Origin: Candidatus Obscuribacterium magneticum
Lineage (GTDB): Bacteria; Elusimicrobiota; Elusimicrobia; F11
DNA length: 64,000 nt
Assembly: GCA_020523905.1 (NCBI GenBank)
Contig: JAJAPZ010000006.1
Coordinates: forward strand, 1-64,000
Reading direction: 5' to 3'
The number at the start of each line of letters is the position of its first letter. Within the stretch, counting starts at the first letter, position 1. The translations under genes and the position numbers were made by a program. The notes below the pieces were generated by a model. It was not told where the DNA came from. It saw only the letters and a list, made by a program, of their open reading frames with translations, and made no database searches. Shown here one piece after another: positions 1-64,000 of the stretch.

Positions 1-1
1 G

Positions 2-1009
2 GCCATCCAGCGTCAGGCGGCGAAGTTTATCCATGTGTCCAATTACTATTACACGACGCCTCAGACCGCGCTTGCCAAGGCGTTGACTCGCCGCGCTCCC
101 GGCTTCAAGGTTTTTTTCTCCAATTCTGGGGCCGAAGCCAACGAGCTGGCCATTAAGCTCGCCCGGCTGTGGGCGACGAAAGAGGGAAAAAAAGGCCGCG
201 AGATCATCACCTTTTATGGCGCCTTTCATGGGCGCACGTTGGCGACCGCCGCGGCCGGCAACGGCCAGAAGGGTCGGAACCGTATATATGCGCCGCTCCC
301 GTCGGGCTTTCGTTCGGTTCCCTTTAATGACCTGACCGCCTTGAAATCGGCGATCTCCTCCCGGACCATCGCCGTCATGATCGAGCCCATTCAAGGAGAA
401 GGGGGAATCCACGTGGCCACGACGGCATTCTTGAAAGGGATCCAGGCGCTTTGCCGGAGGCATCGCCTTCTTTTTATTGTCGACGAAGTCCAGTGCGGCA
501 TGGGCCGGACGGGGACGTTTTTTGCCTATGAACAGGCGGGGGTGAAGCCCCATCTCATCGCGCTGGCCAAAGGGTTGGCGGGCGGGCTTCCTTTGGGGGC
601 GACGCTCGCGGCGCCCGCCGTGTCGCGCCCTATGACGCCGGGCCTTCACGGCTCCACTTTCGGAGGCAATCCGGTGGCTTGCGCGGCCTCTCTGGAAGTA
701 TTAAAAATGCTCGACGCCTTCCGTTTAAAATCCATCAATAAGTTGGGCGAGGTCCTTGGCAATGAGCTTCGTCGCTTTTATCGGTACCCGGTCGTGAAAG
801 AGATACGCGGCCGGGGCCTCATGTGGGGCCTTGAATTGGCGGGGGAGGGAGCGCCCTATGTCTCTCTCGCCCGCGAGAAGGGACTTCTCATCAATTGCAC
901 TCAAGAGAAGGTCCTGCGGTTTTTACCCCCGTATGTCCTCACGCGGGGTGAGATGGAAAAGGCGGTCGCGATACTGGAGGATGTGTTTCAAGAGTTGGGA
1001 AATCCTTAG
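2..1009 (+). CDS. argD: Acetylornithine/ornithine-type aminotransferase, 5' truncated by the window
   Basis: PLP-dependent class III aminotransferase; family members transfer the amino group of N-acetylornithine or a similar omega-amino substrate to 2-oxoglutarate. The frame is open to the window edge, and the residues before the GTG at 35 (reading IHVSNYYYT) match the family, so the start is missing. Numbered from that GTG: the PLP-phosphate motif NSGAEAN at 30-36, GAFHGRT near 62-68, EPIQGEGG near 117-124, DEVQCGMGRTG at 150-160 and the Schiff-base lysine K179 in ALAKGLAGG. No other arginine genes are in the window, so ArgD cannot be separated from ornithine or GABA aminotransferase by context. 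The family is certain, the substrate is not. Confidence 0.85.
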   Translation, partial: AIQRQAAKFIHVSNYYYTTPQTALAKALTRRAPGFKVFFSNSGAEANELAIKLARLWATKEGKKGREIITFYGAFHGRTLATAAAGNGQKGRNRIYAPLPSGFRSVPFNDLTALKSAISSRTIAVMIEPIQGEGGIHVATTAFLKGIQALCRRHRLLFIVDEVQCGMGRTGTFFAYEQAGVKPHLIALAKGLAGGLPLGATLAAPAVSRPMTPGLHGSTFGGNPVACAASLEVLKMLDAFRLKSINKLGEVLGNELRRFYRYPVVKEIRGRGLMWGLELAGEGAPYVSLAREKGLLINCTQEKVLRFLPPYVLTRGEMEKAVAILEDVFQELGNP

Positions 1010-1017
1010 ACAATAAT

Positions 1018-1044
1018 CGTCATAACGGCGAAAGCCGGTATGAC
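1018..1044. repeat. Single arm-pair of the dispersed GTCAT-CGGCGAAAGCCG palindrome
   Basis: The short palindrome between argD and eno has the core CGGCGAAAGCCG flanked by GTCATA and TATGAC. It is the same family as the longer elements near 14356, 21478, 23057, 27421 and 60336. It resembles the widespread dRS3-like repeats of other bacteria (family assignment from memory). Confidence 0.75.
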
Positions 1045-1051
1045 AAAATGA

Positions 1052-2413
<1,362 letters not shown>

Positions 2414-2419
2414 GTCTTG

Positions 2420-2722
2420 ATGCCGGACATTCGCCCTTACCGGAAGTGGTTTTTCCTCGCGGCCGTTCTTTTCTTCCTGGCCAGCCTATTCTTTAACGTC
2501 CCTTTGCGGAAAACCATCGCCCGCCACCGCGCCATCGGATCAGCGGAAAGAGAACTGCAGCAGCTCTCCGAAGAAATTGACCGGAAGAAAATGGAATTGG
2601 CCCGGTTAAAAAGCAGCCCGCAGCTGGTTGAGGAGTTTGTCCGGCGTGAGCTGGGGTACCTGCGCCCCGGCGAAAAAGAGGTGCGCTTCCTAAAGAAGGA
2701 TGAGGCCCCCGCTCAAAAATAG
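2420..2722 (+). CDS. ftsB: FtsB/DivIC-family septum formation initiator
   Basis: Small bitopic division protein of 100 residues: a short cytoplasmic tail, a TM helix at about 10-28 (FFLAAVLFFLASLFF), then a predicted coiled coil (ERELQQLSEEIDRKKMELARL) and a short C-terminal LGYLRPGEKE segment typical of FtsB/DivIC. Family members join FtsL and FtsQ in the divisome. Position directly after eno is common for ftsB in other bacteria. ATG 2420 is preferred to the TTG three bases upstream. The probable partner FtsL is encoded at 61832. Confidence 0.85.
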   Translation: MPDIRPYRKWFFLAAVLFFLASLFFNVPLRKTIARHRAIGSAERELQQLSEEIDRKKMELARLKSSPQLVEEFVRRELGYLRPGEKEVRFLKKDEAPAQK

Positions 2723-2750
2723 TTGACCCGAAAGGGGTATTTGCTAGAAT
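2723..2750 (+). promoter_or_regulatory. Sigma-70-type promoter of the cold-shock gene
   Basis: TTGACC at 2723-2728 and TAGAAT at 2745-2750, 16-bp spacer. Transcription from here would give a leader of roughly 75 bases before the cold-shock ATG, as is usual for csp genes. Confidence 0.65.
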
Positions 2751-2833
2751 GCCGCCAGGTTTGTCGAGAAGATGTGTGGACAACCCTCGTTCTTAAGGAA
2801 TGAGTTTTATTGATGTGGGAGTAGGAACTAACT

Positions 2834-3049
2834 ATGGGCAGTCACAAAGGCAAAGTGAAGTGGTTTAACGATCAGAAAGGCTTTGGTTTTATCACCAAAG
2901 AAGATGGCAGCGGCGACGTGTTCGTGCATTATTCGGCGATTTCGTCGGAGGGCTTTAAGTCCCTGGCGGAAGGGGACGCGGTGACCTTCGATATTGTCGA
3001 ATCCGAAAAAGGGCCAAAAGCGGCGAACGTAGCTAAGATTCAGGCTTGA
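2834..3049 (+). CDS. cspA: Cold-shock domain protein
   Basis: Single cold-shock domain of 71 residues that binds single-stranded nucleic acid. Family members melt RNA secondary structure and antiterminate. Both RNA-binding motifs are present: KGFGFI (RNP1, about 16-21) and VFVHY (RNP2, about 29-33), in the usual GKVKWFN start context. It has its own promoter (2723-2750), a long leader and a terminator just downstream, so it is a single-gene unit. The gene name is generic; CspA, CspB and CspC types cannot be told apart. Confidence 0.95.
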
Positions 3050-3089
3050 GTTCCTTTTTGATTTTTAAGAAATACTGATCTCATCATAA

Positions 3090-3116
3090 TAAACCCCTGT
3101 TCGCAGGGGTTTTTTA
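3090..3116 (+). terminator. Rho-independent terminator after the cold-shock gene
   Basis: Perfect 8-bp stem AACCCCTG/CAGGGGTT (3092-3099 and 3104-3111) closed by a UUCG tetraloop and followed by a run of Ts. Confidence 0.92.
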
Positions 3117-3132
3117 TTGGCAGGGGGGCGAT

Positions 3133-3438
3133 GTGGGAAGAACCGTCTATGTCACCTGTCCTTATTGCGACGGCATGCTGGAGGTGAAAGCCGACTCCGG
3201 TGACGTCGTACAGAAATGGTCGTCCAAGGACAAGTTGTCGGAGGGGGGCGACAAGATGGCTTCCGCCATGAAGAAGCTGGAAGACGCCAAAAAAAGGCGG
3301 GCGGGGCTCTTCGATCAGAAAAAGGAAGAAATGGAAGGGCAGAAGAAGAGAACCGAGCAAACCTTTCAGGAGACCGTCGAGCGCGTTAAAAAGGAAGGGG
3401 TGACCGAAAGCCCGATCAGGCCTTTTGACCTCGACTGA
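3133..3438 (+). CDS. Conserved-looking small CPxC protein of unknown function
   Basis: 101 residues from a GTG start. The N-terminus VTCPYCDGMLEV looks like half a zinc ribbon: one CPxC knuckle and no second Cys pair, so metal binding would need dimerisation. The rest is a highly charged, probably helical region rich in Lys, Glu and Gln, ending PIRPFDLD. No enzyme motif is visible. The 3' end overlaps the minus-strand gene at 3416 by 23 bp, tail to tail. It lies 17 bases after the cold-shock terminator and could be read at low level by read-through. Function unknown. Confidence 0.7.
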   Translation: MGRTVYVTCPYCDGMLEVKADSGDVVQKWSSKDKLSEGGDKMASAMKKLEDAKKRRAGLFDQKKEEMEGQKKRTEQTFQETVERVKKEGVTESPIRPFDLD

Positions 3439-4279
3439 CCCGCGGCGGGGTCGGCATCAGAATGAAAACCTGAGGATTGCGGATTTCACACGGGAGGTGG
3501 GTGTCCGGCATGGGTTGGGCGCTCGGCCCCACGTGAATCGGCAGATCGACGTGACGCCCCCGAATCTTTCCCCCGACATCGGCCGCTCTCACCTTTAGTA
3601 TCCGGTCCACGCCATTCACCTTCAGTAAAAGATAGACGTCCGAATTGGTCGGAATCACCCGCGGATCCGTTGCGATGTGGCCGTCTTGCACTTCAAAATT
3701 CCCCTCCCCGTGATCGATGACGATGGGTTTCAAGAATTTGCCGTTTTTCGCATAGGGTCTTTTTCCCTGGGCGGCCCGCAACAGATTTTCGGGCGTGGTT
3801 TCGATGAGGGCCGCTTTGAGAGCCTCCCTCCACTGCGGCGGAAATTTGTTGACGCGGCTCCAGGCCATCATTTGTGTGGCGCTTTGAAAGGGGGCGGCCC
3901 TTTTCCGGAGGGCCCTCTGGAGGCCGCGGGGGAGCACTTCGAAGGGATTGCTGATGTACCAGGTGACCTTGAAGGCGTGGGGGGTCAGCCCCAATTTGGC
4001 CGCCCACTCCGGCTGTTTGAGCGTCTGGGGAAGCGAGGATCCGGTGTGAAATTGATAGTAGAGCAGGTCATTGAGGGTCTTTTCCTTCAGGCGGTTTTTG
4101 AGTCCCAGGCGTTCCAGATCTTTCAGGGTTTGCTGCGACCGAAGGTCGTAAAAGGGGGTTTGGTTTGGAATCCACGGCTCCAAGAGAGGGGCTCCCGGGA
4201 GGTTGACCAGACAGAGGACCGCCCCCAGAAACCAGAAGAAGTACTTGAATGACCGATGGTCCGCTATTTTCACTTTCAT
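3416..4279 (-). CDS. Secreted or anchored 3D-domain (RlpA-like double-psi barrel) protein
   Basis: 287 residues, the only minus-strand gene here. A hydrophobic stretch at about 12-28 (YFFWFLGAVLCLVNLPGA) is a signal peptide or anchor. The C-terminal part (about 195-260) reads VIPTNSDVYLLLKVNG...VRAADVGGKIRGRHVDLPI, matching the barrel of 3D-domain proteins, where acidic residues around A-D-x-G and the H-V-D-L strand form the site. Such domains occur in peptidoglycan-active proteins, so a cell-wall role is inferred. Two expression signals precede it: a -35/-10 pair at 4439-4412 and a leftward 11-bp repeat array at 4341-4303, whose -10-like hexamer lies only 7 bases before the ATG. Confidence 0.6.
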   Translation of the reverse strand: MKVKIADHRSFKYFFWFLGAVLCLVNLPGAPLLEPWIPNQTPFYDLRSQQTLKDLERLGLKNRLKEKTLNDLLYYQFHTGSSLPQTLKQPEWAAKLGLTPHAFKVTWYISNPFEVLPRGLQRALRKRAAPFQSATQMMAWSRVNKFPPQWREALKAALIETTPENLLRAAQGKRPYAKNGKFLKPIVIDHGEGNFEVQDGHIATDPRVIPTNSDVYLLLKVNGVDRILKVRAADVGGKIRGRHVDLPIHVGPSAQPMPDTHLPCEIRNPQVFILMPTPPRVSRGQKA

Positions 4280-4286
4280 AAGCTAA

Positions 4287-4341
4287 AGTTTAATCAACTG
4301 ATCTTAAGATGTACTTAAGTCTTGGTTAAGTTTGCTTTAAA
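4287..4341 (-). promoter_or_regulatory. 11-bp-period TTAA repeat array A, facing the 3D-domain gene
   Basis: On the + strand TTAA-core repeats start at 4303, 4314, 4325 and 4336, exactly 11 bases apart. Read leftward they are TTTAAAGC, CTTAACCA, CTTAAGTA and CTTAAGAT, the same orientation relative to the gene as arrays B-D. A -10-like TAAACT (AGTTTA on +, 4287-4292) follows and the ATG begins 7 bases later, so the transcript could be leaderless. The layout resembles PhoB/PhoP-type direct-repeat operators. Confidence 0.5.
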
Positions 4342-4411
4342 TCGTTTGTAATAAAGTGATGGTGGTGGATTAAACCCCGTTATCGGGCCATCCCTTATCA
4401 AGGGGCGGCGA

Positions 4412-4439
4412 AGTATATCAAATCTTCCCCCCGATGCAA
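4412..4439 (-). promoter_or_regulatory. Minus-strand sigma-70-like promoter
   Basis: Read on the minus strand: TTGCAT (4439-4434), a 16-bp spacer, TATACT (4417-4412). It would give the 3D-domain gene a leader of about 130 bases that runs through array A. The 4280-4690 stretch otherwise holds arrays A and B and a GC-rich 5' leader for the gene at 4691; no further gene is visible. Confidence 0.4.
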
Positions 4440-4512
4440 GCCCAAAAACGCCCCTTTCTCGTCGGAAAATACTCATTTTAAGCCGGATTTTCCAGTTGGG
4501 TTTTTGCAGAAT

Positions 4513-4568
4513 CTTCGCTAAAAATTAAGCCGAAATTAAAGCGTTCTTAATCCCAGATTTGTTATGTA
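4513..4568 (+). promoter_or_regulatory. 11-bp-period TTAA repeat array B, upstream of the Ser-Pro repeat protein
   Basis: Units start at 4513 (CTTCG), 4524 (ATTAA), 4535 (ATTAA) and 4546 (CTTAA). A TATGTA at 4563-4568 begins 17 bases after the last unit. Array C (6695-6750) matches it closely unit for unit over about 40 bp, including the degenerate CTTCG first unit. Confidence 0.55.
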
Positions 4569-4690
4569 TTATTCGTAGGGATTTTAGTGCAAAAAAGAGG
4601 GCCCGCGCTCGGGGCGTCTTTGAGTCAAAGGCGCCGCGGCCGGCGGGGGTCGGATGTTTTTTGGGGTGTGGACGTGACGCGGGGGAAAGA

Positions 4691-6607
4691 GTGAGCAAAA
4701 GACCAGGGCTGGTATTATTTGTTGCAGCTGTATTCCTTGCTTTCATTTGGAGGATGGTTTCTGCTCAGAATTGTGAGGGGTACGACTGCGGCGAAGACCC
4801 TCCCAAAGACCCGTATGTCTATGGCTATAATCCCTGCGATGAGACGACTCATTTCCGCATCCCTCCAGAGAATATTGAGTTTGACTATCAGCAAGAAGGG
4901 TGTGATCTAAAAGACTTTTCTGTCGCCGTGACGTACTATATCCCCAATTGTACCTTGGGCCAAACCCTTCCCTATCAACCTTGGTACGAAGACAGCGAGG
5001 GGAACCAAAGTAGCGGCGTGATTGTCTGTCTCGTGACAGATGAAAATGAAGTAGATGCGGATGGGAATCCTTGCGATGACTCCCTTGGTTATTTCCCTCG
5101 TGGCGAATGCCCCCCGATGGATAATTGCGATCAATCCTTGACTTTGATTCGGGAAGCGGTAGGGCCCCTCTTTGATGTGGAATATTTTAGTTCCGATCCA
5201 GATGAGAAGCTCACGCTGACGACGGGCGTCAATTATCATATTGAACTCTATTTGGAAGCTTATTCAGAAATGTGGGATATAGACCCGACAATACCGATCG
5301 TCACCGCCCGGAAAAGAGTGGGCGAGGTGTCGTGCCCACCTTCACCGAGCCCCTCCCCTTCGCCGAAGCCATCCCCGAGTCCGGGCGTTTCTCCCAGTCC
5401 CCGTGTATCTCCAAGTGCCAGTCCCTCGGCGAGCCCGAATGTTTCACCCAGCGCGTCTCCAAGTGCCAGTCCCTCGGCGAGCCCGAATGTTTCACCCAGC
5501 GCGTCTCCGAGTGTCAGTCCCTCGGTGAGCCCGAGTGTTTCGCCCAGCGCGTCTCCGAGTGCTAGTCCCTCAGTAAGTCCGAGCGTTTCTCCCAGTGTGT
5601 CGCCGAGCGCCAGCCCGTCGGTGAGTCCGAGTGTTTCACCCAGCGTCTCTCCGAGCGTCAGTCCGTCGGTGAGTCCGAGCGTTTCACCCAGCGTCTCTCC
5701 GAGCGTCAGTCCGTCGGTGAGTCCGAGCGTCTCACCCAGTGTTAGACCGTCTGTCAGTCCGAGTGTGAGTCCTTCGCCGCGGGCCTCAGCGTCACCGAGC
5801 GGAAGTCCTCATACGACTCCAACCGCCGGAGCAAGTGTGTCCCCTCGACCCGGAGCCTCGGTGAGCCCGTCACCGAATCAGCAAACAGGGGGGTTGTTGG
5901 GCAATACCGAGTGGTCCTTTGTTCCGTCGGAAGACGCGCCGAGCCAGAATGCGGCCGAATACCGGGATGCTTTTGGATACGCGTCCGTGGGGCAGACTGT
6001 TTCCATCACCTCGCCGGACGGGGGAACGACGGGAACAATTCCGGACGGGGGCGTCACGGTTCGGTTCAGTTTTGTGGGAAGCGGCCTCAGCGGGTTCATG
6101 AAAACATTGAGGAATAAATTGGCCAACGTTCCCGTCATCCAATTGCCGGCTCTGCCCGCCGGCGCGGGGAATCCGGTTTTGCACTTCCGGCGGGGGGTTA
6201 ATGATTGGCAGCCTGTACCGGGCCAGGTTTACAGAGACGGCGCCATTACCGCCCATCTCATCCAATTGGGGTACTATCAGGTTTTTGCTCCGATCCTCAC
6301 CCAGCCGTTCGCTTTTGGGGAGGTCTATGTTTTTCCCAATCCGGTCCGGCCGGGGGAGGTCCCGACACTCCATATCGAGGTCGGTCAGGCGGATAAAGTC
6401 AGCTACCGCCTCTACGACGTTGCGGGGGATTTGGTTTACGAGGGCAAAGTGGATGTGGGGCCGATGGTCGTGGAGAAGAAGCCGGCCTACGAAGAGAGAT
6501 TGGATGTGAAGAAGTTCAAGTCCGGGGCCTATTTCGGCGTCGTGACCGCTGAAAAGGCGGGAAAAGACACAGTCCGGAAGAAGTTCCGTTTTACCGTCAT
6601 CAAATAG
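4691..6607 (+). CDS. Secreted Cys-rich surface protein with Ser-Pro repeats and FlgD/T9SS-like C-terminal domain
   Basis: 638 residues from GTG 4691, preceded by a GGGGG site. The longer open frame from 4559 is rejected because it begins at the array B promoter. Order: signal peptide (about 1-26, hydrophobic LVLFVAAVFLAFIW, ending VSAQ); an N-terminal domain with about a dozen cysteines, likely disulfide-bonded (27-215); a low-complexity Ser-Pro linker with SPSV/SPSA units (about 216-395); a beta-rich region; and a C-terminal domain with FPNPVRPGE, YRLYDVAGDLVYEG and SGAYFGVV, typical of FlgD-Ig and type IX secretion sorting domains. A PorV-like barrel follows directly. Surface display is inferred; the N-terminal domain is not recognised. 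Confidence 0.7.
   Translation: MSKRPGLVLFVAAVFLAFIWRMVSAQNCEGYDCGEDPPKDPYVYGYNPCDETTHFRIPPENIEFDYQQEGCDLKDFSVAVTYYIPNCTLGQTLPYQPWYEDSEGNQSSGVIVCLVTDENEVDADGNPCDDSLGYFPRGECPPMDNCDQSLTLIREAVGPLFDVEYFSSDPDEKLTLTTGVNYHIELYLEAYSEMWDIDPTIPIVTARKRVGEVSCPPSPSPSPSPKPSPSPGVSPSPRVSPSASPSASPNVSPSASPSASPSASPNVSPSASPSVSPSVSPSVSPSASPSASPSVSPSVSPSVSPSASPSVSPSVSPSVSPSVSPSVSPSVSPSVSPSVSPSVSPSVSPSVRPSVSPSVSPSPRASASPSGSPHTTPTAGASVSPRPGASVSPSPNQQTGGLLGNTEWSFVPSEDAPSQNAAEYRDAFGYASVGQTVSITSPDGGTTGTIPDGGVTVRFSFVGSGLSGFMKTLRNKLANVPVIQLPALPAGAGNPVLHFRRGVNDWQPVPGQVYRDGAITAHLIQLGYYQVFAPILTQPFAFGEVYVFPNPVRPGEVPTLHIEVGQADKVSYRLYDVAGDLVYEGKVDVGPMVVEKKPAYEERLDVKKFKSGAYFGVVTAEKAGKDTVRKKFRFTVIK
5408..5743 (+). repeat. 48-bp coding tandem repeat, seven units
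   Basis: Units begin at 5408, 5456, 5504, 5552, 5600, 5648 and 5696, each encoding 16 residues of the SPSx pattern. The 5408/5456 pair and the 5648/5696 pair are nearly identical, while the middle units have diverged. The period is a multiple of three, so unit gain or loss would change linker length without a frameshift. Confidence 0.9.
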
Positions 6608-6684
6608 GTGCCGTTGCTGACAACTGACAAACTTGTGTTTTATAGCGAAAAACCGAAGTTTGTCAGTTGTCAGCAAACGGCACC
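6607..6684. repeat. Long inverted repeat with GGTGCCGT ends, copy 1
   Basis: The left arm 6607-6634 and right arm 6656-6684 are complementary apart from one extra base. The element starts inside the stop codon of the preceding gene and carries internal TGACA motifs. The ends GGTGCCGT/ACGGCACC are shared with the copy at 8033-8124. It could serve as a transcript-end hairpin, but there is no T tract. Confidence 0.85.
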
Positions 6685-6694
6685 CTAATCTAAT

Positions 6695-6750
6695 CTTCGC
6701 CAAATCTTAATCCGATTTTAAAGCGATCTTAATCAAAGCGCATGTAACAT
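6695..6750 (+). promoter_or_regulatory. 11-bp-period TTAA repeat array C, upstream of the first PorV-like gene
   Basis: Units start at 6695 (CTTCG), 6706 (CTTAA), 6717 (TTTAA) and 6728 (CTTAA). A -10-like TAACAT at 6745-6750 begins 17 bases after the last unit. The geometry is identical to arrays B and D. The rest of 6608-6815 is the inverted repeat and a short leader. Confidence 0.58.
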
Positions 6751-6815
6751 TATTGTAACAGAGGCGTACTGTCGGTAAACGCGTGCCGGCAGGGGTCTGT
6801 TATTAGGTGATCACC

Positions 6816-8042
6816 ATGCATGCGCATATAAGACGATATCGCAGCATCATCCGGGTACATTGCCCTCTTCTTTCCTCCCGTTCGGGAGGAGGGAAGAGGG
6901 CGTTTTTGTTGACATCTGTCATACGGTTGGTTGTTCTATTTTTGGCCATCTGGTTTATTGGGCCCGTTCTTTTCGCTGGTTCCGAGACAGGCGCAGACTT
7001 TCTAAAAATTCCCATCGGAGCCCGGGCGGTGGGGGTCGGTCAGGCCATGTCGGCTCTAGCGGAGAATGTCGATGCTCTCCCCTGGAATGTCGCCGGCTTA
7101 GCCGAGCTCGCCCGCCCGTCCTCGAACCGTCCCATGAATCTCTCCCTTTCTCACCAGCCTCTTTTTGAAGGCGCCAGCTTGGATTACGCGGGATTTGCCG
7201 CCCCCTTGCGGGGGCCTTTTTCGAGAATGGCGTTTGGTTTTACGGTAACCCGGCTTTCGTATTCCGATCAGGAAAAAAGGGGCCCCAATCGCGACGTGGA
7301 AGGGTCCTTTGGGATCAGCGACATGGCGGTGGGTTCGGCCTTGGCGGCCTCTTTAGGTCCCGTCCAAGTGGGAAGCCAGATCAAGTTCATCCGGCAGGAT
7401 CTGGCGGATGAATCGGCTTCAGGGGTGGCGCTGGATTTGGGTGGACGCATGGCTCTCCCCCTGCCCCGACTTATCCTAGGGGCGTCGGTTCGAAACCTCG
7501 GTCCACGCATGAAGTTCATCGAGGAGGATTATCGACTCCCCTTGACCCTGTCCCTGGGGGCCGCTTATCGGTTCAACCCGCCTCTGGCCGTGGCGGTGGA
7601 TGTGATTGCGAGGCCTTACGCCGATCAGCTGACCCTGTGCCTGGGAACGGAGCTTCTGCCGGTTCCGACACTCGCCCTCCGAGCCGGCTATCTGGCGCAG
7701 GTGGCGGAGGCCGTCACGAACGGCCAAAAATCCGAGACGTTGCGGGGGAACTTTGTCGGCATGAACGGGGTGGCGATGGGCTTTGGCGTGAAGTTCAACC
7801 AGTTCTCGCTGGATTATGCGATTCAGCCCTTCGGCGAACTGGGCAACATGCAGAACATCACCTTGACCGCCGTCTTCGGCCGGGTGCCGGCCCGCGAACC
7901 GGCCTCTTTTGCGCTGGGGCCAGTCCCGGCATCAGCGACGGAAGGGCAGGCCATCGATTCCCGCCTGCCGCCGCAGCGAGTCGTCGTCCAATTTATTTTC
8001 CCGCCGTCTTCAGAGCCTTGGTGGGGTACTTTGGTGCCGTAG
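6816..8042 (+). CDS. PorV/PorQ-family outer-membrane beta-barrel protein (first copy)
   Basis: 408 residues from ATG 6816, which has an AGGTG site 7 bases upstream. TTG codons at 6906 or 6909 are the alternatives and would put the ribosome site in a hairpin arm. The hydrophobic signal core (VIRLVVLFLAIWFIGPVLFAG) is followed by the family hallmark DFLKIPIGARAVGVGQA...NVDALPWNVAGLA, then alternating amphipathic strands. In type IX secretion, PorV carries cargo with C-terminal sorting domains to the attachment complex, and this gene lies directly behind such a cargo candidate. The chosen start gives an unusually long n-region (about 30 residues) containing hairpin-encoded sequence. The stop codon falls inside the inverted repeat at 8033. 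Confidence 0.7.
   Translation: MHAHIRRYRSIIRVHCPLLSSRSGGGKRAFLLTSVIRLVVLFLAIWFIGPVLFAGSETGADFLKIPIGARAVGVGQAMSALAENVDALPWNVAGLAELARPSSNRPMNLSLSHQPLFEGASLDYAGFAAPLRGPFSRMAFGFTVTRLSYSDQEKRGPNRDVEGSFGISDMAVGSALAASLGPVQVGSQIKFIRQDLADESASGVALDLGGRMALPLPRLILGASVRNLGPRMKFIEEDYRLPLTLSLGAAYRFNPPLAVAVDVIARPYADQLTLCLGTELLPVPTLALRAGYLAQVAEAVTNGQKSETLRGNFVGMNGVAMGFGVKFNQFSLDYAIQPFGELGNMQNITLTAVFGRVPAREPASFALGPVPASATEGQAIDSRLPPQRVVVQFIFPPSSEPWWGTLVP
6862..6907 (+). promoter_or_regulatory. Terminator-like hairpin at the 5' end of the PorV-like gene
   Basis: An 18-bp stem (6862-6879 with 6884-6901, two G-U wobbles, tetraloop) is followed by five Ts. The right arm contains GGAGGAGGGAAG, so it could hide a ribosome site for TTG 6906/6909, act as an attenuator, or simply be an inserted repeat read as coding sequence. 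Confidence 0.5.
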
Positions 8043-8124
8043 TTGACATTTGACATTTGAAACTCTCATTGAGTGATGAGGGGTGTTGAATTAGTTTCAA
8101 ATGTCAAATGTCAACTACGGCACC
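8033..8124. repeat. Perfect 32-bp inverted repeat with GGTGCCGT ends, copy 2
   Basis: Arms 8033-8064 and 8093-8124 are exact reverse complements around a 28-base loop. The outer 8 bases match copy 1 (6607-6684), as do the internal TGACA-type motifs, but the rest differs. The element supplies the stop codon of the PorV-like gene. Confidence 0.9.
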
Positions 8125-8200
8125 GTATATTTTGATATTGTCCTTTTTCCCTGTGGAAATCGCTTCAAATCTCAAACCTCTCAAGATTTTGGAAGTCGCG

Positions 8201-9934
8201 ATGGAAATCGCCCTTCCCAAATCCACCCTGGATCAAATCGCCGAAAAGTTCGGCCCGGAAAGGGCCCAGCATGCCGCCATGTCCACCTCGGTGGGGGGCA
8301 TCGGTCCCCTGTTGAGGGAGCGGATTATGGAGCAAGGGGACCAGGGCCTGGAGATGGTGGGGGTGAGCCTCCTCTACGAATCGGTGTGGATTCAGAAGTG
8401 GCAGGAGTGGGAGCAGGTTATCCTGGAGGAGCGCCACATTGTGGACGTTTTGCGGAAGGTGATGACCCCTACCAATCTTGATTTTGAGCTCACCTTATTT
8501 GACGGCCGGGCGGTCAACGTCAAAGTGTGGGAGCTGGCTTATGGAAAAGCCAAGGTGTACTTTTTGGACGTGCCGGAGGTGTCCGACACCGTTTACCCCG
8601 GCCCCAAAGACGCCCCCGTGGGAACCTCCAACCCGTATGCCTGGTCCCACGTGCACCGGTTGAAGCAGAGCTGGCTCATCGGGCGCGGGGCCTTAACCCT
8701 CTGCAAGAAACTCAATTGGCAGCCCGACGTCGTTGTCCTGAGTGAGACGCCGACTCTTTTCACGCATCACAAGCTGGTTCGGGATCCCTTCCAGAGCGAC
8801 GAGTTTTTTTCCAAGACAAAATACGTGTTCAATGACCACACGCCCCTGGAGTACGCCCATCCGGTGTGGGACCCCTACACTCTGGAGATGGTCAAAGTGG
8901 ACACCGCCATCTACACCAAGATGCCGGCCTGGAACTCCCATAAGATGACTCTGGATGTGACGAGCCTTCTGGTCGGCTTTTGCGACGGGGTCTACGGCGT
9001 GGCCAAAAAGCACGGAGAGGTCATGCGCACCATGCCCTCGCTTCGACCCTATTCCGAGAAGATCCAGTTTGTCACCAACGGCGTGCGCGTGGAGGACTGG
9101 CAGGCCCCTGAATTTAAGACGGCCGAGAAGATGGCGGACGCCGACCTATTGGCGTTAAAAGACGCGAAAAGGAAGGATCTCCTAGAATGGGCCTGGCGGC
9201 GCTTCCGTCTCTGGCCGACCTGGGCCCAGCAGGCCCGGAAGAAAAAGGTGGTTCTCTGGACGCGGCGGATCACGCCTTACAAGCGCTTGGACATATTGAG
9301 CAAGGTTCTTCATCACGCGGAAATGAGAAAACGGTTTTTGACTCTCGACCTGGTCATGTTCGTCGGAGGCCGGATCCATCAGCAGGACAATCACGCCCAG
9401 GATATTGTCTATGACCTTTTGGATACCCTCGCGCACGATGCCGAGGCCGTCGAGCGTGTGATCTTTATCGACAATTTCAACGTGTGGGAGGCGCCCCTCT
9501 TGTATCAGGGGGCCGACGGCGCCATCATGCTCGCCGACGACACGCGGGAAGCCTCGGCCACGGGATTTATGAAGGCCCAGATGAACGGGGGGGCCGTCAT
9601 CGCCACGGAAGACGGCGCCATCCCTGAGTTCGTCCACGCGGTGCGGCGCCAGCCGTTAAAATCCCTGATGCCCACGGAAGTTCCGGATGCCGAGGCCTCC
9701 GCCATTAACGGCTTTCATGTCCCCTATGTCAAAGGTGAGCCGACCATGTACGGATTTCTGGAGGCGCTCGAAGATTTCTGTACGACGATGAAAGACCCCC
9801 AGAAGGCCGCCGCCGTCATGCGGATGGCGTTAAAAGAAACCGACAAGGTCAGCGTCGCCCGGACGGCCCGGGAGACGAAAGCCCTCTACGAACAGATTCT
9901 CTACGGCAGCCCCGAACCGGGGCTGGCCGCCTGA
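8201..9934 (+). CDS. Short alpha-glucan phosphorylase-like (GT35) enzyme
   Basis: 577 residues. ATG 8201 is chosen because GGAAG lies 5 bases upstream; the open frame extends to 8108 but begins inside the inverted repeat. Landmarks follow the alpha-glucan phosphorylase order: VGGIGPLLRER (the GGLG-type loop), VNVKVWELAYG, FNDHTPLEYAH, FVTNGVRVEDW, RRITPYKR, FVGGRIHQQDN and EASATGFMKAQMNGG with K458 at the PLP-lysine position. Family members release glucose-1-phosphate from glucans. It is clearly shorter than typical 700-850-residue phosphorylases. No glycogen genes adjoin it, so the substrate is unknown. A related retaining glycosyltransferase is the main alternative. Confidence 0.68.
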   Translation: MEIALPKSTLDQIAEKFGPERAQHAAMSTSVGGIGPLLRERIMEQGDQGLEMVGVSLLYESVWIQKWQEWEQVILEERHIVDVLRKVMTPTNLDFELTLFDGRAVNVKVWELAYGKAKVYFLDVPEVSDTVYPGPKDAPVGTSNPYAWSHVHRLKQSWLIGRGALTLCKKLNWQPDVVVLSETPTLFTHHKLVRDPFQSDEFFSKTKYVFNDHTPLEYAHPVWDPYTLEMVKVDTAIYTKMPAWNSHKMTLDVTSLLVGFCDGVYGVAKKHGEVMRTMPSLRPYSEKIQFVTNGVRVEDWQAPEFKTAEKMADADLLALKDAKRKDLLEWAWRRFRLWPTWAQQARKKKVVLWTRRITPYKRLDILSKVLHHAEMRKRFLTLDLVMFVGGRIHQQDNHAQDIVYDLLDTLAHDAEAVERVIFIDNFNVWEAPLLYQGADGAIMLADDTREASATGFMKAQMNGGAVIATEDGAIPEFVHAVRRQPLKSLMPTEVPDAEASAINGFHVPYVKGEPTMYGFLEALEDFCTTMKDPQKAAAVMRMALKETDKVSVARTARETKALYEQILYGSPEPGLAA

Positions 9935-9951
9935 CGCCGGATGTCCGCCCC

Positions 9952-10875
9952 ATGACGCTCCGTCTTCAAAAATATTTTTCCCGCACCCAAAAAACGGTCG
10001 ACCGCGCCCTCCGCCGGTGGCTGCCGAAGACATCGCAAAAGCCGTCCGTCATCCACAAGGCGATGCGCTATTCCGTCTTTGCCGGCGGAAAGCGGCTGCG
10101 CCCCCTTCTGGTCATCGCGGGGGCCGAGGCCTGCGGAGGAAAAGCGAAGCAGGTTCTCCCGACAGCCTGCGCCCTGGAGATGATCCATACCTATTCATTG
10201 ATTCACGACGACCTGCCGGCCATGGATGACGACGATATGAGGCGGGGGAAACCCACCAGCCACAAAGTCTTCGGCGAAGCCATCGCCGTTCTGGCGGGGG
10301 ACGCCCTCCTCACCCACGCCTTCTCCCTGTTAAGTAAAAACGCTTCAATAAGAGGGGTTTCTCCCCGCGCGGCCGCGGAGGTGATCGGCCTGGTGGCCTC
10401 GGCCGCCGGCACCGGCGGCATGATCGGCGGTCAGGTGGCGGACATTCAGTCCGATGAAGGCCGCTGGCGCCGCCGAAAAAATAATCCGTTCGGCACCCCC
10501 GCCCGACTCTTAAGTTTTATCCACCAAAACAAAACAGCGGCGCTCATCCAGGCATCTCTTTTAGCCGGAGCCAGACTCGCCGGCGGCACGGCGAATCAGC
10601 TTCGCGCCCTGGCTTCTTACGGGAAAAATATCGGCCTCGCTTTTCAGATTATGGATGATGTTTTGGACCGGGTCGGCGACAAGAAGAAACTCGGCAAAAA
10701 AGGGAGCGACCAAGCCAACCGAAAACTCACCTACCCCGCCCTTTATGGCCTTGGTAAATCTTACCGGAAGGCCCGCGCTTGCGTCGCCGCTGCCCACGCC
10801 TCTCTGGCCCCCTTCGGCGCCAAATCCGCCCTCCTCCACGAGCTGGCCGATTACCTCTTAGTTCGCGATTACTAA
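9952..10875 (+). CDS. ispA: Polyprenyl diphosphate synthase (FPP/GGPP type)
   Basis: Trans-isoprenyl diphosphate synthase that condenses IPP with allylic diphosphates. Both Asp-rich Mg sites are present: DDLPAMD starting at D86 with DDMRRG following, and DDVLD at 235-239. GGKRLRP near 45-51 is the IPP-binding region. The 307 residues fit FPP or GGPP synthases rather than long-chain enzymes. It starts 17 bases after the phosphorylase-like gene and is probably co-transcribed. Chain length cannot be fixed by eye, so the ispA symbol is tentative. The product would feed undecaprenyl carriers for cell wall and glycan synthesis. Confidence 0.88.
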   Translation: MTLRLQKYFSRTQKTVDRALRRWLPKTSQKPSVIHKAMRYSVFAGGKRLRPLLVIAGAEACGGKAKQVLPTACALEMIHTYSLIHDDLPAMDDDDMRRGKPTSHKVFGEAIAVLAGDALLTHAFSLLSKNASIRGVSPRAAAEVIGLVASAAGTGGMIGGQVADIQSDEGRWRRRKNNPFGTPARLLSFIHQNKTAALIQASLLAGARLAGGTANQLRALASYGKNIGLAFQIMDDVLDRVGDKKKLGKKGSDQANRKLTYPALYGLGKSYRKARACVAAAHASLAPFGAKSALLHELADYLLVRDY

Positions 10876-11015
10876 TTCCTTGATTTTGATGCTTTTCCGT
10901 CGGCAGGGCGGTTTGACTTTTTCATCCGCAAGTGCGAAGATAATGGCTGTCGTTTTGTAAAAGCGATTCCCTCACCGCGATACAATCAATCCTCTCCTTA
11001 AGGAGCAAGCCATAC

Positions 11016-13619
11016 ATGGGGGCTTTTTCTCCTCGTCTGGGAATAGGGGCGGTTTTTTTCTTCTTTATATGTGGGGTGGCGTTGGGTGTTGGTATCAAGG
11101 CGCTGCCTCCCTCATTAATAACAAGCCTCCTCCAACAAGCGAAAGGAGCGTCCGCTCAAGGCCAATATGAACGTGCCGAAGAACTTCTTCTCCAGGCCCT
11201 CTCTTACGAACCCAACACGGAACAGAAACGGCTTCTTCTTTTAACGTTGGCTTCCAATTATTTACGGTCCGGCGAGGTGGATCAGGCTGACCTCATCATC
11301 CGCGGACTGAAGAGCATGGATGCGGGAGCGGCCTCCGACATCGAGACGAAGATCGTAGAGGCTTCCATCCATCAAGCGCGGAGGGATTATGATTCAGCGC
11401 TTTCCACCCTCGCCGGGCAAAAAACAGACACCGCCCTTTTCCAATCCGCATACCTATTGGAGTTGACGGGACAGAGTTTTGCCGCCGTGTCCCGCCTTCG
11501 GGAGCTCGAAGAAAATTTTCCAGGGAGCCCCTATTTTTCTCTCACCCATCTGGCTCTGGCCAATTCCTTCTTCACCTTGCAGGAGTATGAATCGGCCCAG
11601 GAGGCGCTGGGCTCCATTCAGAGGTCCGGTGACCTTGATCTAGCAGATTGGCAGACCTTCCTTTCTGCTCTTAACCTCTATCATCTCCAGCGGCCAAAAG
11701 AGGCCGAGGTTCTTCTTTCCCGCCTTCAAGAAGAAACATCCCATTCCGAGCTTCTTCCCACCGTCGCGTTGGTGAAGGGGCTCTTCTTCCTCCGTGCCGG
11801 CGATTTTGCGTCGGCCGAAAAAGAATTTCAGAAAAACCTGACGACCGATAACCCCCTTTGCCTAGTTCAATCTGCCGCCGGATTGACGGATATTTATTTG
11901 CGGACGGAGCGGCCGGAAGAGGCTTTGGGCGTATTAAACAATGTGCTTCGGAAATCATTGGCGGAGGAGGACAGAGGCCAGCTTCTCCTGTTGCGGGGGC
12001 TTGCCCTTCAGCGTGCGAACCAAATCCAATCGGCACTTGATGATTTAGCGGATGTGATAAAGCAGGAGGGGCGCCGCTGGGGTCGTTATGCCCTCGTTTT
12101 CACCGCCCAGATCCTTTGGCAGCGAAACGACTACGCGCGCTTGGTGGGGGATTTTAAGTCTCAATTAGAAGCTTTTCGAAAGGAGGAGAAGCCCATCGCT
12201 GCCCAAAATCCACAAGACGCCGTTGATATGGGAGTCTGCGATTTGGCCGTTGCCGATGCCCATTACGCTCTTGAGCAGTACAAACAGGCCGAGATCCTTT
12301 ACAGGGATCTTTTGGCCCTGTCCCCAACCCCTCGTGTGACGGTGCAAGCCATCAGCGGTTTGACCTCTTCTCTGGTCATGCAGAAGCAGTATGAAGAGGC
12401 AGCCAAGGCGCTTGACGAGCTGGTCGTCCGTTACGGGGAAGATCGGGAAGTGATCCGGTTCGGTCTTCTCACGCAGGCGCACTTGAGTTGGGACCAGGGA
12501 CGCACGGAAGAAGCCATGGTCATGTATGACCGTTATGTTGAGATGTTTCCGCAAGATGAAAAAGCCCCTCAGGCGCTCTATCAAAAAGGCCTCTGCCAGG
12601 TTCGCGGGGAACAGAAAAAAGAAGCTCTTCAAACCTGGGATTCCTTGCGCACCCGTTATCCGGCGTCGCCGTACGCTTTCCGGGCCTTGGTCCGCTCAGG
12701 CATGGTCGCCGGAGAACTGGGCGACAAAGTGCTCGCGGATTCGTATTACCGCGAGCTTTCGCGGATGGGAAATTCTCCGGAAAGCGAGCTGGCGATGCTG
12801 CAGCTGGGGATCAACCAATTGGATCGGAATCTCCTGTGTGAAGCGATCGAGACCTTCCATCAGTTCACCGGCCGTTTTCCCTCTTCAAGCCAAATGTCAC
12901 GGGTGGCCGATCTCATCAAGCAATCTTATTTGCAGATTTCGCTGACCCGCCCGGAGGAACTGGAAAAGCTCGCCTATCAATATGAGAAGGCTTTCCACGG
13001 CGGCGAAGCCTTCTTTCATCAAGGCCTGATGGCTTTTTCAAAATCGGATTATCGGAAGGCGTCCGAGAATTTCCGCCGGGTATGCTCGGATTTTCCCCGA
13101 ACCCCTTCCGTTTCCCAGGCTCTTTTTTACGAGGGAGAGTCGGCCTATCAGGCCGGTCGATATGAGAAGGCGGCCCATATTCTGGGCCCATTTTTACGGC
13201 AATACCCGAATCACGAACTTTTGGAGGTGGCCCGGTTTCATCGGGCCAAATCGCTCGTGAAAATCGGCTTTAACGATGAAGCGGTCTTGGCCTTCCAGGA
13301 AATTGTTGAGAAGTCCCCGCAATCGACGTTTGCCGCCAATGCCCTTTTTGAGTGGGCGAGTCTGCTTGAGAAAAAGAACGAGGCCGACGGAGCCATTACG
13401 GTGTTCGAAGCTTTCCTGAATGATTTTCCTCGCCATTCCTTGGTGAACAATGTCTATTGGCGGCTGGGTCAATTGGAACGGCGGCAGGGAGCCTATGCGG
13501 CCGCCTTGACCTACTTGGGCCGGGTCCAGCCGGCCGCCGGCGTCGCCACCCAAGAAGAGATTCGTGAAACCGTTGGAGCGGTCGAAAAGGCCTTGGCCAA
13601 AGAGAGGGCAACGCCATGA
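11016..13619 (+). CDS. Large secreted or anchored TPR protein
   Basis: 867 residues: an N-terminal hydrophobic helix (about 10-29, GAVFFFFICGVALGVGI) that is an uncleaved anchor or signal, then almost entirely TPR-like helical hairpins. Typical repeats read GQYERAEELLLQALSYEPNT, AEKEFQKNL, YKQAEILYRDLLALSP and AITVFEAFLNDFP. TPR arrays are protein-binding scaffolds, and the repeats resemble periplasmic YbgF/BamD-type modules. An AAGGAG site lies 11 bases upstream. It opens the 24-kb run of co-directional genes and overlaps the next gene as ATGA. The 140-bp gap before it has a TACAAT (10981-10986) but no convincing -35. Confidence 0.8.
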   Translation: MGAFSPRLGIGAVFFFFICGVALGVGIKALPPSLITSLLQQAKGASAQGQYERAEELLLQALSYEPNTEQKRLLLLTLASNYLRSGEVDQADLIIRGLKSMDAGAASDIETKIVEASIHQARRDYDSALSTLAGQKTDTALFQSAYLLELTGQSFAAVSRLRELEENFPGSPYFSLTHLALANSFFTLQEYESAQEALGSIQRSGDLDLADWQTFLSALNLYHLQRPKEAEVLLSRLQEETSHSELLPTVALVKGLFFLRAGDFASAEKEFQKNLTTDNPLCLVQSAAGLTDIYLRTERPEEALGVLNNVLRKSLAEEDRGQLLLLRGLALQRANQIQSALDDLADVIKQEGRRWGRYALVFTAQILWQRNDYARLVGDFKSQLEAFRKEEKPIAAQNPQDAVDMGVCDLAVADAHYALEQYKQAEILYRDLLALSPTPRVTVQAISGLTSSLVMQKQYEEAAKALDELVVRYGEDREVIRFGLLTQAHLSWDQGRTEEAMVMYDRYVEMFPQDEKAPQALYQKGLCQVRGEQKKEALQTWDSLRTRYPASPYAFRALVRSGMVAGELGDKVLADSYYRELSRMGNSPESELAMLQLGINQLDRNLLCEAIETFHQFTGRFPSSSQMSRVADLIKQSYLQISLTRPEELEKLAYQYEKAFHGGEAFFHQGLMAFSKSDYRKASENFRRVCSDFPRTPSVSQALFYEGESAYQAGRYEKAAHILGPFLRQYPNHELLEVARFHRAKSLVKIGFNDEAVLAFQEIVEKSPQSTFAANALFEWASLLEKKNEADGAITVFEAFLNDFPRHSLVNNVYWRLGQLERRQGAYAAALTYLGRVQPAAGVATQEEIRETVGAVEKALAKERATP

Positions 13620-14347
13620 ATCCGAAGGCTCGTTGGATTTGGATTTTTGGTTTTGTTCTTCTTTTCAACCGACCTCTTTTCCCAAGTGAATCGAGCGATT
13701 CTCTCTCTGATACAGCCATTGAACGGCTTCCCATCGACTTCGGTCCCGCTGTCTCGAACTTATTTCTAAGGTTGGAAGAACAAATGGAATCGGCGGAACG
13801 GCCCCCGCTTCTGACGGAATATCTTTCGAAGCAAGCCGGTGTTTATGCCTCAACCGTGACATCCTGGGACGAGAAGACCTATTTGGCGAGGGCGGAGAAA
13901 TTTCGGGCATCGGGATTGGTCTCTCTCGCGCGGGAAGAAGTTCAGTTTGTTTTGCGGCAGCGGCCTCAACTTAAGTCGGTTCAGAAAGCGTTGGCCGAGT
14001 TGTCGGTCTATGAAAGCGCCTGGCATGCCAAAAGGGCTCAAGCGGCACGGGAAGAGGGCGATCTTGAGGGGGCCCTTTTTGAGATTCGGCAGTCGCTTAA
14101 GATCGACCCGAAAAATTCGGCCCTCAAAGAAACGGAACAGGACCTTTTGAAGGAGATGAAATTAAAGGCGGGCTTGAGCCGTCAAGTTGAGAAAGATTAT
14201 CGGGAAGGCGTTAATTTTTACCAAAGCAACCAGTACGACCGGGCCCTCGAATATTTTGTGAAAGTCCTCAATATGGATCCCCGCCATAAAGAAGCCCTCG
14301 CTTACCTTGCGAAAATCGGCACCGCGATCGGGAAGGGGGATCGGTGA
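13616..14347 (+). CDS. Secreted TPR protein, second in the cluster
   Basis: 243 residues: signal peptide (about 1-24, WIWIFGFVLLFNRPLFPS), a helical middle region, and C-terminal TPR motifs such as GDLEGALFEIRQSLKIDPKNSAL and NQYDRALEYFVKVLNMDPRHKEAL. It starts in the stop of the large TPR gene (ATGA) and its own stop overlaps the next GTG, so all three are probably translationally coupled. Likely a periplasmic scaffold partner of the neighbouring surface proteins (inference from position only). Confidence 0.75.
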   Translation: MNPKARWIWIFGFVLLFNRPLFPSESSDSLSDTAIERLPIDFGPAVSNLFLRLEEQMESAERPPLLTEYLSKQAGVYASTVTSWDEKTYLARAEKFRASGLVSLAREEVQFVLRQRPQLKSVQKALAELSVYESAWHAKRAQAAREEGDLEGALFEIRQSLKIDPKNSALKETEQDLLKEMKLKAGLSRQVEKDYREGVNFYQSNQYDRALEYFVKVLNMDPRHKEALAYLAKIGTAIGKGDR

Positions 14348-17300
14348 AAAAGCCCCGTCATACCGGCGAAAGCCGGTATCCAGGATGTAAACCGTTTTTT
14401 AATAATATTTTTAAGATCTGGATACCGGCTTTCGCCGGTATGACGATCTTTTTTTCCTTCCCTTCTCTCTCTCTTGCGGACAGGCGGCCCCCGGGGACGA
14501 TGCAGGGGGAGGACCGGGAAATTCCGGCCCATGTGATGGCGTCCGCGGGGGGTGTCGTCAGCTCCTCCCTTCATGCCGGCGACGCGGGGCACATTATGAG
14601 CGTGACGCTGGGGGAAGCGTTTTCAGGCCGGGTGAGGGCCGATGATTGCCTGGACCCCGACGCACCCTGCAATGTGGAGTTTGGTTACGGCGTGTTTGAG
14701 TTTTATTCGGACCGGATTCCCATCTACGATTTACAGTTGACCATTAACGGCGGGCGACCCATCACAAATAGGCGGGATGTGACCGTGGGGGTGACTTACC
14801 GCGATGACCTGGCGGGTTTAAAAGAAGCCGTCGTTCGCGAACGTTGGTCGGGGGTTGAGAGAAACTTAAGCCTCTCGGCCGAGGATTTTTTCAGCCTTCG
14901 GCTTGGGAGCGACGGCACGCCGCCGGATCAAAACATTGACGGCGAGTATTTCCTCGACTTTGAATTCACGGACCGCGCGGGAAACATTTCCGTGCCGCCC
15001 ATCCCCCGGGCGATCATTTTGGATACCGTTGCGCCGGAGGGGTGTTCCGTCCTTCTGAATCGTGGAGAAAAGTACACCAATTCCTCCACCGTCACCGTCA
15101 CCCTCTCCTGTCATGACGCCCCCCCTTTTCCGACGGGTGTGGAGAATGTCCGTTTGAGCACCACCACCGATATGGAACGGGACGGGAAGAGTTACCTTTT
15201 TAATGAGCCGGAAACCTCGTTCCGGTTTTATCTGGGGAGCGAAGAGGAGGGGGAGAAAACGGTTTATGCGCTCTTTGGCGATCAAGCCGGCAATTGGTCG
15301 GAGGCGCCGGCCCAGGACCAGATCATCCGCGGCCGTTTTTCGCCTGGGGGTTCGATCGCCTTTCGATACGACGATGGCCGTGTTTTGGTGGGGCCGGATG
15401 GCCTCCCGGAAACAAACGTCGTGGATGTGCCGGTGGTGATCGATTGGGTGGTGGAACAGGCGGGGGGCTTGGCCCAGGTGACGCTCTCGCGCATTCAATG
15501 CGGGGGGGGAACCATCGTTGACGGATTTGACCTCCCGATCGGCATTGACGATATCAATAACCATCCGCGATCCGATATCGTCTATCATTTTGCCCCGGGC
15601 ACCACAGGCGATGGGCTCTATTGCCTTCAGGCCGTCTTTAGGGATTATGAAAGTCATGACAGCTATCCTTCCACCGCGACCCTCCGCCTCAATCGGGACA
15701 TCCTTCCCACGCCGACCGTTCTCACGCCCATCGGTGTGAATTCCTCCAGCCTCACCCTCCAGGCTGTTGTCGGCGATGACACGCGTTACATTCGTTCCAT
15801 CAGTTTTACGCCCACCCGCGGTTTTGATGTCGGTGCCAGTTCCGCGAGTTTTACCTTGTCCTATTCCACGGAAACGGTCACTTTCGTGGACGTCGATCTT
15901 CGTCCCAATTCCGCGTATTCCTATATCGTTCGATCACACGATCTATTTTCGTTTTCAAATCCCGCCCCTTTTCCTACTTCCTTTGACCGGGGGATTCTTT
16001 ATACGTTGGCCGCCGACCCCGCTTTTGTGAGGACACCGGAAGCGAAGGAGGTTTCCGTCATCCGGGTGACGTGGGGAGCCAACGGCAACCCCCCGGATAC
16101 GCTCACTCTTTTGGAATACGACACGGATCCCGGCTTTTCCGATCCCCAGATGGAGAAGAGCGGGTGGGCGACGTCTCTGAGCCGGGAGATCGAAGGCCTC
16201 CGGGTGGGAACGCCTTATTACTTTCGTGTTCGGGCCCGAAACAACCAGTCGCCCGTTCCGGTGGAAACCGGTTTTGTCGATCTCGGTTCCACCGCGACCT
16301 TGAGTTATGTTCAACCCATGCCGCCTCTTCTTTTGGAAGCCGCGCAAATCACCCCCACAACCGTGTCTTGGCGTTGGATCCGCCAGCCGAGCACCGAAGA
16401 AGGCTATCTCATACGCAACGCCACCGGAGGCGTTGTGGCGGATGTTCCCTTATTGGTGTCCACTCCTGCGTTCACATGTTTTGAGACGGGATTAATCCCC
16501 GATACCCTCACTCCCCGGACGATCGTCGCTTATAATCACTTAAACAACCAGCTTACTCTTTCCGCCTCCACGGGGACGGTCATCATGACGCATCCCGCGG
16601 CCCCTCTTCCGGGATCGATTTCGGTGAGAGGGAGTGATATTTCGGTGGAATGGGGGCCAAAGGGAAATCCGGCGGATACGAACTACAATGTGCAAATGGC
16701 TGAAAATGATGAATTTACGAACGGATTGGAATCAGGCGGTTGGGGGAGAGACTTAAATTATGCCTTCCGCGGTCTTAAGCCGCAAACCACCTATTATTTC
16801 CAGGTCCAATCTCGCGGCCGACCGGATGATCGGGGAATCCAGATCTATTCTGAGATGGTTTATTTGGGGTCGGCGCAAACGAAGACGTTTGATCATGGAA
16901 ACGAGCTGGACATCTCGGATCTCTATGCGCTCTGGCGATTGAAGCTTCCGCCAAACACCTTTGGAGAGGATTTCGTCGTCCAGTTGGAAGTCGATCCCTC
17001 AAACTTCACGTCGGTTTCCCTGGAGGCTCTTGCGCGGGCCACCCAGAAAGCCCGCCAGGACTCCAACGGTTACCGGTTTCCGATCCCCGGCGGTCTGGTC
17101 GAGATGATTGTAACCGACGCTCAGGGAGAATCCTTGGGCACACCGATGCAAAGACAAGGCGAATTGGTTCACCATTTCGCCGACTCCTTCCCGCACGATC
17201 AAATTGTGGATCGCCAGAGCGCGGTACCGCAAGTTCATGGATTAAGCGGCCCTCTCCCGCAAATTCGTCAACTCGCCGATGAAACCAAAGAGGTGCGTGT

Positions 17301-17751
17301 CCAGACCCTCCGCATGTGGGTTTTCGATGGGGATACGAAGTCGTGGGTGAAGTTGCCGAATAACAACCTCGATCTCACGCAAAACGAGGTGATCGGCGGG
17401 GTCCCGATCTGCGGCATTTTTGCGGTCATGGGCGCTCCGGATCTTGAGGTCAGTAATGTCATTGCCTATCCCGTGCCGTGGCGGCCCTTTGGGCCCATGG
17501 CGGGCGTGGGGGATGGGCTGAGCGGTACAGAAAGCCAGGGCATTCGCTTTGCGAATATTCCCCAGGAGGGGTCGATCAAAATTTTCACCCTGGAAGGCCG
17601 GCTGGTGAAGGAAATCAGTTTGAGCGGGCAGCTCATCGAGTCGTGGGATGTCCGGAATGTCGACGGCGAAAACGTGGCCAGCGGCACGTACTTCTGGGTG
17701 ACAGAGGCCGGGGAGCAACGGAAAGTCGGGAAATTGCTGGTGATCCGGTGA
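14344..17751 (+). CDS. Large Fn3-domain surface protein with FlgD/T9SS-like C-terminal domain
   Basis: 1135 residues from a GTG overlapping the previous stop. Residues 5-34 are encoded by a dispersed palindromic repeat. The hydrophobic run it contributes (IWIPAFAGM) merges with IFFSFPSLSLA to form the signal peptide. Then come Ig-like regions (DRAGNIS, DQAGNWSEAP), at least three fibronectin-III-like domains at about 560-860 (RVTWGANGNPPDTLTLLEYD, TVSWRWI, ISVEWGPKGNPADTNYNVQ), and a C-terminal domain (about 1035-1135) with VIAYPVPWRP, IKIFTLEGRLVKEI and ASGTYFWV, as in FlgD-Ig and type IX sorting domains. A PorV-like gene follows with a 4-bp overlap. Extracellular anchoring is inferred. Confidence 0.72.
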   Translation: MKKPRHTGESRYPGCKPFFNNIFKIWIPAFAGMTIFFSFPSLSLADRRPPGTMQGEDREIPAHVMASAGGVVSSSLHAGDAGHIMSVTLGEAFSGRVRADDCLDPDAPCNVEFGYGVFEFYSDRIPIYDLQLTINGGRPITNRRDVTVGVTYRDDLAGLKEAVVRERWSGVERNLSLSAEDFFSLRLGSDGTPPDQNIDGEYFLDFEFTDRAGNISVPPIPRAIILDTVAPEGCSVLLNRGEKYTNSSTVTVTLSCHDAPPFPTGVENVRLSTTTDMERDGKSYLFNEPETSFRFYLGSEEEGEKTVYALFGDQAGNWSEAPAQDQIIRGRFSPGGSIAFRYDDGRVLVGPDGLPETNVVDVPVVIDWVVEQAGGLAQVTLSRIQCGGGTIVDGFDLPIGIDDINNHPRSDIVYHFAPGTTGDGLYCLQAVFRDYESHDSYPSTATLRLNRDILPTPTVLTPIGVNSSSLTLQAVVGDDTRYIRSISFTPTRGFDVGASSASFTLSYSTETVTFVDVDLRPNSAYSYIVRSHDLFSFSNPAPFPTSFDRGILYTLAADPAFVRTPEAKEVSVIRVTWGANGNPPDTLTLLEYDTDPGFSDPQMEKSGWATSLSREIEGLRVGTPYYFRVRARNNQSPVPVETGFVDLGSTATLSYVQPMPPLLLEAAQITPTTVSWRWIRQPSTEEGYLIRNATGGVVADVPLLVSTPAFTCFETGLIPDTLTPRTIVAYNHLNNQLTLSASTGTVIMTHPAAPLPGSISVRGSDISVEWGPKGNPADTNYNVQMAENDEFTNGLESGGWGRDLNYAFRGLKPQTTYYFQVQSRGRPDDRGIQIYSEMVYLGSAQTKTFDHGNELDISDLYALWRLKLPPNTFGEDFVVQLEVDPSNFTSVSLEALARATQKARQDSNGYRFPIPGGLVEMIVTDAQGESLGTPMQRQGELVHHFADSFPHDQIVDRQSAVPQVHGLSGPLPQIRQLADETKEVRVQTLRMWVFDGDTKSWVKLPNNNLDLTQNEVIGGVPICGIFAVMGAPDLEVSNVIAYPVPWRPFGPMAGVGDGLSGTESQGIRFANIPQEGSIKIFTLEGRLVKEISLSGQLIESWDVRNVDGENVASGTYFWVTEAGEQRKVGKLLVIR
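14356..14445. repeat. Paired palindromic repeat inside the signal-peptide coding region
   Basis: Two opposed copies (CGTCATACCGGCGAAAGCC at 14356-14374 and its mirror ending at 14445) flank about 40 AT-rich bases. The element is 90 bp long, a multiple of three, and keeps the frame of the large surface protein open. Confidence 0.88.
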
Positions 17752-18923
17752 AGAGGTTGGTCGTTTTCATTTTTTCTTTTTCTTTGGTTCTCGAGACCAT
17801 TGCCGGTTCCGGTAAAAGCGGCCTCGGGTTTCTCTCCTTGGGAAACGGCGCCCGCGCCACGGGAATGGGGGAGGCCCAGACGGCTTTGGCGGAGGGCGCC
17901 AACGCCATCTATTGGAACCCGGCGGGGTTGGGTCTCACCCCCCAACACGAAGTGTCGTTGACCCACCTCAAGCATTTTGAGGATTCTTCTCAACAGTATG
18001 CCGGCTTGGCGATTCCCATCAGGGAGGGACAATGGGGAGGACTGGGTTTGTCTGTCACGCGGTTTGCCATTGAAAATATTGAAGTCCGTGACGCCATGTC
18101 CACTCGCCAGGGCACCGTTGAACAGGAGGATTTAAATCTTCAACTGTCCTATGGCGTTCGCGTCGGAAGGGGGAGCAAGGATTTTGATCGGGAGGGTCTT
18201 TACATCGGCGGCGGCGTTAAACGGGTGTCGGAAGATTTGGGAGGCGTGTCCGCTTCGGCGGTCGCCTGTGATTTGGGGCTCCAATATCGGCCCGGTAGCT
18301 GGTGGGCCCGCTCCGTCGGCGAAGGAATGCGGCGGACTTCCTTTGGAGGAAGCCTCCTCCATATCGGAAAAGGTCCCAAATTTGATCAGGAAGAGACGCC
18401 CTTCCCCCAAGTTTCACGCGTGGGTTTGGGATACACCCACTTTTTATGGGGGGACGCGATCAACCTCGGTCTTGATTATGAGAAACCGAAGGACGATGAC
18501 GGACACCTGTTGAGCGGAGCGGAATTCTGGGTCAAAGACACGGTCGCTTTTCGAGTGGGCTATAAAGAAGGGCAGGACGTGGGGCAGGGCCTGCGCGCTG
18601 GGGCGGGCTTCAAGTTTCAATCGATTCAGTTGGATTACGCCTGGGCCGGGTTTGGCGAGACGTTTGGAGATACGCACCGCTTTACCTTGAATCTCCGGTT
18701 TGGAGGACGGGGGTCCGCCCCTTCGGGAGGACTCAAGTCCGATCTTGTCCGGTATCATCTTTCACGGTCGCAGGAAGCGCTCTCCCTTGGCCTCGCCCAC
18801 GAAGCCATTTTGGAAGCCAACCATGTTCTGGAGGTCGACCCCCGAAATCCAGCCGCCTTGCAGCTGTTGACGGAAGCGGGTGAAAAAATAAAGCCGGAAA
18901 AGTCTCTGCCCGAAGTGCCATGA
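17748..18923 (+). CDS. PorV/PorQ-family outer-membrane beta-barrel protein (second copy)
   Basis: 391 residues from GTG 17748, which overlaps the previous stop (GTGA). The longer frame from 17478 is only an open extension inside the upstream gene. Signal peptide RLVVFIFSFSLVLETIAG, then the family signature GFLSLGNGARATGMGEAQTALAEGANAIYWNPAGL and barrel strands to about residue 325. The extra C-terminal segment (SLGLAHEAILEANHVLEVDPRNPAAL) is TPR-like and absent from the first copy. It is placed exactly as the first PorV-like gene is, behind a protein with a type IX-like sorting domain. It overlaps the kinase gene as ATGA. Confidence 0.78.
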   Translation: MKRLVVFIFSFSLVLETIAGSGKSGLGFLSLGNGARATGMGEAQTALAEGANAIYWNPAGLGLTPQHEVSLTHLKHFEDSSQQYAGLAIPIREGQWGGLGLSVTRFAIENIEVRDAMSTRQGTVEQEDLNLQLSYGVRVGRGSKDFDREGLYIGGGVKRVSEDLGGVSASAVACDLGLQYRPGSWWARSVGEGMRRTSFGGSLLHIGKGPKFDQEETPFPQVSRVGLGYTHFLWGDAINLGLDYEKPKDDDGHLLSGAEFWVKDTVAFRVGYKEGQDVGQGLRAGAGFKFQSIQLDYAWAGFGETFGDTHRFTLNLRFGGRGSAPSGGLKSDLVRYHLSRSQEALSLGLAHEAILEANHVLEVDPRNPAALQLLTEAGEKIKPEKSLPEVP

Positions 18924-20491
18924 GGAAATTGCTGTCGGACTCCAAAAAATTGATGCGGATCTTCCTTTTGTTGACGCTCTCTCCCTTGATCCTGGTGGGG
19001 GCGGGGCTTGTCCTTTTTTCCTTTTATAGTGTGAGACAAGAATTCAGCCTCCGCCGCCAGATGGAAGCGGACCGGATTGAAGGCGACGTCCGAGATCACG
19101 TTCGGGCGTGGAAAGATGTCTTGCGGGTGGCCGGCACGGCGTTGGGTTTAGTCGCTGATGATACGGGAAAGCGACGGGCGTTTATGGCGCGGTTGCTTTA
19201 TCACTATCCGGACATTCAATCGGTTCGCCTTTTTTCCGATGCCGGATGGGAGACAGACGCCGTCTTTCGGCCCGGAACCATTCGCTCCCCTGAAGTCTCA
19301 ATTGAAAAAGCGTCCCTTCGCTCCTTGATTGACCAAAAGGAAATCTATCAGGGTCCCGTGCGTTTCCCGGAGGCGGGTTTTCCGTGCCTTCCCTTGGCGA
19401 CTTCGGTTTTATTGCCGACGGGCGAGCGGATGGGCATTCTTTTCATGACCTTCAGTTTGGAATCCTTGTCGGACCGCTTGCGGGCGGTTCAAAGGGGAAA
19501 CCGGCATGAAGACATCCAACTTCGCGAGGGTCACAACACTCTCGCCGCTTCAGAGCCCCTGCTTCTTTTTAAAGGCGCGCTCTCTTCTCGCCGTTTCTCC
19601 CCGCTTTATGAAAGGGGAATCCCCGAGCTGGGCTGGGTGTTGGAGATCCGGGAGTCGTGGTTTCAAACATACCGTGCGACCCTCCTATTATTAGGACAGA
19701 TCCTCTTAGCCCTCTTTCTCGTTGGATTATTAACGATGATCCTGGGACTCCTTTGGTCTCGCCGGGCGCATAGAAGAATTGCCCAGGAGGAGCGACTGGT
19801 GGCCATTGGGCAGATGATCAATGTCTTCGGGCACGAGATCCGGACCGCCCTGGCCGTGATCCGGAATTCCATGAGCTTTTTGAAGGAACATCTGGGATCT
19901 CTGGATGTCAAAACGCAGCGGCATATGGATATCATTGAAGATCAGGTGGTCGCCACCAATAAGATTTTTGCCGAACTCTCAGGATTTGCTCGATCTAAGA
20001 CCCTCTGCCGGAAGCCTTTGGCGGTCAGCGCTGTTCTCGACGATGTTCTGAAGACGTTGCCGATGCCGCACTCCATTCGGGTGGAACGGCGGTTTTTGGA
20101 CCGGGATGTGGTTGTTTCCTTGGATGAGGATGAATTTCGGAAAGCCATGACCAACGTGATTTTGAATTCGATTCAGGCTATGGAGAAGGGAGGAACCTTG
20201 ATCGTTGGGACGTTTCGCCGCGGGAGTCAGGTCATCATTTCCGTGACCGACACCGGTTCAGGAATCGCCCCTTTCATCCGGCCTAAGATTTTCGACCCGT
20301 TCGTCACGACGAAAAGCCAGGGGACCGGCTTGGGGTTGGCGATCGTGAAGAAGTTTGTCGATGAACACGGGGGGCAGATTCAGGTGGAGAGTCGTGTCGG
20401 TTATGGCACGACCGTGCAGATGTTTTTCCAGGCCGAAATACTCCCGTCGCAGGCGCCGGCGGTTTCAACAAAGAAGGCGGTCACCGCATGA
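18920..20491 (+). CDS. Membrane sensor histidine kinase
   Basis: 523 residues: TM1 at about 12-34, an extracytoplasmic sensor region (about 35-255), TM2 at about 256-280, then the kinase core. The H-box is FGHEIRTALAVI with phospho-acceptor H305. The ATP-binding domain has NVILNSIQAM (N box), DTGSGI (G1), DPFVTTK (F box) and GTGLGLAIVKKF (G2). It phosphorylates itself in response to an unknown envelope signal, with the NarL-type regulator encoded next (ATGA overlap) as the likely partner. The H-box is HisKA/NtrB-like rather than HisKA_3, the type usually paired with NarL regulators. Confidence 0.9.
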   Translation: MRKLLSDSKKLMRIFLLLTLSPLILVGAGLVLFSFYSVRQEFSLRRQMEADRIEGDVRDHVRAWKDVLRVAGTALGLVADDTGKRRAFMARLLYHYPDIQSVRLFSDAGWETDAVFRPGTIRSPEVSIEKASLRSLIDQKEIYQGPVRFPEAGFPCLPLATSVLLPTGERMGILFMTFSLESLSDRLRAVQRGNRHEDIQLREGHNTLAASEPLLLFKGALSSRRFSPLYERGIPELGWVLEIRESWFQTYRATLLLLGQILLALFLVGLLTMILGLLWSRRAHRRIAQEERLVAIGQMINVFGHEIRTALAVIRNSMSFLKEHLGSLDVKTQRHMDIIEDQVVATNKIFAELSGFARSKTLCRKPLAVSAVLDDVLKTLPMPHSIRVERRFLDRDVVVSLDEDEFRKAMTNVILNSIQAMEKGGTLIVGTFRRGSQVIISVTDTGSGIAPFIRPKIFDPFVTTKSQGTGLGLAIVKKFVDEHGGQIQVESRVGYGTTVQMFFQAEILPSQAPAVSTKKAVTA

Positions 20492-21141
20492 AGCGCACCC
20501 TTCGGCTGGCCATTGTGGACGATCACGCTCTTTTTCGGGAGGGCTTGAAGGATCTGCTTCTCCAGCAGCCCGATTTTTCGGTGGTGGCGGAAGGGGCGGA
20601 CGGGGCGGACGCGTTGCGGATTGTCGCCGATTATAAGCCGGATGTGCTGCTCCTTGATTTGCGCTTGCCGAAGCTGGGGGGAATCTCCGCCATCCGGCGC
20701 CTGCGGGAGTCGCACAAGGACGTGAAGATCGTCGTTATTTCCATGTATGAAGACGAGGACTTCAAGCGCGAAGCGGTCCTGGCCGGCGCCGACGCGTATC
20801 ATTCCAAGATGGATGAGGCGCCCGCCGTCATACAAACCATCCGCAAACTCATCCAAGGCAAAAGAGTGATCCCGGAGGACCAGTTGAGAATCTACCGGCA
20901 ATATCAGGAGAAACATGGGATCGAGGAGGAATCGGTCCCCCGCCTCACCGAAATGGAGTTCCGCATACTGGATCACTTAAGCCGTGGTTTCACCAACAGT
21001 GATCTGGCGCGCATCCATGGGACGAGCGAGCGAACGCTTAAGAACCACTTGAGTTCGATATTCAAAAAACTCGGCGTCAAAACCCGCCTCGAAGCGGTCC
21101 ATTACGGCTTTGAGAAGAAGTTGATTTCCCTCGTGCTATGA
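20488..21141 (+). CDS. NarL/LuxR-type response regulator
   Basis: 217 residues: receiver domain (about 5-125) with acidic residues VDDH, phospho-acceptor D57 in LLLDLRLPKLGG and the conserved lysine in AYHSKMDEA; then a LuxR-type helix-turn-helix (about 150-205) containing LTEMEFRILDHLSRGFTNSDLARIHGTSERTLKNHLSSIFKKLGV-like elements. Partner of the kinase upstream and probably the regulator of the surrounding export genes. A NarL-type domain would not be expected to bind the 11-bp TTAA arrays, which suit winged-helix PhoB/OmpR regulators better. Confidence 0.92.
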   Translation: MKRTLRLAIVDDHALFREGLKDLLLQQPDFSVVAEGADGADALRIVADYKPDVLLLDLRLPKLGGISAIRRLRESHKDVKIVVISMYEDEDFKREAVLAGADAYHSKMDEAPAVIQTIRKLIQGKRVIPEDQLRIYRQYQEKHGIEEESVPRLTEMEFRILDHLSRGFTNSDLARIHGTSERTLKNHLSSIFKKLGVKTRLEAVHYGFEKKLISLVL

Positions 21142-21458
21142 CCAAAAAGATTTATCGCCTTGTCGGAATTGTTTTGCTTGCCGCGGGGGTGGGAGGAGCC
21201 TTTATTATGGTGAAAGCCTTTTGGGGAGGGAAAAGTGCCGTCGGGAAACGGGATGTGTGGGCGATGGGTCTTCGGGGGACAGCCAAGGTGTCCCAGCGGC
21301 TCTCCGACCTGCAACGGGGTCGGCTTGAGCGACATTTTCTCCATACGCCGCCCCGTGCCCATTCCCTCGCGGGACATTCTGTCGACGCGACAGCCGGAGC
21401 CGTGGGTGAGGTGCAGCAGATCAACGAATTCAATCGAAGGCAAGGGGAACACAGATGA
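21138..21458 (+). CDS. Small membrane-anchored protein of unknown function
   Basis: 106 residues: one TM helix at about 8-27 (LVGIVLLAAGVGGAFIMVKAF), then a basic, probably soluble tail with no recognisable domain. It overlaps the regulator stop (ATGA), so it belongs to the same transcript, and precedes the TolC-type gene. It could be a small accessory subunit of the export system, but only position supports that. Confidence 0.55.
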   Translation: MTKKIYRLVGIVLLAAGVGGAFIMVKAFWGGKSAVGKRDVWAMGLRGTAKVSQRLSDLQRGRLERHFLHTPPRAHSLAGHSVDATAGAVGEVQQINEFNRRQGEHR

Positions 21459-21477
21459 AAGCAGCAACGGCCCATGC

Positions 21478-21615
21478 CGTCATTCCGGCGAAAGCCGTCA
21501 CCCCGGCCTTCGTCATTCCGGCGAAAGCCGGAATCCATCCCGATGTTCACGTCCTGGATTCCGGCTTTCGCCGGAATGACGGGTTCTGCCGGAATGACGA
21601 AGGTCGGGGTGACGG
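21478..21615. repeat. Cluster of dispersed palindromic repeats before the TolC-type gene
   Basis: Three or more full or partial copies of the GTCATTCCGGCGAAAGCC element in both orientations, ending with GACGGG, CGGAATGACG and GGTGACGG fragments. They keep the frame open from 21455, but the encoded text is repeat translation (IPAKAG, DSGFRRND), not part of the mature protein. Confidence 0.88.
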
Positions 21616-21619
21616 AATT

Positions 21620-23047
21620 ATGCGACGGTCCCTTTTTGCCGTGTTTCTTCTGGGTTCTCTATCTTGGGGGGCTGCTGAGGAATCTCCGGTTGCGGCGTCC
21701 TCCGCACCAGCCCCAAAAAGCTCCGTTATGGATTTAACGGGTTGTATGCGGATCGGCCTAGAGCACTATGAGCCCCTCAAGTTGGCTGATGAAGAAGTGG
21801 AGTTGGCGCGGTTAAAGCGCCAAGAAGCTTATCGGGCCTTTTATCCAGCGCTTTCCATGAAGGCCGAGCGGACGGAGGGGGAAACGGCCGATCCCACACG
21901 GGCGCCCAACTTCATAGAGAAGATGTATGGCGCTTCTCTCTCGCAGAGTCTGTTTGAGGGCGGGAAAATTGCCGGCACCTATCAGCAGTCTTTGGCTGCT
22001 CATGTGGCGGCGGAAAAGAACCGGGAAAAGGTCTATCACGATTTTGTCTATAACGTCGCCGAATCCTATTGGAAACTCGTTTCAACACAGAATAATTTGA
22101 ACGAAAGGGAATCGGTTAAAAGCACGATAAAAAACGATCTCAAGATCATGACGGAGCAGTATGTGTTGGATTTGGCGGTCAAGCAGCAGTTTTTGGCGGT
22201 CAAGGCCCAGTATTTAAACGCCAATAACCAGGCCAATGGGGCAAGGATCGCTTATTCCAAGGCGCGCTGGAATCTGGCCAAGGCGCTGGGGCTGCCTCGG
22301 CCGCCGGATTTCGACGTCGCGGCCCCCATTCCCTATAAAAAGATAGACGTGCAATTGGAGCCGTGTCTGCTCTTGGCGGCGGGACATCGGCCGGATCTCT
22401 CCATGCAAAAATATTTGATGGAGGTCGCCCGGCGGGGGCGGCAGGTCGCCTCCTCGGCCCGGTTCCCAAAATTTGTCGTGAGCGGTTTTTACGGCAAATC
22501 GGCGGCGGCGTATGAAACGGATCCTCTCGAATTCCGTGAGGATTGGCAGCTCAGCGCGCGCGTGTCTCAGGCCTTTCTGGGGAATTCGATCGGCTTGACA
22601 GGGTCGGATATCAAGACCAGTCCCAAAATCGGCCAATCCACGCGAACCCGGACCAAAACGGAAGGGGTCAGTCTCAACCTCCTGGATGGGCTAAAGGATC
22701 GAACGGAGATGAAGCAATCGGACCTGGCTTTTCGGCAGGCCGATTTGAAGCTGCGGGATTTGGAAAAAGAAGTGGCTATGGACGTCGAAGAGGCCTTTTA
22801 TGATTTGAACCAGGCGATCCTGCAGGTTGAATTTACGGATGAAGATTTAAAATTGGCGGAGGAAGAGCTTCACGTGGCGGAATCGAAGGGAAAATACGGT
22901 CTCTCCAGCCTCTTGGAGTTGGCTCAAGCCCGAAACCGCCTCGCGGGCAGCCGCGTGGCGCGCATGGACGCTCTGGCCGCTACCCAAATCGCCGTCGCCG
23001 CCCTCAACCGAGCCGTTGGTATTGTCGATCGGTTTAAAGTGGAATGA
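21620..23047 (+). CDS. TolC-family outer-membrane efflux protein
   Basis: 475 residues from ATG 21620, chosen because a clean signal peptide (RRSLFAVFLLGSLSWGAA) starts there; the longer frame is repeat sequence. The long helical segments (LKLADEEVELARLKRQEAYRAFYPAL, VYHDFVYNVAESYWKLVSTQNNL, DVEEAFYDLNQAILQVEFTDEDLKLAEEEL) match the two outer-membrane-efflux repeats that form the periplasmic coiled-coil tunnel. Family members are trimeric exit ducts for RND or ABC exporters. The adaptor and two RND permeases follow, so this is the outer-membrane part of one tripartite pump. Confidence 0.88.
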   Translation: MRRSLFAVFLLGSLSWGAAEESPVAASSAPAPKSSVMDLTGCMRIGLEHYEPLKLADEEVELARLKRQEAYRAFYPALSMKAERTEGETADPTRAPNFIEKMYGASLSQSLFEGGKIAGTYQQSLAAHVAAEKNREKVYHDFVYNVAESYWKLVSTQNNLNERESVKSTIKNDLKIMTEQYVLDLAVKQQFLAVKAQYLNANNQANGARIAYSKARWNLAKALGLPRPPDFDVAAPIPYKKIDVQLEPCLLLAAGHRPDLSMQKYLMEVARRGRQVASSARFPKFVVSGFYGKSAAAYETDPLEFREDWQLSARVSQAFLGNSIGLTGSDIKTSPKIGQSTRTRTKTEGVSLNLLDGLKDRTEMKQSDLAFRQADLKLRDLEKEVAMDVEEAFYDLNQAILQVEFTDEDLKLAEEELHVAESKGKYGLSSLLELAQARNRLAGSRVARMDALAATQIAVAALNRAVGIVDRFKVE

Positions 23048-23056
23048 CGTTATCGT

Positions 23057-23127
23057 CGTCATTCCGGCGGAAGCCGGAATCCAGGTCAGCGATAAAAGTC
23101 TGGATCCCGACTTCCGTCGGGATGACG
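23057..23127. repeat. Paired palindromic repeat between TolC-type and adaptor genes
   Basis: CGTCATTCCGGCGGAAGCC and a facing diverged copy (CCGACTTCCGTCGGGATGACG core) fill most of the 95-bp intergenic gap and leave only the adaptor ribosome site. Confidence 0.85.
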
Positions 23128-23142
23128 GTAAAAGGAACCTAA

Positions 23143-24222
23143 ATGCATCCCCTCATACTGAAACATAAAAAAGTTGTTGTCGTTGGCGGCATCGCGCTGG
23201 TGTGTCTTCTGTTGGGCGCGTTTCGTTTGGTGATGACGTATGGCCGCTCCGGCCGTTACGGAAGCCGGGGAGCCGTTGAAAAACCTTCCGGAGAAACTCT
23301 CAGCCGGCCCGCCGTGCAGGCCTTTGTCTGTAAAAAGACAACGTTCGTGGACAATTTGGTTCTGACCGGCACTCTTCAAGGCGGTGCCCGGGTTGAGTTG
23401 CGTTTTAATCGGGAGGGGCGGATCTCAAAAATAAATTACCGCATTGGGGGCAAAGTCCTCCGGGGAGCCGTCATCGCCGAGTTGGACACGGGAGAAGCCA
23501 ATATTCGGCTGCAGCAGGCGGAATCCGAACTGTCGCAGGCGGTCGAGCTCTATCGGGCCGGGGCGATCGCGAAGCCGCGCCTTACGCAGGCGCAGCTGGC
23601 CGCCAACTTGGCCCGAGAAGAGTTCGGCCGGTCCTTTATTAAAGCGCCGCGGGAAGGTTCGATCGGTGAGTTGAACGCGGAGGTGGGGGAGTATGTCAAC
23701 ACCCAGATGACGGTGGCCTCCCTCGTGTCCATTGGGACGGTTTTTGTGGAGGTCGGGGTGATTGAGAAGGATCTCGGAAAAATCCGCAACGGACAGGGCG
23801 TCGATGTGGAAGTCGAAACCTACCCCGGTGTGGTTTTTAAGGGGAAGGTCGCTCATATTGCGCCCTTGGTGGAGGGGACAAGCCGGACCCGCACCGTTCG
23901 CGCGGAGATCCCCAATGAAAAAGGAGTGCTTCTGCCGGGCATGTTTGCCCGCGTGAAGGTCTTTATCATGGAGAAACCGGATGTCCTTGTCGTTCCCTGG
24001 ACCGCCTTGCGGGAGGGGAAGGCGGGGAAGGAGGTCTTTCGCTTGGATGGTGACAATGTTCATGCTCAGTCCGTTCAAATCGGATACGAAAGTTCGGATT
24101 ATGTCGAAATCCTGTCTGGTTTGAAAGAAGGCGACAAAATCGTGGCCCAGGTCACCGACCGTCTTCAAGATGGGGGGCATGTCGAGGTCATCGAAGAAAC
24201 AGCCTATGGAGAGAAAAATTGA
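23143..24222 (+). CDS. RND periplasmic adaptor (membrane fusion protein)
   Basis: 359 residues with an AAGGAA site 7 bases upstream. An N-terminal TM anchor (about 11-30, VVVVGGIALVCLLLGAFRL) is followed by the lipoyl/barrel-sandwich half-motifs (LRFNREGRISKINYRIGGKVLRGAVIAELD and KAPREGSIGELNAEVGEYV), a short helical hairpin (AESELSQAVELY...) and the beta-barrel domain (VEVGVIEKDLGKIRNGQGVDVEV), as in HlyD/AcrA-type adaptors. It links the inner-membrane permease to TolC. The hairpin is short, as in metal or small-molecule RND systems. Its stop overlaps the TTG of the permease gene. Confidence 0.92.
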   Translation: MHPLILKHKKVVVVGGIALVCLLLGAFRLVMTYGRSGRYGSRGAVEKPSGETLSRPAVQAFVCKKTTFVDNLVLTGTLQGGARVELRFNREGRISKINYRIGGKVLRGAVIAELDTGEANIRLQQAESELSQAVELYRAGAIAKPRLTQAQLAANLAREEFGRSFIKAPREGSIGELNAEVGEYVNTQMTVASLVSIGTVFVEVGVIEKDLGKIRNGQGVDVEVETYPGVVFKGKVAHIAPLVEGTSRTRTVRAEIPNEKGVLLPGMFARVKVFIMEKPDVLVVPWTALREGKAGKEVFRLDGDNVHAQSVQIGYESSDYVEILSGLKEGDKIVAQVTDRLQDGGHVEVIEETAYGEKN

Positions 24223-27200
24223 GTTTGATTGAATTGGCGGTGAGACGGCCGGTGGCCACCGGCGTCATCTATGTTTTTCTGGGGGCGGCGGGTGTGTTGT
24301 CCTGGAGCCGGCTTCCCCAAGAAGTCATGCCCAACCTGAATTTCCCTCAGTTGACGATTGTCACTTCCTACGCGCAGGCGGCCCCGCAGGAAATCGAAAA
24401 TCTCGTGACCAAGCCCATCGAAGAGGCGGTCGGCACCGTAAAAAATGTCCGGCGTCTGCGGTCCCTTTCAAAGGAAGGGACGTCCCTGGTCACCGTGGAA
24501 TTTTTTTGGGGAACCAACATGGATTTTGCCTCCCTGAATGTCCGGGAGAAATTGGATCTGGTCAAAAGCCGCCTGCCGTCGGAGGTCCGCGAGCCGACCG
24601 TCATCAAATACAACCCGTTTGATGTGCCGGTCATCATCTTGTCATTAAGTTCGGAAGAGGCCGGCCAAGCCGAATTTTTATCCCATGTGGCGAAACAGAC
24701 GATCGCCAACCGATTGCAAAAAGTGGAGGGGGTGGCGGCGGTTTCCTCGTCCGGCCTCGCTGAGAAAGAGATTCATGTGGATTTGGATCAGAGCCGTCTG
24801 GCGGCTCATCGCGTGTCCCTCCTCCAATTCAATCAGGGCTTGGCGCAAGCCAATTACCGCGGGGCGGCGGGAACCGCGCGCGAAGGGAGTTACGACTATG
24901 CCGTCCGCGTCGTTTCGCCGTTTGATTCGGTGCCGGACATCGAGAAGGCGGTCATAGCCGTCGACAATCCCCTGGCGCGGACGGGAAGCGTTCCTTCAGA
25001 GCGGATCACCTCTCTCGATCGGCTCAAGCAGCGGGCTTTGCATGGAGATCAGCGGTTGATCGCGGTCTCTCAATTGGGATCGGTCAAAGAAGGATTGAAA
25101 GAAAGGGGAAGTGTTTCACGCTACGATGGGAAAGACACGATCACGATCACCCTCCAAAAACAGGCGGCCGCCTCGACCATCGGGACGGTCAGGCGAATCC
25201 AGGAGGCCGTGACCGAATTAAAGGCGCTCCTCCCGAAAGAGGTGTCTCTCGATGTCATATATGATCAGGCGGTCATCATCAAGAAAGGGATCGGGGATGT
25301 CCTTTCCGCCATTTTTGGCGGCGGCCTTTTGGCGTTTCTTGTTTTGTATCTCTTTTTGAAGAGTTGGCGGGACGCCCTGATCGTGAGCGTCGTGATTCCG
25401 GCCTCGGCGGCCATCACCGTTATTGTCATGGATATGATGGGACTTTCTCTCAACATCATCTCCATGGGCGGCTTGGCTCTCGGGTTGGGGATGCTGGTGG
25501 ACGCCTCCATCTGCGTGACGGAAAATGTCTACCGGCATCGGGACGAATTGGGAAAAAAACCGGTGGAAGCGGCCATTCAAGGGACGAAAGAGGTGGCGGG
25601 GGCGGTGACCTCCTCGAATTTAACCTCCATCGCGGTGTTCCTGCCGCTTCTTTTTGTGTTGGGCCTTTTGGGGCAGTTGTTCCGGGATTTGTCCATTACC
25701 GTCACGGTGTCTCAAGTGGTGTCGATCATCGTTTCTCTGACCCTGGTTCCCATGTTGGCCGTGGTCATGGGGCGAAGCCCCGGTCAGAGAAGCTCTCCGG
25801 AAAAGGAGCCGGCCGAATCGAAAGGGACTGTCTTTTTGAACCTGCGGAACTGGTACGTGCGTCAACTCAATTTTGCCTTTGACCGTCCCAAAAAAGTGTG
25901 GGGGGCGATCCTTGTCGCCTTTTTAATATCTCTCGTTGTTCTCGGCCTTCTGCCAACGGAATTCATGCCCCGCGTGGATGCGGCTCAGCTGGTGGGCCAG
26001 TTGGCGCTGCCAAACGGGACCCGGCTGGAGAGGACGGACGAGGTGGCCCGACGAATCGAGGGGGAAATCCGGTCCCTCCCCGAAATTCAGCATGTGGCCA
26101 CCACGGTGGGATCAAGCTCCGATTCGCCGCTCGTTCTTCTCGGGAAAAACGAGGCCCGGTTCTTGATCGACCTCAAGAAAAAAAGGCGGCGGTCCGCTGA
26201 TGCCATCATCGAGGATTTGCGGGAAAAGATGGCGAAATTCCCCCGGAGCGGGGGATCGGTCAAATTAACGATCGCCGGGGGCCCCATGTCTTTTGCGCAA
26301 GGGGCCAATTCCCTATTGATGGTTTATTTGAAGGGAACGGACATGGAGAAGCTGAAAAGGGCTTCCGAATCCCTGATGGAGGAGCTCAGCCGCGTGAAAG
26401 GATGGGTTCAGGTGAGGAGTTCGCTGGCCTTGCCGGCGCCGGAGGTGCGGTTGCAGGTCGACAAAGAGCGGGCGGCGCGCTCCAATTTGAACGTGTCGGA
26501 GATTGGGCAGACGGTCATGGCCGCTTATCATGGGAAAAATGTGACTCAAGTCTACCGCGAGGGCCAGGAGATTCCCGTTCGCGTCCGGCTTGAAGAGGGG
26601 GACCGGCAGAATATCCAACAGCTTCGAACCCTTCTGTTGCCGGCGGCTCAAGGGGGGACGATTCCCCTCCAAGATGTGGCGCGACTCGATATCGGCGAGG
26701 GGCCTTCCCAGATCGAGCGGTTGGATCAGGAACGATGCGTTCTTCTTCAGGCGGATCCCTCCGCGGATTATGGCCGCTTCTCGCGCCGGGCCGTGGAAAA
26801 GATCATCAAGGGATTTTCCCGTCCGGACGTTCGTCTCGAAGAGGCGGGAGAGAAGCAGGCTCAACGGGAGTCTTTTTTAAGTCTTTTTTTCACGATCCTG
26901 GTTTCGATCCTCCTCGTTTTTATGGTGATGGCCATTCAGTTTGAGTCGCTGAAGCAGCCGTTTCTCATCTTGTTCACCATTCCCTTGTCGGTGATCGGGA
27001 TGGCGGCGGGGCTCTTTATTACGGGGAAAACATTGAATGCCGTCGCGGGGATGGGGCTTCTCCTTCTGGCGGGCATTGTGGTGAATAACGGCATCGTCCT
27101 GATTGATTTCGTGAACACGGAACGAGGCCCGACAGCCTCGTCGATGCGGGAGGTCTTAAAACGGGCGTGTCAGACGCGGCTTCGGCCGATAATGCTCACC

Positions 27201-27377
27201 GCGACATCGACCATTGTCGGGTTGGCTCCCCTCGCCTTTGGCATTGGGGAGGGGGCACAACTTCAAGCCCCGATGGCGATCACGGTGATCTTTGGCCTTG
27301 CCTTTTCAACGGTTCTGACCTTGATCGCCCTGCCGACCCTTTTCCTTTATGTGGAGAAGCGCTTGGGGAATATGTGA
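24219..27377 (+). CDS. RND-family efflux permease
   Basis: 1052 residues from TTG 24219, overlapping the adaptor stop (TTGA). It has the standard AcrB-like layout: TM1 in VRRPVATGVIYVFLGAAGVLSW, the porter-domain start QEVMPNLNFPQLTI, five clustered TMs around GGLALGLGMLVDASICVTENVYRH, a second half from about 545 beginning with another TM, and the C-terminal TM block ending LPTLFLYVEKRL. The TM4 motif has a single Asp (VDAS) instead of the paired DD of AcrB, as in several other RND subfamilies. Proton-driven export from the periplasm or membrane is the family role; substrate unknown. Confidence 0.93.
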   Translation: MSLIELAVRRPVATGVIYVFLGAAGVLSWSRLPQEVMPNLNFPQLTIVTSYAQAAPQEIENLVTKPIEEAVGTVKNVRRLRSLSKEGTSLVTVEFFWGTNMDFASLNVREKLDLVKSRLPSEVREPTVIKYNPFDVPVIILSLSSEEAGQAEFLSHVAKQTIANRLQKVEGVAAVSSSGLAEKEIHVDLDQSRLAAHRVSLLQFNQGLAQANYRGAAGTAREGSYDYAVRVVSPFDSVPDIEKAVIAVDNPLARTGSVPSERITSLDRLKQRALHGDQRLIAVSQLGSVKEGLKERGSVSRYDGKDTITITLQKQAAASTIGTVRRIQEAVTELKALLPKEVSLDVIYDQAVIIKKGIGDVLSAIFGGGLLAFLVLYLFLKSWRDALIVSVVIPASAAITVIVMDMMGLSLNIISMGGLALGLGMLVDASICVTENVYRHRDELGKKPVEAAIQGTKEVAGAVTSSNLTSIAVFLPLLFVLGLLGQLFRDLSITVTVSQVVSIIVSLTLVPMLAVVMGRSPGQRSSPEKEPAESKGTVFLNLRNWYVRQLNFAFDRPKKVWGAILVAFLISLVVLGLLPTEFMPRVDAAQLVGQLALPNGTRLERTDEVARRIEGEIRSLPEIQHVATTVGSSSDSPLVLLGKNEARFLIDLKKKRRRSADAIIEDLREKMAKFPRSGGSVKLTIAGGPMSFAQGANSLLMVYLKGTDMEKLKRASESLMEELSRVKGWVQVRSSLALPAPEVRLQVDKERAARSNLNVSEIGQTVMAAYHGKNVTQVYREGQEIPVRVRLEEGDRQNIQQLRTLLLPAAQGGTIPLQDVARLDIGEGPSQIERLDQERCVLLQADPSADYGRFSRRAVEKIIKGFSRPDVRLEEAGEKQAQRESFLSLFFTILVSILLVFMVMAIQFESLKQPFLILFTIPLSVIGMAAGLFITGKTLNAVAGMGLLLLAGIVVNNGIVLIDFVNTERGPTASSMREVLKRACQTRLRPIMLTATSTIVGLAPLAFGIGEGAQLQAPMAITVIFGLAFSTVLTLIALPTLFLYVEKRLGNM

Positions 27378-27420
27378 ATGACATGACTTGTACAAACGCA
27401 CTTAATGAAGACACGAAACC

Positions 27421-27510
27421 CGTCATTCCGGCGAAAGCCGGAATCCGGGTCGTAAACTTTTATTTGACGAATGGTTTAAAACCTGGATCCCGACTTTCGT
27501 CGGGATGACG
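27421..27510. repeat. Paired palindromic repeat between the two RND permease genes
   Basis: CGTCATTCCGGCGAAAGCC at the left edge and the facing copy (ACTTTCGTCGGGATGACG) at the right edge enclose about 50 bp. The right end supplies the first ATG (27505) of the following open frame. Confidence 0.88.
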
Positions 27511-30500
27511 ACAAAAATGAATTACACGCAACTCATCGTCCTTGTTGTTTTTGCCGGGCTTATCCTGACCTTCGCCCGGCGGCTGCCCGCTTTTTCTCTG
27601 GAGCGGCCGATTAGTCTCCTCATGAGTTTGGTGGGGCTTTCCCTGGGCGGCCTTTTGGCCTTCTGGGTTCTTCCGGTCGAGCTCATGCCCAATGCAAGTT
27701 TCGGCGTCATCACCATCACCACACCCGTTCGGGGCGGGATGTCCCCCACGGAAATTGAGCGGCAGGTGACGAAACCCGTCGAGGAAGCGGTTTCAACGGT
27801 TTCCCATGTGCGGAACTTGGTCTCCCATTCCGCCAACGGCAAGTCCGTCGTTTCCATTGAGTTCGAGCCGGGATCCGACATGGATTTTGCCGCCCTGGAT
27901 GTCCGGGAAAAGTTTTCGCGGGTGAAAGCACAGCTGCCGAAGGAAATCGAACCGCCCATCATCGCCCATTACCGGGAATCGGACGTGCCGGTTTATATCA
28001 CGGCCCTGACGAGCCAGAAAAAGTCGGCGGAGGAGCTGCGCTTCCTGGTCGACCGGGATTTGAAGGAGAAGCTCCTTCGCGTGCGGGGGATGGCCAATGT
28101 CGATGTGGCCGGCGGCCGGGAGAGGAAAATCATCATCGATGTGGATCACGACCGGCTGTCCGCGCATGGCCTGGACATCCGGCAGGTGGTGGATGCGGTT
28201 GAAAAAGCCAACGTCAACCTACGAGGCGGAGATCTTTTGACGGGCTCACGTCAGGCCGCCCTCCGGACGTTGGGTCAATATTCCAGCGTGGATGAGATCG
28301 GCCGGACGATTCTTGGAATATCTCCGCAAGGGACCTCCTTGCACGTGCGGGATGTGGCCGACGTCCGGGATGATTATCTCGAACCGGAGAGTTTGGCGCG
28401 TCTTAATTCCCATTCGGCCGTCACCGTTTATCTCCAGAAGGAATCCGGGGCCAACACCGTCCAGGTGGTCAAGCGGGCGCGCCGGGTCATGGCGGATTTT
28501 AAAAAGACGCTGCCGGAAGGGGTCTCTCTCATCGAGATTTCCGATCAAGCCGAGGCGATCCTGGACGCCGTCGGGGCCGTTCGAGAGACCCTCTTTGTCG
28601 GCATTCTATTGATCGTGATCATCCTGAGCCTTTTCCTCGGACTTCAATCGGCGATGGTTGTGGCCGTCAGCATTCCGCTCGCCGTATTGATCACGGGAGC
28701 GATCATGTATTTCGAAGGGCTCTCCGTCAATATTATGACGCTCTCCGGCTTGGCTGTAGGGATCGGCCTCCTCGTCGACAATTCGATCGTGGTGGTTGAA
28801 ATCATTCAGCAAAAGGCCACCGGCGATTTAAACCGCCGGCGGTCAAAGATCTTAACGGCCGCAGCACAGGTGACACCGGCCATTGTGGGGGGAACGCTCA
28901 CCGCCATCGTGGTTTTTGCCCCCTTCTTTCTCTTGTCGAAGCAGCTGCAAATTCTTTATTCCGGCATGGCCACCACCATCATCGTGGCTTTGTTGTCTTC
29001 CTTGTATATCGCCTTGACGACCGTTCCTTCCTTGAGTTTCGTCCTCCCTGCCCGCCTATCAGGGTGGCGGGCTTTCGCCGGAATGACGACATTACGTCAC
29101 CACCTCGAAAAGGGGAATGAGGTTGTTGAAAAGTGGAAAAGGCTCTACGCCCGGCTTCTGCCGCGGTTCATTGAGTATCGGCGCTTAGGCTTGGGCCTCA
29201 TCGCTCTGACGTTTCTTTTGGCCCTCACCGTTTTTCAGTTTCACATCGAGAAAAATTTTTCAGCTGGAAGCGAAGCGAATGAATTCATCGTTTTTGTGGA
29301 GTTGCCCTCAGGAAAGGCTTTGGATGTTTCCGATCGGATTGTCGGCGAGGTCGAAAAGGCCATACAATCGGACAAAAAATTGGCCGGGAACGTCCAAACC
29401 TTGACGACCCGGGTGGAGGGGTGGTCGTCGAAGATTTATGTGACATTGACCTCGCCCCGTAAAAGGACCCTGTCGGTTCAGGCCATGATCGACCGTTTGC
29501 GGCCGCTTTTGGCCAATGTCGGCCGGGCGCATGAGGCCTTCATTTATTATTCATCGGCCAAGGTCGGGCAGGAGCTGACGGTGAATGTTTACGGCGAAGA
29601 GGAAAAGACCGTGGCGGAGCACGCCATGCAGTTGGCGGGCCTTTTCGATCAAACCCCGGGGTTGACCGACACAAAGATCCGCTATCGGCCCGGACGGCCG
29701 GAAGTGAACATTCAGGTGGATCCCCAGCGGGCGGCGCTCTTTGGCTTCAATCCCACCGAGGTCGGAAACATCCTGCACGCACAGACAAGGGGGCTCCGAG
29801 CGACCTATTTCCGGCAGAACGGGGAGGAGATTGAAACGATTGTCCGAATAAAAGCATGGGAGCGCGATTCGATCGTCGCTGTCAAACGGCTCCTCCTGGC
29901 GGCTCCCTCGGGCCGGCTGATCCCGCTTGAGAGCCTCGCGGATTTTGATTACGCGTTAGCGCCGTCGGAAATTTGGCGGAACAACAAGCAGCGCATGATC
30001 CAGGTGAGTGCCAACGTGAAGGGGTTGTCTTTGGAGCGCGCAGCGGAAAAGGCGAAAGCGCTCATCAATCAGATTCCCTTCAACACCGATTATTGGGCGG
30101 AGGTGGGCGGCGATTACGCCGATCGGCTTCAGGCGCTAAGGGATTTTCGAAAAGCGATCCTTTTGACCTTCATTCTTATTTTTGTTGTTTTGGCGTGTTT
30201 GTTTGAATCCCTCCTTCAGCCGTTTCTTTTGTTTGTGAGTGTGCCCTTGTCTTTTATCGGCGTTGTGGCGGCACTTTTAATCACCCGTACACCCGTCACG
30301 ATGGGGGTGATGGTGGGGATTTTGATGACCGGCGGAATCGTGGTCAATAACGCCATCCTTTATGTCGATCATTTCAACGCTCACCGGTCGGGCCCGCTTC
30401 TCGGGAACCTCATCGAAGCAGGGAGTGCCCGTTTGCGCCCGATCTTGCTGACGAAGCTGACGGCGGTTTTGGGACTTCTCCCCATGGCCTTGGATCACCG

Positions 30501-31935
30501 CAGCGGCGCCGAACTGTGGCGGCCGATGGCGATCGCCACCATCGGCGGCATTTTAAGTTCCCTGGTGTTGACACTTTTTGTCTTGCCCGCTCTCCTTTAT
30601 ATTGTCGAGACACAATGTCGGCAACCCTTGTCGTGGAGCTGGTTGCGGAAAAAGAAAGGCGCTGTGGAGAAGCGGCCTCTGCGCGTCGCGGTTCCCCTGT
30701 CGGCTGTCCTTCTTTTATTGGGCGTGGTGGTGCCGCCTGTATTTTCGATAGAGAGTTTGCCGCCTTGGGTGAATGAAGTGGTGAACCGGCGCGTCAGGGA
30801 TCTCTTGGCCCAGGCCCGGGCCTTGGAGCGAAATAAGGATTTTGATACGGCGATTGGCCTGGATATGGAAGCGGTACGCCTGGCTCCCGAACGATGGGAG
30901 GCAAGGCGGTGCTTGCTTCGCGTGAATGCAAAGGCTCTTCAGTTAAAAAGAAAGGAATTTGAACGGAAGCGGGGGCGATGGGTCGCCGTCGCGTCGGAAA
31001 AAGACCGGGCGGAAAAGGCCTGGCACAACGCCTTGAACGGTCAAGTGGCGGAGGCCGAGCATTTGATGCGGAGGGGCCGCTTGATTGAGTCGTGTGATCA
31101 TTATTATCAGATTCTTAGCGAGGCGCCTTCTTATGAAACAGCCCTTCAGGGCTTGGAAAACGTCCAAGCTTCCTTGTCGCAGCAATTGGATAAAGGGGGG
31201 CATTTTGTATCGGAAGAAAGCCGTCAGATCGCCGAGGGATTTTGGTTTTATAACCAAAAGAAGTGGCTCGAGGCCGCCCAAAAATGGAAGCTTCTATTGG
31301 AAGATCCCTCGGGTGCCAAAAAGTGGGGGTCCGTTCATTTGGGGGAGTATCACTCAAGCGCGCTTCGTCAATATGAGCGATCGGAGCAACGAAAGAAGAT
31401 TGAGGGAGCGCTCGCGCAAGGCCTCGAGCAGTTTCGGCGGGGGGATTTAAAGGAGGCGGAGGTCGCTTTTAAGAACGTTTTGGCGTTGGATCCGGAGAAC
31501 CTTCAAGCCAAGGAGTACGCCCGGCTGATTCCCGGATTAAAGGAGCGTGTGCGGGCGGATGTGTTGGTGGAAGTGAAGGAGCAGCAGATGGCCAACACCC
31601 TCTCCGACGCGCTGGAATTTTACTTGAAGGGTTATTATGACGATGCCGAAAAAAAAGTCGATCTGGTCTTGAAAGAAGTGCCGGATCATCCGCAGGCCTT
31701 GGCGTTGGCCAAAGACATTCGTAACGCCCGCGGCCTCCCCGAGGCTGTGCCGTTGGAGGAACAAATGTCTGAAGAACAGATGAAAATGGAGGCGCTCTAT
31801 TCGGAGGGGATCGTGGCTTTTGCGGAAGGGCGCTGGGACGAGGCGCGCTCGGCCTGGGAGTCTCTTCTAAAAAAAGACCCCGCTCACGCCCGGGCCCAGC
31901 AGGCGCTTCGGAAATTAAGCGAGGAGGGAAATTGA
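27505..31935 (+). CDS. RND permease fused to a C-terminal TPR domain
   Basis: 1476 residues in one uninterrupted frame. ATG 27517 may be the true start, since 27505 lies in a repeat. An extra TM at about 6-24 (QLIVLVVFAGLILTFA) precedes the canonical RND TM1 (about 31-52). The RND body runs to about 1045, with TM4 motif GLLVDNSIVVVEI and a last TM block ending VLPALLYIVE. After a basic linker, a hydrophobic helix (about 1059-1081, VPLSAVLLLLGVVVPPVFS) leads into some 390 residues of TPR-like hairpins (LEQFRRGDLKEAEVAFKNVLALDPENLQA, LKGYYDDAEKKVDLVLKEVPDHPQAL). The extra helix should place the TPRs in the periplasm. A partial repeat inserts about 16 residues near 520. Confidence 0.88.
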   Translation: MTTKMNYTQLIVLVVFAGLILTFARRLPAFSLERPISLLMSLVGLSLGGLLAFWVLPVELMPNASFGVITITTPVRGGMSPTEIERQVTKPVEEAVSTVSHVRNLVSHSANGKSVVSIEFEPGSDMDFAALDVREKFSRVKAQLPKEIEPPIIAHYRESDVPVYITALTSQKKSAEELRFLVDRDLKEKLLRVRGMANVDVAGGRERKIIIDVDHDRLSAHGLDIRQVVDAVEKANVNLRGGDLLTGSRQAALRTLGQYSSVDEIGRTILGISPQGTSLHVRDVADVRDDYLEPESLARLNSHSAVTVYLQKESGANTVQVVKRARRVMADFKKTLPEGVSLIEISDQAEAILDAVGAVRETLFVGILLIVIILSLFLGLQSAMVVAVSIPLAVLITGAIMYFEGLSVNIMTLSGLAVGIGLLVDNSIVVVEIIQQKATGDLNRRRSKILTAAAQVTPAIVGGTLTAIVVFAPFFLLSKQLQILYSGMATTIIVALLSSLYIALTTVPSLSFVLPARLSGWRAFAGMTTLRHHLEKGNEVVEKWKRLYARLLPRFIEYRRLGLGLIALTFLLALTVFQFHIEKNFSAGSEANEFIVFVELPSGKALDVSDRIVGEVEKAIQSDKKLAGNVQTLTTRVEGWSSKIYVTLTSPRKRTLSVQAMIDRLRPLLANVGRAHEAFIYYSSAKVGQELTVNVYGEEEKTVAEHAMQLAGLFDQTPGLTDTKIRYRPGRPEVNIQVDPQRAALFGFNPTEVGNILHAQTRGLRATYFRQNGEEIETIVRIKAWERDSIVAVKRLLLAAPSGRLIPLESLADFDYALAPSEIWRNNKQRMIQVSANVKGLSLERAAEKAKALINQIPFNTDYWAEVGGDYADRLQALRDFRKAILLTFILIFVVLACLFESLLQPFLLFVSVPLSFIGVVAALLITRTPVTMGVMVGILMTGGIVVNNAILYVDHFNAHRSGPLLGNLIEAGSARLRPILLTKLTAVLGLLPMALDHRSGAELWRPMAIATIGGILSSLVLTLFVLPALLYIVETQCRQPLSWSWLRKKKGAVEKRPLRVAVPLSAVLLLLGVVVPPVFSIESLPPWVNEVVNRRVRDLLAQARALERNKDFDTAIGLDMEAVRLAPERWEARRCLLRVNAKALQLKRKEFERKRGRWVAVASEKDRAEKAWHNALNGQVAEAEHLMRRGRLIESCDHYYQILSEAPSYETALQGLENVQASLSQQLDKGGHFVSEESRQIAEGFWFYNQKKWLEAAQKWKLLLEDPSGAKKWGSVHLGEYHSSALRQYERSEQRKKIEGALAQGLEQFRRGDLKEAEVAFKNVLALDPENLQAKEYARLIPGLKERVRADVLVEVKEQQMANTLSDALEFYLKGYYDDAEKKVDLVLKEVPDHPQALALAKDIRNARGLPEAVPLEEQMSEEQMKMEALYSEGIVAFAEGRWDEARSAWESLLKKDPAHARAQQALRKLSEEGN
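29048..29091. repeat. Half-copy of the palindromic repeat inside the RND-TPR coding sequence
   Basis: GCCCGCC...GGCGGGC (29050-29072) runs into GCTTTCGCCGGAATGACG. It is translated as PARLSGWRAFAGMTTLRHH in the cytoplasmic loop after TM6, which tolerates length change in RND proteins. The frame is kept. Confidence 0.75.
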
Positions 31936-32996
31936 GAACCAAATTTTATTTTCTGGCAGCGTTGACTCTCATCGTGTTCAACATCTGGCACAGCCTTAAC
32001 CGGGGCGTGTGGAACGGATCCATTCGGGATTCATTGACGATGGGGCCGAATGTCATTGAGCTGGCCCAAAAGACGGATCCCCGGATTCGCATTCGCAAAC
32101 AATACGACGGCCAGTTCTTTTATGCGATGACCTTTGACCCACTCCTTCTCACGCGGGAAACTCTTTCCTATGTGGATACGCCTGTTTATCGTTATCGGCG
32201 GATGCTTTATCCCTTGTTGGGCTACGTTTTCGCTCTCGGGCAGCGGGCATGGTTCCCCTACAGCCTGTTTTTCGTCAATGTAACGGCCTGGTTTTTAATC
32301 GGATTTTTCCTTTGGAAAGTGGGCCGGTTGGAGGGTCTTCCGGCGATGACGATGGCTGTGGGGGGCATGGCCGTCTCGGGCCTTGTCTTTGCCACGTTTC
32401 GTTCCTTGTGCGATACCCTGGCGGCCTGTCTCGTGATAGGGGGGTGTTATTTTTGGAGGAAAAAAGATTTTTGGGGTTCGGCCCTTTTGTTGGCCTTGGC
32501 AGGCTTGGCCCGCGAAGTCAGTGTTGTTGTCCCCGTTTCCATTTTCATTTATTCAATTTTTAAGAAAGACGGGTCATTGAAGAAGCAGATCGGATTTATA
32601 TCCATCGCCATCTTGCCGGCCCTTTTGTGGATGCTTTATTTACGGATGAAATTACCCCACGTTCCGGATCCGGCCGGACAGCTGATCACGTTTCCGTTTT
32701 GGGGGCTCCTTCAGGAAACATGGATAAGCTGGCACAGGGAGATGACCACCACCGAACGGATCCGGTCGATTTCGATCAACGTGGAAACGGCTCTCTTGAT
32801 GGGCTTTGTGCTCGTCCGTTTTTGGAAATTCCCGACTTTTTGGGGAGCTTTATGTTTGGGACAAGTTGTATTTTTATCTTTGTTGAGAGGCGATATTTGG
32901 ATTTACCACGCTTCTTCGGCCCGGGTGGTGGCGCTCTTGACTCTGTTTTGTTTGATTTGGTTTTTGGAATTAGATCGCCGGAGGAGGGTGTCATGA
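31932..32996 (+). CDS. Polytopic membrane protein, possibly for surface glycopolymer synthesis
   Basis: 354 residues from TTG 31932, overlapping the previous stop (TTGA). About nine hydrophobic helices; the first extracytoplasmic loop contains RKQYDGQFFYAMTFDPLL, a motif seen in GT-C-like and cell-surface glycopolymer formation proteins. No catalytic DxD or ExD pair can be assigned with confidence. Located between the RND-TPR gene and two secreted-protein genes; it ends in an ATGA overlap with the collar-like protein. A role in decorating or exporting a surface polymer is inferred. Confidence 0.5.
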   Translation: MRTKFYFLAALTLIVFNIWHSLNRGVWNGSIRDSLTMGPNVIELAQKTDPRIRIRKQYDGQFFYAMTFDPLLLTRETLSYVDTPVYRYRRMLYPLLGYVFALGQRAWFPYSLFFVNVTAWFLIGFFLWKVGRLEGLPAMTMAVGGMAVSGLVFATFRSLCDTLAACLVIGGCYFWRKKDFWGSALLLALAGLAREVSVVVPVSIFIYSIFKKDGSLKKQIGFISIAILPALLWMLYLRMKLPHVPDPAGQLITFPFWGLLQETWISWHREMTTTERIRSISINVETALLMGFVLVRFWKFPTFWGALCLGQVVFLSLLRGDIWIYHASSARVVALLTLFCLIWFLELDRRRRVS

Positions 32997-34309
32997 AGAT
33001 AATCATTAAGCAGACGTTATTTGTGTTTGGATTTCTTGTAACTTTTTTGAATCTTTCGCAGGCTGTCCCGAACAACTTCCGGTTTCAAGGGCGGTTGACG
33101 GACAGCCGGGGAAACCCCGTGGTGGGACCCGATGTGCGGGTTCATTTTGCTCTTTTCTCGACGCCGACAGGAGCCTCCTTGGTATGGAACGGACCGGCGG
33201 AGCAATCGGTGGCGACCAATGAGGCGGGGCTTTTTTCGGTAGAGGTCGGGCCGGTGAACGCAGAGGAACTGGCGCGCTATGGAAGTTTGTATTTGGAAGT
33301 GTCGGTTTATGAAGGCGGCCAGATGAAGGTGCTTTCGCCGCGGCAGCTTTTATCCAGCGTGCCGTATGCTCTCCAATCCGAGTATGCCTTAAGGGCGTCG
33401 ACGGCAGGAAGCGTGGAGGATGGGGCGATAACCGCCTCGAAGATTAGAGATGGGAATGTGACCGAACCGAAGCTGGCTCCCAATTCCGTTGGCTCCGAAG
33501 CGATTATTGATGGGAGCCTTCAGGCGGTGGATTTGGCGCCGGATTCGGTCAACTCGGGCACGATTAAAGACCGATCCATCCAGGATGTTGATTTGGCGAC
33601 GTCCGCCGTGACCTCCAATAATATCCGGGACGGTTCAATCATGTCGGTGGACTTGGCGTCCGGTTCCGTTGAATCGGCCCACATCCAGGATCGATCCATC
33701 ACCGCGACCGATATCGCAGACGGAACCGTTTCAACAATGGAAATTCGTGATGGGACAATCTCCACGGATGATTTAGGAAATGGTGTGGTTCAAACGGGTA
33801 AAATCGCTGACCAGGCTGTTAATTCCGCCAAGATTGCCGATCAATCTGTTTCGGTTGTGGATTTAAGCCCGGCGGTGGCAGGAGCCCTTCTACCGTCGGG
33901 TTTAATTGCCATGTTCGCTCAAAGTTGTCCGGCCGGTTGGAGTCGTTTTGGGCTTCTGGATAACCGTTTTCCCTTGGGGGTCTCGTCATATACAGGGAGC
34001 ACCGGCGGAAACAATCAAATTGCCGGTTTAACAACAGGATCAACGGGAGACCATAATCATAGCATCCTTTCGCACACTCATACGGCGGGGACAATGTATG
34101 CAGATGTCACCAATAAGTTCTATGTTGGGGGAGATGGGGGGGGTAATGTTTGGGTTTGGGGTGGTGATCTGAATGGATTCCCAGTCATGGGCCAAACTGG
34201 AGGAACCGCTTTGAACACAAATCAAAGCGGAACACATACCCATACCGTCGTATCCGACGGGACTTGGTTGCCGCCTTATTTAGGCGTTGTTTTCTGTCGA
34301 AAAGATTAA
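32993..34309 (+). CDS. Secreted phage-tail-collar-like repeat protein
   Basis: 438 residues from ATG 32993, overlapping the previous stop; the frame stays open upstream to 32627 by chance. Signal peptide TLFVFGFLVTFLNLSQA, an N-terminal domain (about 25-125), then repeats of about 20 residues, such as DGSIMSVDLASGSVESAHIQ, from about 145 to 295, likely a beta-helical or trimeric stalk. The C-terminus (about 305-438) has PSGLIAMFAQSCPAGW, the fold start of phage tail-collar domains, plus the paired HSHT/HTHT histidine motifs typical of them. No phage genes are nearby. A surface fibre or adhesin is the best guess. Confidence 0.65.
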   Translation: MKIIIKQTLFVFGFLVTFLNLSQAVPNNFRFQGRLTDSRGNPVVGPDVRVHFALFSTPTGASLVWNGPAEQSVATNEAGLFSVEVGPVNAEELARYGSLYLEVSVYEGGQMKVLSPRQLLSSVPYALQSEYALRASTAGSVEDGAITASKIRDGNVTEPKLAPNSVGSEAIIDGSLQAVDLAPDSVNSGTIKDRSIQDVDLATSAVTSNNIRDGSIMSVDLASGSVESAHIQDRSITATDIADGTVSTMEIRDGTISTDDLGNGVVQTGKIADQAVNSAKIADQSVSVVDLSPAVAGALLPSGLIAMFAQSCPAGWSRFGLLDNRFPLGVSSYTGSTGGNNQIAGLTTGSTGDHNHSILSHTHTAGTMYADVTNKFYVGGDGGGNVWVWGGDLNGFPVMGQTGGTALNTNQSGTHTHTVVSDGTWLPPYLGVVFCRKD

Positions 34310-34316
34310 GGAGAAC

Positions 34317-35444
34317 ATGAAGAACCGTTTTTTTCTTTTTCAGGCCCTTTCCGTTTTTTTATTGGCAATCGTTTTTATTTTATTGGATGTCATTAGTGGT
34401 TATTTCATTCCTTACGACCGTCCTCCTGTCCCCAGGAATAAAGATACCTTTGTCCTTGAATCTCCGGTGAGAGGCCATCAACTGCTTCCCTCCACGACCT
34501 TTCGGATGGACGGGGTGATGTACGCCACCAATTCCATGGGATTTCGGGACCGGGAGTATCCGATAAAGAAGCCGTCGGGCACCTTTCGTGTCGCTGTGTT
34601 GGGGGATTCTTTTATCGAAGGGATGGGGGAGAAACAGGAAAACACGCTCCCCAACGTGTTGGAACGGCGGTTGAGTGAGAAGTGGAAAAGAAAAGTGGAG
34701 GTGATGAACTGCGGCATTCGAGGGGGATCGCCGGCCCTCTACCAATATTGGGTTGAGGATTTGGCGCCTTATGAAGTCGATGCCTATGTGATCTGTTCCT
34801 TTGACAACGACATGGACGACGATGCCTCGCAGATGGTGAAAAACGGGTTTGCGAGGGCCACCGCGTGGCACGCCATGCCGGTGTGGCTGAAGCGGTCAAA
34901 TTTAATAACGCACGCCGTGGTTTATGTGGCCTACCTCCGCTCGAAGTTGGAGAGAAAAAGGATTTGCCGCGAGATCTTTGGCCAGGATCGATTCACCCGG
35001 GAAATCGGGCGTTTGGATAAAGATCCCCATGCGGTGGGAAGCGATGCCTTCGGATATGCCGTGGAACCGGACAAGTGGCGGCCTCATTGGGAACGGACTC
35101 GGGCGTTTTTGGATCGAACTTTTCAAAATATCCGGCGGCAGGGGGCCCAAGGGATTCTCGTCCACATTCCCGGAAACCGCTGTTTTCCCCAGGGCCCCAA
35201 GGCCGTTTCAGACCGGGATTTATTTTTGCCGGGGTCGGGCTTTGTTGAGGACACCATGGCCGCATGGGTTCAGGGTTTTGCCGGGGAAAAGAAGATTCCT
35301 TTCGTCAACGTTTATGAGAAGGTCCGGCGATGGTATCAGGATCCGAAAAATCCGCCCCTTTATCAGGGAACTTATTATCACTTCAATTCGTTGGGATTGG
35401 TAAAGTCGGCCGAATGGGTGGAGCCGTCCCTCACGGTTCGTTGA
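34317..35444 (+). CDS. SGNH/GDSL-like hydrolase, membrane-anchored
   Basis: 375 residues from ATG 34317 with AAGGAG 4 bases upstream, overlapping the previous stop region. An N-terminal TM (about 6-29, LFQALSVFLLAIVFILLDVISGY) is followed by the NSMGFRDREYP motif and the block VAVLGDSFIEG with nucleophile S98, then a late HFNSLG near 362 that can supply the catalytic His. Proteins with this GFRDRE plus GDS arrangement often act on surface polysaccharide acyl groups. It closes the 24-kb cluster. Substrate unknown. Confidence 0.65.
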   Translation: MKNRFFLFQALSVFLLAIVFILLDVISGYFIPYDRPPVPRNKDTFVLESPVRGHQLLPSTTFRMDGVMYATNSMGFRDREYPIKKPSGTFRVAVLGDSFIEGMGEKQENTLPNVLERRLSEKWKRKVEVMNCGIRGGSPALYQYWVEDLAPYEVDAYVICSFDNDMDDDASQMVKNGFARATAWHAMPVWLKRSNLITHAVVYVAYLRSKLERKRICREIFGQDRFTREIGRLDKDPHAVGSDAFGYAVEPDKWRPHWERTRAFLDRTFQNIRRQGAQGILVHIPGNRCFPQGPKAVSDRDLFLPGSGFVEDTMAAWVQGFAGEKKIPFVNVYEKVRRWYQDPKNPPLYQGTYYHFNSLGLVKSAEWVEPSLTVR

Positions 35445-35470
35445 CACTCCTTCGAGGAATTTCATAGGAT
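35441..35470 (+). promoter_or_regulatory. Candidate sigma-70 promoter of the PTS operon
   Basis: TTGACA at 35441-35446, including the upstream stop codon, and TAGGAT at 35465-35470, 18-bp spacer. Start-to-ATG distance is about 23 bases. Confidence 0.5.
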
Positions 35471-35499
35471 GGCTGAAACTTGATTATGTTTCTCTTTGA

Positions 35500-35958
35500 A
35501 TGAAAATCCTGGACATTCTTGATCCCAGTTGTGTCACCCTCGATGTGAAGGGTCCCGCGAAAAAAGAAGCCATCCAAGAGCTTTGCGAACTCCTCTTTGC
35601 CAAGGCCAAAATCAAAGACGTTCAAATCGTGAAGAAAGCTCTTTTGGAACGGGAAGCGCTGGGCTCGACGGGCATCGGCCAGGGCATCGCCATTCCCCAT
35701 GGGAAGTCCGACGGGACGGAGACGTTGGTGGCGGCCCTGGGGGTTTCAAAAAAGGGCATCGATTTTGAATCGCTGGATGGCGAGCCGGTCCATTTGATTT
35801 TTCTTCTGGCGGGGCCCCCCGATTCCGCCGGTCCCCACCTCAAAGCGTTGGCCCGCATCTCCCGCCTCCTCAAGGATAAATTTTTCCGCCAGCAGTTGAG
35901 AGACGCCAAATCCGTCGATGAAGTCCTTCACGTCATCAAAAGTGAAGATGAGGAGTAA
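35500..35958 (+). CDS. ptsN: PTS EIIA domain protein of the nitrogen (PtsN/fructose) type
   Basis: 152-residue single-domain EIIA. The phospho-acceptor His is H67 in GIAIPHGKSD, with the fold motif LLEREALGSTGIGQG before it. Accepts phosphate from HPr, and in many bacteria regulates other proteins instead of moving sugar. No EIIB or EIIC is fused or adjacent. It starts the hprK-rapZ-PTS group, 6 bases before hprK, an arrangement suited to regulation. Confidence 0.88.
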   Translation: MKILDILDPSCVTLDVKGPAKKEAIQELCELLFAKAKIKDVQIVKKALLEREALGSTGIGQGIAIPHGKSDGTETLVAALGVSKKGIDFESLDGEPVHLIFLLAGPPDSAGPHLKALARISRLLKDKFFRQQLRDAKSVDEVLHVIKSEDEE

Positions 35959-35964
35959 ACCATT

Positions 35965-36921
35965 ATGCCGGAACTCACGATAAAGGAAGTGTTTGAAGCC
36001 TGCGCGAGGGAGCTGAAACTGGAGTGGGCGGCGGCCCCCAACGGCGGGGGTAAGGTCATCCGGGTCAGTGAAATCAATCGCCCGGGGCTTTCGTTGGCGG
36101 GTTACTTTGAGTACTTTCGTCCGGAGCGAATCCAGATCTTCGGCCTGGGGGAGTGTTCCTATTTGCAGACGTTGGACAGCGCCCGCCGGATGGACATGAT
36201 CGGGCGGGTGTTCGGGACCCCTGAGCTTCCCGGGGCCATTGTCACGCATGGCCGGGAGGTCATGCCGGAGATGATGGAACAGGCCACCCGGAACAACGTG
36301 CCCATTTTCCGCTCCGGTCTCACCACCGCGCACGTGATCCGGGAGCTTTCGGCCTACCTGGAAAAACGCCTGGCCCCCACCGTCCGCATGCACGGGGTGT
36401 TGACCGTCGTTTATGGGTTGGGCGTCTTGATTGTGGGGGAATCCGGCATTGGGAAGTCGGAGTGCGGCCTGGAGCTGGTCAAGCGCGGCCACATTCTCGT
36501 CTGCGATGACGCCGTCGAGATCCGTCGCCTGCCCGGGGACATCCTCATCGGCGCCTCCAGCCCCGTGGTGGAGCACTACATGGAAGTCCGGGGCCTAGGC
36601 ATTATCGACGTGAAGCAGGTCTTCGGCGTGAGTTCCGTCAAGGATTCCGCCCGCATTGAATTGGTGGTGCGGTTGGAGCCGGAAACGGGGATCGATGACT
36701 ATGATCGCGTCGGCCTGGAAGGGCACAACACCGAAATTTTGGGCGTCCAATTGCCGGAAGTCCGGCTCCCTTTGAGACCGGGTCGAAACGTGGCCGTTTT
36801 GCTGGAGGTCGCGGCGCTGAATGAACGATTGAAGCAGGAAGGCGTCTTCTCCGCCCGCGAACTGAATCAGAAGCTGATCGAAAAGATGAAGCAATCGGCG
36901 GCCAAGAAGGCGGCCCCCTGA
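35965..36921 (+). CDS. hprK: HPr kinase/phosphorylase
   Basis: 318 residues. Bifunctional enzyme that phosphorylates and dephosphorylates Ser46 of HPr. The P-loop is GESGIGKS at 158-165, followed by CGLELVKRGHILVCDDAVEI and the C-terminal signature RGLGIIDVKQVFG. The target serine is present in the HPr encoded at 38254 (S46). The N-terminal HPrK domain (1-130) is intact. Together with EIIA-Ntr and RapZ it implies a phosphorelay sensing central metabolism. Confidence 0.95.
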   Translation: MPELTIKEVFEACARELKLEWAAAPNGGGKVIRVSEINRPGLSLAGYFEYFRPERIQIFGLGECSYLQTLDSARRMDMIGRVFGTPELPGAIVTHGREVMPEMMEQATRNNVPIFRSGLTTAHVIRELSAYLEKRLAPTVRMHGVLTVVYGLGVLIVGESGIGKSECGLELVKRGHILVCDDAVEIRRLPGDILIGASSPVVEHYMEVRGLGIIDVKQVFGVSSVKDSARIELVVRLEPETGIDDYDRVGLEGHNTEILGVQLPEVRLPLRPGRNVAVLLEVAALNERLKQEGVFSARELNQKLIEKMKQSAAKKAAP

Positions 36922-36937
36922 TGCCGGCCGAGACCCG

Positions 36938-37795
36938 TTGAAACCGCCCTTCCACTGCATCATCATCACCGGCATGTCCGGTGCCGGCAAGAGCGTGGCT
37001 CTCCACGCCCTTGAAGATCTGGGCCTTCTTTGTGTCGACAACCTGCCGCTGCAACTGCTTCCCAAACTCGTGGATCTCTATTATGAGAGCGGCTCGCCCC
37101 TCAAACAGATTGCCGTCGGAGTGGATGTCCGGATCGGCGTCCTCTTGGACGAAGTGATCCGCTCCCTCCAGGACCTCTCCCGGCGGGGGATCACCTATCA
37201 GGTCCTTTTTTTGGAGGCGAGCGACGGCGTCTTGACCCGGCGTTTTTCGGAAACCCGTCGGCGCCATCCCTTGGGGCGCACGGTGGGAGGAGGCATCCGG
37301 GAAGAGAGGCGACGGACAAAAGTCCTCAGGGAGATCGCCGATCGAATCATCGACACCTCCCATTTGAACCCCAATGACTTGAAGAATATCTTGATCCGGG
37401 CCATCCGGCTTCAGCGGACGCGCAGCATGGCGGTGACGGTCACCTCCTTTGGGTACAAATACGGCGTTCCCATCGACGCCGACATGGTCTTTGATGTCCG
37501 GTTTTTACCCAATCCCAACTACGTGCCCAGCTTGAAGAAGCTCACCGGCTTCCACCGCCGCGTCATCCGGTTTGTCTTATCTCAGCGCCTGACGAAAAAG
37601 TATATGGAGGTCGTCAAGACCATGCTGGATTTGACGGTTCCCCAGTTTCAGCGGGAGGGCAAGAGCTATCTGACCCTCGCCGTCGGCTGCACCGGGGGGC
37701 GGCACCGCAGCGTCGTCGTCGCGGATGTCCTTAAGAATTACCTGTCGAGCCAGAAATTTCCCACCCGCGTGATCCATCGGGACATGAATTTATAA
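36938..37795 (+). CDS. rapZ: RapZ/YvcJ-family nucleotide-binding protein
   Basis: 285 residues from TTG 36938. N-terminal P-loop GMSGAGKS (12-19) and VDNLPLQLLPKL, C-terminal GCTGGRHRSVVVA signature and a basic end. In enteric bacteria RapZ controls GlmZ small RNA and so glucosamine-6-phosphate synthase, and YvcJ is an ATP/GTPase. Here only the family can be claimed. Clustering with ptsN and hprK is conserved in many phyla. Confidence 0.93.
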   Translation: MKPPFHCIIITGMSGAGKSVALHALEDLGLLCVDNLPLQLLPKLVDLYYESGSPLKQIAVGVDVRIGVLLDEVIRSLQDLSRRGITYQVLFLEASDGVLTRRFSETRRRHPLGRTVGGGIREERRRTKVLREIADRIIDTSHLNPNDLKNILIRAIRLQRTRSMAVTVTSFGYKYGVPIDADMVFDVRFLPNPNYVPSLKKLTGFHRRVIRFVLSQRLTKKYMEVVKTMLDLTVPQFQREGKSYLTLAVGCTGGRHRSVVVADVLKNYLSSQKFPTRVIHRDMNL

Positions 37796-37805
37796 AGGAG
37801 TGCGG

Positions 37806-38207
37806 ATGAACGGAATTCTTGTGTTGACACACGGGCCTTTTGGGGAGCATCTCCTCCGGTCGGCCTGCGCCATTATGAACGAACCGGAGAAGGCCGCCGC
37901 CCTGAATATTTCGCGGCGTTTGGATTTTACGATCCTGCGCAACCAGATCGTGGACAAGATCAAGGAGCTTGACGCCGAGGCGGGGGTGCTGGTCCTCATT
38001 GACGCGTACGGGGGAACGGCGTACAACACGGCGCTTCCCTTGATAAAAACCCATCCCATTCATATCGTCACGGGGGTCAATTTGCCGATGGTCCTTTCCG
38101 CTCTGACGAACCGGCATCGGATGCCGCTGGAGGCATTGGCCCGGAAAGTGGCGGAGGACGCCAGAAAGACGATATCGGTCCTGGCCGATTCATTCGTCGG
38201 GAAGTGA
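37806..38207 (+). CDS. PTS EIIA domain of the mannose type
   Basis: 133 residues from ATG 37806 (AGGAG 5 bases upstream). The phospho-acceptor is H9 in VLTHGPFGEHL, and the acid-rich strand GVLVLIDAYGGTAYNTA is typical of EIIA-Man/DhaM-like folds. No EIIB, EIIC, EIID or dihydroxyacetone kinase is nearby, so a regulatory target is more likely than sugar uptake. Confidence 0.85.
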   Translation: MNGILVLTHGPFGEHLLRSACAIMNEPEKAAALNISRRLDFTILRNQIVDKIKELDAEAGVLVLIDAYGGTAYNTALPLIKTHPIHIVTGVNLPMVLSALTNRHRMPLEALARKVAEDARKTISVLADSFVGK

Positions 38208-38253
38208 TCATTGGAACATTCCCAAAGGGTCAAGGCGGCAAGAAGGCAGGACC

Positions 38254-38529
38254 ATGATTGAGAAGGATTACACCATCACCAATCGCCTGGGGATGCATGC
38301 GCGTCCGGCGTCTCTTTTTGTCAAGACCACAGGACGCTTTCAATCCCATGTGAAGGTCATCAAGGACGACCAGGTGATCGACGGCAAAAGCATCATGGGC
38401 CTTTTGATGCTCGCGGCGGGACAGGGGACGCCGCTGAAAATTGTGGTGGAAGGCCCGGACGAAAACGATCTCATCAAAGCGCTCGACGATCTTTTCGCGC
38501 GGCGCTTTGACGATGAAACGGAGGGTTAG
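38254..38529 (+). CDS. ptsH: Phosphocarrier protein HPr
   Basis: 91 residues. H15 in GMHARPAS is the EI phosphorylation site, and S46 in GKSIMGLLMLAAGQG is the HPr kinase site, so both control points are intact. It passes phosphate from EI to the two EIIA proteins encoded just upstream. The stop is 2 bases before the EI start. Confidence 0.95.
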   Translation: MIEKDYTITNRLGMHARPASLFVKTTGRFQSHVKVIKDDQVIDGKSIMGLLMLAAGQGTPLKIVVEGPDENDLIKALDDLFARRFDDETEG

Positions 38530-38531
38530 GA

Positions 38532-40304
38532 ATGCCCGCGAGTAAAGAGGTGCTCCTCCGCGGCGTGCCGGCGGCGGAGGGGATCGTCATCGGCCCGGCG
38601 TTTGTCCTCGAAGATGAGGAGGTCGCCATCCCCCGCTGGGAAGTTCCCCGCGAGCGCGTCCGCAACGAAGTCTCCCGCTTCCGCTACGCTCTCTCCCGGA
38701 CCAAAGAGGATATGGTGAGCACCCACGACAAGGCCATCAAGGTCTTTGGCCGTTCTCACGCCAAGCTCATGGATGCGTACCTCTTGATCATGAACGACCC
38801 CTTCCTGAATCAGGATGTGATCAAGATCATCGAGACGGATCGCGTGAACGCGGAGTACGCCCTCACGCAGGTGATCGACAAGACCATCAAGGTCATGGAA
38901 AATTTTGAGGACGAGTATTTCCGCGACCGCAAGTACGACATCATGGACGTCGGCCACAAGATTCTCCGGCATCTGTTGGGCCATGAAAAAAAGACCCTCC
39001 AAAACATCGTCGAGCCGTCGATTGTGATCGCCCACAATTTAACGCCCACCGACACCCTGAATCTGAGGGAACATGTCGCCTTGGGGTTCGCCACCAACAT
39101 CGGCGGCAAAACCTCCCACGCGGCGCTTCTGGCCCAGTCGATGATGATTCCGGCGGTCGTCGGCATGCGGGATGTGACGAGCCGGGTCCGGACCGGCGAC
39201 ATGATCATCATCGACGGCAAAGAGGGCTTTGTGATCGTCAACCCGGAGCCCGGCACCCTCGCCACCTACAAGCGAGAGCAGACGCAGCGAATCGAGGTGC
39301 TCAAGCAGCTGGAGAAGTTGCGGGATTTGCCCGCCCAAACAACCGATGGCCGGAAAATCGTTTTGGCCGCCAACATCGACAGCCCTGACGATGTGAAGTT
39401 CGCGCTGGCGCAGGGGGCCGAAGGGATCGGCCTTTACCGGACGGAGTTTCTCTTCTTGAACCGGAAAACCGCTCCGACGGAAGAGGAGCATTACGAAAAC
39501 TACAAACGGGCCGTGCGGGCGTCCTTCCCGCATCCGGCCATTATTCGCACCGTCGACATCGGGGGCGACAAATTGACGGCGCTCGGCCTCGAAGGCATTT
39601 CTCCGGAGAACAACCCCTTTTTAGGGCTTCGCGGCATCCGCCTAAGCCTTAAGTACCCTGACTTGTTTAAAGTCCAACTCCGGGCGATTCTCCGGGCCTC
39701 CAGCGAAGGCAAAGTGAAGATCATGTATCCCATGGTGTCGGGGGTGGAGGAGCTCCGGGCCGCCAACGCCCTCCTTCAGGAAGTCAAGGCCGAATTCCGG
39801 GACCGGCGTCAGCCGTTCGATGAAGCCATGGAAGTGGGCATGATGGTGGAGGTGCCCTCGGCGGCGTTGATGGTGGATGTCATGGCGCGGGAGGTCGATT
39901 TCTTTTCTCTGGGGACGAATGACTTAATTCAGTACACGTTGGCGGTGGACCGGATCAATGAAAACGTGGCCAATCTCTATCAACCCCTTCATCTGGCGGT
40001 GCTCCGTTTGGTGGATCTAACCGTCAAGGCGGGGCACCGAATCGGGGGGAAGTGGGTCGGCCTGTGCGGGGGGATGGCGTCCGAGCCGGATCTGGTTCCG
40101 GTCCTCATCGGGCTGGAAGTGGATGAATTGTCGGTGACCCCCAGCGTGGTGCCGAAAGTAAAAGAGGTGATCCGGGCCGTCAGCTTTGAGGAGTGCGTCC
40201 GGTTAAAAGATGAAGTGATGAACGCCTGCGGCCTCGAGGCGGCACAGCGGATCTTGAAGCTTTACGCCAGCCGGCGGGCCGCCACCGTCCTCTCCAGCTC
40301 CTAA
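38532..40304 (+). CDS. ptsI: PTS enzyme I (phosphoenolpyruvate-protein phosphotransferase)
   Basis: 590 residues. Takes phosphate from PEP onto H196 (GGKTSHAALLAQS) and gives it to HPr. N-terminal HPr-binding helical domain, swivelling His domain, then the PEP-binding barrel with RTEFLF, FFSLGTNDLIQYTLAVDR and GLCGGMASEP. Standard sugar-PTS EI without the GAF domain of PtsP. With no permease subunit in the window, the whole relay looks regulatory. Confidence 0.95.
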   Translation: MPASKEVLLRGVPAAEGIVIGPAFVLEDEEVAIPRWEVPRERVRNEVSRFRYALSRTKEDMVSTHDKAIKVFGRSHAKLMDAYLLIMNDPFLNQDVIKIIETDRVNAEYALTQVIDKTIKVMENFEDEYFRDRKYDIMDVGHKILRHLLGHEKKTLQNIVEPSIVIAHNLTPTDTLNLREHVALGFATNIGGKTSHAALLAQSMMIPAVVGMRDVTSRVRTGDMIIIDGKEGFVIVNPEPGTLATYKREQTQRIEVLKQLEKLRDLPAQTTDGRKIVLAANIDSPDDVKFALAQGAEGIGLYRTEFLFLNRKTAPTEEEHYENYKRAVRASFPHPAIIRTVDIGGDKLTALGLEGISPENNPFLGLRGIRLSLKYPDLFKVQLRAILRASSEGKVKIMYPMVSGVEELRAANALLQEVKAEFRDRRQPFDEAMEVGMMVEVPSAALMVDVMAREVDFFSLGTNDLIQYTLAVDRINENVANLYQPLHLAVLRLVDLTVKAGHRIGGKWVGLCGGMASEPDLVPVLIGLEVDELSVTPSVVPKVKEVIRAVSFEECVRLKDEVMNACGLEAAQRILKLYASRRAATVLSSS

Positions 40305-40316
40305 CTTGGCCTCATC

Positions 40317-42098
40317 ATGAGCCTTCCCATCCGCAATTTCTGCATCATCGCTCACATCGATCACGGAAAATCCACCCTGGCCGACCGGCTCTTGGAGATG
40401 ACGGGAACCGTGTCGGCCCGCGAGATGCGCGGCCAGATATTGGACGGCATGGAGCTCGAGCGGGAGCGGGGGATCACGATCAAGGCCAAGGCCGTCCGGA
40501 TGTCTTATGAGGGGCTGACCCTCAATCTCATCGACACGCCGGGCCATGTTGATTTTACCTACGAAGTGTCCCGGGCCCTGAACGCCTGCGAAGGGGCCCT
40601 CTTGGTGGTGGATGCGTCGCAAGGGGTTGAGGCACAAACCCTGGCCAACACGCAACTCGCCCTGGAAGCGGGGCTTAAAGTAATTCCGGTTATTAACAAA
40701 ATTGACCTCCCCCAAGCGGACTCCGACCGCGTTCATGAGGAAATCCTCGAGATTCTGGGGCTGGAGGAGGACCCGCTTCTGGTCAGCGCCAAGACGGGCC
40801 AGGGGGTTGAGGCTGTTTTAAAGGCCATTGTCGAGAAAATTCCGCCGCCTCAAGGATCCGCCGAAGGGGCGGTCGCCGCCCTCCTCTTTGACTCGTTTTA
40901 CGATACCTTTCGGGGCGTCATCATCTTCGTGCGGATGGTGAACGGGCGTCTAAAGGCGGGCGAGAAGGTGCGGTTTCTCTCCACCGGAGACACGTTTGTT
41001 GTTGAAGAGCTGGGATACAAAAAGATGAAACTGGAGCCCGCGGCGGAATTGACGGCGGGGGAAGTGGGCTATCTTATTTTGGGGATTCGGGATCCTAGCC
41101 AAGTGCACACCGGAGACACCGTCACCGCGGTCGACCGCCCGACGACCAAGCACTTAAAAGGCTACCGGGAGCTGAAGCCGTATGTCTTTTGCGGGATGTT
41201 CCCCATCAATTCCAGCGATTATGAACTTCTCAAGGCGGCGTTGGAGAAGTTGCACTTGCAGGATTCCTCCTTTCAATACGAGCCCGAGACTTCGGTCGCC
41301 CTCGGTTTCGGGTATCGCTGCGGCTTTCTCGGGCTCCTGCATATGGACATCGTCAAGCAGCGTTTGGAGAGGGAGTTTGATTTGGATTTGATCATCACGG
41401 CCCCCAACGTCATTTATCACGTGAGGGACATCAAGGGGGTTGTGACCGAAATTGATAACCCCTCCCGGTTTCCGGAAAACAAGCAAGGTCAGACGATCGA
41501 AGAACCCTATGTGAAAGCGATCCTCCTGGCGCCGGCGGAGTACATGGGCGCCTTGATCCAGTTGTGTCAGAACCGCCGGGGCGTTCAGCTGGACATGAAG
41601 TACCTGACGCCCACCCGCATCATGCTTCATTATGAACTTCCCTTGGCGGAAATCGTCGTTAATTTTTATGATCAGCTCAAGTCCCTCTCCAAGGGGTACG
41701 CTTCCTTTGATTACGAGCCGGTGGGTTTTCGGCCGGGGGAGTTGGTGAAGCTGGAAATTCTCGTGGCCGGGGAGCCTCTCGATGCCTTGTCCTATGTCGT
41801 TCACAAGGATCAGGCCTACGGGTGGGGCCGGAAAATCACGGAGAAAATGAGGGATTTGATCCCGCGCCAGATGTTCGAGGTGCCGCTGCAGGCGCAGGTG
41901 GAAGGCCGTGTCATCGCGCGGGAAACCATCCGGGCGATACGCAAAGACGTGTTGGCCAAATGCTACGGCGGGGACGTCTCCCGGAAGCGGAAACTTTTGG
42001 AGAAGCAAAAGGAAGGGAAAAAGAGGATGAAACAGTTTGGATCGGTGGAAATCCCTCAGTCGGCCTTCCTGGCGGTTTTGAAATTGACGGAGGAATAA
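40317..42098 (+). CDS. lepA: Elongation factor 4 (LepA)
   Basis: 593 residues, full-length translational GTPase. G1 [10 protein letters not shown]3 [13 protein letters not shown]4 NKIDLP, then EF-G-like domains and the LepA-specific C-terminal domain ([53 protein letters not shown]). It acts on stalled or mistranslocated ribosomes. Followed after 8 bases by lepB, the classical lepA-lepB pair. Confidence 0.97.
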
Positions 42099-42106
42099 TA
42101 AGAGAA

Positions 42107-43066
42107 ATGGAAGCCCGATTGTTTTTCATATCACTCTGGTGCGGTGTTTACGGTCAGTTGCTGCGCCTTTTGGTTCGCCACAAAAAAGACGAAAAGATTT
42201 GGGTGACGATGATCCTGGATGCCCTCTTTTGGGGGACGGGGTTTGGCCTGTTGGGGATGCTCTTTGCGAGCTACTCGGAAAAGATCGACCGGATGGATTT
42301 CTACTCCCTTCTTTTTGTCGGGTTCGGACTTCTCATCGGCGCGGGCTTGGGGATGTGGAACGGACGGAGCCGGTCAAAACGGGATGAGATGCTGGAGGAC
42401 AATCTGGAATGGGCTGACACCGGCTTCTCCGCGATTCTGCTGGCCTCGGTGGTCATGTTTTTTGTCATCCAGGCCTTTAAAATTCCCTCCGGATCCATGC
42501 GGATGACCTTCATCGAAGGGGATCACCTGTTCGTCAACAAGTTCATTTATGGAATACGGATTCCCTTGACCGACAAAAAGATCCTGCCCCTTCGGAAGAT
42601 CACGCCGGGCGATGTGGTCATCTTCCGTTTTCCTTCCACGGACCGCAAAAGCCCGCACTATGGAAAAGATTTCATCAAGCGGGTCATCGCCCTGGAGGGG
42701 CAGAAGGTTCAGGTGGTGGACAAAGTCATTACCATAGACGGGAAGCGGCTCATGGAACCCTACACGCAGCACGACGATGGGATGATCTTCGGCCGATATG
42801 CCGTTATGAGTCCGGAGGAGTTCCAACGCCGTTGGGAAAACAGGGAGCTTGCCGTCTCCGGCGGCAACGAAATTCGGGATAATTTCGGGCCGGTGGTGGT
42901 CCCCAAGGGCTCTGCGTTTGTGATGGGGGACAACCGGGACCGGTCGTTTGATTCACGGTACTGGGGCCCCCTGCCGAAAAAAGATATCAAGGGAAAAGCA
43001 TGGATTCTGTATTGGCCGCCCAAGCGGATTCGGTGGATCTGGAACACCACCTTACAGACCCCCTAG
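42107..43066 (+). CDS. lepB: Signal peptidase I
   Basis: 319 residues from ATG 42107; the open frame continues upstream inside lepA but that is a shadow. GGAGG lies 15 bases before the ATG. Three or four N-terminal hydrophobic helices are followed by the catalytic Ser S130 in IPSGSM and Lys K191 in DFIKRVIALEGQ, then GDVVIFRFP and the C-terminal MGDNRDRSFDSRYWG box. It cleaves Sec signal peptides such as those of the surface proteins at 4691-34309. The N-terminal extension is longer than in Gram-positive enzymes. Confidence 0.95.
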   Translation: MEARLFFISLWCGVYGQLLRLLVRHKKDEKIWVTMILDALFWGTGFGLLGMLFASYSEKIDRMDFYSLLFVGFGLLIGAGLGMWNGRSRSKRDEMLEDNLEWADTGFSAILLASVVMFFVIQAFKIPSGSMRMTFIEGDHLFVNKFIYGIRIPLTDKKILPLRKITPGDVVIFRFPSTDRKSPHYGKDFIKRVIALEGQKVQVVDKVITIDGKRLMEPYTQHDDGMIFGRYAVMSPEEFQRRWENRELAVSGGNEIRDNFGPVVVPKGSAFVMGDNRDRSFDSRYWGPLPKKDIKGKAWILYWPPKRIRWIWNTTLQTP

Positions 43067-44148
43067 ATCCTCCCCTCGGCGTTTACCTTCATCTTCCTTT
43101 TTGCCGGGCCAAGTGCGGCTACTGCGACTTTGCCAGCGTGGCCGGACGAGACAACCAAATTGATTCCACCCTCGATGCACTCGATTGTGAAATGTCTTCT
43201 TACGAAAGTCTGTCCGTGCAAACCCTCTACATCGGCGGCGGAACGCCATCGGTTTTAATTCCCGATCAGATACGACGGCTTTTTCAAATTCTCTCCAGGC
43301 ACTTCGACTTGACGGCCTTGACGGAAGCCACCGTGGAAGCCAATCCGGAAAGCCTTGAGGCGGACCGGCTCAGGGCTTTTAAAGAGGGGGGAATAAACCG
43401 GCTCAGCGTGGGGTTGCAAAGCTCTCACAACAGGCTCCTTGAGGTCTTAGGACGCCTTCATACGGCTGAGGTTTTCCGGGACCGGTTTCAAATGGCGCGA
43501 GACCTTGGGCTCGACAACATCAACATTGATCTTATCTATGGAATTCCGGGGCAGACACAGGCCGATTGGCGAGCGTCATTGGAGGAGGTCGTTCGCCTCC
43601 AGCCGGAACATATCTCTGCCTATGCGTTGAAAATTGAAGAGGGCACTCCCTTCAAAGATCGCGGGCTGACCCTAGATGAGGATGACCAGGCGGATATGTA
43701 TCTGTGGGCGTCTGAGTTTCTCTCCCGTGAAGGGTATATTCACTACGAGATTTCGAATTTTGCGAAGCCTGGCCGCGAGGGCCGGCACAATCTCCTTTAT
43801 TGGCGAAATCAGAACACCCTGGGATTTGGCGTTTCGGCGGCGAGCCACGTGTCGAACCAACGGTGGAAAAACACGGAGTCCCTGGATGATTATCTTCGAG
43901 CGATTCAAAACAAAAATTCTGTTGTTGTTGAATACGAATCATTAGATAATGAGACCCATGATCGTGAAACGATGATGCTGGCCTTAAGGCTTCGCAAAGG
44001 CGTGTCTCTTTCTGACATAAAGCGCTTAAAGATTCCCAGAGTCGAAACGTTTTTAAAAGAAGGGCTGGCGTTCTCGGAAGAAGATCGATTTTGTCTGACG
44101 GCACGCGGCTGGCTCATGTCCAATCAGCTCTTTCAATACTTCGTCTAA
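43000..44148 (+). CDS. hemW: HemW-family radical SAM protein
   Basis: 382 residues from ATG 43000; TTG 43012 and GTG 43033 are equally possible and would shorten the 67-bp overlap with lepB. The FeS cluster motif is FCRAKCGYCDF (CxxxCxxC), then YIGGGTPS, VEANPES, RLSVGLQS and IDLIYGIPGQT. HemW resembles oxygen-independent coproporphyrinogen oxidase but lacks that activity and delivers heme; the extended-N-terminus HemN markers are absent. Its stop overlaps the methyltransferase start (TAATG). Confidence 0.9.
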   Translation: MDSVLAAQADSVDLEHHLTDPLDPPLGVYLHLPFCRAKCGYCDFASVAGRDNQIDSTLDALDCEMSSYESLSVQTLYIGGGTPSVLIPDQIRRLFQILSRHFDLTALTEATVEANPESLEADRLRAFKEGGINRLSVGLQSSHNRLLEVLGRLHTAEVFRDRFQMARDLGLDNINIDLIYGIPGQTQADWRASLEEVVRLQPEHISAYALKIEEGTPFKDRGLTLDEDDQADMYLWASEFLSREGYIHYEISNFAKPGREGRHNLLYWRNQNTLGFGVSAASHVSNQRWKNTESLDDYLRAIQNKNSVVVEYESLDNETHDRETMMLALRLRKGVSLSDIKRLKIPRVETFLKEGLAFSEEDRFCLTARGWLMSNQLFQYFV

Positions 44149-44747
44149 TGACGGATTCAATCTACAAGCAGCACATCGGGCTTCTCTCGCCGTGGGTGGA
44201 TGGGATGCGGACAAAAAAGGTGGCCGCTCATATCCCGGCGGGGAGCCGCGTTCTGGATGTGGGATGCGGGTCGGGTTTGCTGATCAAGGCCCTGCCAGCG
44301 GGATGTTCTTACGTGGGGGTCGATCGGGACCCGTCCATTATATTGGTCAACCGGGAACGGTTTCCAGCGTGCGAATTTCACTGCTTTGACGCCAGCCGGG
44401 AGGCCTTCCCTTTTCAAAACCAGGGGTTTGATGTAGTGGCCTTGGCCGCTTTGATTGAGCATGTCGATCAAACGGATCAGATGTTTCGGGAGATCGGGCG
44501 GGTCCTTAAAAAGGGGGGGCACGCCGTGCTGACCACACCCTCCCGGGGGGGAGGTTGGGTTCATCATCTGCTTTCCAGCCTCGGATTGTTAAGCTGTCAC
44601 GCGGCCGAGGAACACCGCGGGTATTGGGATGAGGCTCGCTCGAGGGTGGCGGCGGCCGCGACGGGCCTGCGGTTGGCGCGGTTTGAAAAATTTCAATTGG
44701 GTTTAAACCAATTAATTATTTATAAACAAGGGGATCCCCATGAGTGA
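44148..44747 (+). CDS. Class I SAM-dependent methyltransferase
   Basis: 199 residues from ATG 44148. Motif I VLDVGCGSGLL, motif II-like YVGVDRD, DVVALAALIEHV and VLKKGGHAVLTTPS are those of the Methyltransf_11/UbiE-like fold. Substrate not predictable. It is coupled to hemW before it and to the GT2 gene after it (8-bp overlap), so it may methylate a lipid-linked or surface sugar. Confidence 0.85.
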   Translation: MTDSIYKQHIGLLSPWVDGMRTKKVAAHIPAGSRVLDVGCGSGLLIKALPAGCSYVGVDRDPSIILVNRERFPACEFHCFDASREAFPFQNQGFDVVALAALIEHVDQTDQMFREIGRVLKKGGHAVLTTPSRGGGWVHHLLSSLGLLSCHAAEEHRGYWDEARSRVAAAATGLRLARFEKFQLGLNQLIIYKQGDPHE

Positions 44748-45633
44748 TTTCATTAGCGTCGTTTTACCAGCTTATAACGAGGCCGATTGCGTTCTTTCCA
44801 CGATTGATGACGTCGAAAAGGCCATGAAAGCCGCCCAGCTGCCCTTCGAAATCATCGTCGTGGATGATGGCTCGACCGATCGAACAGCAGAGCTCGCTGC
44901 AGAGCGGAACGTTCGACTCATCCGGCACAAGAGAAATCTCGGCGTGGGCGCCGCCCGAAAGAAAGGCATCCTTGAGGCCAAGGGGAATATCGTGGTGACC
45001 ACGGATGTCGATGGCACCTATCCCATCGATCAGATACCGAGCCTTTACCGGGAATTCGTCAACAACAACTGCGACATGGTGGTGGGGGCCCGCACCGGCC
45101 GAAAAGTCGCCTTCGAGTGGCCGCATCGTTCGATCCCGAAGCTTTTTATCCGCTGGCTGGCGTCCTATTTAAGCCGTCATAAGATCCCCGATCTCAACTC
45201 CGGCTTGAGATTGTTCCGGCGGGAGATTGCTCTTCGATATTTTTACCTTCTTCCGGATTCACACTCCTGGGAGAGCACGATCACCCTGGCCTTCCTGTGC
45301 AATCATCACGACGTGCTTTTCTTTCCCATCAATTACTTCAAACGGAAGGGAGGGGCGTCCACCTTTGCTCCCTTCCGGGATACCTATAATTATATTTCCC
45401 TGGTCATACGGACCATCGTTTACTTCTCGCCCCTTCGGGTTTTTATCCCCTTAAGCCTGATGATTATTTTGGGGGGCGGCGTTAAAATTGTCTATGACTG
45501 GGTCGTCTACCAGAGAATCGGCAGTTTGGACGTCATTATCTTTTTGGGCGGGATTCTCGTCATCCTGGTGGGATTGTTGGCGGATTTGATTGTGGTCGTC
45601 GGTCGCCGCCAGGAATACGCTCATTTGAAATAG
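44740..45633 (+). CDS. GT2 glycosyltransferase, polyprenyl-phosphate sugar synthase type
   Basis: 297 residues. The GT-A domain has VVLPAYNEADCV, VVDDGSTDRTAEL and TTDVDGTYP (DxD region), like dolichyl/undecaprenyl-phosphate mannose or glucose synthases. Two C-terminal TM helices (about 225-250 and 262-290) anchor it, as in GtrB/ArnC-like enzymes. It would charge a polyprenyl phosphate with sugar for the GT-C enzyme encoded 10 bases later. Confidence 0.85.
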   Translation: MSDFISVVLPAYNEADCVLSTIDDVEKAMKAAQLPFEIIVVDDGSTDRTAELAAERNVRLIRHKRNLGVGAARKKGILEAKGNIVVTTDVDGTYPIDQIPSLYREFVNNNCDMVVGARTGRKVAFEWPHRSIPKLFIRWLASYLSRHKIPDLNSGLRLFRREIALRYFYLLPDSHSWESTITLAFLCNHHDVLFFPINYFKRKGGASTFAPFRDTYNYISLVIRTIVYFSPLRVFIPLSLMIILGGGVKIVYDWVVYQRIGSLDVIIFLGGILVILVGLLADLIVVVGRRQEYAHLK

Positions 45634-45643
45634 GACGTCTTTT

Positions 45644-47974
45644 TTGAGCCACAAACAGAAGAAACCCTTTCCTCCCTCCGCAAAACCGGACATGCCCCCG
45701 GTGCCGGAAAGCCCGTGGGTGTGGGGGATCTGGACGTTGGGCTGCCTCTGGGCCCTATTTGTCTGCTATCACTTCTATCAGATTTCTCCGTTTCCCCACC
45801 TGGTTATTTTGGACCGCCTCTTGCCCGACAACTTTTCCCTCCTTCCGACCCTCAACGCTTCCCTTGATTATCTTTTGGGCTTGGGATTGGCCGTGGTCAT
45901 GGTGACCGCGGCCGCCTTTGTGGGGCGGATTCTTCTCTTAAAATTTTTAAAAGACAGCGCTTCATCGCTGGAATTTTTTGTGGTGTCGACGGCCTTAGGG
46001 ATCGGGGTCTTGGCTTATCTAACGCTGGGTCTCGGGGTCGCTCGGCTTCTGTATCCCCCGGCCCTCTTAATCGGACTGATTTTGGTTTTTATCGGCGCCC
46101 TTCTATGGTTTTCGCGGCCGGAGGAAAAAAGTTACTTAAAAGGCGTGTGGAGGGATTTTTCTTCCTGCCTCTTTACGGGGGGCCTGGGTTCTTTATTGGG
46201 ATTTCTTTTCCTCTTCATTCTGCTGACCGATTTTGTCATGGCGTTTGTGCCGGAGCTTTTTTACGATGCTCTCGTCTATCACCTGGGGGCGCCGAATTTT
46301 TACCTGAAAGAACACGGGATCGTTCCGCTTGATTTGCTGCCCGCCAAATTCCCCTTTACACTCCAGATGATCAACCTGCTGGGGCTCGCCCTGAAAGATG
46401 AGATGGTGACCAAGCTGAACCATTTCTTTATGATGGTGCTTCTCTCCGGCGGGATGATGGCGCTGGGCTTACGGCTTAAAAAGCCTCTTCTTGGGTTGGT
46501 GGCGGCCCTGGCTTTTTGCTCGACGCCTACGGTGCAGCTCAATGTGTGGACGAGCGGCGTCGATGTGGGGGTGAGTCTGTTCGGATTTTTGGCGGCCGTC
46601 ACCTTTTTTGTTTCTCTGGAAACCCCGTCGGTCATAAGCCCCTGGTTTCTTTTGTCGTCTCTCTTCGCCGGCCTGGCCGTCGCTTCAAAATACACGGTGG
46701 TTTATGTGCCTATTGTTTTGGGATTGATGGGCGTCGGACTTTTCGTGGCCAAGCAGCGGTCTTTCAAAGCGACGGCCCTGCGGCTTCTCGTCTTCTCCGC
46801 CCTTGTATTTCTACTGCTTCTGCCGTGGCTCCTAAAAAATTGGTTCGAGACGGGAAATCCCGTCTATCCCTTTCTTTCCAAAATCTTTGGCGGCCTGACG
46901 ATGGAGCCGTATCGCTACCAGCATTTGCGCGGGGAGAACACGGGGTTAACACCTCAGAACATCTTTGGATGGGCGCGTCTGTTATGGGATCTGTCGATTC
47001 AAGAGAGATCCTCCCTTTCGTTTCAGGGGCCGATGGCCCTGGCCTGCGCTCCCTTTCTCATCCTCGGATTTTTAAGGGAGCGCTCCCGCTGGCTGAAGCT
47101 CATCTCTGTGTACTCGCTTCTATTTCTGGTGATCGGTTTATTCATGACCCGTTTGACGCGGTATCTATTGCCGGGGGGGGCCGTCGCGGCATGTCTACTG
47201 GCCTTTGGATTGGAGGCGGTTTTTCGGGATTCTTCCTGGATTCGGAGGTGGGGGGGGCTTTTTATATTTTCCCTTTGTTATCTGTACCAGATGTCATGGG
47301 CCTATATCCTCATCGGGAGTTCCATCCAGCCGCAGAACGTTCTTTTGGGGCGTGAGAGCCGGTTCGATTTTTCCAATCGTTACCACTCCGGGATGAATCC
47401 CAACCCCTCGACCCAAATGTATCAATATATCGAAAAGAACTTTTCCAAAGGCCAGAAGGTGCTTTTGGTGGGGGAGGAAAAAGGCTATCCGATCAACGTG
47501 AGGCACACCTACTCAGGCGTTTACGACCGCGGGCCGCTCGTCTGGATAGGCGAAACCAGCCGGAACCCTGAAGAAGTGGCGGCGAAACTGACGGCCGAAG
47601 GATTGACACACCTCATGGTCAATTATCAGGAGGTCCGGCGCTTGGGAGGGTATGGGATTTTTAATTGGACGCCTCAAGCCTTCGGGATCTTCTGTGCCTT
47701 TTGGGAACGGTATCTTCTGCCGGTTCATATCGAATACGTGGACTTAGGCGGCGGAGCGAAAAATCCGATTGTCCTGTTGGAGATTCTTTCACAGGGAAGA
47801 GGCCCCGAACGCCCCTTTCAGAATATCATGGCTCCCAGTTATGAAGAGTTCGAGTTCCCGCGGCAAGGGATTTCAAGTGACAAAGACCGGCTGCGCTTTT
47901 ACGAAGAGCGCTTGAAAGAATGGCCCGATGTCGTTACCTTCCAAAATCGGGTGCGAGAATTAAGAGCCAATTGA
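45644..47974 (+). CDS. GT-C-fold membrane glycosyltransferase (PMT/ArnT-like)
   Basis: 776 residues from TTG 45644. About 12-13 TM helices, with an early extracytoplasmic loop carrying DALVYHLGAPNFYLKEHG, where the D and H positions fit the catalytic loop of GT-C enzymes, and a soluble C-terminal domain (about 585-776). Such proteins use polyprenyl-linked sugars made by GT2 partners. The target could be lipid A, a glycan or a secreted protein; the many Ser-rich exported proteins in this window make O-glycosylation one possibility. Confidence 0.7.
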   Translation: MSHKQKKPFPPSAKPDMPPVPESPWVWGIWTLGCLWALFVCYHFYQISPFPHLVILDRLLPDNFSLLPTLNASLDYLLGLGLAVVMVTAAAFVGRILLLKFLKDSASSLEFFVVSTALGIGVLAYLTLGLGVARLLYPPALLIGLILVFIGALLWFSRPEEKSYLKGVWRDFSSCLFTGGLGSLLGFLFLFILLTDFVMAFVPELFYDALVYHLGAPNFYLKEHGIVPLDLLPAKFPFTLQMINLLGLALKDEMVTKLNHFFMMVLLSGGMMALGLRLKKPLLGLVAALAFCSTPTVQLNVWTSGVDVGVSLFGFLAAVTFFVSLETPSVISPWFLLSSLFAGLAVASKYTVVYVPIVLGLMGVGLFVAKQRSFKATALRLLVFSALVFLLLLPWLLKNWFETGNPVYPFLSKIFGGLTMEPYRYQHLRGENTGLTPQNIFGWARLLWDLSIQERSSLSFQGPMALACAPFLILGFLRERSRWLKLISVYSLLFLVIGLFMTRLTRYLLPGGAVAACLLAFGLEAVFRDSSWIRRWGGLFIFSLCYLYQMSWAYILIGSSIQPQNVLLGRESRFDFSNRYHSGMNPNPSTQMYQYIEKNFSKGQKVLLVGEEKGYPINVRHTYSGVYDRGPLVWIGETSRNPEEVAAKLTAEGLTHLMVNYQEVRRLGGYGIFNWTPQAFGIFCAFWERYLLPVHIEYVDLGGGAKNPIVLLEILSQGRGPERPFQNIMAPSYEEFEFPRQGISSDKDRLRFYEERLKEWPDVVTFQNRVRELRAN

Positions 47975-48028
47975 AGTCCTTGAAGGATTTTTACGAGTGC
48001 CCCCAAAAGTGGCAATCACCCCCCTAGC

Positions 48029-48057
48029 TTGACAACAATAACGGCCCCTGATATACT
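48029..48057 (+). promoter_or_regulatory. Sigma-70 promoter of the hrcA-grpE-dnaK-dnaJ operon
   Basis: TTGACA (48029-48034), 17-bp spacer, TATACT (48052-48057): near-consensus. The CIRCE operator starts 2 bases after the -10. Confidence 0.9.
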
Positions 48058-48058
48058 C

Positions 48059-48085
48059 CTGGCACTCATATAATTTGAGTGCTAG
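48059..48085. promoter_or_regulatory. CIRCE operator for HrcA
   Basis: CTGGCACTC-N9-GAGTGCTAG, against the consensus TTAGCACTC-N9-GAGTGCTAA, with spacing exactly 9. It overlaps the expected transcription start, so HrcA would block initiation of its own operon. Confidence 0.95.
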
Positions 48086-48112
48086 TTCTAACCAAGGAAT
48101 GGTTGCAACCTC

Positions 48113-49204
48113 ATGCGCATACTCCCGGAAGAAGAACATCACGAACGGAAAGAAAAGATCCTGCAGGCCGTTGTCCATCTCTATATTAAGACGGGCACGC
48201 CTGTCGGGTCCTCCACGATTGTCGAAAAATACGACTTGAATTTGTCGCCCGCCAGCATTCGGAATGTCCTGGCGGAACTGGAGCGGGACGACTTTTTGAC
48301 CCACCCCCACACCTCGGCGGGGCGGATGCCCACAGACAAGGGGTATCGGTTCTACGTCAATTCCATCGCCAACCTGCAGAATTTGGCGGTCGAGGAGGAA
48401 CGGCACATCCAGGACGAGTACAATCGACGCATGCGCGAGATCGAGGATTTTATGCTCTCCACCACACGCGTCCTCTCTGAACTCTCTCGTTGCACGGGCT
48501 TTGCTCTCACCTCCACCATGGAAACGGAAAAGATCCGGCGGATTGAGCTCATCCCTGTCAGCCAAACCCAGATTTTATGCGTGTTGGTCTCGGAGTCGGG
48601 TCTGGTGCGCAATCACATGATCATGGTGAGCCGTGTTCCCGACGAGGAGGCGTTGCGCCTGGCCAACCGTTTCTTAAACGAGCGGCTGTCGGGCTTAAGC
48701 TTTCCCGAAGCGCAGTCGCGCCTTGTCTCTGAAAACGAGCGGTTCAATGCCCAGCATCTGGTCAACCGCGAATTCCTCGAACTTCTTGCACAGCACCTCT
48801 TTGACCGGGCTACCAAGACGGATCTTTATGTGGACGGCACCAGCAACATCTTGAAGTTCCCTGAGTTTCATGACTATCACATCATGCGGAACTTTGCAGA
48901 GCTGGTGGATGAACGGGAAGCTCTGGGGAAACTGTTGACGCGGGAGCTCAGCCAGCCGGGGATCCAGGTCAAAATCGGGGCGGAAGCCTCGCCGGAACTC
49001 AAGGATTTCAGCGTTGTGTCTTCGGGCTACACCATCCACGGCCGGCCGGTGGGCATCCTCGGGATTTTGGGCCCCAAGCGGATGGAATACGGCCGCATGA
49101 TGGCCATCGTCAATGCGGTGGCGAGTTTGGTGAACAAGTATATCGAAAAGAACGCTCTCCCCCTTTTGGAGGAATCTTCCACGTATGAACAACGGCGTGA
49201 CTGA
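48113..49204 (+). CDS. hrcA: Heat-inducible transcription repressor HrcA
   Basis: 363 residues. N-terminal winged helix (ILQAVVHLYIKTGTPVGSSTIVEKYDLNLSPASIRNVLAELERDD-type elements plus HTSAGRMPTDKGYRFYV), then the GAF-like and insert domains ending HGRPVGILGILGPKRMEY. It binds CIRCE and needs GroEL for activity in characterised systems. The CIRCE site right upstream shows autoregulation. The stop overlaps grpE by 20 bp. Confidence 0.96.
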   Translation: MRILPEEEHHERKEKILQAVVHLYIKTGTPVGSSTIVEKYDLNLSPASIRNVLAELERDDFLTHPHTSAGRMPTDKGYRFYVNSIANLQNLAVEEERHIQDEYNRRMREIEDFMLSTTRVLSELSRCTGFALTSTMETEKIRRIELIPVSQTQILCVLVSESGLVRNHMIMVSRVPDEEALRLANRFLNERLSGLSFPEAQSRLVSENERFNAQHLVNREFLELLAQHLFDRATKTDLYVDGTSNILKFPEFHDYHIMRNFAELVDEREALGKLLTRELSQPGIQVKIGAEASPELKDFSVVSSGYTIHGRPVGILGILGPKRMEYGRMMAIVNAVASLVNKYIEKNALPLLEESSTYEQRRD

Positions 49205-49730
49205 ACGTCCCGAACTCGAACAGAAGCTCTCGGAGCTCGAGATTTTGCGGCAGTCTCTCGACGAGGCGAAGTTAAAAGAGAAGCAGATGTATGACCAGCT
49301 CCTGCGGTTGGGGGCCGAGTTCGAAAATTTCCGGAAACGGAGCGAGGCTCGGATCGCAGACGCCCGGAATGCCGGCCGCGAAGATGTTTTGATTCAGGTG
49401 GTTGGTCTCTTCGATGCCCTGCTTCACGCCGAGGCGTCGTGCGAAAAAGCCAAAGAGGTGGGGCCATTAAAGAAGGGTTTGCATCTTCTGCGGCAGCAGT
49501 TTGAAAAGTTTTTAAAGGATCAGGGAGTGGTTCCGATCGACACGAAGGGGGAAAAAATGAACCCCCATGTCCACGAAGCGGTGGCGCAGGTGGTCAATGG
49601 CGAAGTCGAGGAGGGAACCATTCTGGAAGAAGTCCAGCGCGGATATAAGATTTTCGATCGTGTTTTGCGCCCGTCCCGGGTGAGTGTGGCCACCAAACCC
49701 CCGGACGGGGCGTCAAAACAGACGTCATAG
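49185..49730 (+). CDS. grpE: Nucleotide exchange factor GrpE
   Basis: 181 residues: long N-terminal coiled coil (about 8-65), [17 protein letters not shown], a helical middle and the C-terminal beta domain with [11 protein letters not shown] and [10 protein letters not shown]. Releases ADP from DnaK. Overlaps hrcA by 20 bp and precedes dnaK by 11 bases. Confidence 0.95.
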
Positions 49731-49741
49731 GAGGAACGACC

Positions 49742-51637
49742 ATGTCCAAAATTATCGGTATTGATCTCGGCACATCCAATTCAGCGGCGGCTGTCATGGA
49801 AGGCGGAAAAGCCACCATCATTCCCTCCGCCGAAGGAACGACCCTGGGCGGGAAAGCCTTTCCGTCTTATGTCGCTTTCACCAAAGGCGGGGATTCGCAG
49901 CTGTTGGTCGGAGAGCCCGCCCGCCGGCAGGCCGTCTCCAATCCCGACGGCACGGTCACCGCGTTCAAGCGGAAGATGGGGACGGACTTCAAGTACAAAA
50001 TCGTCGGGAAGGAGTTCACACCCCAGCAATTGTCAGCTTTCGTCCTGCAAAAGGTGAAAAGGGACGCCGAGTCCTATCTGGGATCAAAAGTGGAAAAGGC
50101 GGTCATCACCGTGCCGGCTTATTTTAACGATAACCAAAGGCAGGCGACCAAAGATGCCGGGACCATTGCCGGTCTAGAAGTCGTCCGGATCATCAACGAG
50201 CCCACAGCCGCGTGCCTGGCCTATGGGATCGATAAAAAAGGAAAAGATGAGAAGATCATGGTTTTTGACTTGGGCGGCGGCACGCTTGACGTCACGATCA
50301 TGGATTTCGGGGGCGGCGTTTTCCAGGTGATCTCCACCTCGGGAGACACCCAACTCGGCGGGACCGACATGGACAAGATCCTCATCGATTACATTGCTGA
50401 GGAATTCAAGCGGGAGTCCAGCGTTGACGTGCGGAACGATTCCATGGCGGTTCAGCGTCTTCGGGATGGAGCCGAAAAGGCGAAGATCGAACTTTCCACA
50501 ACGCTGGAGACAGACATCAATCTGCCTTTTATCACGGCGGATGCCTCCGGACCCAAGCACCTCACGATGAAGCTCTCGCGGGCGAAGCTCGAACAGCTCA
50601 TTAAACCCATCGTCGATCGCTGCCGGGGCCCCATTCAACAGGCCTTATCGGACGCCAAGTTGGAACCCAGCCAGGTGACAAAGATCATTCTTGTGGGAGG
50701 CCCCACCCGAATGCCCGTCATCCATAAATTTGTGGAGGACACCGTGGCCCGGAAGGTCGAGCGAGGGATCGATCCCATGGAATGCGTTGCCATGGGGGCC
50801 GCCATTCAAGGGGCTGTCCTCACCGGCGAAGTGAAAGACGTCCTTTTGTTGGATGTGACGCCCCTCTCTCTCGGAATTGAAACGCTGGGGGGAATCTGCA
50901 CGAAGCTCATCGAACGGAACACCACCATTCCGGTGAGAAAATCCCAGATTTTCTCCACCGCCTCTGACAACCAGCCGGCCGTGACCATCCATATTCTGCA
51001 GGGAGAAAGACCCCTCGCCAAAGACAACGTGTCGTTGGGGAACTTCGATCTCATCGGCATTCCTCCGGCTCCCCGGGGTATTCCTCAAATAGAGGTCTCC
51101 TTTGACATCGACGCGAACGGCATCCTGAACGTGAGCGCCAAAGACCTCGCGACGGGAAAATCCCAGAACATCACTGTGACGGCGTCCACGAAGATGAAAA
51201 AAGACGACGTCGACAAAGCCGTCAGGGAAGCCGAGAATTATGCCGAAGAAGATCGGAAAACCCGGGAGCGGATCGAAGCCCGCAACGAAGCCGACAGCCT
51301 CGTTTATAGTGTTGAGAACATGTTGAAAGAATCCGGCGATAAAGTGGCCAAGGACGATAAGGAGAATATCGAGAAAGCCGCCGCCGCGGTCAAAGAGGCC
51401 ATCAAAAGTGACGACTTGGAAAAGATCAAGTCTACGAAAGACGAGCTCCTCAAAGCCTCCCACAAACTGGCGGAGCAGATGTACCGGGCTGCCGCCGAGA
51501 AGCAGGCGAAAGAAAAAGCCGGATCCTCTGGACCGGGCCCGGACGCCGGTCAGGGAGGCGGCGGCAACGGAAAAGACACGGGTCCCGGCGGCGACAAGGT
51601 GGTGGATGCGGAAATTGTGGATGAGGACAAAAAATAA
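49742..51637 (+). CDS. dnaK: Chaperone DnaK (Hsp70)
   Basis: 631 residues with an AGGAGG ribosome site. ATPase motifs [34 protein letters not shown] and VGGPTRMP, linker [14 protein letters not shown], substrate domain, helical lid and a Gly-rich tail ending in EIVDEDKK. Full length and typical. Confidence 0.98.
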
Positions 51638-51646
51638 GAGCCTTTC

Positions 51647-52780
51647 ATGGCCAAACGCGATTACTACGAGGTCCTCGGCGTCCTGCGGAATGCCAGTCTC
51701 GACCAGCTCAAATCCGCCTACCGGAATCTGGCGTTAAAATTCCATCCCGATAAAAATCAGGGCAATAAAGAAGCCGAGGAAAAATTCAAAGAGGTCAACG
51801 AGGCCTTTTCCGTCCTGAGCGACCCGGAAAAACGGAAGGCCTATGATGAATACGGCCACGCCGGCGTGTCCGGTTTCGCCGGAGCCGGTGCCGGAGGATA
51901 CGGCGGTTTCGAAGGCTTCGGTGGGGGGTTTGATTTCAGCCATCTCGGCGATGTCTTCGAAGATATTTTTGGATCGGCTTTTGGCGGGGGACGCGGCCGC
52001 CGGGCGGGCGCCCGGCCCGGACGTGATTTGCGGGTTGACCACGAGATTTCACTGAAAGAAGTCCTGACCGGGGCCGACATTTCCTTGGACGTTCCCAACC
52101 TGGTCACCTGCGAGGTGTGCCAGGGGTCCGGCGGAGCGCAAGGATCCAGTTTGAAGAAATGTCCCGATTGCCGCGGGACGGGGCAGCTTCGCATCTCCCA
52201 CGGGTTCTTTACCATGGCTCAGACCTGCGGCCGTTGCCGCGGGGAGGGCCAGGTCATCGACCGGCCCTGCACTGAATGCCGGGGGATGGGCCGCGTTCAA
52301 CGAAATCGCCATGTGCGAGTCCGGATTCCTCCGGGTGTTGAGAATGGAACGACCCTTCGCGTCGCGGGCGCCGGCGAGGCGGGGGAGCGGGGCGCCTCCA
52401 CGGGCGACTTGTACGTGGTCGTGCGGGTAGGGGGGGAGAAGGGATTCGAACGGGACGGCGCGAATCTTCTGACCAATGTCACCCTTACATTTCCCCTCGC
52501 GGCCATAGGGGGCGAGATCGATGTGCCTTCACTCGAAGGGTCGGTCCGCCTGAAGATTCCCGCTGGAACGCAACCGGGCGTGCATTTTCGTGTGGCCGGC
52601 CACGGTTTGCCTCACCTGAAGTCCCGGCATCGGGGCGACCTTTTCGTCCGGGTGCAGGTTGAAATCCCCAAGAAGCTCAGCCGCGAGGAGCGGAAAGTCA
52701 TACAGGATCTGGCGGCCAAATGGGGCGAACACCGCATCAACAAGGACGACGGGGTCTTCAAAAAGGTGTTCGGTAGCTAA
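51647..52780 (+). CDS. dnaJ: Chaperone DnaJ (Hsp40)
   Basis: 377 residues, type I: J domain with HPDKNQG (HPD intact), a Gly/Phe-rich linker (about 70-105), four CxxCxGxG-type zinc motifs ([32 protein letters not shown]) and the C-terminal substrate domains. Stimulates the DnaK ATPase. Ends the heat-shock group; rsmE follows after 12 bases. Confidence 0.97.
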
Positions 52781-52792
52781 CCCCTCCTGACG

Positions 52793-53533
52793 ATGTCTCA
52801 ATTTTTGGTCCAACCTAGGGATGTGGTCGACCAACGCTTTACCCTCCATGGATCGGAAGCCCGCCATGCCCTTCTTGTGCTTCGCATGAAACCCTCCGAT
52901 GAGATTCTTCTCTTTGATGGGAACCGCCGGCGGTACCGGGGGCGGATTCAAACCGTCATGCCGGAGGGACCTCAACTTTCAGGAGAGATCACGGACGTCC
53001 TTCCCCCCGTGTCAAAGACCGTCAGCCTCCATTTGTATCAAGGCCTGCCGCGGGGCGCGAAATTCGATTATGTCATTGAAAAAGCCACCGAACTGGGGGT
53101 GGACGTCCTCCTCCCTTTTTTGAGCCAGAAAAATCTCATCAAGCTGACCTCCGCTCAAGCCCTGGCCAAACTGCCTCGATGGAGAAATTTGATGAAATCC
53201 GCCGCCAAGCAGTGTGAGCGCGGCGACCTGCCGGTCATCGAAACCGCCCGTCCCTTGGGTGACCTTGGAGCACGACTAGAAATGGGCCGGACCCTTGTTC
53301 TATCGCCGGCGGCGGAGCAAGTTTCCCTGAAACGTTTGTTTTCGAAGGAGAAAATAACCGCCTCCACGATCAACATTGTGGTCGGGCCGGAATCCGGGTT
53401 TGGGGATGAGGAAGTGCGCTGGCTGAAAGAGCGCGGCGGTCAATTTGTCTCTTTGGGCTCGCGGGTGCTGCGGTCGGAGACAGCGGGCCTCGCGGCATTG
53501 GCCATCCTCAATTACGAGCTTAATTTATTTTAG
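52793..53533 (+). CDS. rsmE: 16S rRNA (uracil-1498-N3) methyltransferase RsmE
   Basis: 246 residues, SPOUT-class RNA methyltransferase. A PUA-like N-terminal domain (HALLVLRMKPSDEILLFDG) and the trefoil-knot SAM site GPESGFGDEEV plus LGSRVLRSETAGLAAL. The dnaJ-rsmE order is common. RsmE is usually followed by mtaB, as here, though separated by a repeat and a promoter-like array. Confidence 0.93.
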   Translation: MSQFLVQPRDVVDQRFTLHGSEARHALLVLRMKPSDEILLFDGNRRRYRGRIQTVMPEGPQLSGEITDVLPPVSKTVSLHLYQGLPRGAKFDYVIEKATELGVDVLLPFLSQKNLIKLTSAQALAKLPRWRNLMKSAAKQCERGDLPVIETARPLGDLGARLEMGRTLVLSPAAEQVSLKRLFSKEKITASTINIVVGPESGFGDEEVRWLKERGGQFVSLGSRVLRSETAGLAALAILNYELNLF

Positions 53534-53571
53534 CCCCATTTCTTGTAATTACTCAGGTTCCCAAGGGAGAC

Positions 53572-53680
53572 TTGTCATTGCGAAGGAGCGTAGCGACTGA
53601 AGCAATCTGTCTTTGCCAAAGATGATGGACGGTAACTTTCTTCTGAACGACAGATTGCTTCGCTACGCTCGCAATGACAG
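53572..53680. repeat. Dispersed inverted repeat of the GTCATTGCGA family
   Basis: The left arm (53572-53610, TTGTCATTGCGAAGGAGCG...) and right arm (53650-53679, ending CGCTCGCAATGACA) are complementary over most of their length around a 40-base loop. The motif occurs widely in unrelated bacterial genomes. It sits between rsmE and the array D promoter region. Confidence 0.88.
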
Positions 53681-53700
53681 ATGACCATTTTTTACGATTT

Positions 53701-53745
53701 GTTTACAAAATCTTAAAGCGAACTTAATCCGATGGAAGGTACATG
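53701..53745 (+). promoter_or_regulatory. 11-bp-period TTAA repeat array D, upstream of mtaB
   Basis: Units start at 53701 (GTTTA), 53712 (CTTAA) and 53723 (CTTAA). TACATG at 53740-53745 begins 17 bases after the last unit, and the mtaB ATG is 13 bases further. Unit texts CTTAAAGCGAA and CTTAATCCGAT match those in array C. Confidence 0.52.
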
Positions 53746-53758
53746 AAAAGGTGATGGA

Positions 53759-54979
53759 ATGAAGTTGTGGTCTTTTACATTCGGCTGTAAGGTCAACCAG
53801 TACGAAACAGAGTGGCTGAGACAGAGCCTTCGGGCTCAGGGCAGTGAGTTGACCGACCGCCCCGAAGAGGCGGACCTCTGCTTGATCAATTCGTGTTCCG
53901 TGACGGCTTTTGCCGATAAGGAATGCCGGCAGATGATCCGCAAGGTGTTGAGGGTCAATCCCCAAGCGCGTTTGGTCGTGACGGGGTGTTATGCCACGCG
54001 GGTCCCTCAGGAGGTGAGGGGGATCAATGATCGGGTCGAAGTTTATTCGAACCGTGAAAAGGAGGGTTTGCCCACCTGCTTGGGGTTCGAGCTTGCTGAA
54101 AAACCGCTTGGGATACAGCAGTTTTCGGGGCGAGCGCGGGCTTTTTTGAAAGTCCAGGATGGCTGTCGGGCGCCGTGCAACTACTGCATCATTCCGGTGG
54201 TCCGCCCGTTCATGTGGAGTAAGCCCGTCGATCGGGTGATCGGCGAAGTCGAGGCCCTCGTGGGGAATGGCTATCAGGAGATTGTCCTCACCGGGATTCG
54301 CCTGGGTCTTTACCGAGGCGAACGAAATAGGGGGGGAACCGTCGACCTTTTGGGTCTGTTGAAACTCTTGGCGGCCATTCCCCTGACGTTTCGGATACGG
54401 CTGTCCTCCCTGGAAGTGACCGAGGTGTCGGATGCGTTGGTCGCTTTTGTGAAGGAAACACCGAAGATCTGTCGTCACTTCCATATCCCTCTCCAATCGG
54501 GTGACGATGGGGTGTTGAAAGACATGGCCCGTTGGTACGACACAACCCTTTACCGGGAGCGAGTTGACAAAATCCGGGCGTTTCTGCCGGACTGCGGATT
54601 GACGACGGATGTCATGGCGGGGTATCCAACGGAGACGGATGATGGCTTCGAGCGCTCGTTTCAGTTTGTGGCGGAGATGGGCTTTTCCGGGCTCCATGTA
54701 TTTCGTTTTTCCGCTAGGGGAGGAACGCCGTCGGCCGCCTTAAAACCCCTCTCGCCGCGGGTGGTTGAACAACGGGCGAAAGCCTTTGCTGAGCTCGATA
54801 AGAAATTTCGGGAGCGTTTTTATCAGGTGTTTAAAGGGACTCGGCGGGAGGTTTTGCCGGAACCCTCCGGTGAGGGATGGACGGACAACTACATTCGAGT
54901 CCAGCTTCCTCCGGGACGGCTGGCCGCGGGTCTTTCACAAGAGCGGGTCTTTCATCAAGGGGTCGAGAATAAACTATAA
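53759..54979 (+). CDS. mtaB: tRNA (t6A37) methylthiotransferase MtaB
   Basis: 406 residues. MiaB-family radical SAM enzyme that makes ms2t6A at A37 of ANN-decoding tRNAs. An N-terminal cluster-binding domain (FGCKVNQYETE, INSCSVT, TGCYA), the radical SAM triad C136/C140/C143 (CRAPCNYC), then a TRAM-like tail (VLPEPSGEGWTDNYIRVQL). FTFGCKVNQ and NSCSVT fit MtaB better than MiaB or RimO. AAGGTGATGGA precedes the ATG. Confidence 0.92.
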   Translation: MKLWSFTFGCKVNQYETEWLRQSLRAQGSELTDRPEEADLCLINSCSVTAFADKECRQMIRKVLRVNPQARLVVTGCYATRVPQEVRGINDRVEVYSNREKEGLPTCLGFELAEKPLGIQQFSGRARAFLKVQDGCRAPCNYCIIPVVRPFMWSKPVDRVIGEVEALVGNGYQEIVLTGIRLGLYRGERNRGGTVDLLGLLKLLAAIPLTFRIRLSSLEVTEVSDALVAFVKETPKICRHFHIPLQSGDDGVLKDMARWYDTTLYRERVDKIRAFLPDCGLTTDVMAGYPTETDDGFERSFQFVAEMGFSGLHVFRFSARGGTPSAALKPLSPRVVEQRAKAFAELDKKFRERFYQVFKGTRREVLPEPSGEGWTDNYIRVQLPPGRLAAGLSQERVFHQGVENKL

Positions 54980-54990
54980 TGGGGAGCCCC

Positions 54991-55335
54991 ATGGATGACT
55001 GCATATTTTGTAAGATCGCCGCCGGTCAAATTAAATCGACGATAGTCTACCAAAGCGAGACCGTTGTGGCGTTTCGGGATGTCAATCCCCAAGCCCCTGT
55101 CCACGTTCTCGTTATTCCCCGAAAACACATTGAGAAAGTCGTGCGCCTTGAGGAAAAGGATGTTCCTTTGCTGGGGGAACTTTTTAAGGCGATCAAAAGC
55201 GTGGCCGAGTCCGAAAAAATAACGGAGAAGGGTTTTCGCGTGGTCGTCAATAATGGGCGCGAAGCCGGGCAAACCGTGGACCACGTGCATTTTCATGTCC
55301 TTGGCGGACGCCCGATGGAGTGGCCGCCCGGCTGA
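54991..55335 (+). CDS. hinT: HIT-family nucleotide hydrolase (HinT type)
   Basis: 114 residues from ATG 54991 (GGGGAG 4 bases upstream); the ATG at 54979 overlapping the mtaB stop is the alternative. N-terminal CIFCKIAAGQI and the active-site triad HVHFHVLGG are those of purine nucleoside phosphoramidases. Likely co-transcribed with mtaB. Confidence 0.93.
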   Translation: MDDCIFCKIAAGQIKSTIVYQSETVVAFRDVNPQAPVHVLVIPRKHIEKVVRLEEKDVPLLGELFKAIKSVAESEKITEKGFRVVVNNGREAGQTVDHVHFHVLGGRPMEWPPG

Positions 55336-55378
55336 GACATTTTACGTATAAGTTATAAATAGAAGGTGGTGTTCGCGT

Positions 55379-55579
55379 TTGGTATTGGTCAAACTCAAAG
55401 AAAACGAATCCATTGAAGAGGCTCTGCGGCGGTTCAAGCGGGAGTGCGAGAGAAGCGGCATCCTGCAGGAGATCAAGCGGCGGGAGTTCTATGAATCCCC
55501 CTCGGTCCGGCGCAAGCGGAAAATGGCGGAATCCCGGCGGAAGTTGAAGCGCCGCATGAGCCGCCAGAGACGGCATTAA
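55379..55579 (+). CDS. rpsU: 30S ribosomal protein S21
   Basis: 66 residues from TTG 55379, with AAGGTGG 9 bases upstream; TTG 55385 is the alternative. [24 protein letters not shown] and [16 protein letters not shown]-type basic helices are diagnostic. First gene of the classical rpsU-dnaG-rpoD macromolecular synthesis operon. An AT-rich TATAAAT at 55353-55359 may be a -10. Confidence 0.94.
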
Positions 55580-55660
55580 GATTCATCCCACACACGTCCC
55601 CGATCAACTTCGAAGTCGAGAAAAATGCTTTGAATGATTCCTCCCTCTCAAGGGTGACTC

Positions 55661-57466
55661 ATGTATAGTCGAGAACAGTTGGACCAGGTGCGTTCGGCCA
55701 TCGATTTGGTGGCCTTGGTGCGGGAGTACGTGCCGTCGTTGAAAGTGGCCGGCCGCTCCATCCGGGGCCTGTGCCCCTTTCACAACGAACGGACGCCGTC
55801 CTTCTTTGTTCATCCGGAAAAAGGCCTCTTTAAATGCTTCGGTTGCGGCGAAGGCGGGGATGTGTTCGCCTTTTTGTCGAAGATGGAAAACGTCGGTTTT
55901 TCGGAAGCGGTCGAACGGCTGGCCGAACAAGCCGGGATTCCCTTGCGGCGTCTCAACACACCGGAGGTCAAAAAGGAAGAGGGACTTCGGGATCAACTGT
56001 TTCGGGTCCTGGAGGCGGCGGCCCGGTTTTACGAAGATCAGTTGTGGGGGGAGCGGTCGGGGGAAGCCGTCCGGGCTTATTTGACGGAGCGCGCGGTGAG
56101 TGATTCCACCGCCCGGACATTTCGCCTTGGGGCAGCCCCCGTTCAGGGCGGGGGCGTGTTTGAGACCCTCGTTAAGAAAGGATTCCCCATCGATTTATGT
56201 CAGAAGGCCGGGTTGGTTTCGAAAACCCGGGAGGGCCGTTATTACGACCCTCTTTTTGGCCGGTTGGTCTTTCCCATTTTCGACAGTTTTGGCCACATCG
56301 TCGGCTTCGGCGGAAGGGATCTGCCCCACTCGAAGAAGCGGGTTCTCGGGCTGGACGAAGAGGCTCCCGGGGACCAGGGACCCAAATATTTGAATTCACC
56401 GGAAACGCCGGTTTTTTCGAAGGGAAAACTTCTCTATGGATTGACCCAGGGGAAGAGTCAGATTCTGTCGCGGCGGCAGGTTCTCGTGTTGGAAGGCTAC
56501 ATGGATGTGGTCGCGGCCCATCAAAGCGGGTTTTCCTTTGGGGTGGCCACCCTCGGCACGGCCCTGACGCGCGATCATGCGCGCCTCATCAAGCGTTATG
56601 CCGACGAGGTCATTGCGTTCTTTGATCCCGATGAGGCGGGCCGAAAGGCGGCCTTGCGGGGACTTGAGCCGATTTTGGAAGAGGAGCTTTTTCCTCGCGT
56701 GGTGTTGACGGAAGGGGATCTGGATCCGGACGAATACCTGCTTGAGAAGGGGGGGGAGGCCTTTTCCGCTCTCATCGACCGGGCGCCGGATTTTGTCGAT
56801 TACATTTTGAAAATTGGGGCAACCGCGTCTCTGAGTCTGAAGCAGAAATCGGACATGGCCGGGCAATTGGTTTCTTTAATTGCCCATTCGCCCAATGAGA
56901 TTTTGCAGTCGGAGTGGGTCAAGCGCGTGGCGTTTGCCCTGGGGCTTCATGTGGTCGCCCTGGAGCGGGAGTTGAAAAAAGCGAGAACCAAGTTGATCGC
57001 GTATCCCACGACAGGGGAAGATTTTAAACGGAGAGGAAACACCGCTCTTCCAACGAACGAAGAGGAACTGCTTCAGCTTTTGATCGCGATGCCGGGCCTG
57101 CTGTCGGATTCAGGATTGACCTCCGGCGACTTTCGGGATGAAAGGGCGCGCCGTGTGTTTTTACTTTTGCAGAAACATCTGGCGGCGTCGCACCCAACGT
57201 CGGTGGCGGGACTCCTGGATGAGGTTCCTGAAGCCGACAAGGAGTGGCTCATGAATCTGGCCCTGGATCCCCGTGAGTTCCCTGATCCCTCGGAGCGTTT
57301 GGCACAGCTTTTGCGGGGCCTTCACCGGAAACAAGAGAAGGAGCAGTTGACGGTTTTAAGCCGGCGTGTGGCGACGGGGGAGGCGGATGAGGCGGCCATC
57401 CGGGAGTATCAGGAGATGCTGCGCCGGGTGAAAGGATCGGTGCCGGTCGGGCCGTCGTCAACGTGA
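55661..57466 (+). CDS. dnaG: DNA primase
   Basis: 601 residues. N-terminal CHC2 zinc finger (C38, H41, C59, C62), catalytic TOPRIM domain with VLEGYMDVVAAH and FDPDEAGRKAA, and a C-terminal helicase-binding region. Synthesises RNA primers at the fork. Lies between rpsU and rpoD as in most bacteria. Confidence 0.97.
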   Translation: MYSREQLDQVRSAIDLVALVREYVPSLKVAGRSIRGLCPFHNERTPSFFVHPEKGLFKCFGCGEGGDVFAFLSKMENVGFSEAVERLAEQAGIPLRRLNTPEVKKEEGLRDQLFRVLEAAARFYEDQLWGERSGEAVRAYLTERAVSDSTARTFRLGAAPVQGGGVFETLVKKGFPIDLCQKAGLVSKTREGRYYDPLFGRLVFPIFDSFGHIVGFGGRDLPHSKKRVLGLDEEAPGDQGPKYLNSPETPVFSKGKLLYGLTQGKSQILSRRQVLVLEGYMDVVAAHQSGFSFGVATLGTALTRDHARLIKRYADEVIAFFDPDEAGRKAALRGLEPILEEELFPRVVLTEGDLDPDEYLLEKGGEAFSALIDRAPDFVDYILKIGATASLSLKQKSDMAGQLVSLIAHSPNEILQSEWVKRVAFALGLHVVALERELKKARTKLIAYPTTGEDFKRRGNTALPTNEEELLQLLIAMPGLLSDSGLTSGDFRDERARRVFLLLQKHLAASHPTSVAGLLDEVPEADKEWLMNLALDPREFPDPSERLAQLLRGLHRKQEKEQLTVLSRRVATGEADEAAIREYQEMLRRVKGSVPVGPSST

Positions 57467-57494
57467 AAAATCTAACAAAGAGGAATAAAGGGAC

Positions 57495-59228
57495 ATGATT
57501 CAGGAACACAGCAAGTCGCTTTTGGACAACAACACCCTGCTTCAGGGGCTCATCAATCAAGGAAAGGAAGCCGGTTATCTCACCTACGAAGAGATCATGC
57601 GGCGCCTGCCGGAAAACACCACCCCGGAGGATTTGGACAACTTCTTCGGGACCCTGGAGGACATGGGCATTCAGGTCCTGGAGTCCGAGGATTCGGTGCG
57701 CCTCAAATCAGAGCCTTCGGAAGGATCCCCCGTCCCCGAAATCGAACTCGACACCCAGAATTCCATCCGCATGTATCTGTCGGAGATGGGTCGTGTGCCT
57801 CTTCTAACGCGGGAGGAGGAAGTCACCCTTTCCCGAAACATCAAAGAGCATGAGAAGGAGCTTAGGCTTCTGGTGCTCCAGTCGCCGATCACCTTGCGGG
57901 AAATCACCAACTGGGAGACTCTGCTCGAACAGCAGGAGATGACGCCGAAAGAGCTCATGCCCCGCGGACGGAAAACCACGGTGGAACTCAACCGCATGCG
58001 AAAAAAGGTGAAAGAGGTGGCGCGCGCCATCCGTCAAAGCGAGAAAGTGATAAAGGCGCTGGAAGAGAAACTGAGGAGCCCCCGGTTGCCCTTGAGAAAA
58101 AAGGCCCGGGTCCAGATGAAGATTGAGAGCGAGCGGAAGGAGATGGTTTCCCGCATTGTGAGCCTCAATCTCAATCAGGACAAGATCAAGCGGCTCACCA
58201 ATAAAATCAAAACGATCGCCTTCAAAATCAGGGAATGTGAAGAGGAGCTCCAGCGCTACGAGAAGCGCCTCAATATGCCCTATGCCGAGATCTTGAATAT
58301 CTATAACAAGGTCCTGGCGAAGAAGGTGACACCCTCGGCCTTTAAGAAGCTCACCGGCTACACCATGACCGGCATCGAGGCGACCATGGTCAATATCCAG
58401 AACGTCGAGAGCCGACGCGCTCGGCTTCTGCAGGTTTTGCCCCTCGACCGCGATAGTTTTATGGATCTGGACATCAAAATCCGGCGGCTGGAAGAGGCGA
58501 TCTTAAAAGACAAGCTCAAGCTCATCCGCGCCAATTTGCGGCTGGTGGTCTCCATCGCCAAAAAGCATGTCGGGGCCTCGAACCTGGAACTTCCCGATCT
58601 CATCCAGGAGGGGGGACTGGGATTGATCAAGGCCGTCGAGAAATTCGAGTGGCGCCGCGGCTTCAAATTTTCCACGTATGCAACCTGGTGGATCCGGCAG
58701 TCCATTAACCGTGCTATTGCCGACCAGGCGCGGACGATCCGCATCCCCGTCCACATGAAAGAAATCATCTCCAAGCTGACCAAGGTGGCCCGCCGCTCAC
58801 GGCAGGAATTGGGGCGGGACCCCACGATTGAGGAATACGGAAAGGCCCTGCGGCTTTCTGTGGAGAAAGTCCGGGGGATTTTGAGAATCATGCAGGATCC
58901 CGTGTCTTTGGCGACGCCGGTCGGGGAGGACGAAGATTCTTTTCTGGAAGATTTTATCGAAGACCGGATGGGCCCCGAGCCCGTATCGGGGGCGCAGGAT
59001 TTTCTGCGCCGCCGGGAGGTGGAGCGGGCGCTTTCCACCTTGAGCGAGCGGGAAGCCCAGATCATCCGGCTCCGCTTTGGGATCGGTACGGGCTATCCGC
59101 GCACCCTGGAGGAGTTGGGGCGCATCTTCAACGTCACCCGGGAACGCGTCCGGCAGATTGAGGCCAAGGCCATCCGCAAACTCCGTCATCCTTCTCGAAG
59201 CCGGGTTCTGAAAGAGTATATTGAGTAA
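57495..59228 (+). CDS. rpoD: Primary sigma factor RpoD
   Basis: 577 residues. A reduced region 1.1 (about 10-60), region 1.2 ([21 protein letters not shown]), a helical non-conserved region (about 110-330), region 2 ([54 protein letters not shown]-type elements) and region 4.2 ([27 protein letters not shown]). It recognises the near-consensus TTGACA/TATACT promoters seen here. Confidence 0.97.
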
Positions 59229-59238
59229 CCTATGTTTT

Positions 59239-59312
59239 GGGCCCTTAGCTCAGGTGGTCAGAGCGCTCCGCTCATAACGGAATGGTCGTAGGTTCAAGTC
59301 CTACAGGGCCCA
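59239..59312 (+). tRNA. tRNA with CAT anticodon, probably tRNA-Ile2
   Basis: 74 nt with perfect acceptor (GGGCCCT/AGGGCCC), D stem GCTC/GAGC, T arm GTAGG-TTCAAGT-CCTAC and anticodon loop CTCATAA. The acceptor start, TGGTC variable loop and TTCAAGTCC arm resemble the lysidine-modified tRNA-Ile2 more than elongator Met. The 27-43 pair is C-A. CCA is not encoded. Starts 10 bases after rpoD. Confidence 0.9.
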
Positions 59313-59318
59313 GAATTT

Positions 59319-59390
59319 GGGCAGTTAGCTCAGCGGGAGAGCGTCCGCCTCACACGCGGAAGGTCATAGGTTCAATCCCTATACTGCCCA
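59319..59390 (+). tRNA. tRNA-Val(CAC)
   Basis: 72 nt: acceptor GGGCAGT/ACTGCCC, D stem GCTC/GAGC, anticodon stem TCCGC/GCGGA with loop CTCACAC (anticodon CAC), T arm ATAGG-TTCAATC-CCTAT. CCA not encoded. Six bases after the first tRNA, so one transcript. Confidence 0.95.
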
Positions 59391-59495
59391 TGGTTCGACT
59401 CGCCCGCCGCGGCGGGCTCGCTCACCACAAGGAATTATTGGCGAGGCGAACCATGGCCCTGAGCTTGGTCGCCGAAGGCGACCGAGTCGAAGGGC
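59389..59495. repeat. Composite palindromic repeat after the tRNAs
   Basis: ATGGTTCGACTCGC pairs with GCGAGGCGAACCAT (59441-59454); inside lies the palindrome GCCCGCC-GC-GGCGGGC (59402-59417). Directly after comes GCCCTGAGC...GTCGAAGGGC (59456-59495) with an inner GGTCGCC/GGCGACC stem. Both parts look like common dispersed bacterial repeats. It may also end the rpoD-tRNA transcript. Confidence 0.8.
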
Positions 59496-59517
59496 ATAAA
59501 TTTAATTGGACATATTA

Positions 59518-60294
59518 ATGCAAAACGATCTTCAACTCTTGCTTCAGCTTCAAACGCACGATTCGGCGCTGGATGAATTAACCGAGAAAGCGGACGCGCT
59601 TTCGGCGGCGATCCAAGCCCTGAATCAATCCTTGGAATCCATGAAAAGTGCCCTGAAAAGCGCCAAGGAAGCCTTGTCGTCCCACCAGGTCAAGAAAAAG
59701 CAGCTCGAGATGGACGCCGACGCCAAGGATCAGCTCGTCAAGAAGCATCATGCGGAGCTGAACGCCTTGAAGAGCAACGAGGCCTACCGGGCCATGCTGG
59801 GGGAAATCAACACGGCCAAGGAGGCCTTGCGGAAAATTGAAGATGAACTGCTGTCCGTGATGGAGCAGATCGAGAACGAGGAAAAAGAATTCAAGGCCAA
59901 GGAACAGCTGGCCAAAAGTGAAGACGGTAAAGGAAAGGCCGAGATTCAGACCCTGGAGTCAGAGAAAGCAGCGCTTCTGGCTGAGATCAAAACCAAACAG
60001 GAAGCACGCGACCAGTTTGCGGCCACGATTTCGGATGCCTTGAAAGCGCCCTACGAAAATGTCCGCAAAAAGCGGGGGGGACTCGCCGTCGTTCCCATGG
60101 TCAATTCCTCGTGCGGCGGCTGCCAGATGAATCTCACCCCCAATAAAATGAATGAAGTGAAAAAGGGCCGGCTTCTTATTCTTTGCGATGTTTGCTCCCG
60201 TTTTGTTTATCTTCCTTCGGCGATGGCCTCGGCCGCTTCCGAAAAGCCCGCCCCCGTCACTCCCACCGAAACGCCGCCTCTTCCCACGCCCTAA
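59518..60294 (+). CDS. C4-type zinc-ribbon coiled-coil protein (zf-RING_7/CT398-like)
   Basis: 258 residues from ATG 59518; a TTG four codons upstream is the alternative. Residues 1-190 are predicted long antiparallel coiled coil (LQTHDSALDELTEKADALSAAIQAL, YRAMLGEINTAKEALRKIEDEL). Then comes the zinc ribbon SSCGGCQMNLTPNKMNEVKKG...LCDVCSRFVYLP with two CxxC pairs, and a Pro/Thr-rich tail. The family is widespread but of uncertain function; some members are linked to late-stage gene expression or nucleic-acid binding. Confidence 0.88.
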   Translation: MQNDLQLLLQLQTHDSALDELTEKADALSAAIQALNQSLESMKSALKSAKEALSSHQVKKKQLEMDADAKDQLVKKHHAELNALKSNEAYRAMLGEINTAKEALRKIEDELLSVMEQIENEEKEFKAKEQLAKSEDGKGKAEIQTLESEKAALLAEIKTKQEARDQFAATISDALKAPYENVRKKRGGLAVVPMVNSSCGGCQMNLTPNKMNEVKKGRLLILCDVCSRFVYLPSAMASAASEKPAPVTPTETPPLPTP

Positions 60295-60335
60295 GACTGT
60301 CGCGAAAGTCGTCATTTTTTACGACTTGCTTAAGG

Positions 60336-60366
60336 CCTGGATTCCGGCTTCCGCCGGAATGACGAC
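60336..60366. repeat. Half-copy of the dispersed palindromic repeat
   Basis: CCTGGATTCCGGCTTCCGCC and GGAATGACGAC form one arm-pair only; the mate expected upstream is reduced to a GTCGTCAT fragment. It lies between the zinc-ribbon gene and the mraZ promoter. Confidence 0.75.
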
Positions 60367-60387
60367 CCGGAAAAATCCAATTATTTG

Positions 60388-60416
60388 TTGACAGCCGATA
60401 GGTCGGGTACTAAACT
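60388..60416 (+). promoter_or_regulatory. Promoter of the mraZ division cluster
   Basis: TTGACA (60388-60393), 17-bp spacer, TAAACT (60411-60416). Confidence 0.85.
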
Positions 60417-60426
60417 TGTGGCGCTT

Positions 60427-60461
60427 GGTGGGTAAAAGTGGTTAATCGTGTGTAAATGGGG
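60427..60461 (+). promoter_or_regulatory. MraZ-box operator array
   Basis: Four G-rich boxes start at 60428 (GTGGG), 60438 (GTGGT), 60448 (GTGTG) and 60456 (ATGGG), spaced 10, 10 and 8 bases, between the promoter and the mraZ ATG. MraZ is known to bind such TGGG-type repeats and repress its own operon. The last box overlaps the ribosome site. Confidence 0.7.
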
Positions 60462-60470
60462 AGACCGGCT

Positions 60471-60908
60471 ATGTTCTTGGGAACCTACGCTCATTCCATC
60501 GATGACAAGGGGCGTTTGTTTATTCCGGCCAAGCTCCGCGAGCAATCCCTTTCCAAAGAGAGCAAATTTATTTTGACGCAAGGATTGGAATCTTGCCTTT
60601 ACTTGTTCGATCCCGACACCTTCCATCAGCAGCTGGCGTCCAAGCTCGATGTGCTGCCGGTAAAAAATCAAAAGGACGGACGTGCCTTCAAGCGGCTTTT
60701 GTTGGCCGGGGCACAGGAAGCGCCCCTGGATGAGATGGGACGGATTTTGGTGTCGAAGGCCATGATGGAGTACGCTGGCCTAAAAAAAGAGGTGTCGATT
60801 TTGGGGGTGGGGCAGCGGATTGAGCTCTGGTCCACCCCGCAATGGCAGAAGTACAACCGGCAGGCCTTGGCCACCTTTCGGCGGCTGGGGCGCCATTTGG
60901 AAATATAG
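60471..60908 (+). CDS. mraZ: Transcriptional regulator MraZ
   Basis: 145 residues from ATG 60471; the ATG at 60456 lies in the operator and is rejected because GGGGAG is well placed for 60471. Two AbrB-like SpoVT halves: FLGTYAHSIDDKGRLFIPAKLRE and the second DEMGRILVSKAMMEYAGL. It represses the division and cell-wall cluster including itself. rsmH begins 4 bases after the stop. Confidence 0.94.
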   Translation: MFLGTYAHSIDDKGRLFIPAKLREQSLSKESKFILTQGLESCLYLFDPDTFHQQLASKLDVLPVKNQKDGRAFKRLLLAGAQEAPLDEMGRILVSKAMMEYAGLKKEVSILGVGQRIELWSTPQWQKYNRQALATFRRLGRHLEI

Positions 60909-60912
60909 TGTT

Positions 60913-61812
60913 GTGGCCCAAGCGATTCATCAGCCGGTTTTACTGAGCGAGGTTCTTGCTCTTTTAAAGATTCGCCCGGAGGGGCGCTACGTGGATGGGA
61001 CATTGGGGGAGGGGGGACACGCCCTCGCCATCGTCGAGCGCTTAGGTGCGGGCGGGCGATTGTTGGGGTTGGACGTGGACCCCGACAGCTTTTCGCGGGC
61101 GAAGGACCGCTTGCAACCCTTTGAAGATCGGACGATCACTCGGCGTACCAATTTTCGGGGGTTGCAAGGGGTTCTTCGCGAGCTGGGGTGGACGGAGATC
61201 GATGGATGCCTGGTGGACCTCGGGATTTCCAGCCGCCAGCTCGACGATGCGGCCCGCGGCTTTTCGCTTCAAAAGGAGGGTCCCCTCGATATGAGGTTTG
61301 ATCCGGGGGGGAGGGAAACAGTGCTCTCTCTCCTCCGGAAGGTCGACGAGCAAGAGCTGGGGGACCTCCTGTTCCAATTTGGGGAACGGCGCAGCGCCAA
61401 ACGGTTGAGCCGGTTCATCTTACAGGGAATCGATCGGGGGCTGATTCAAACGACGACAGATTTGGCCCGCACCTGCGCCCGCGTGGCAGGCCGGTGGGGG
61501 AGGATCCATCCGGCCACCCGTGTATTTTTAGCCCTCCGATCCACTCTCAACGATGAAACCGGCGCCCTGAGCGAATTGCTGGACACAGTCCCCCTCTTTT
61601 TAGCCCGGGCCGGTCGAATGGCGGTCATCTCCTTTCATTCGCTGGAAGACGGGCTGGTGAAAAGGAAGTTTTTGGCGTGGGAGCAAGGGGAACACGAAGG
61701 GAAAACTTTTCGACGGGTGAATCGAAAACCGATCGAGGCGTCGGCTCAGGAAGTTAGGGAAAATCCCCGGGCGCGGAGCGCGAAACTAAGGGTTTTAGAG
61801 AGAGTCGCATGA
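60913..61812 (+). CDS. rsmH: 16S rRNA (cytosine-1402-N4) methyltransferase RsmH
   Basis: 299 residues from GTG 60913; upstream frame extensions lie inside mraZ. IHQPVLLSEVLALL, the SAM motif YVDGTLGEGGHALAI, DLGISSRQLDDAARGFS and VISFHSLEDGLVKRKF are diagnostic. Length is normal for the family. Second gene of the mra cluster. Confidence 0.96.
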   Translation: MAQAIHQPVLLSEVLALLKIRPEGRYVDGTLGEGGHALAIVERLGAGGRLLGLDVDPDSFSRAKDRLQPFEDRTITRRTNFRGLQGVLRELGWTEIDGCLVDLGISSRQLDDAARGFSLQKEGPLDMRFDPGGRETVLSLLRKVDEQELGDLLFQFGERRSAKRLSRFILQGIDRGLIQTTTDLARTCARVAGRWGRIHPATRVFLALRSTLNDETGALSELLDTVPLFLARAGRMAVISFHSLEDGLVKRKFLAWEQGEHEGKTFRRVNRKPIEASAQEVRENPRARSAKLRVLERVA

Positions 61813-61831
61813 TGGGGAACGGAGGTGCGGG

Positions 61832-62128
61832 TTGGGGTGCAAGGGTTCTGGCCGGACGGCCCTAGGCGGATTGTTGAATTGGGGCGGGCTCATTATTTTG
61901 GCGGGGGCCGTTCTCTTTTTTTATGTCTGGTGGCCCATTCAGGCCGAGCGGGCGCGGGTGAGGTTGAACCAATTGGAAGAACAATTGTCCCAGAAGAAGT
62001 CGGAGCTTCAAGAGATCAACCAGCGGTTGGCGTCACTCACATCGTTGTCCCATCTTGATGCATGGGCCCGCGAGAACGGGCCCTGGAAGGTTCCCGGGCC
62101 GGGCGAGGTGCTTTCCCTTGAGTACTAG
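61832..62128 (+). CDS. ftsL: FtsL-like division protein
   Basis: 98 residues from TTG 61832 with GGAGGT 5 bases upstream. TM helix at about 18-34 (LIILAGAVLFFYVWWP), then a predicted coiled coil (ARVRLNQLEEQLSQKKSELQEINQRLASL). Position between rsmH and ftsI is where ftsL sits. Sequence alone would not identify it, but size, topology and place do. Partner of the FtsB at 2420. Confidence 0.8.
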   Translation: MGCKGSGRTALGGLLNWGGLIILAGAVLFFYVWWPIQAERARVRLNQLEEQLSQKKSELQEINQRLASLTSLSHLDAWARENGPWKVPGPGEVLSLEY

Positions 62129-63770
62129 CTTTTCTCCGGCGGGGTCGACGGCCGTCCGTCTCCATGTGGTTCGTTCCTTCAGTTTTGCCTTGTTTGCGCT
62201 TTTGGCGGCGCGGTTAATTTACATTCAAGGGGTCCAGAAATTTCGGCTTCAGGAAAGAGCCGAGCGGCAGCTTCCCACAGAACAAAGAAACCCCGTCACA
62301 CGGCATGCCATCTGCGACCGGCGCTTTCACCCTCTGGCGGAGACAGTGCGTGTTGAATCCTGTTATGTTGACCCCCGAATGCTGGAAAATCCCGCCCAAA
62401 CCCTACGGGAATTGACGCGCCTGCTGGACGTCGATGAAAAGGAGTTGACTCTCCGATTTCAAAAGGCCAAGGGATCCTTCCTCTGGGTGAAAAGAGATGT
62501 GAACGGCTCCCTTGCGGAGGAGATAAAAGCGAAGAAGTGGCGGGGTGTTGGGTTGAAGATGGAGGAGAGGCGCCACTATCCCTTGGGGCCCTTGGCATCG
62601 CACGTCCTGGGATTGGTGGGTTATGAGGGGAAGGGATTGTCCGGCGTGGAATTGGGGTGGGAGGATGTTCTCGCTTCGAAGGGAGGCACCAGCGCATCGG
62701 ATCGCGCTTTAAAACCCGCCGGCACGGTGCTGCTCGCCATCGACAGTCAAGTCCAACAAATTGTCGAGAACGAATTGAATTGGGGTGTTCATAAGACAGG
62801 CGCCAAAAGAGGTCTGGCTCTTGTTCAAGATCCCGGAACGGGAGAAATCCTGGCCATCGCGGCGACCCCCTCGTTGTCCTTGGATCCGGATGAACCGCCC
62901 GCGGCTGAAGAGATGAGGTTGCCCCCTTTGGCCGACGTCTTTGAGCCCGGCTCGACCTTTAAATTGGTGACGGCGGCGGGGGCTTTGGAAGAGAAACTGG
63001 TGTCCCCCGGAGAAATTTTTAGCGGTGAGAAAGGAGCGTTAAAGATCGCCGACATCACGATCCACGACCATGAGCCGCGGGAGCATATGACCTTTGACGA
63101 GATTTGGATCCATTCCTCCAACATCGGGGCATCGAAAGTGGCTGACCGATTGGGAACCGAAAAGCTTTACCAGTACGCGCGCCTCTTTGGATTTGGCGTC
63201 TTCCCCGGCTCGGGCTTTCCCGGCGAAGCCAAGGGCGTCCTCCGCCCCCCCTCCCGCTGGAGCGGCATTTCCAAGAATGTGGTCTCTTTTGGCCAGGAGG
63301 TGGGGGTGACGGCGCTGCAATTGGTGGGGGCTTATTCCGCGGTGGCCAACGGCGGCCGGCTGATGGAACCCATTTTTGTGAAAGCTGTTGTGGACGGTGA
63401 CAGGAACGTCGTCTGGCAAGCCTCGCCCGCTGTTGTTCGCCGCATCATTTCAAAAAATACGGCGGATGAGCTGACCCGAATCCTCGTCCGTGCCGTGGAA
63501 GAAGGGACGGGGCAAAACGCACGGCTCCGCTGGGGCCGGATCAAAGTGGCCGGCAAAACCGGGACGGCCCAGAAATTTGATTTTAAGGAAGGAGCTTACC
63601 ACAAGGATCTTTCTCTTGTTTCATTTTGCGGCTTTTTCCCGGCCGAGAAGCCGCGATACACGGTTTTGGTCATCCTGGATGAGTTGCGCGGGCAGAGATG
63701 GGGAGGGACGGACGCCGCGCCGGTTTTTCAGAGAATTGCTGAACAATTATTGTTGACTCGAGGAGGTTAA
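62118..63770 (+). CDS. ftsI: Division-specific peptidoglycan transpeptidase FtsI (PBP3)
   Basis: 550 residues from TTG 62118, which has GAGGTG 8 bases upstream and overlaps ftsL by 11 bp; the track-long frame from 62055 is inside ftsL. N-terminal TM (SFSFALFALLAARLIYIQG), dimerisation domain, then the penicillin-binding motifs S279-T-F-K (nucleophile), HSSN and GKTGTAQ. Crosslinks septal peptidoglycan; no PASTA domains. Confidence 0.94.
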   Translation: MSTSFSPAGSTAVRLHVVRSFSFALFALLAARLIYIQGVQKFRLQERAERQLPTEQRNPVTRHAICDRRFHPLAETVRVESCYVDPRMLENPAQTLRELTRLLDVDEKELTLRFQKAKGSFLWVKRDVNGSLAEEIKAKKWRGVGLKMEERRHYPLGPLASHVLGLVGYEGKGLSGVELGWEDVLASKGGTSASDRALKPAGTVLLAIDSQVQQIVENELNWGVHKTGAKRGLALVQDPGTGEILAIAATPSLSLDPDEPPAAEEMRLPPLADVFEPGSTFKLVTAAGALEEKLVSPGEIFSGEKGALKIADITIHDHEPREHMTFDEIWIHSSNIGASKVADRLGTEKLYQYARLFGFGVFPGSGFPGEAKGVLRPPSRWSGISKNVVSFGQEVGVTALQLVGAYSAVANGGRLMEPIFVKAVVDGDRNVVWQASPAVVRRIISKNTADELTRILVRAVEEGTGQNARLRWGRIKVAGKTGTAQKFDFKEGAYHKDLSLVSFCGFFPAEKPRYTVLVILDELRGQRWGGTDAAPVFQRIAEQLLLTRGG

Positions 63771-63799
63771 ACTTTCGTTTGGTAGCGCCCCCATGTGAG

Positions 63800-63827
63800 C
63801 CGCGCGCCCGCTACGGCGGGCGCGCGG
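63800..63827. repeat. GC-rich hairpin between ftsI and murE
   Basis: Perfect 12-bp stem CCGCGCGCCCGC/GCGGGCGCGCGG closed by a C(TACG)G loop, a UNCG-type tetraloop. There is no T run, so it is a dispersed repeat or an mRNA-stability hairpin, not a standard terminator. Confidence 0.7.
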
Positions 63828-63864
63828 ACGATTTCCATGGTGGGCCTAAAATTCAGGTGCTCTC

Positions 63865-64000
63865 ATGACATCGATCTCTCTTCAACATCTTCTTCAACCG
63901 TGCGGTCTCTGGCGTCCCGAAGCGGAAAAAATAATGATCCGAGGGTTGTCCTACGATTCCCGTCTGACAAAAAAGGGGGATCTCTTTTTCGCCATCCCGG
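63865..64000 (+). CDS. murE: UDP-MurNAc-tripeptide synthetase MurE, 3' truncated by the window
   Basis: First 45 residues only. ISLQHLLQPCG...IRGLSYDSRLTKKGDLFFAIP matches the N-terminal uridine-binding domain of MurE (the Y-D-S-R and K-x-G-D-L-F-F-A pattern). Its place after ftsI is the usual order. MurF shares a similar N-terminus and is the only real alternative. Confidence 0.85.
   Translation, partial: MTSISLQHLLQPCGLWRPEAEKIMIRGLSYDSRLTKKGDLFFAIP

Follow-up and report, generated by a model that had tools for sequence, protein, structure and literature searches.

RND pumps are usually seen as machines of three fixed parts that export small molecules, and the usual RND protein ends in the cytoplasm soon after TM12. 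Among described permeases, the protein analyzed here is most like those of the HAE1/MdtBC kind (NCBIfam NF033617 RND_permease_2 and TIGR00915), such as AcrB, MdtB/MdtC, MexK, and ZneA. TPR domains bind many things, and several TPR proteins, including CpoB/YbgF, BamD, and PilW, are scaffolds in the envelope. In FbcH of Bradyrhizobium, a polytopic protein ending in the cytoplasm is followed in one frame by an internal signal peptide and a periplasmic domain; this cytochrome b/c1 precursor is a polyprotein and is cleaved. The first-pass annotation of this DNA knew of no described RND-TPR fusion, and we likewise found none reported in the open-access literature. The word "tetratricopeptide" is absent from the 300,000 characters examined of a large review of tripartite pumps.

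The fusion is encoded in a 64,000-nucleotide stretch of Candidatus Obscuribacterium magneticum, the whole of which is called the window below. The open reading frame, RND2~TPR, runs from 27505 to 31935 on the plus strand and encodes 1476 amino acids in a single frame without an internal stop. Its true start is probably M5 (27517) rather than 27505, because the codons before M5 sit inside a palindromic repeat (27421-27510) and the relatives begin at M5. The Pfam profile ACR_tran matches aa 29-1034 (27589-30606; E 1.2e-203, 679 bits against a cut-off of 28, profile positions 3-1020 of 1021). TPR_2 matches aa 1429-1461 (E 2.2e-9, 37.2 bits against a cut-off of 27), with weaker TPR models from residue 1306 on. 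After TM12 comes a basic, presumably cytoplasmic linker (aa 1036-1060, 30610-30684) with a net charge of about +6. It is followed by a hydrophobic, signal-peptide-like junction segment (aa 1061-1082, 30685-30750; the hydrophobic stretch is computed at 1061-1079) and by a TPR superhelix (aa 1083-1476, 30751-31932) orthologous to stand-alone secreted TPR proteins. In total, 442 residues extend past the RND part, whereas unfused relatives (in loci L042, L048, and L101) continue for no more than a few tens of residues after TM12. The first-pass annotation had read a complete RND permease, a basic linker, a hydrophobic segment, and about 390 TPR residues without a stop, and the frame, the Pfam matches, and the AlphaFold model all agree with it; the ACR_tran and TPR domains that it had proposed to search for are both present. 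Its description lacked one additional helix, TM0, which precedes TM1 (aa 10-24, 27532-27576) and is followed by two arginines. AF2 models helices at residues 3-29 and 31-51 of this N-terminus. TM0 is conserved in two of the other fusions described below (G001 and G003), as well as in the RNDs of genomes G017 and G032 that form the sister group.

A single-sequence search over 98 relatives, with the TPR part alone as the query, matched frames of 1421, 1420, and 1759 amino acids in three other genera of the same family (G002, G003, and G001, respectively). The in-frame RND-TPR fusion is therefore found in all four family genomes examined, representing four genera. Identity among the four proteins is 60-66% for the RND half and 46-58% for the TPR half. 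Since the TPR half diverges faster, a tight and fixed interface between TPR and permease is not proven. By TPR profile, 235 genomes of the class and 341 of the phylum yielded no further RND-TPR fusion of this kind, and TPR relatives elsewhere in the phylum are separate from RND. The first-pass annotation had considered that an assembly join or a missed stop near 30640-30760 might have created the frame, or that homologous halves might always be separate genes. The genome bin of the window (G000; 2.89 Mb in 137 contigs) is indeed only 71% complete and carries 13% contamination, which would suit a join or a contamination chimera. However, the identical architecture recurs, uninterrupted, in three independently assembled genomes, two of which are separate public records, JAKLIS010000063 (RA.bin92) and PLLH01000074 (fen_1177). 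An artefact is thus extremely improbable, and RND2~TPR is a true in-frame fusion.

The linkers of the four fusions, with 51, 137, 59, and 53 codons, cannot be aligned, and none contains a stop. Given the local base composition and assuming independent lineages, the product of the chances of four stop-free linkers is about 1.5e-6. The linker after TM12 is basic in every case, with a net charge of +4 to +6. The linkers also bear on the idea that the frames are contiguous only formally, with most TPR being made from an internal start and the fused product remaining minor. Candidate in-frame starts are present: GTG in the window, ATG in both G002 and G003, and an ATA codon after an SD-like sequence in G001. 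In G001, where the linker is long and contains repeat-like DNA, these elements stand ahead of a textbook signal peptide, and separate translation of TPR is possible there. The candidate in the window, however, has only a weak SD-like sequence. Moreover, with no stop between the halves in four divergent genomes, ribosomes that translate RND must make the fusion, so that a predominantly internal start seems improbable.

By profile and predicted fold, the RND half is an RND efflux permease. Its AlphaFold model, with 12 TM helices and two porter loops in the periplasm, has the AcrB-like fold and matches AcrB and CusA structures in the PDB with TM-scores of about 0.75 by query and 0.86 by target. 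RND2 shares this predicted fold and the full-length ACR_tran match with the HAE1/MdtBC kind, and, as in that kind, its operon includes an adaptor and a TolC channel. The tandem RND1-RND2 pair resembles MdtBC. However, RND2 lies under every curated NCBIfam RND cut-off (TIGR00915, 355.8 bits against 940; MdtC, 337 against 1774). Naming at the equivalog level, either as an AcrB-type HAE1 drug pump or as MdtB/MdtC, was rejected since all family cut-offs were missed. RND2 further differs from this kind in having TM0 and in the C-terminal addition of the linker, the extra hydrophobic segment, and the TPR domain. The relay motifs differ as well. They read LVDNSIVV in TM4 and VVNNAIL in TM10 in the alignment, and we take them to occupy the positions of D407/D408 and K940 of AcrB; the first Asp would then be kept, while the second Asp and the Lys are Asn. 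Two other RND permeases, at L042:13087-16575 and L048:1934-5602, carry extra hydrophobic insertions after TM2 and before TM7, which are probably additional helices.

The last ~390 residues are modeled as an all-helical repeat with pLDDT mostly above 90. A PDB search with this model returned TPR superhelices by E-value (2.9e-6), with low global TM-scores; the matches were generic, and no specific fold relative was found in the PDB. Sequence and model together place this part in the TPR superfamily. Its similarity to CpoB/YbgF, BamD, PilW, and other envelope TPR proteins is that of generic TPRs, with weak scores far under the family cut-offs. A viral or mobile origin of the TPR half was rejected, as viral contigs contained no TPR relative.

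The closest relatives of the TPR half are encoded in the same kind of gene cluster. In the single-sequence search, the best matches outside the family are stand-alone frames of 423 aa in G023 and 417 aa in G017. The gene row in G017 and G032 is RND, FlgD-Ig surface protein, PorV-like barrel, and TPR; on a 4.3 kb contig of G023 it is FlgD-Ig, PorV, and TPR. These stand-alone secreted Elusimicrobia TPRs (about 415-486 aa, adjoining FlgD-Ig/PorV or TolC/RND) are homologous to the fused TPR over their full length, but each is a separate gene with its own signal peptide. The full-length alignment places this signal peptide on the junction segment of the fusion. In the RND tree, the four fused permeases form one group (support 100/100), sister to the cluster RNDs of G017 and G032 (99/98); outside the family, RND2 has only distant relatives, which are unfused. 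In the TPR tree, the fused TPRs also group together (100/100), sister to the stand-alone TPRs of G017, G032, and G023 (100/97). The two reconstructed trees agree and, together with the shared operon, indicate that both halves descend from one co-operonic pair. A secreted TPR gene of the same operon would thus have joined the end of the RND gene, and its signal peptide would have become the junction segment. This is the origin that the first-pass annotation had proposed, fusion with a neighboring secreted TPR gene, and the stand-alone homologs and concordant trees bear it out. At the level of sequence, it is established that the fusion exists and is conserved, how the two halves are related by homology and phylogeny, and in what operon context they stand.

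The first-pass annotation also held that the added helix carries the TPR part into the periplasm. Because the linker after TM12 is basic in all four fusions, the next segment should run from the cytoplasm outward according to the positive-inside rule. From this rule we infer the topology and the periplasmic location of TPR, and to this extent the proposal stands. A stable transmembrane anchor, which it also implied, is not established: by sequence, the junction segment cannot be told apart from a cleavable signal peptide. The junction segments and the signal peptides of the stand-alone TPRs have similar scores (KD 1.45-2.42, uncharged runs of 12-22 residues). AlphaFold predicts here a helix of only 9-11 residues with low confidence. 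Candidate signal peptidase sites are PVFS|IE in the window (near 30747/30748), FSHA|SP in G001, and PGLA|VD in G003; three of the four sites are plausible, and that of G002, NISG|WT, is poor.

Two outcomes for the junction are to be weighed. If signal peptidase I cuts the segment, the product is a polyprotein, processed into an RND permease of ordinary form and a TPR protein that is free in the periplasm, and the fusion couples only synthesis and stoichiometry. This reading, which comes close to an even chance, is favored by the signal-peptide-like hydrophobicity, by the AxA-like sites kept in the window, G001, and G003, by the short low-confidence helix, and by a hydrophobic core that in G002 and G003 is short for a membrane anchor. 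The poor site in G002 speaks against it, the AxA rule is loose, and the window segment with its 22 uncharged residues could be an anchor. The likeness to FbcH noted above concerns the layout; the proteins are unrelated, and cleavage is established for FbcH, whereas for RND2~TPR the chances of release of TPR from the permease by signal peptidase are about even. Alternatively, the segment stays in place as a 14th transmembrane helix, and TPR arms are tethered around each pump at its periplasmic face. This tether, to which we give somewhat below an even chance, is consistent with the basic cytoplasmic linker in all four proteins, with the 22-residue hydrophobic run in the window segment, and with the retention of the fusion in every family genome examined. 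The short cores in G002 and G003, the retained cleavage sites, and the short helix predicted with low confidence argue against it. Retention itself may be a ratchet, since splitting the gene again requires a new stop, a ribosome site, and a start together.

RND2~TPR belongs to a row of plus-strand genes in the window, in the order FlgD-Ig, PorV, HK, RR, TolC, adaptor, RND1, and RND2~TPR. The first gene (14344-17751) encodes a secreted fn3 protein with an FlgD-Ig/sorting-domain-like C-terminus, similar to those in the G017, G032, and G023 clusters; this C-terminus matches only the end of PorZ, below the cut-off. The second (17478-18923) encodes a PorV/PorQ-family outer membrane barrel with a C-terminal TPR-like tail (NF033709, 141 bits against a cut-off of 90), whose real start is probably near 17748. 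The operon thereby combines a PorV-family barrel with a sorting-domain-like surface protein, as in a PorV/T9SS-like module. A histidine kinase (18920-20491) and a response regulator with REC and a LuxR-type HTH (20488-21141) follow. The pump genes encode a TolC-type outer membrane channel (OEP, 21455-23047), a periplasmic adaptor (23143-24222; RND_mfp TIGR01730, E 3e-60, above the cut-off), and RND1, the partner permease of the tandem pair (24219-27377); both an adaptor and a TolC-type channel are thus present, as expected of an RND operon.

Two further genes come directly after the fusion. The first, a membrane protein (31932-32996, plus strand) whose TTG start overlaps the stop of the fusion, is related to the AZOBR_p60025 family (cell-surface glycopolymer) at 131 bits, missing the cut-off of 150. 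The second (32999-34309, plus strand) encodes a secreted trimeric-fibre-like protein related to the mosaic adhesive trimers of Bdellovibrio (NF053851, 43.3 bits, missing the cut-off of 60). In G001 and G002, too, similar fibre-like genes follow the fusion immediately or at a short distance (L045:12085-14387 and L046:6719-7729). Export by RND or TolC is not mentioned in the paper on the Bdellovibrio fibres.

Palindromic REP-like elements (CGTCATTCCGGCGAAAGCCGGAATCC; 8 matches, 0 expected) lie in the window at 14356-14445, 21478-21581, 23057-23127, 27421-27510, and 60339-60364. They cluster at gene junctions of the operon, and at the start of both the FlgD-Ig gene and the TolC gene they form part of the reading frame; the N-terminus of the TolC-type channel includes codons derived from the palindromic repeat. 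The long fusion linker of G001 also appears to be repeat-derived, and the peptide GWRAFAGMTT in a loop of RND2 is related to these elements.

The surroundings of TPR relatives were surveyed at 20 stand-alone TPR loci chosen by TPR similarity alone. FlgD-Ig and/or PorV lie within about 2.5 kb in 13 of them and a TolC-type channel in 8, so that one or the other is present in 19 of 20. An RND adjoins TPR at four loci; several contigs end early. The PorV/PorQ family is unusually expanded in the 2.9 Mb G000 bin, with 28 matches, two of them in the window (6987-7874 and 17817-18701). Chance co-location is therefore expected in a minority of loci, which makes the co-location evidence somewhat weaker. 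The same kind of TPR is also fused to a cluster neighbor of another type, an outer membrane barrel rather than a pump. Such PorV~TPR proteins are encoded in G017 (contig C44, 658 aa), in G240 from another family of the phylum (C6, 650 aa), and in G000 (C72, 700 aa). The in-frame barrel and TPR are seen at L095:9363-11333, L108 (frame over 8372-10219, minus strand), and L104:11016-13118. On C72, they belong to a second cluster of G000 (L104:11016-19667) with PorV~TPR, a stand-alone TPR, a TolC-type channel with a long N-terminal extension, and an RND. One repeat domain fused to two different neighbors is domain-fusion evidence for a shared process. As to the SprA translocon, weak partial matches were found in G001-G003 and none in the incomplete G000, all below the cut-off. 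Large proteins with weak collinear SprA matches (open frames of 1875 aa in G002 and 1826 aa in G001) hint at a T9SS-like system in Elusimicrobia.

Since pump and TPR are fused in one family and encoded separately beside the same pump in relatives, they very probably work together in the cell envelope. In the mechanism that we propose, one translation product would insert the RND part with TM0 and the usual 12 helices, leaving its C-terminus in the cytoplasm. The old signal peptide, now internal, would then direct the export of about 390 TPR residues to the periplasm. There, TPR would be a scaffold of the pump assembly, composed of RND1/RND2, the adaptor, and the TolC channel, in fixed stoichiometry with the permease. 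It would also link the pump to outer-membrane partners, for example, the PorV barrel and its surface-protein cargo. TPR most likely serves the RND/TolC machine as a scaffold in the periplasm; RNDs elsewhere in the clade work without a fused TPR. Gene order and the two kinds of fusion suggest that TPR possibly joins the pump to PorV and the surface-protein cargo. Taken as a whole, we consider it probable that RND2~TPR is a lineage-specific fusion of a secreted TPR gene to an RND of the same operon, in one family of Elusimicrobia, with the TPR part as a periplasmic pump scaffold. A broader reading gives the TPR family the role of periplasmic bridge in an undescribed trans-envelope export module of Elusimicrobiota that would couple an RND/TolC pump to a barrel of the PorV type and to FlgD-Ig/fibre surface proteins. 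Such a bridge would be free in most families, fused to the pump here, and fused to the barrel in others; we put this forward as speculative and rather unlikely.

RND2~TPR is open to testing as an example of a bacterial fusion protein whose internal signal peptide is either cleaved or kept as a tether. The conserved RND-TPR fusion and the PorV~TPR fusions suggest that, in some RND/TolC machines, a scaffold in the periplasm is a further component, and that these machines may work together with outer-membrane protein export.
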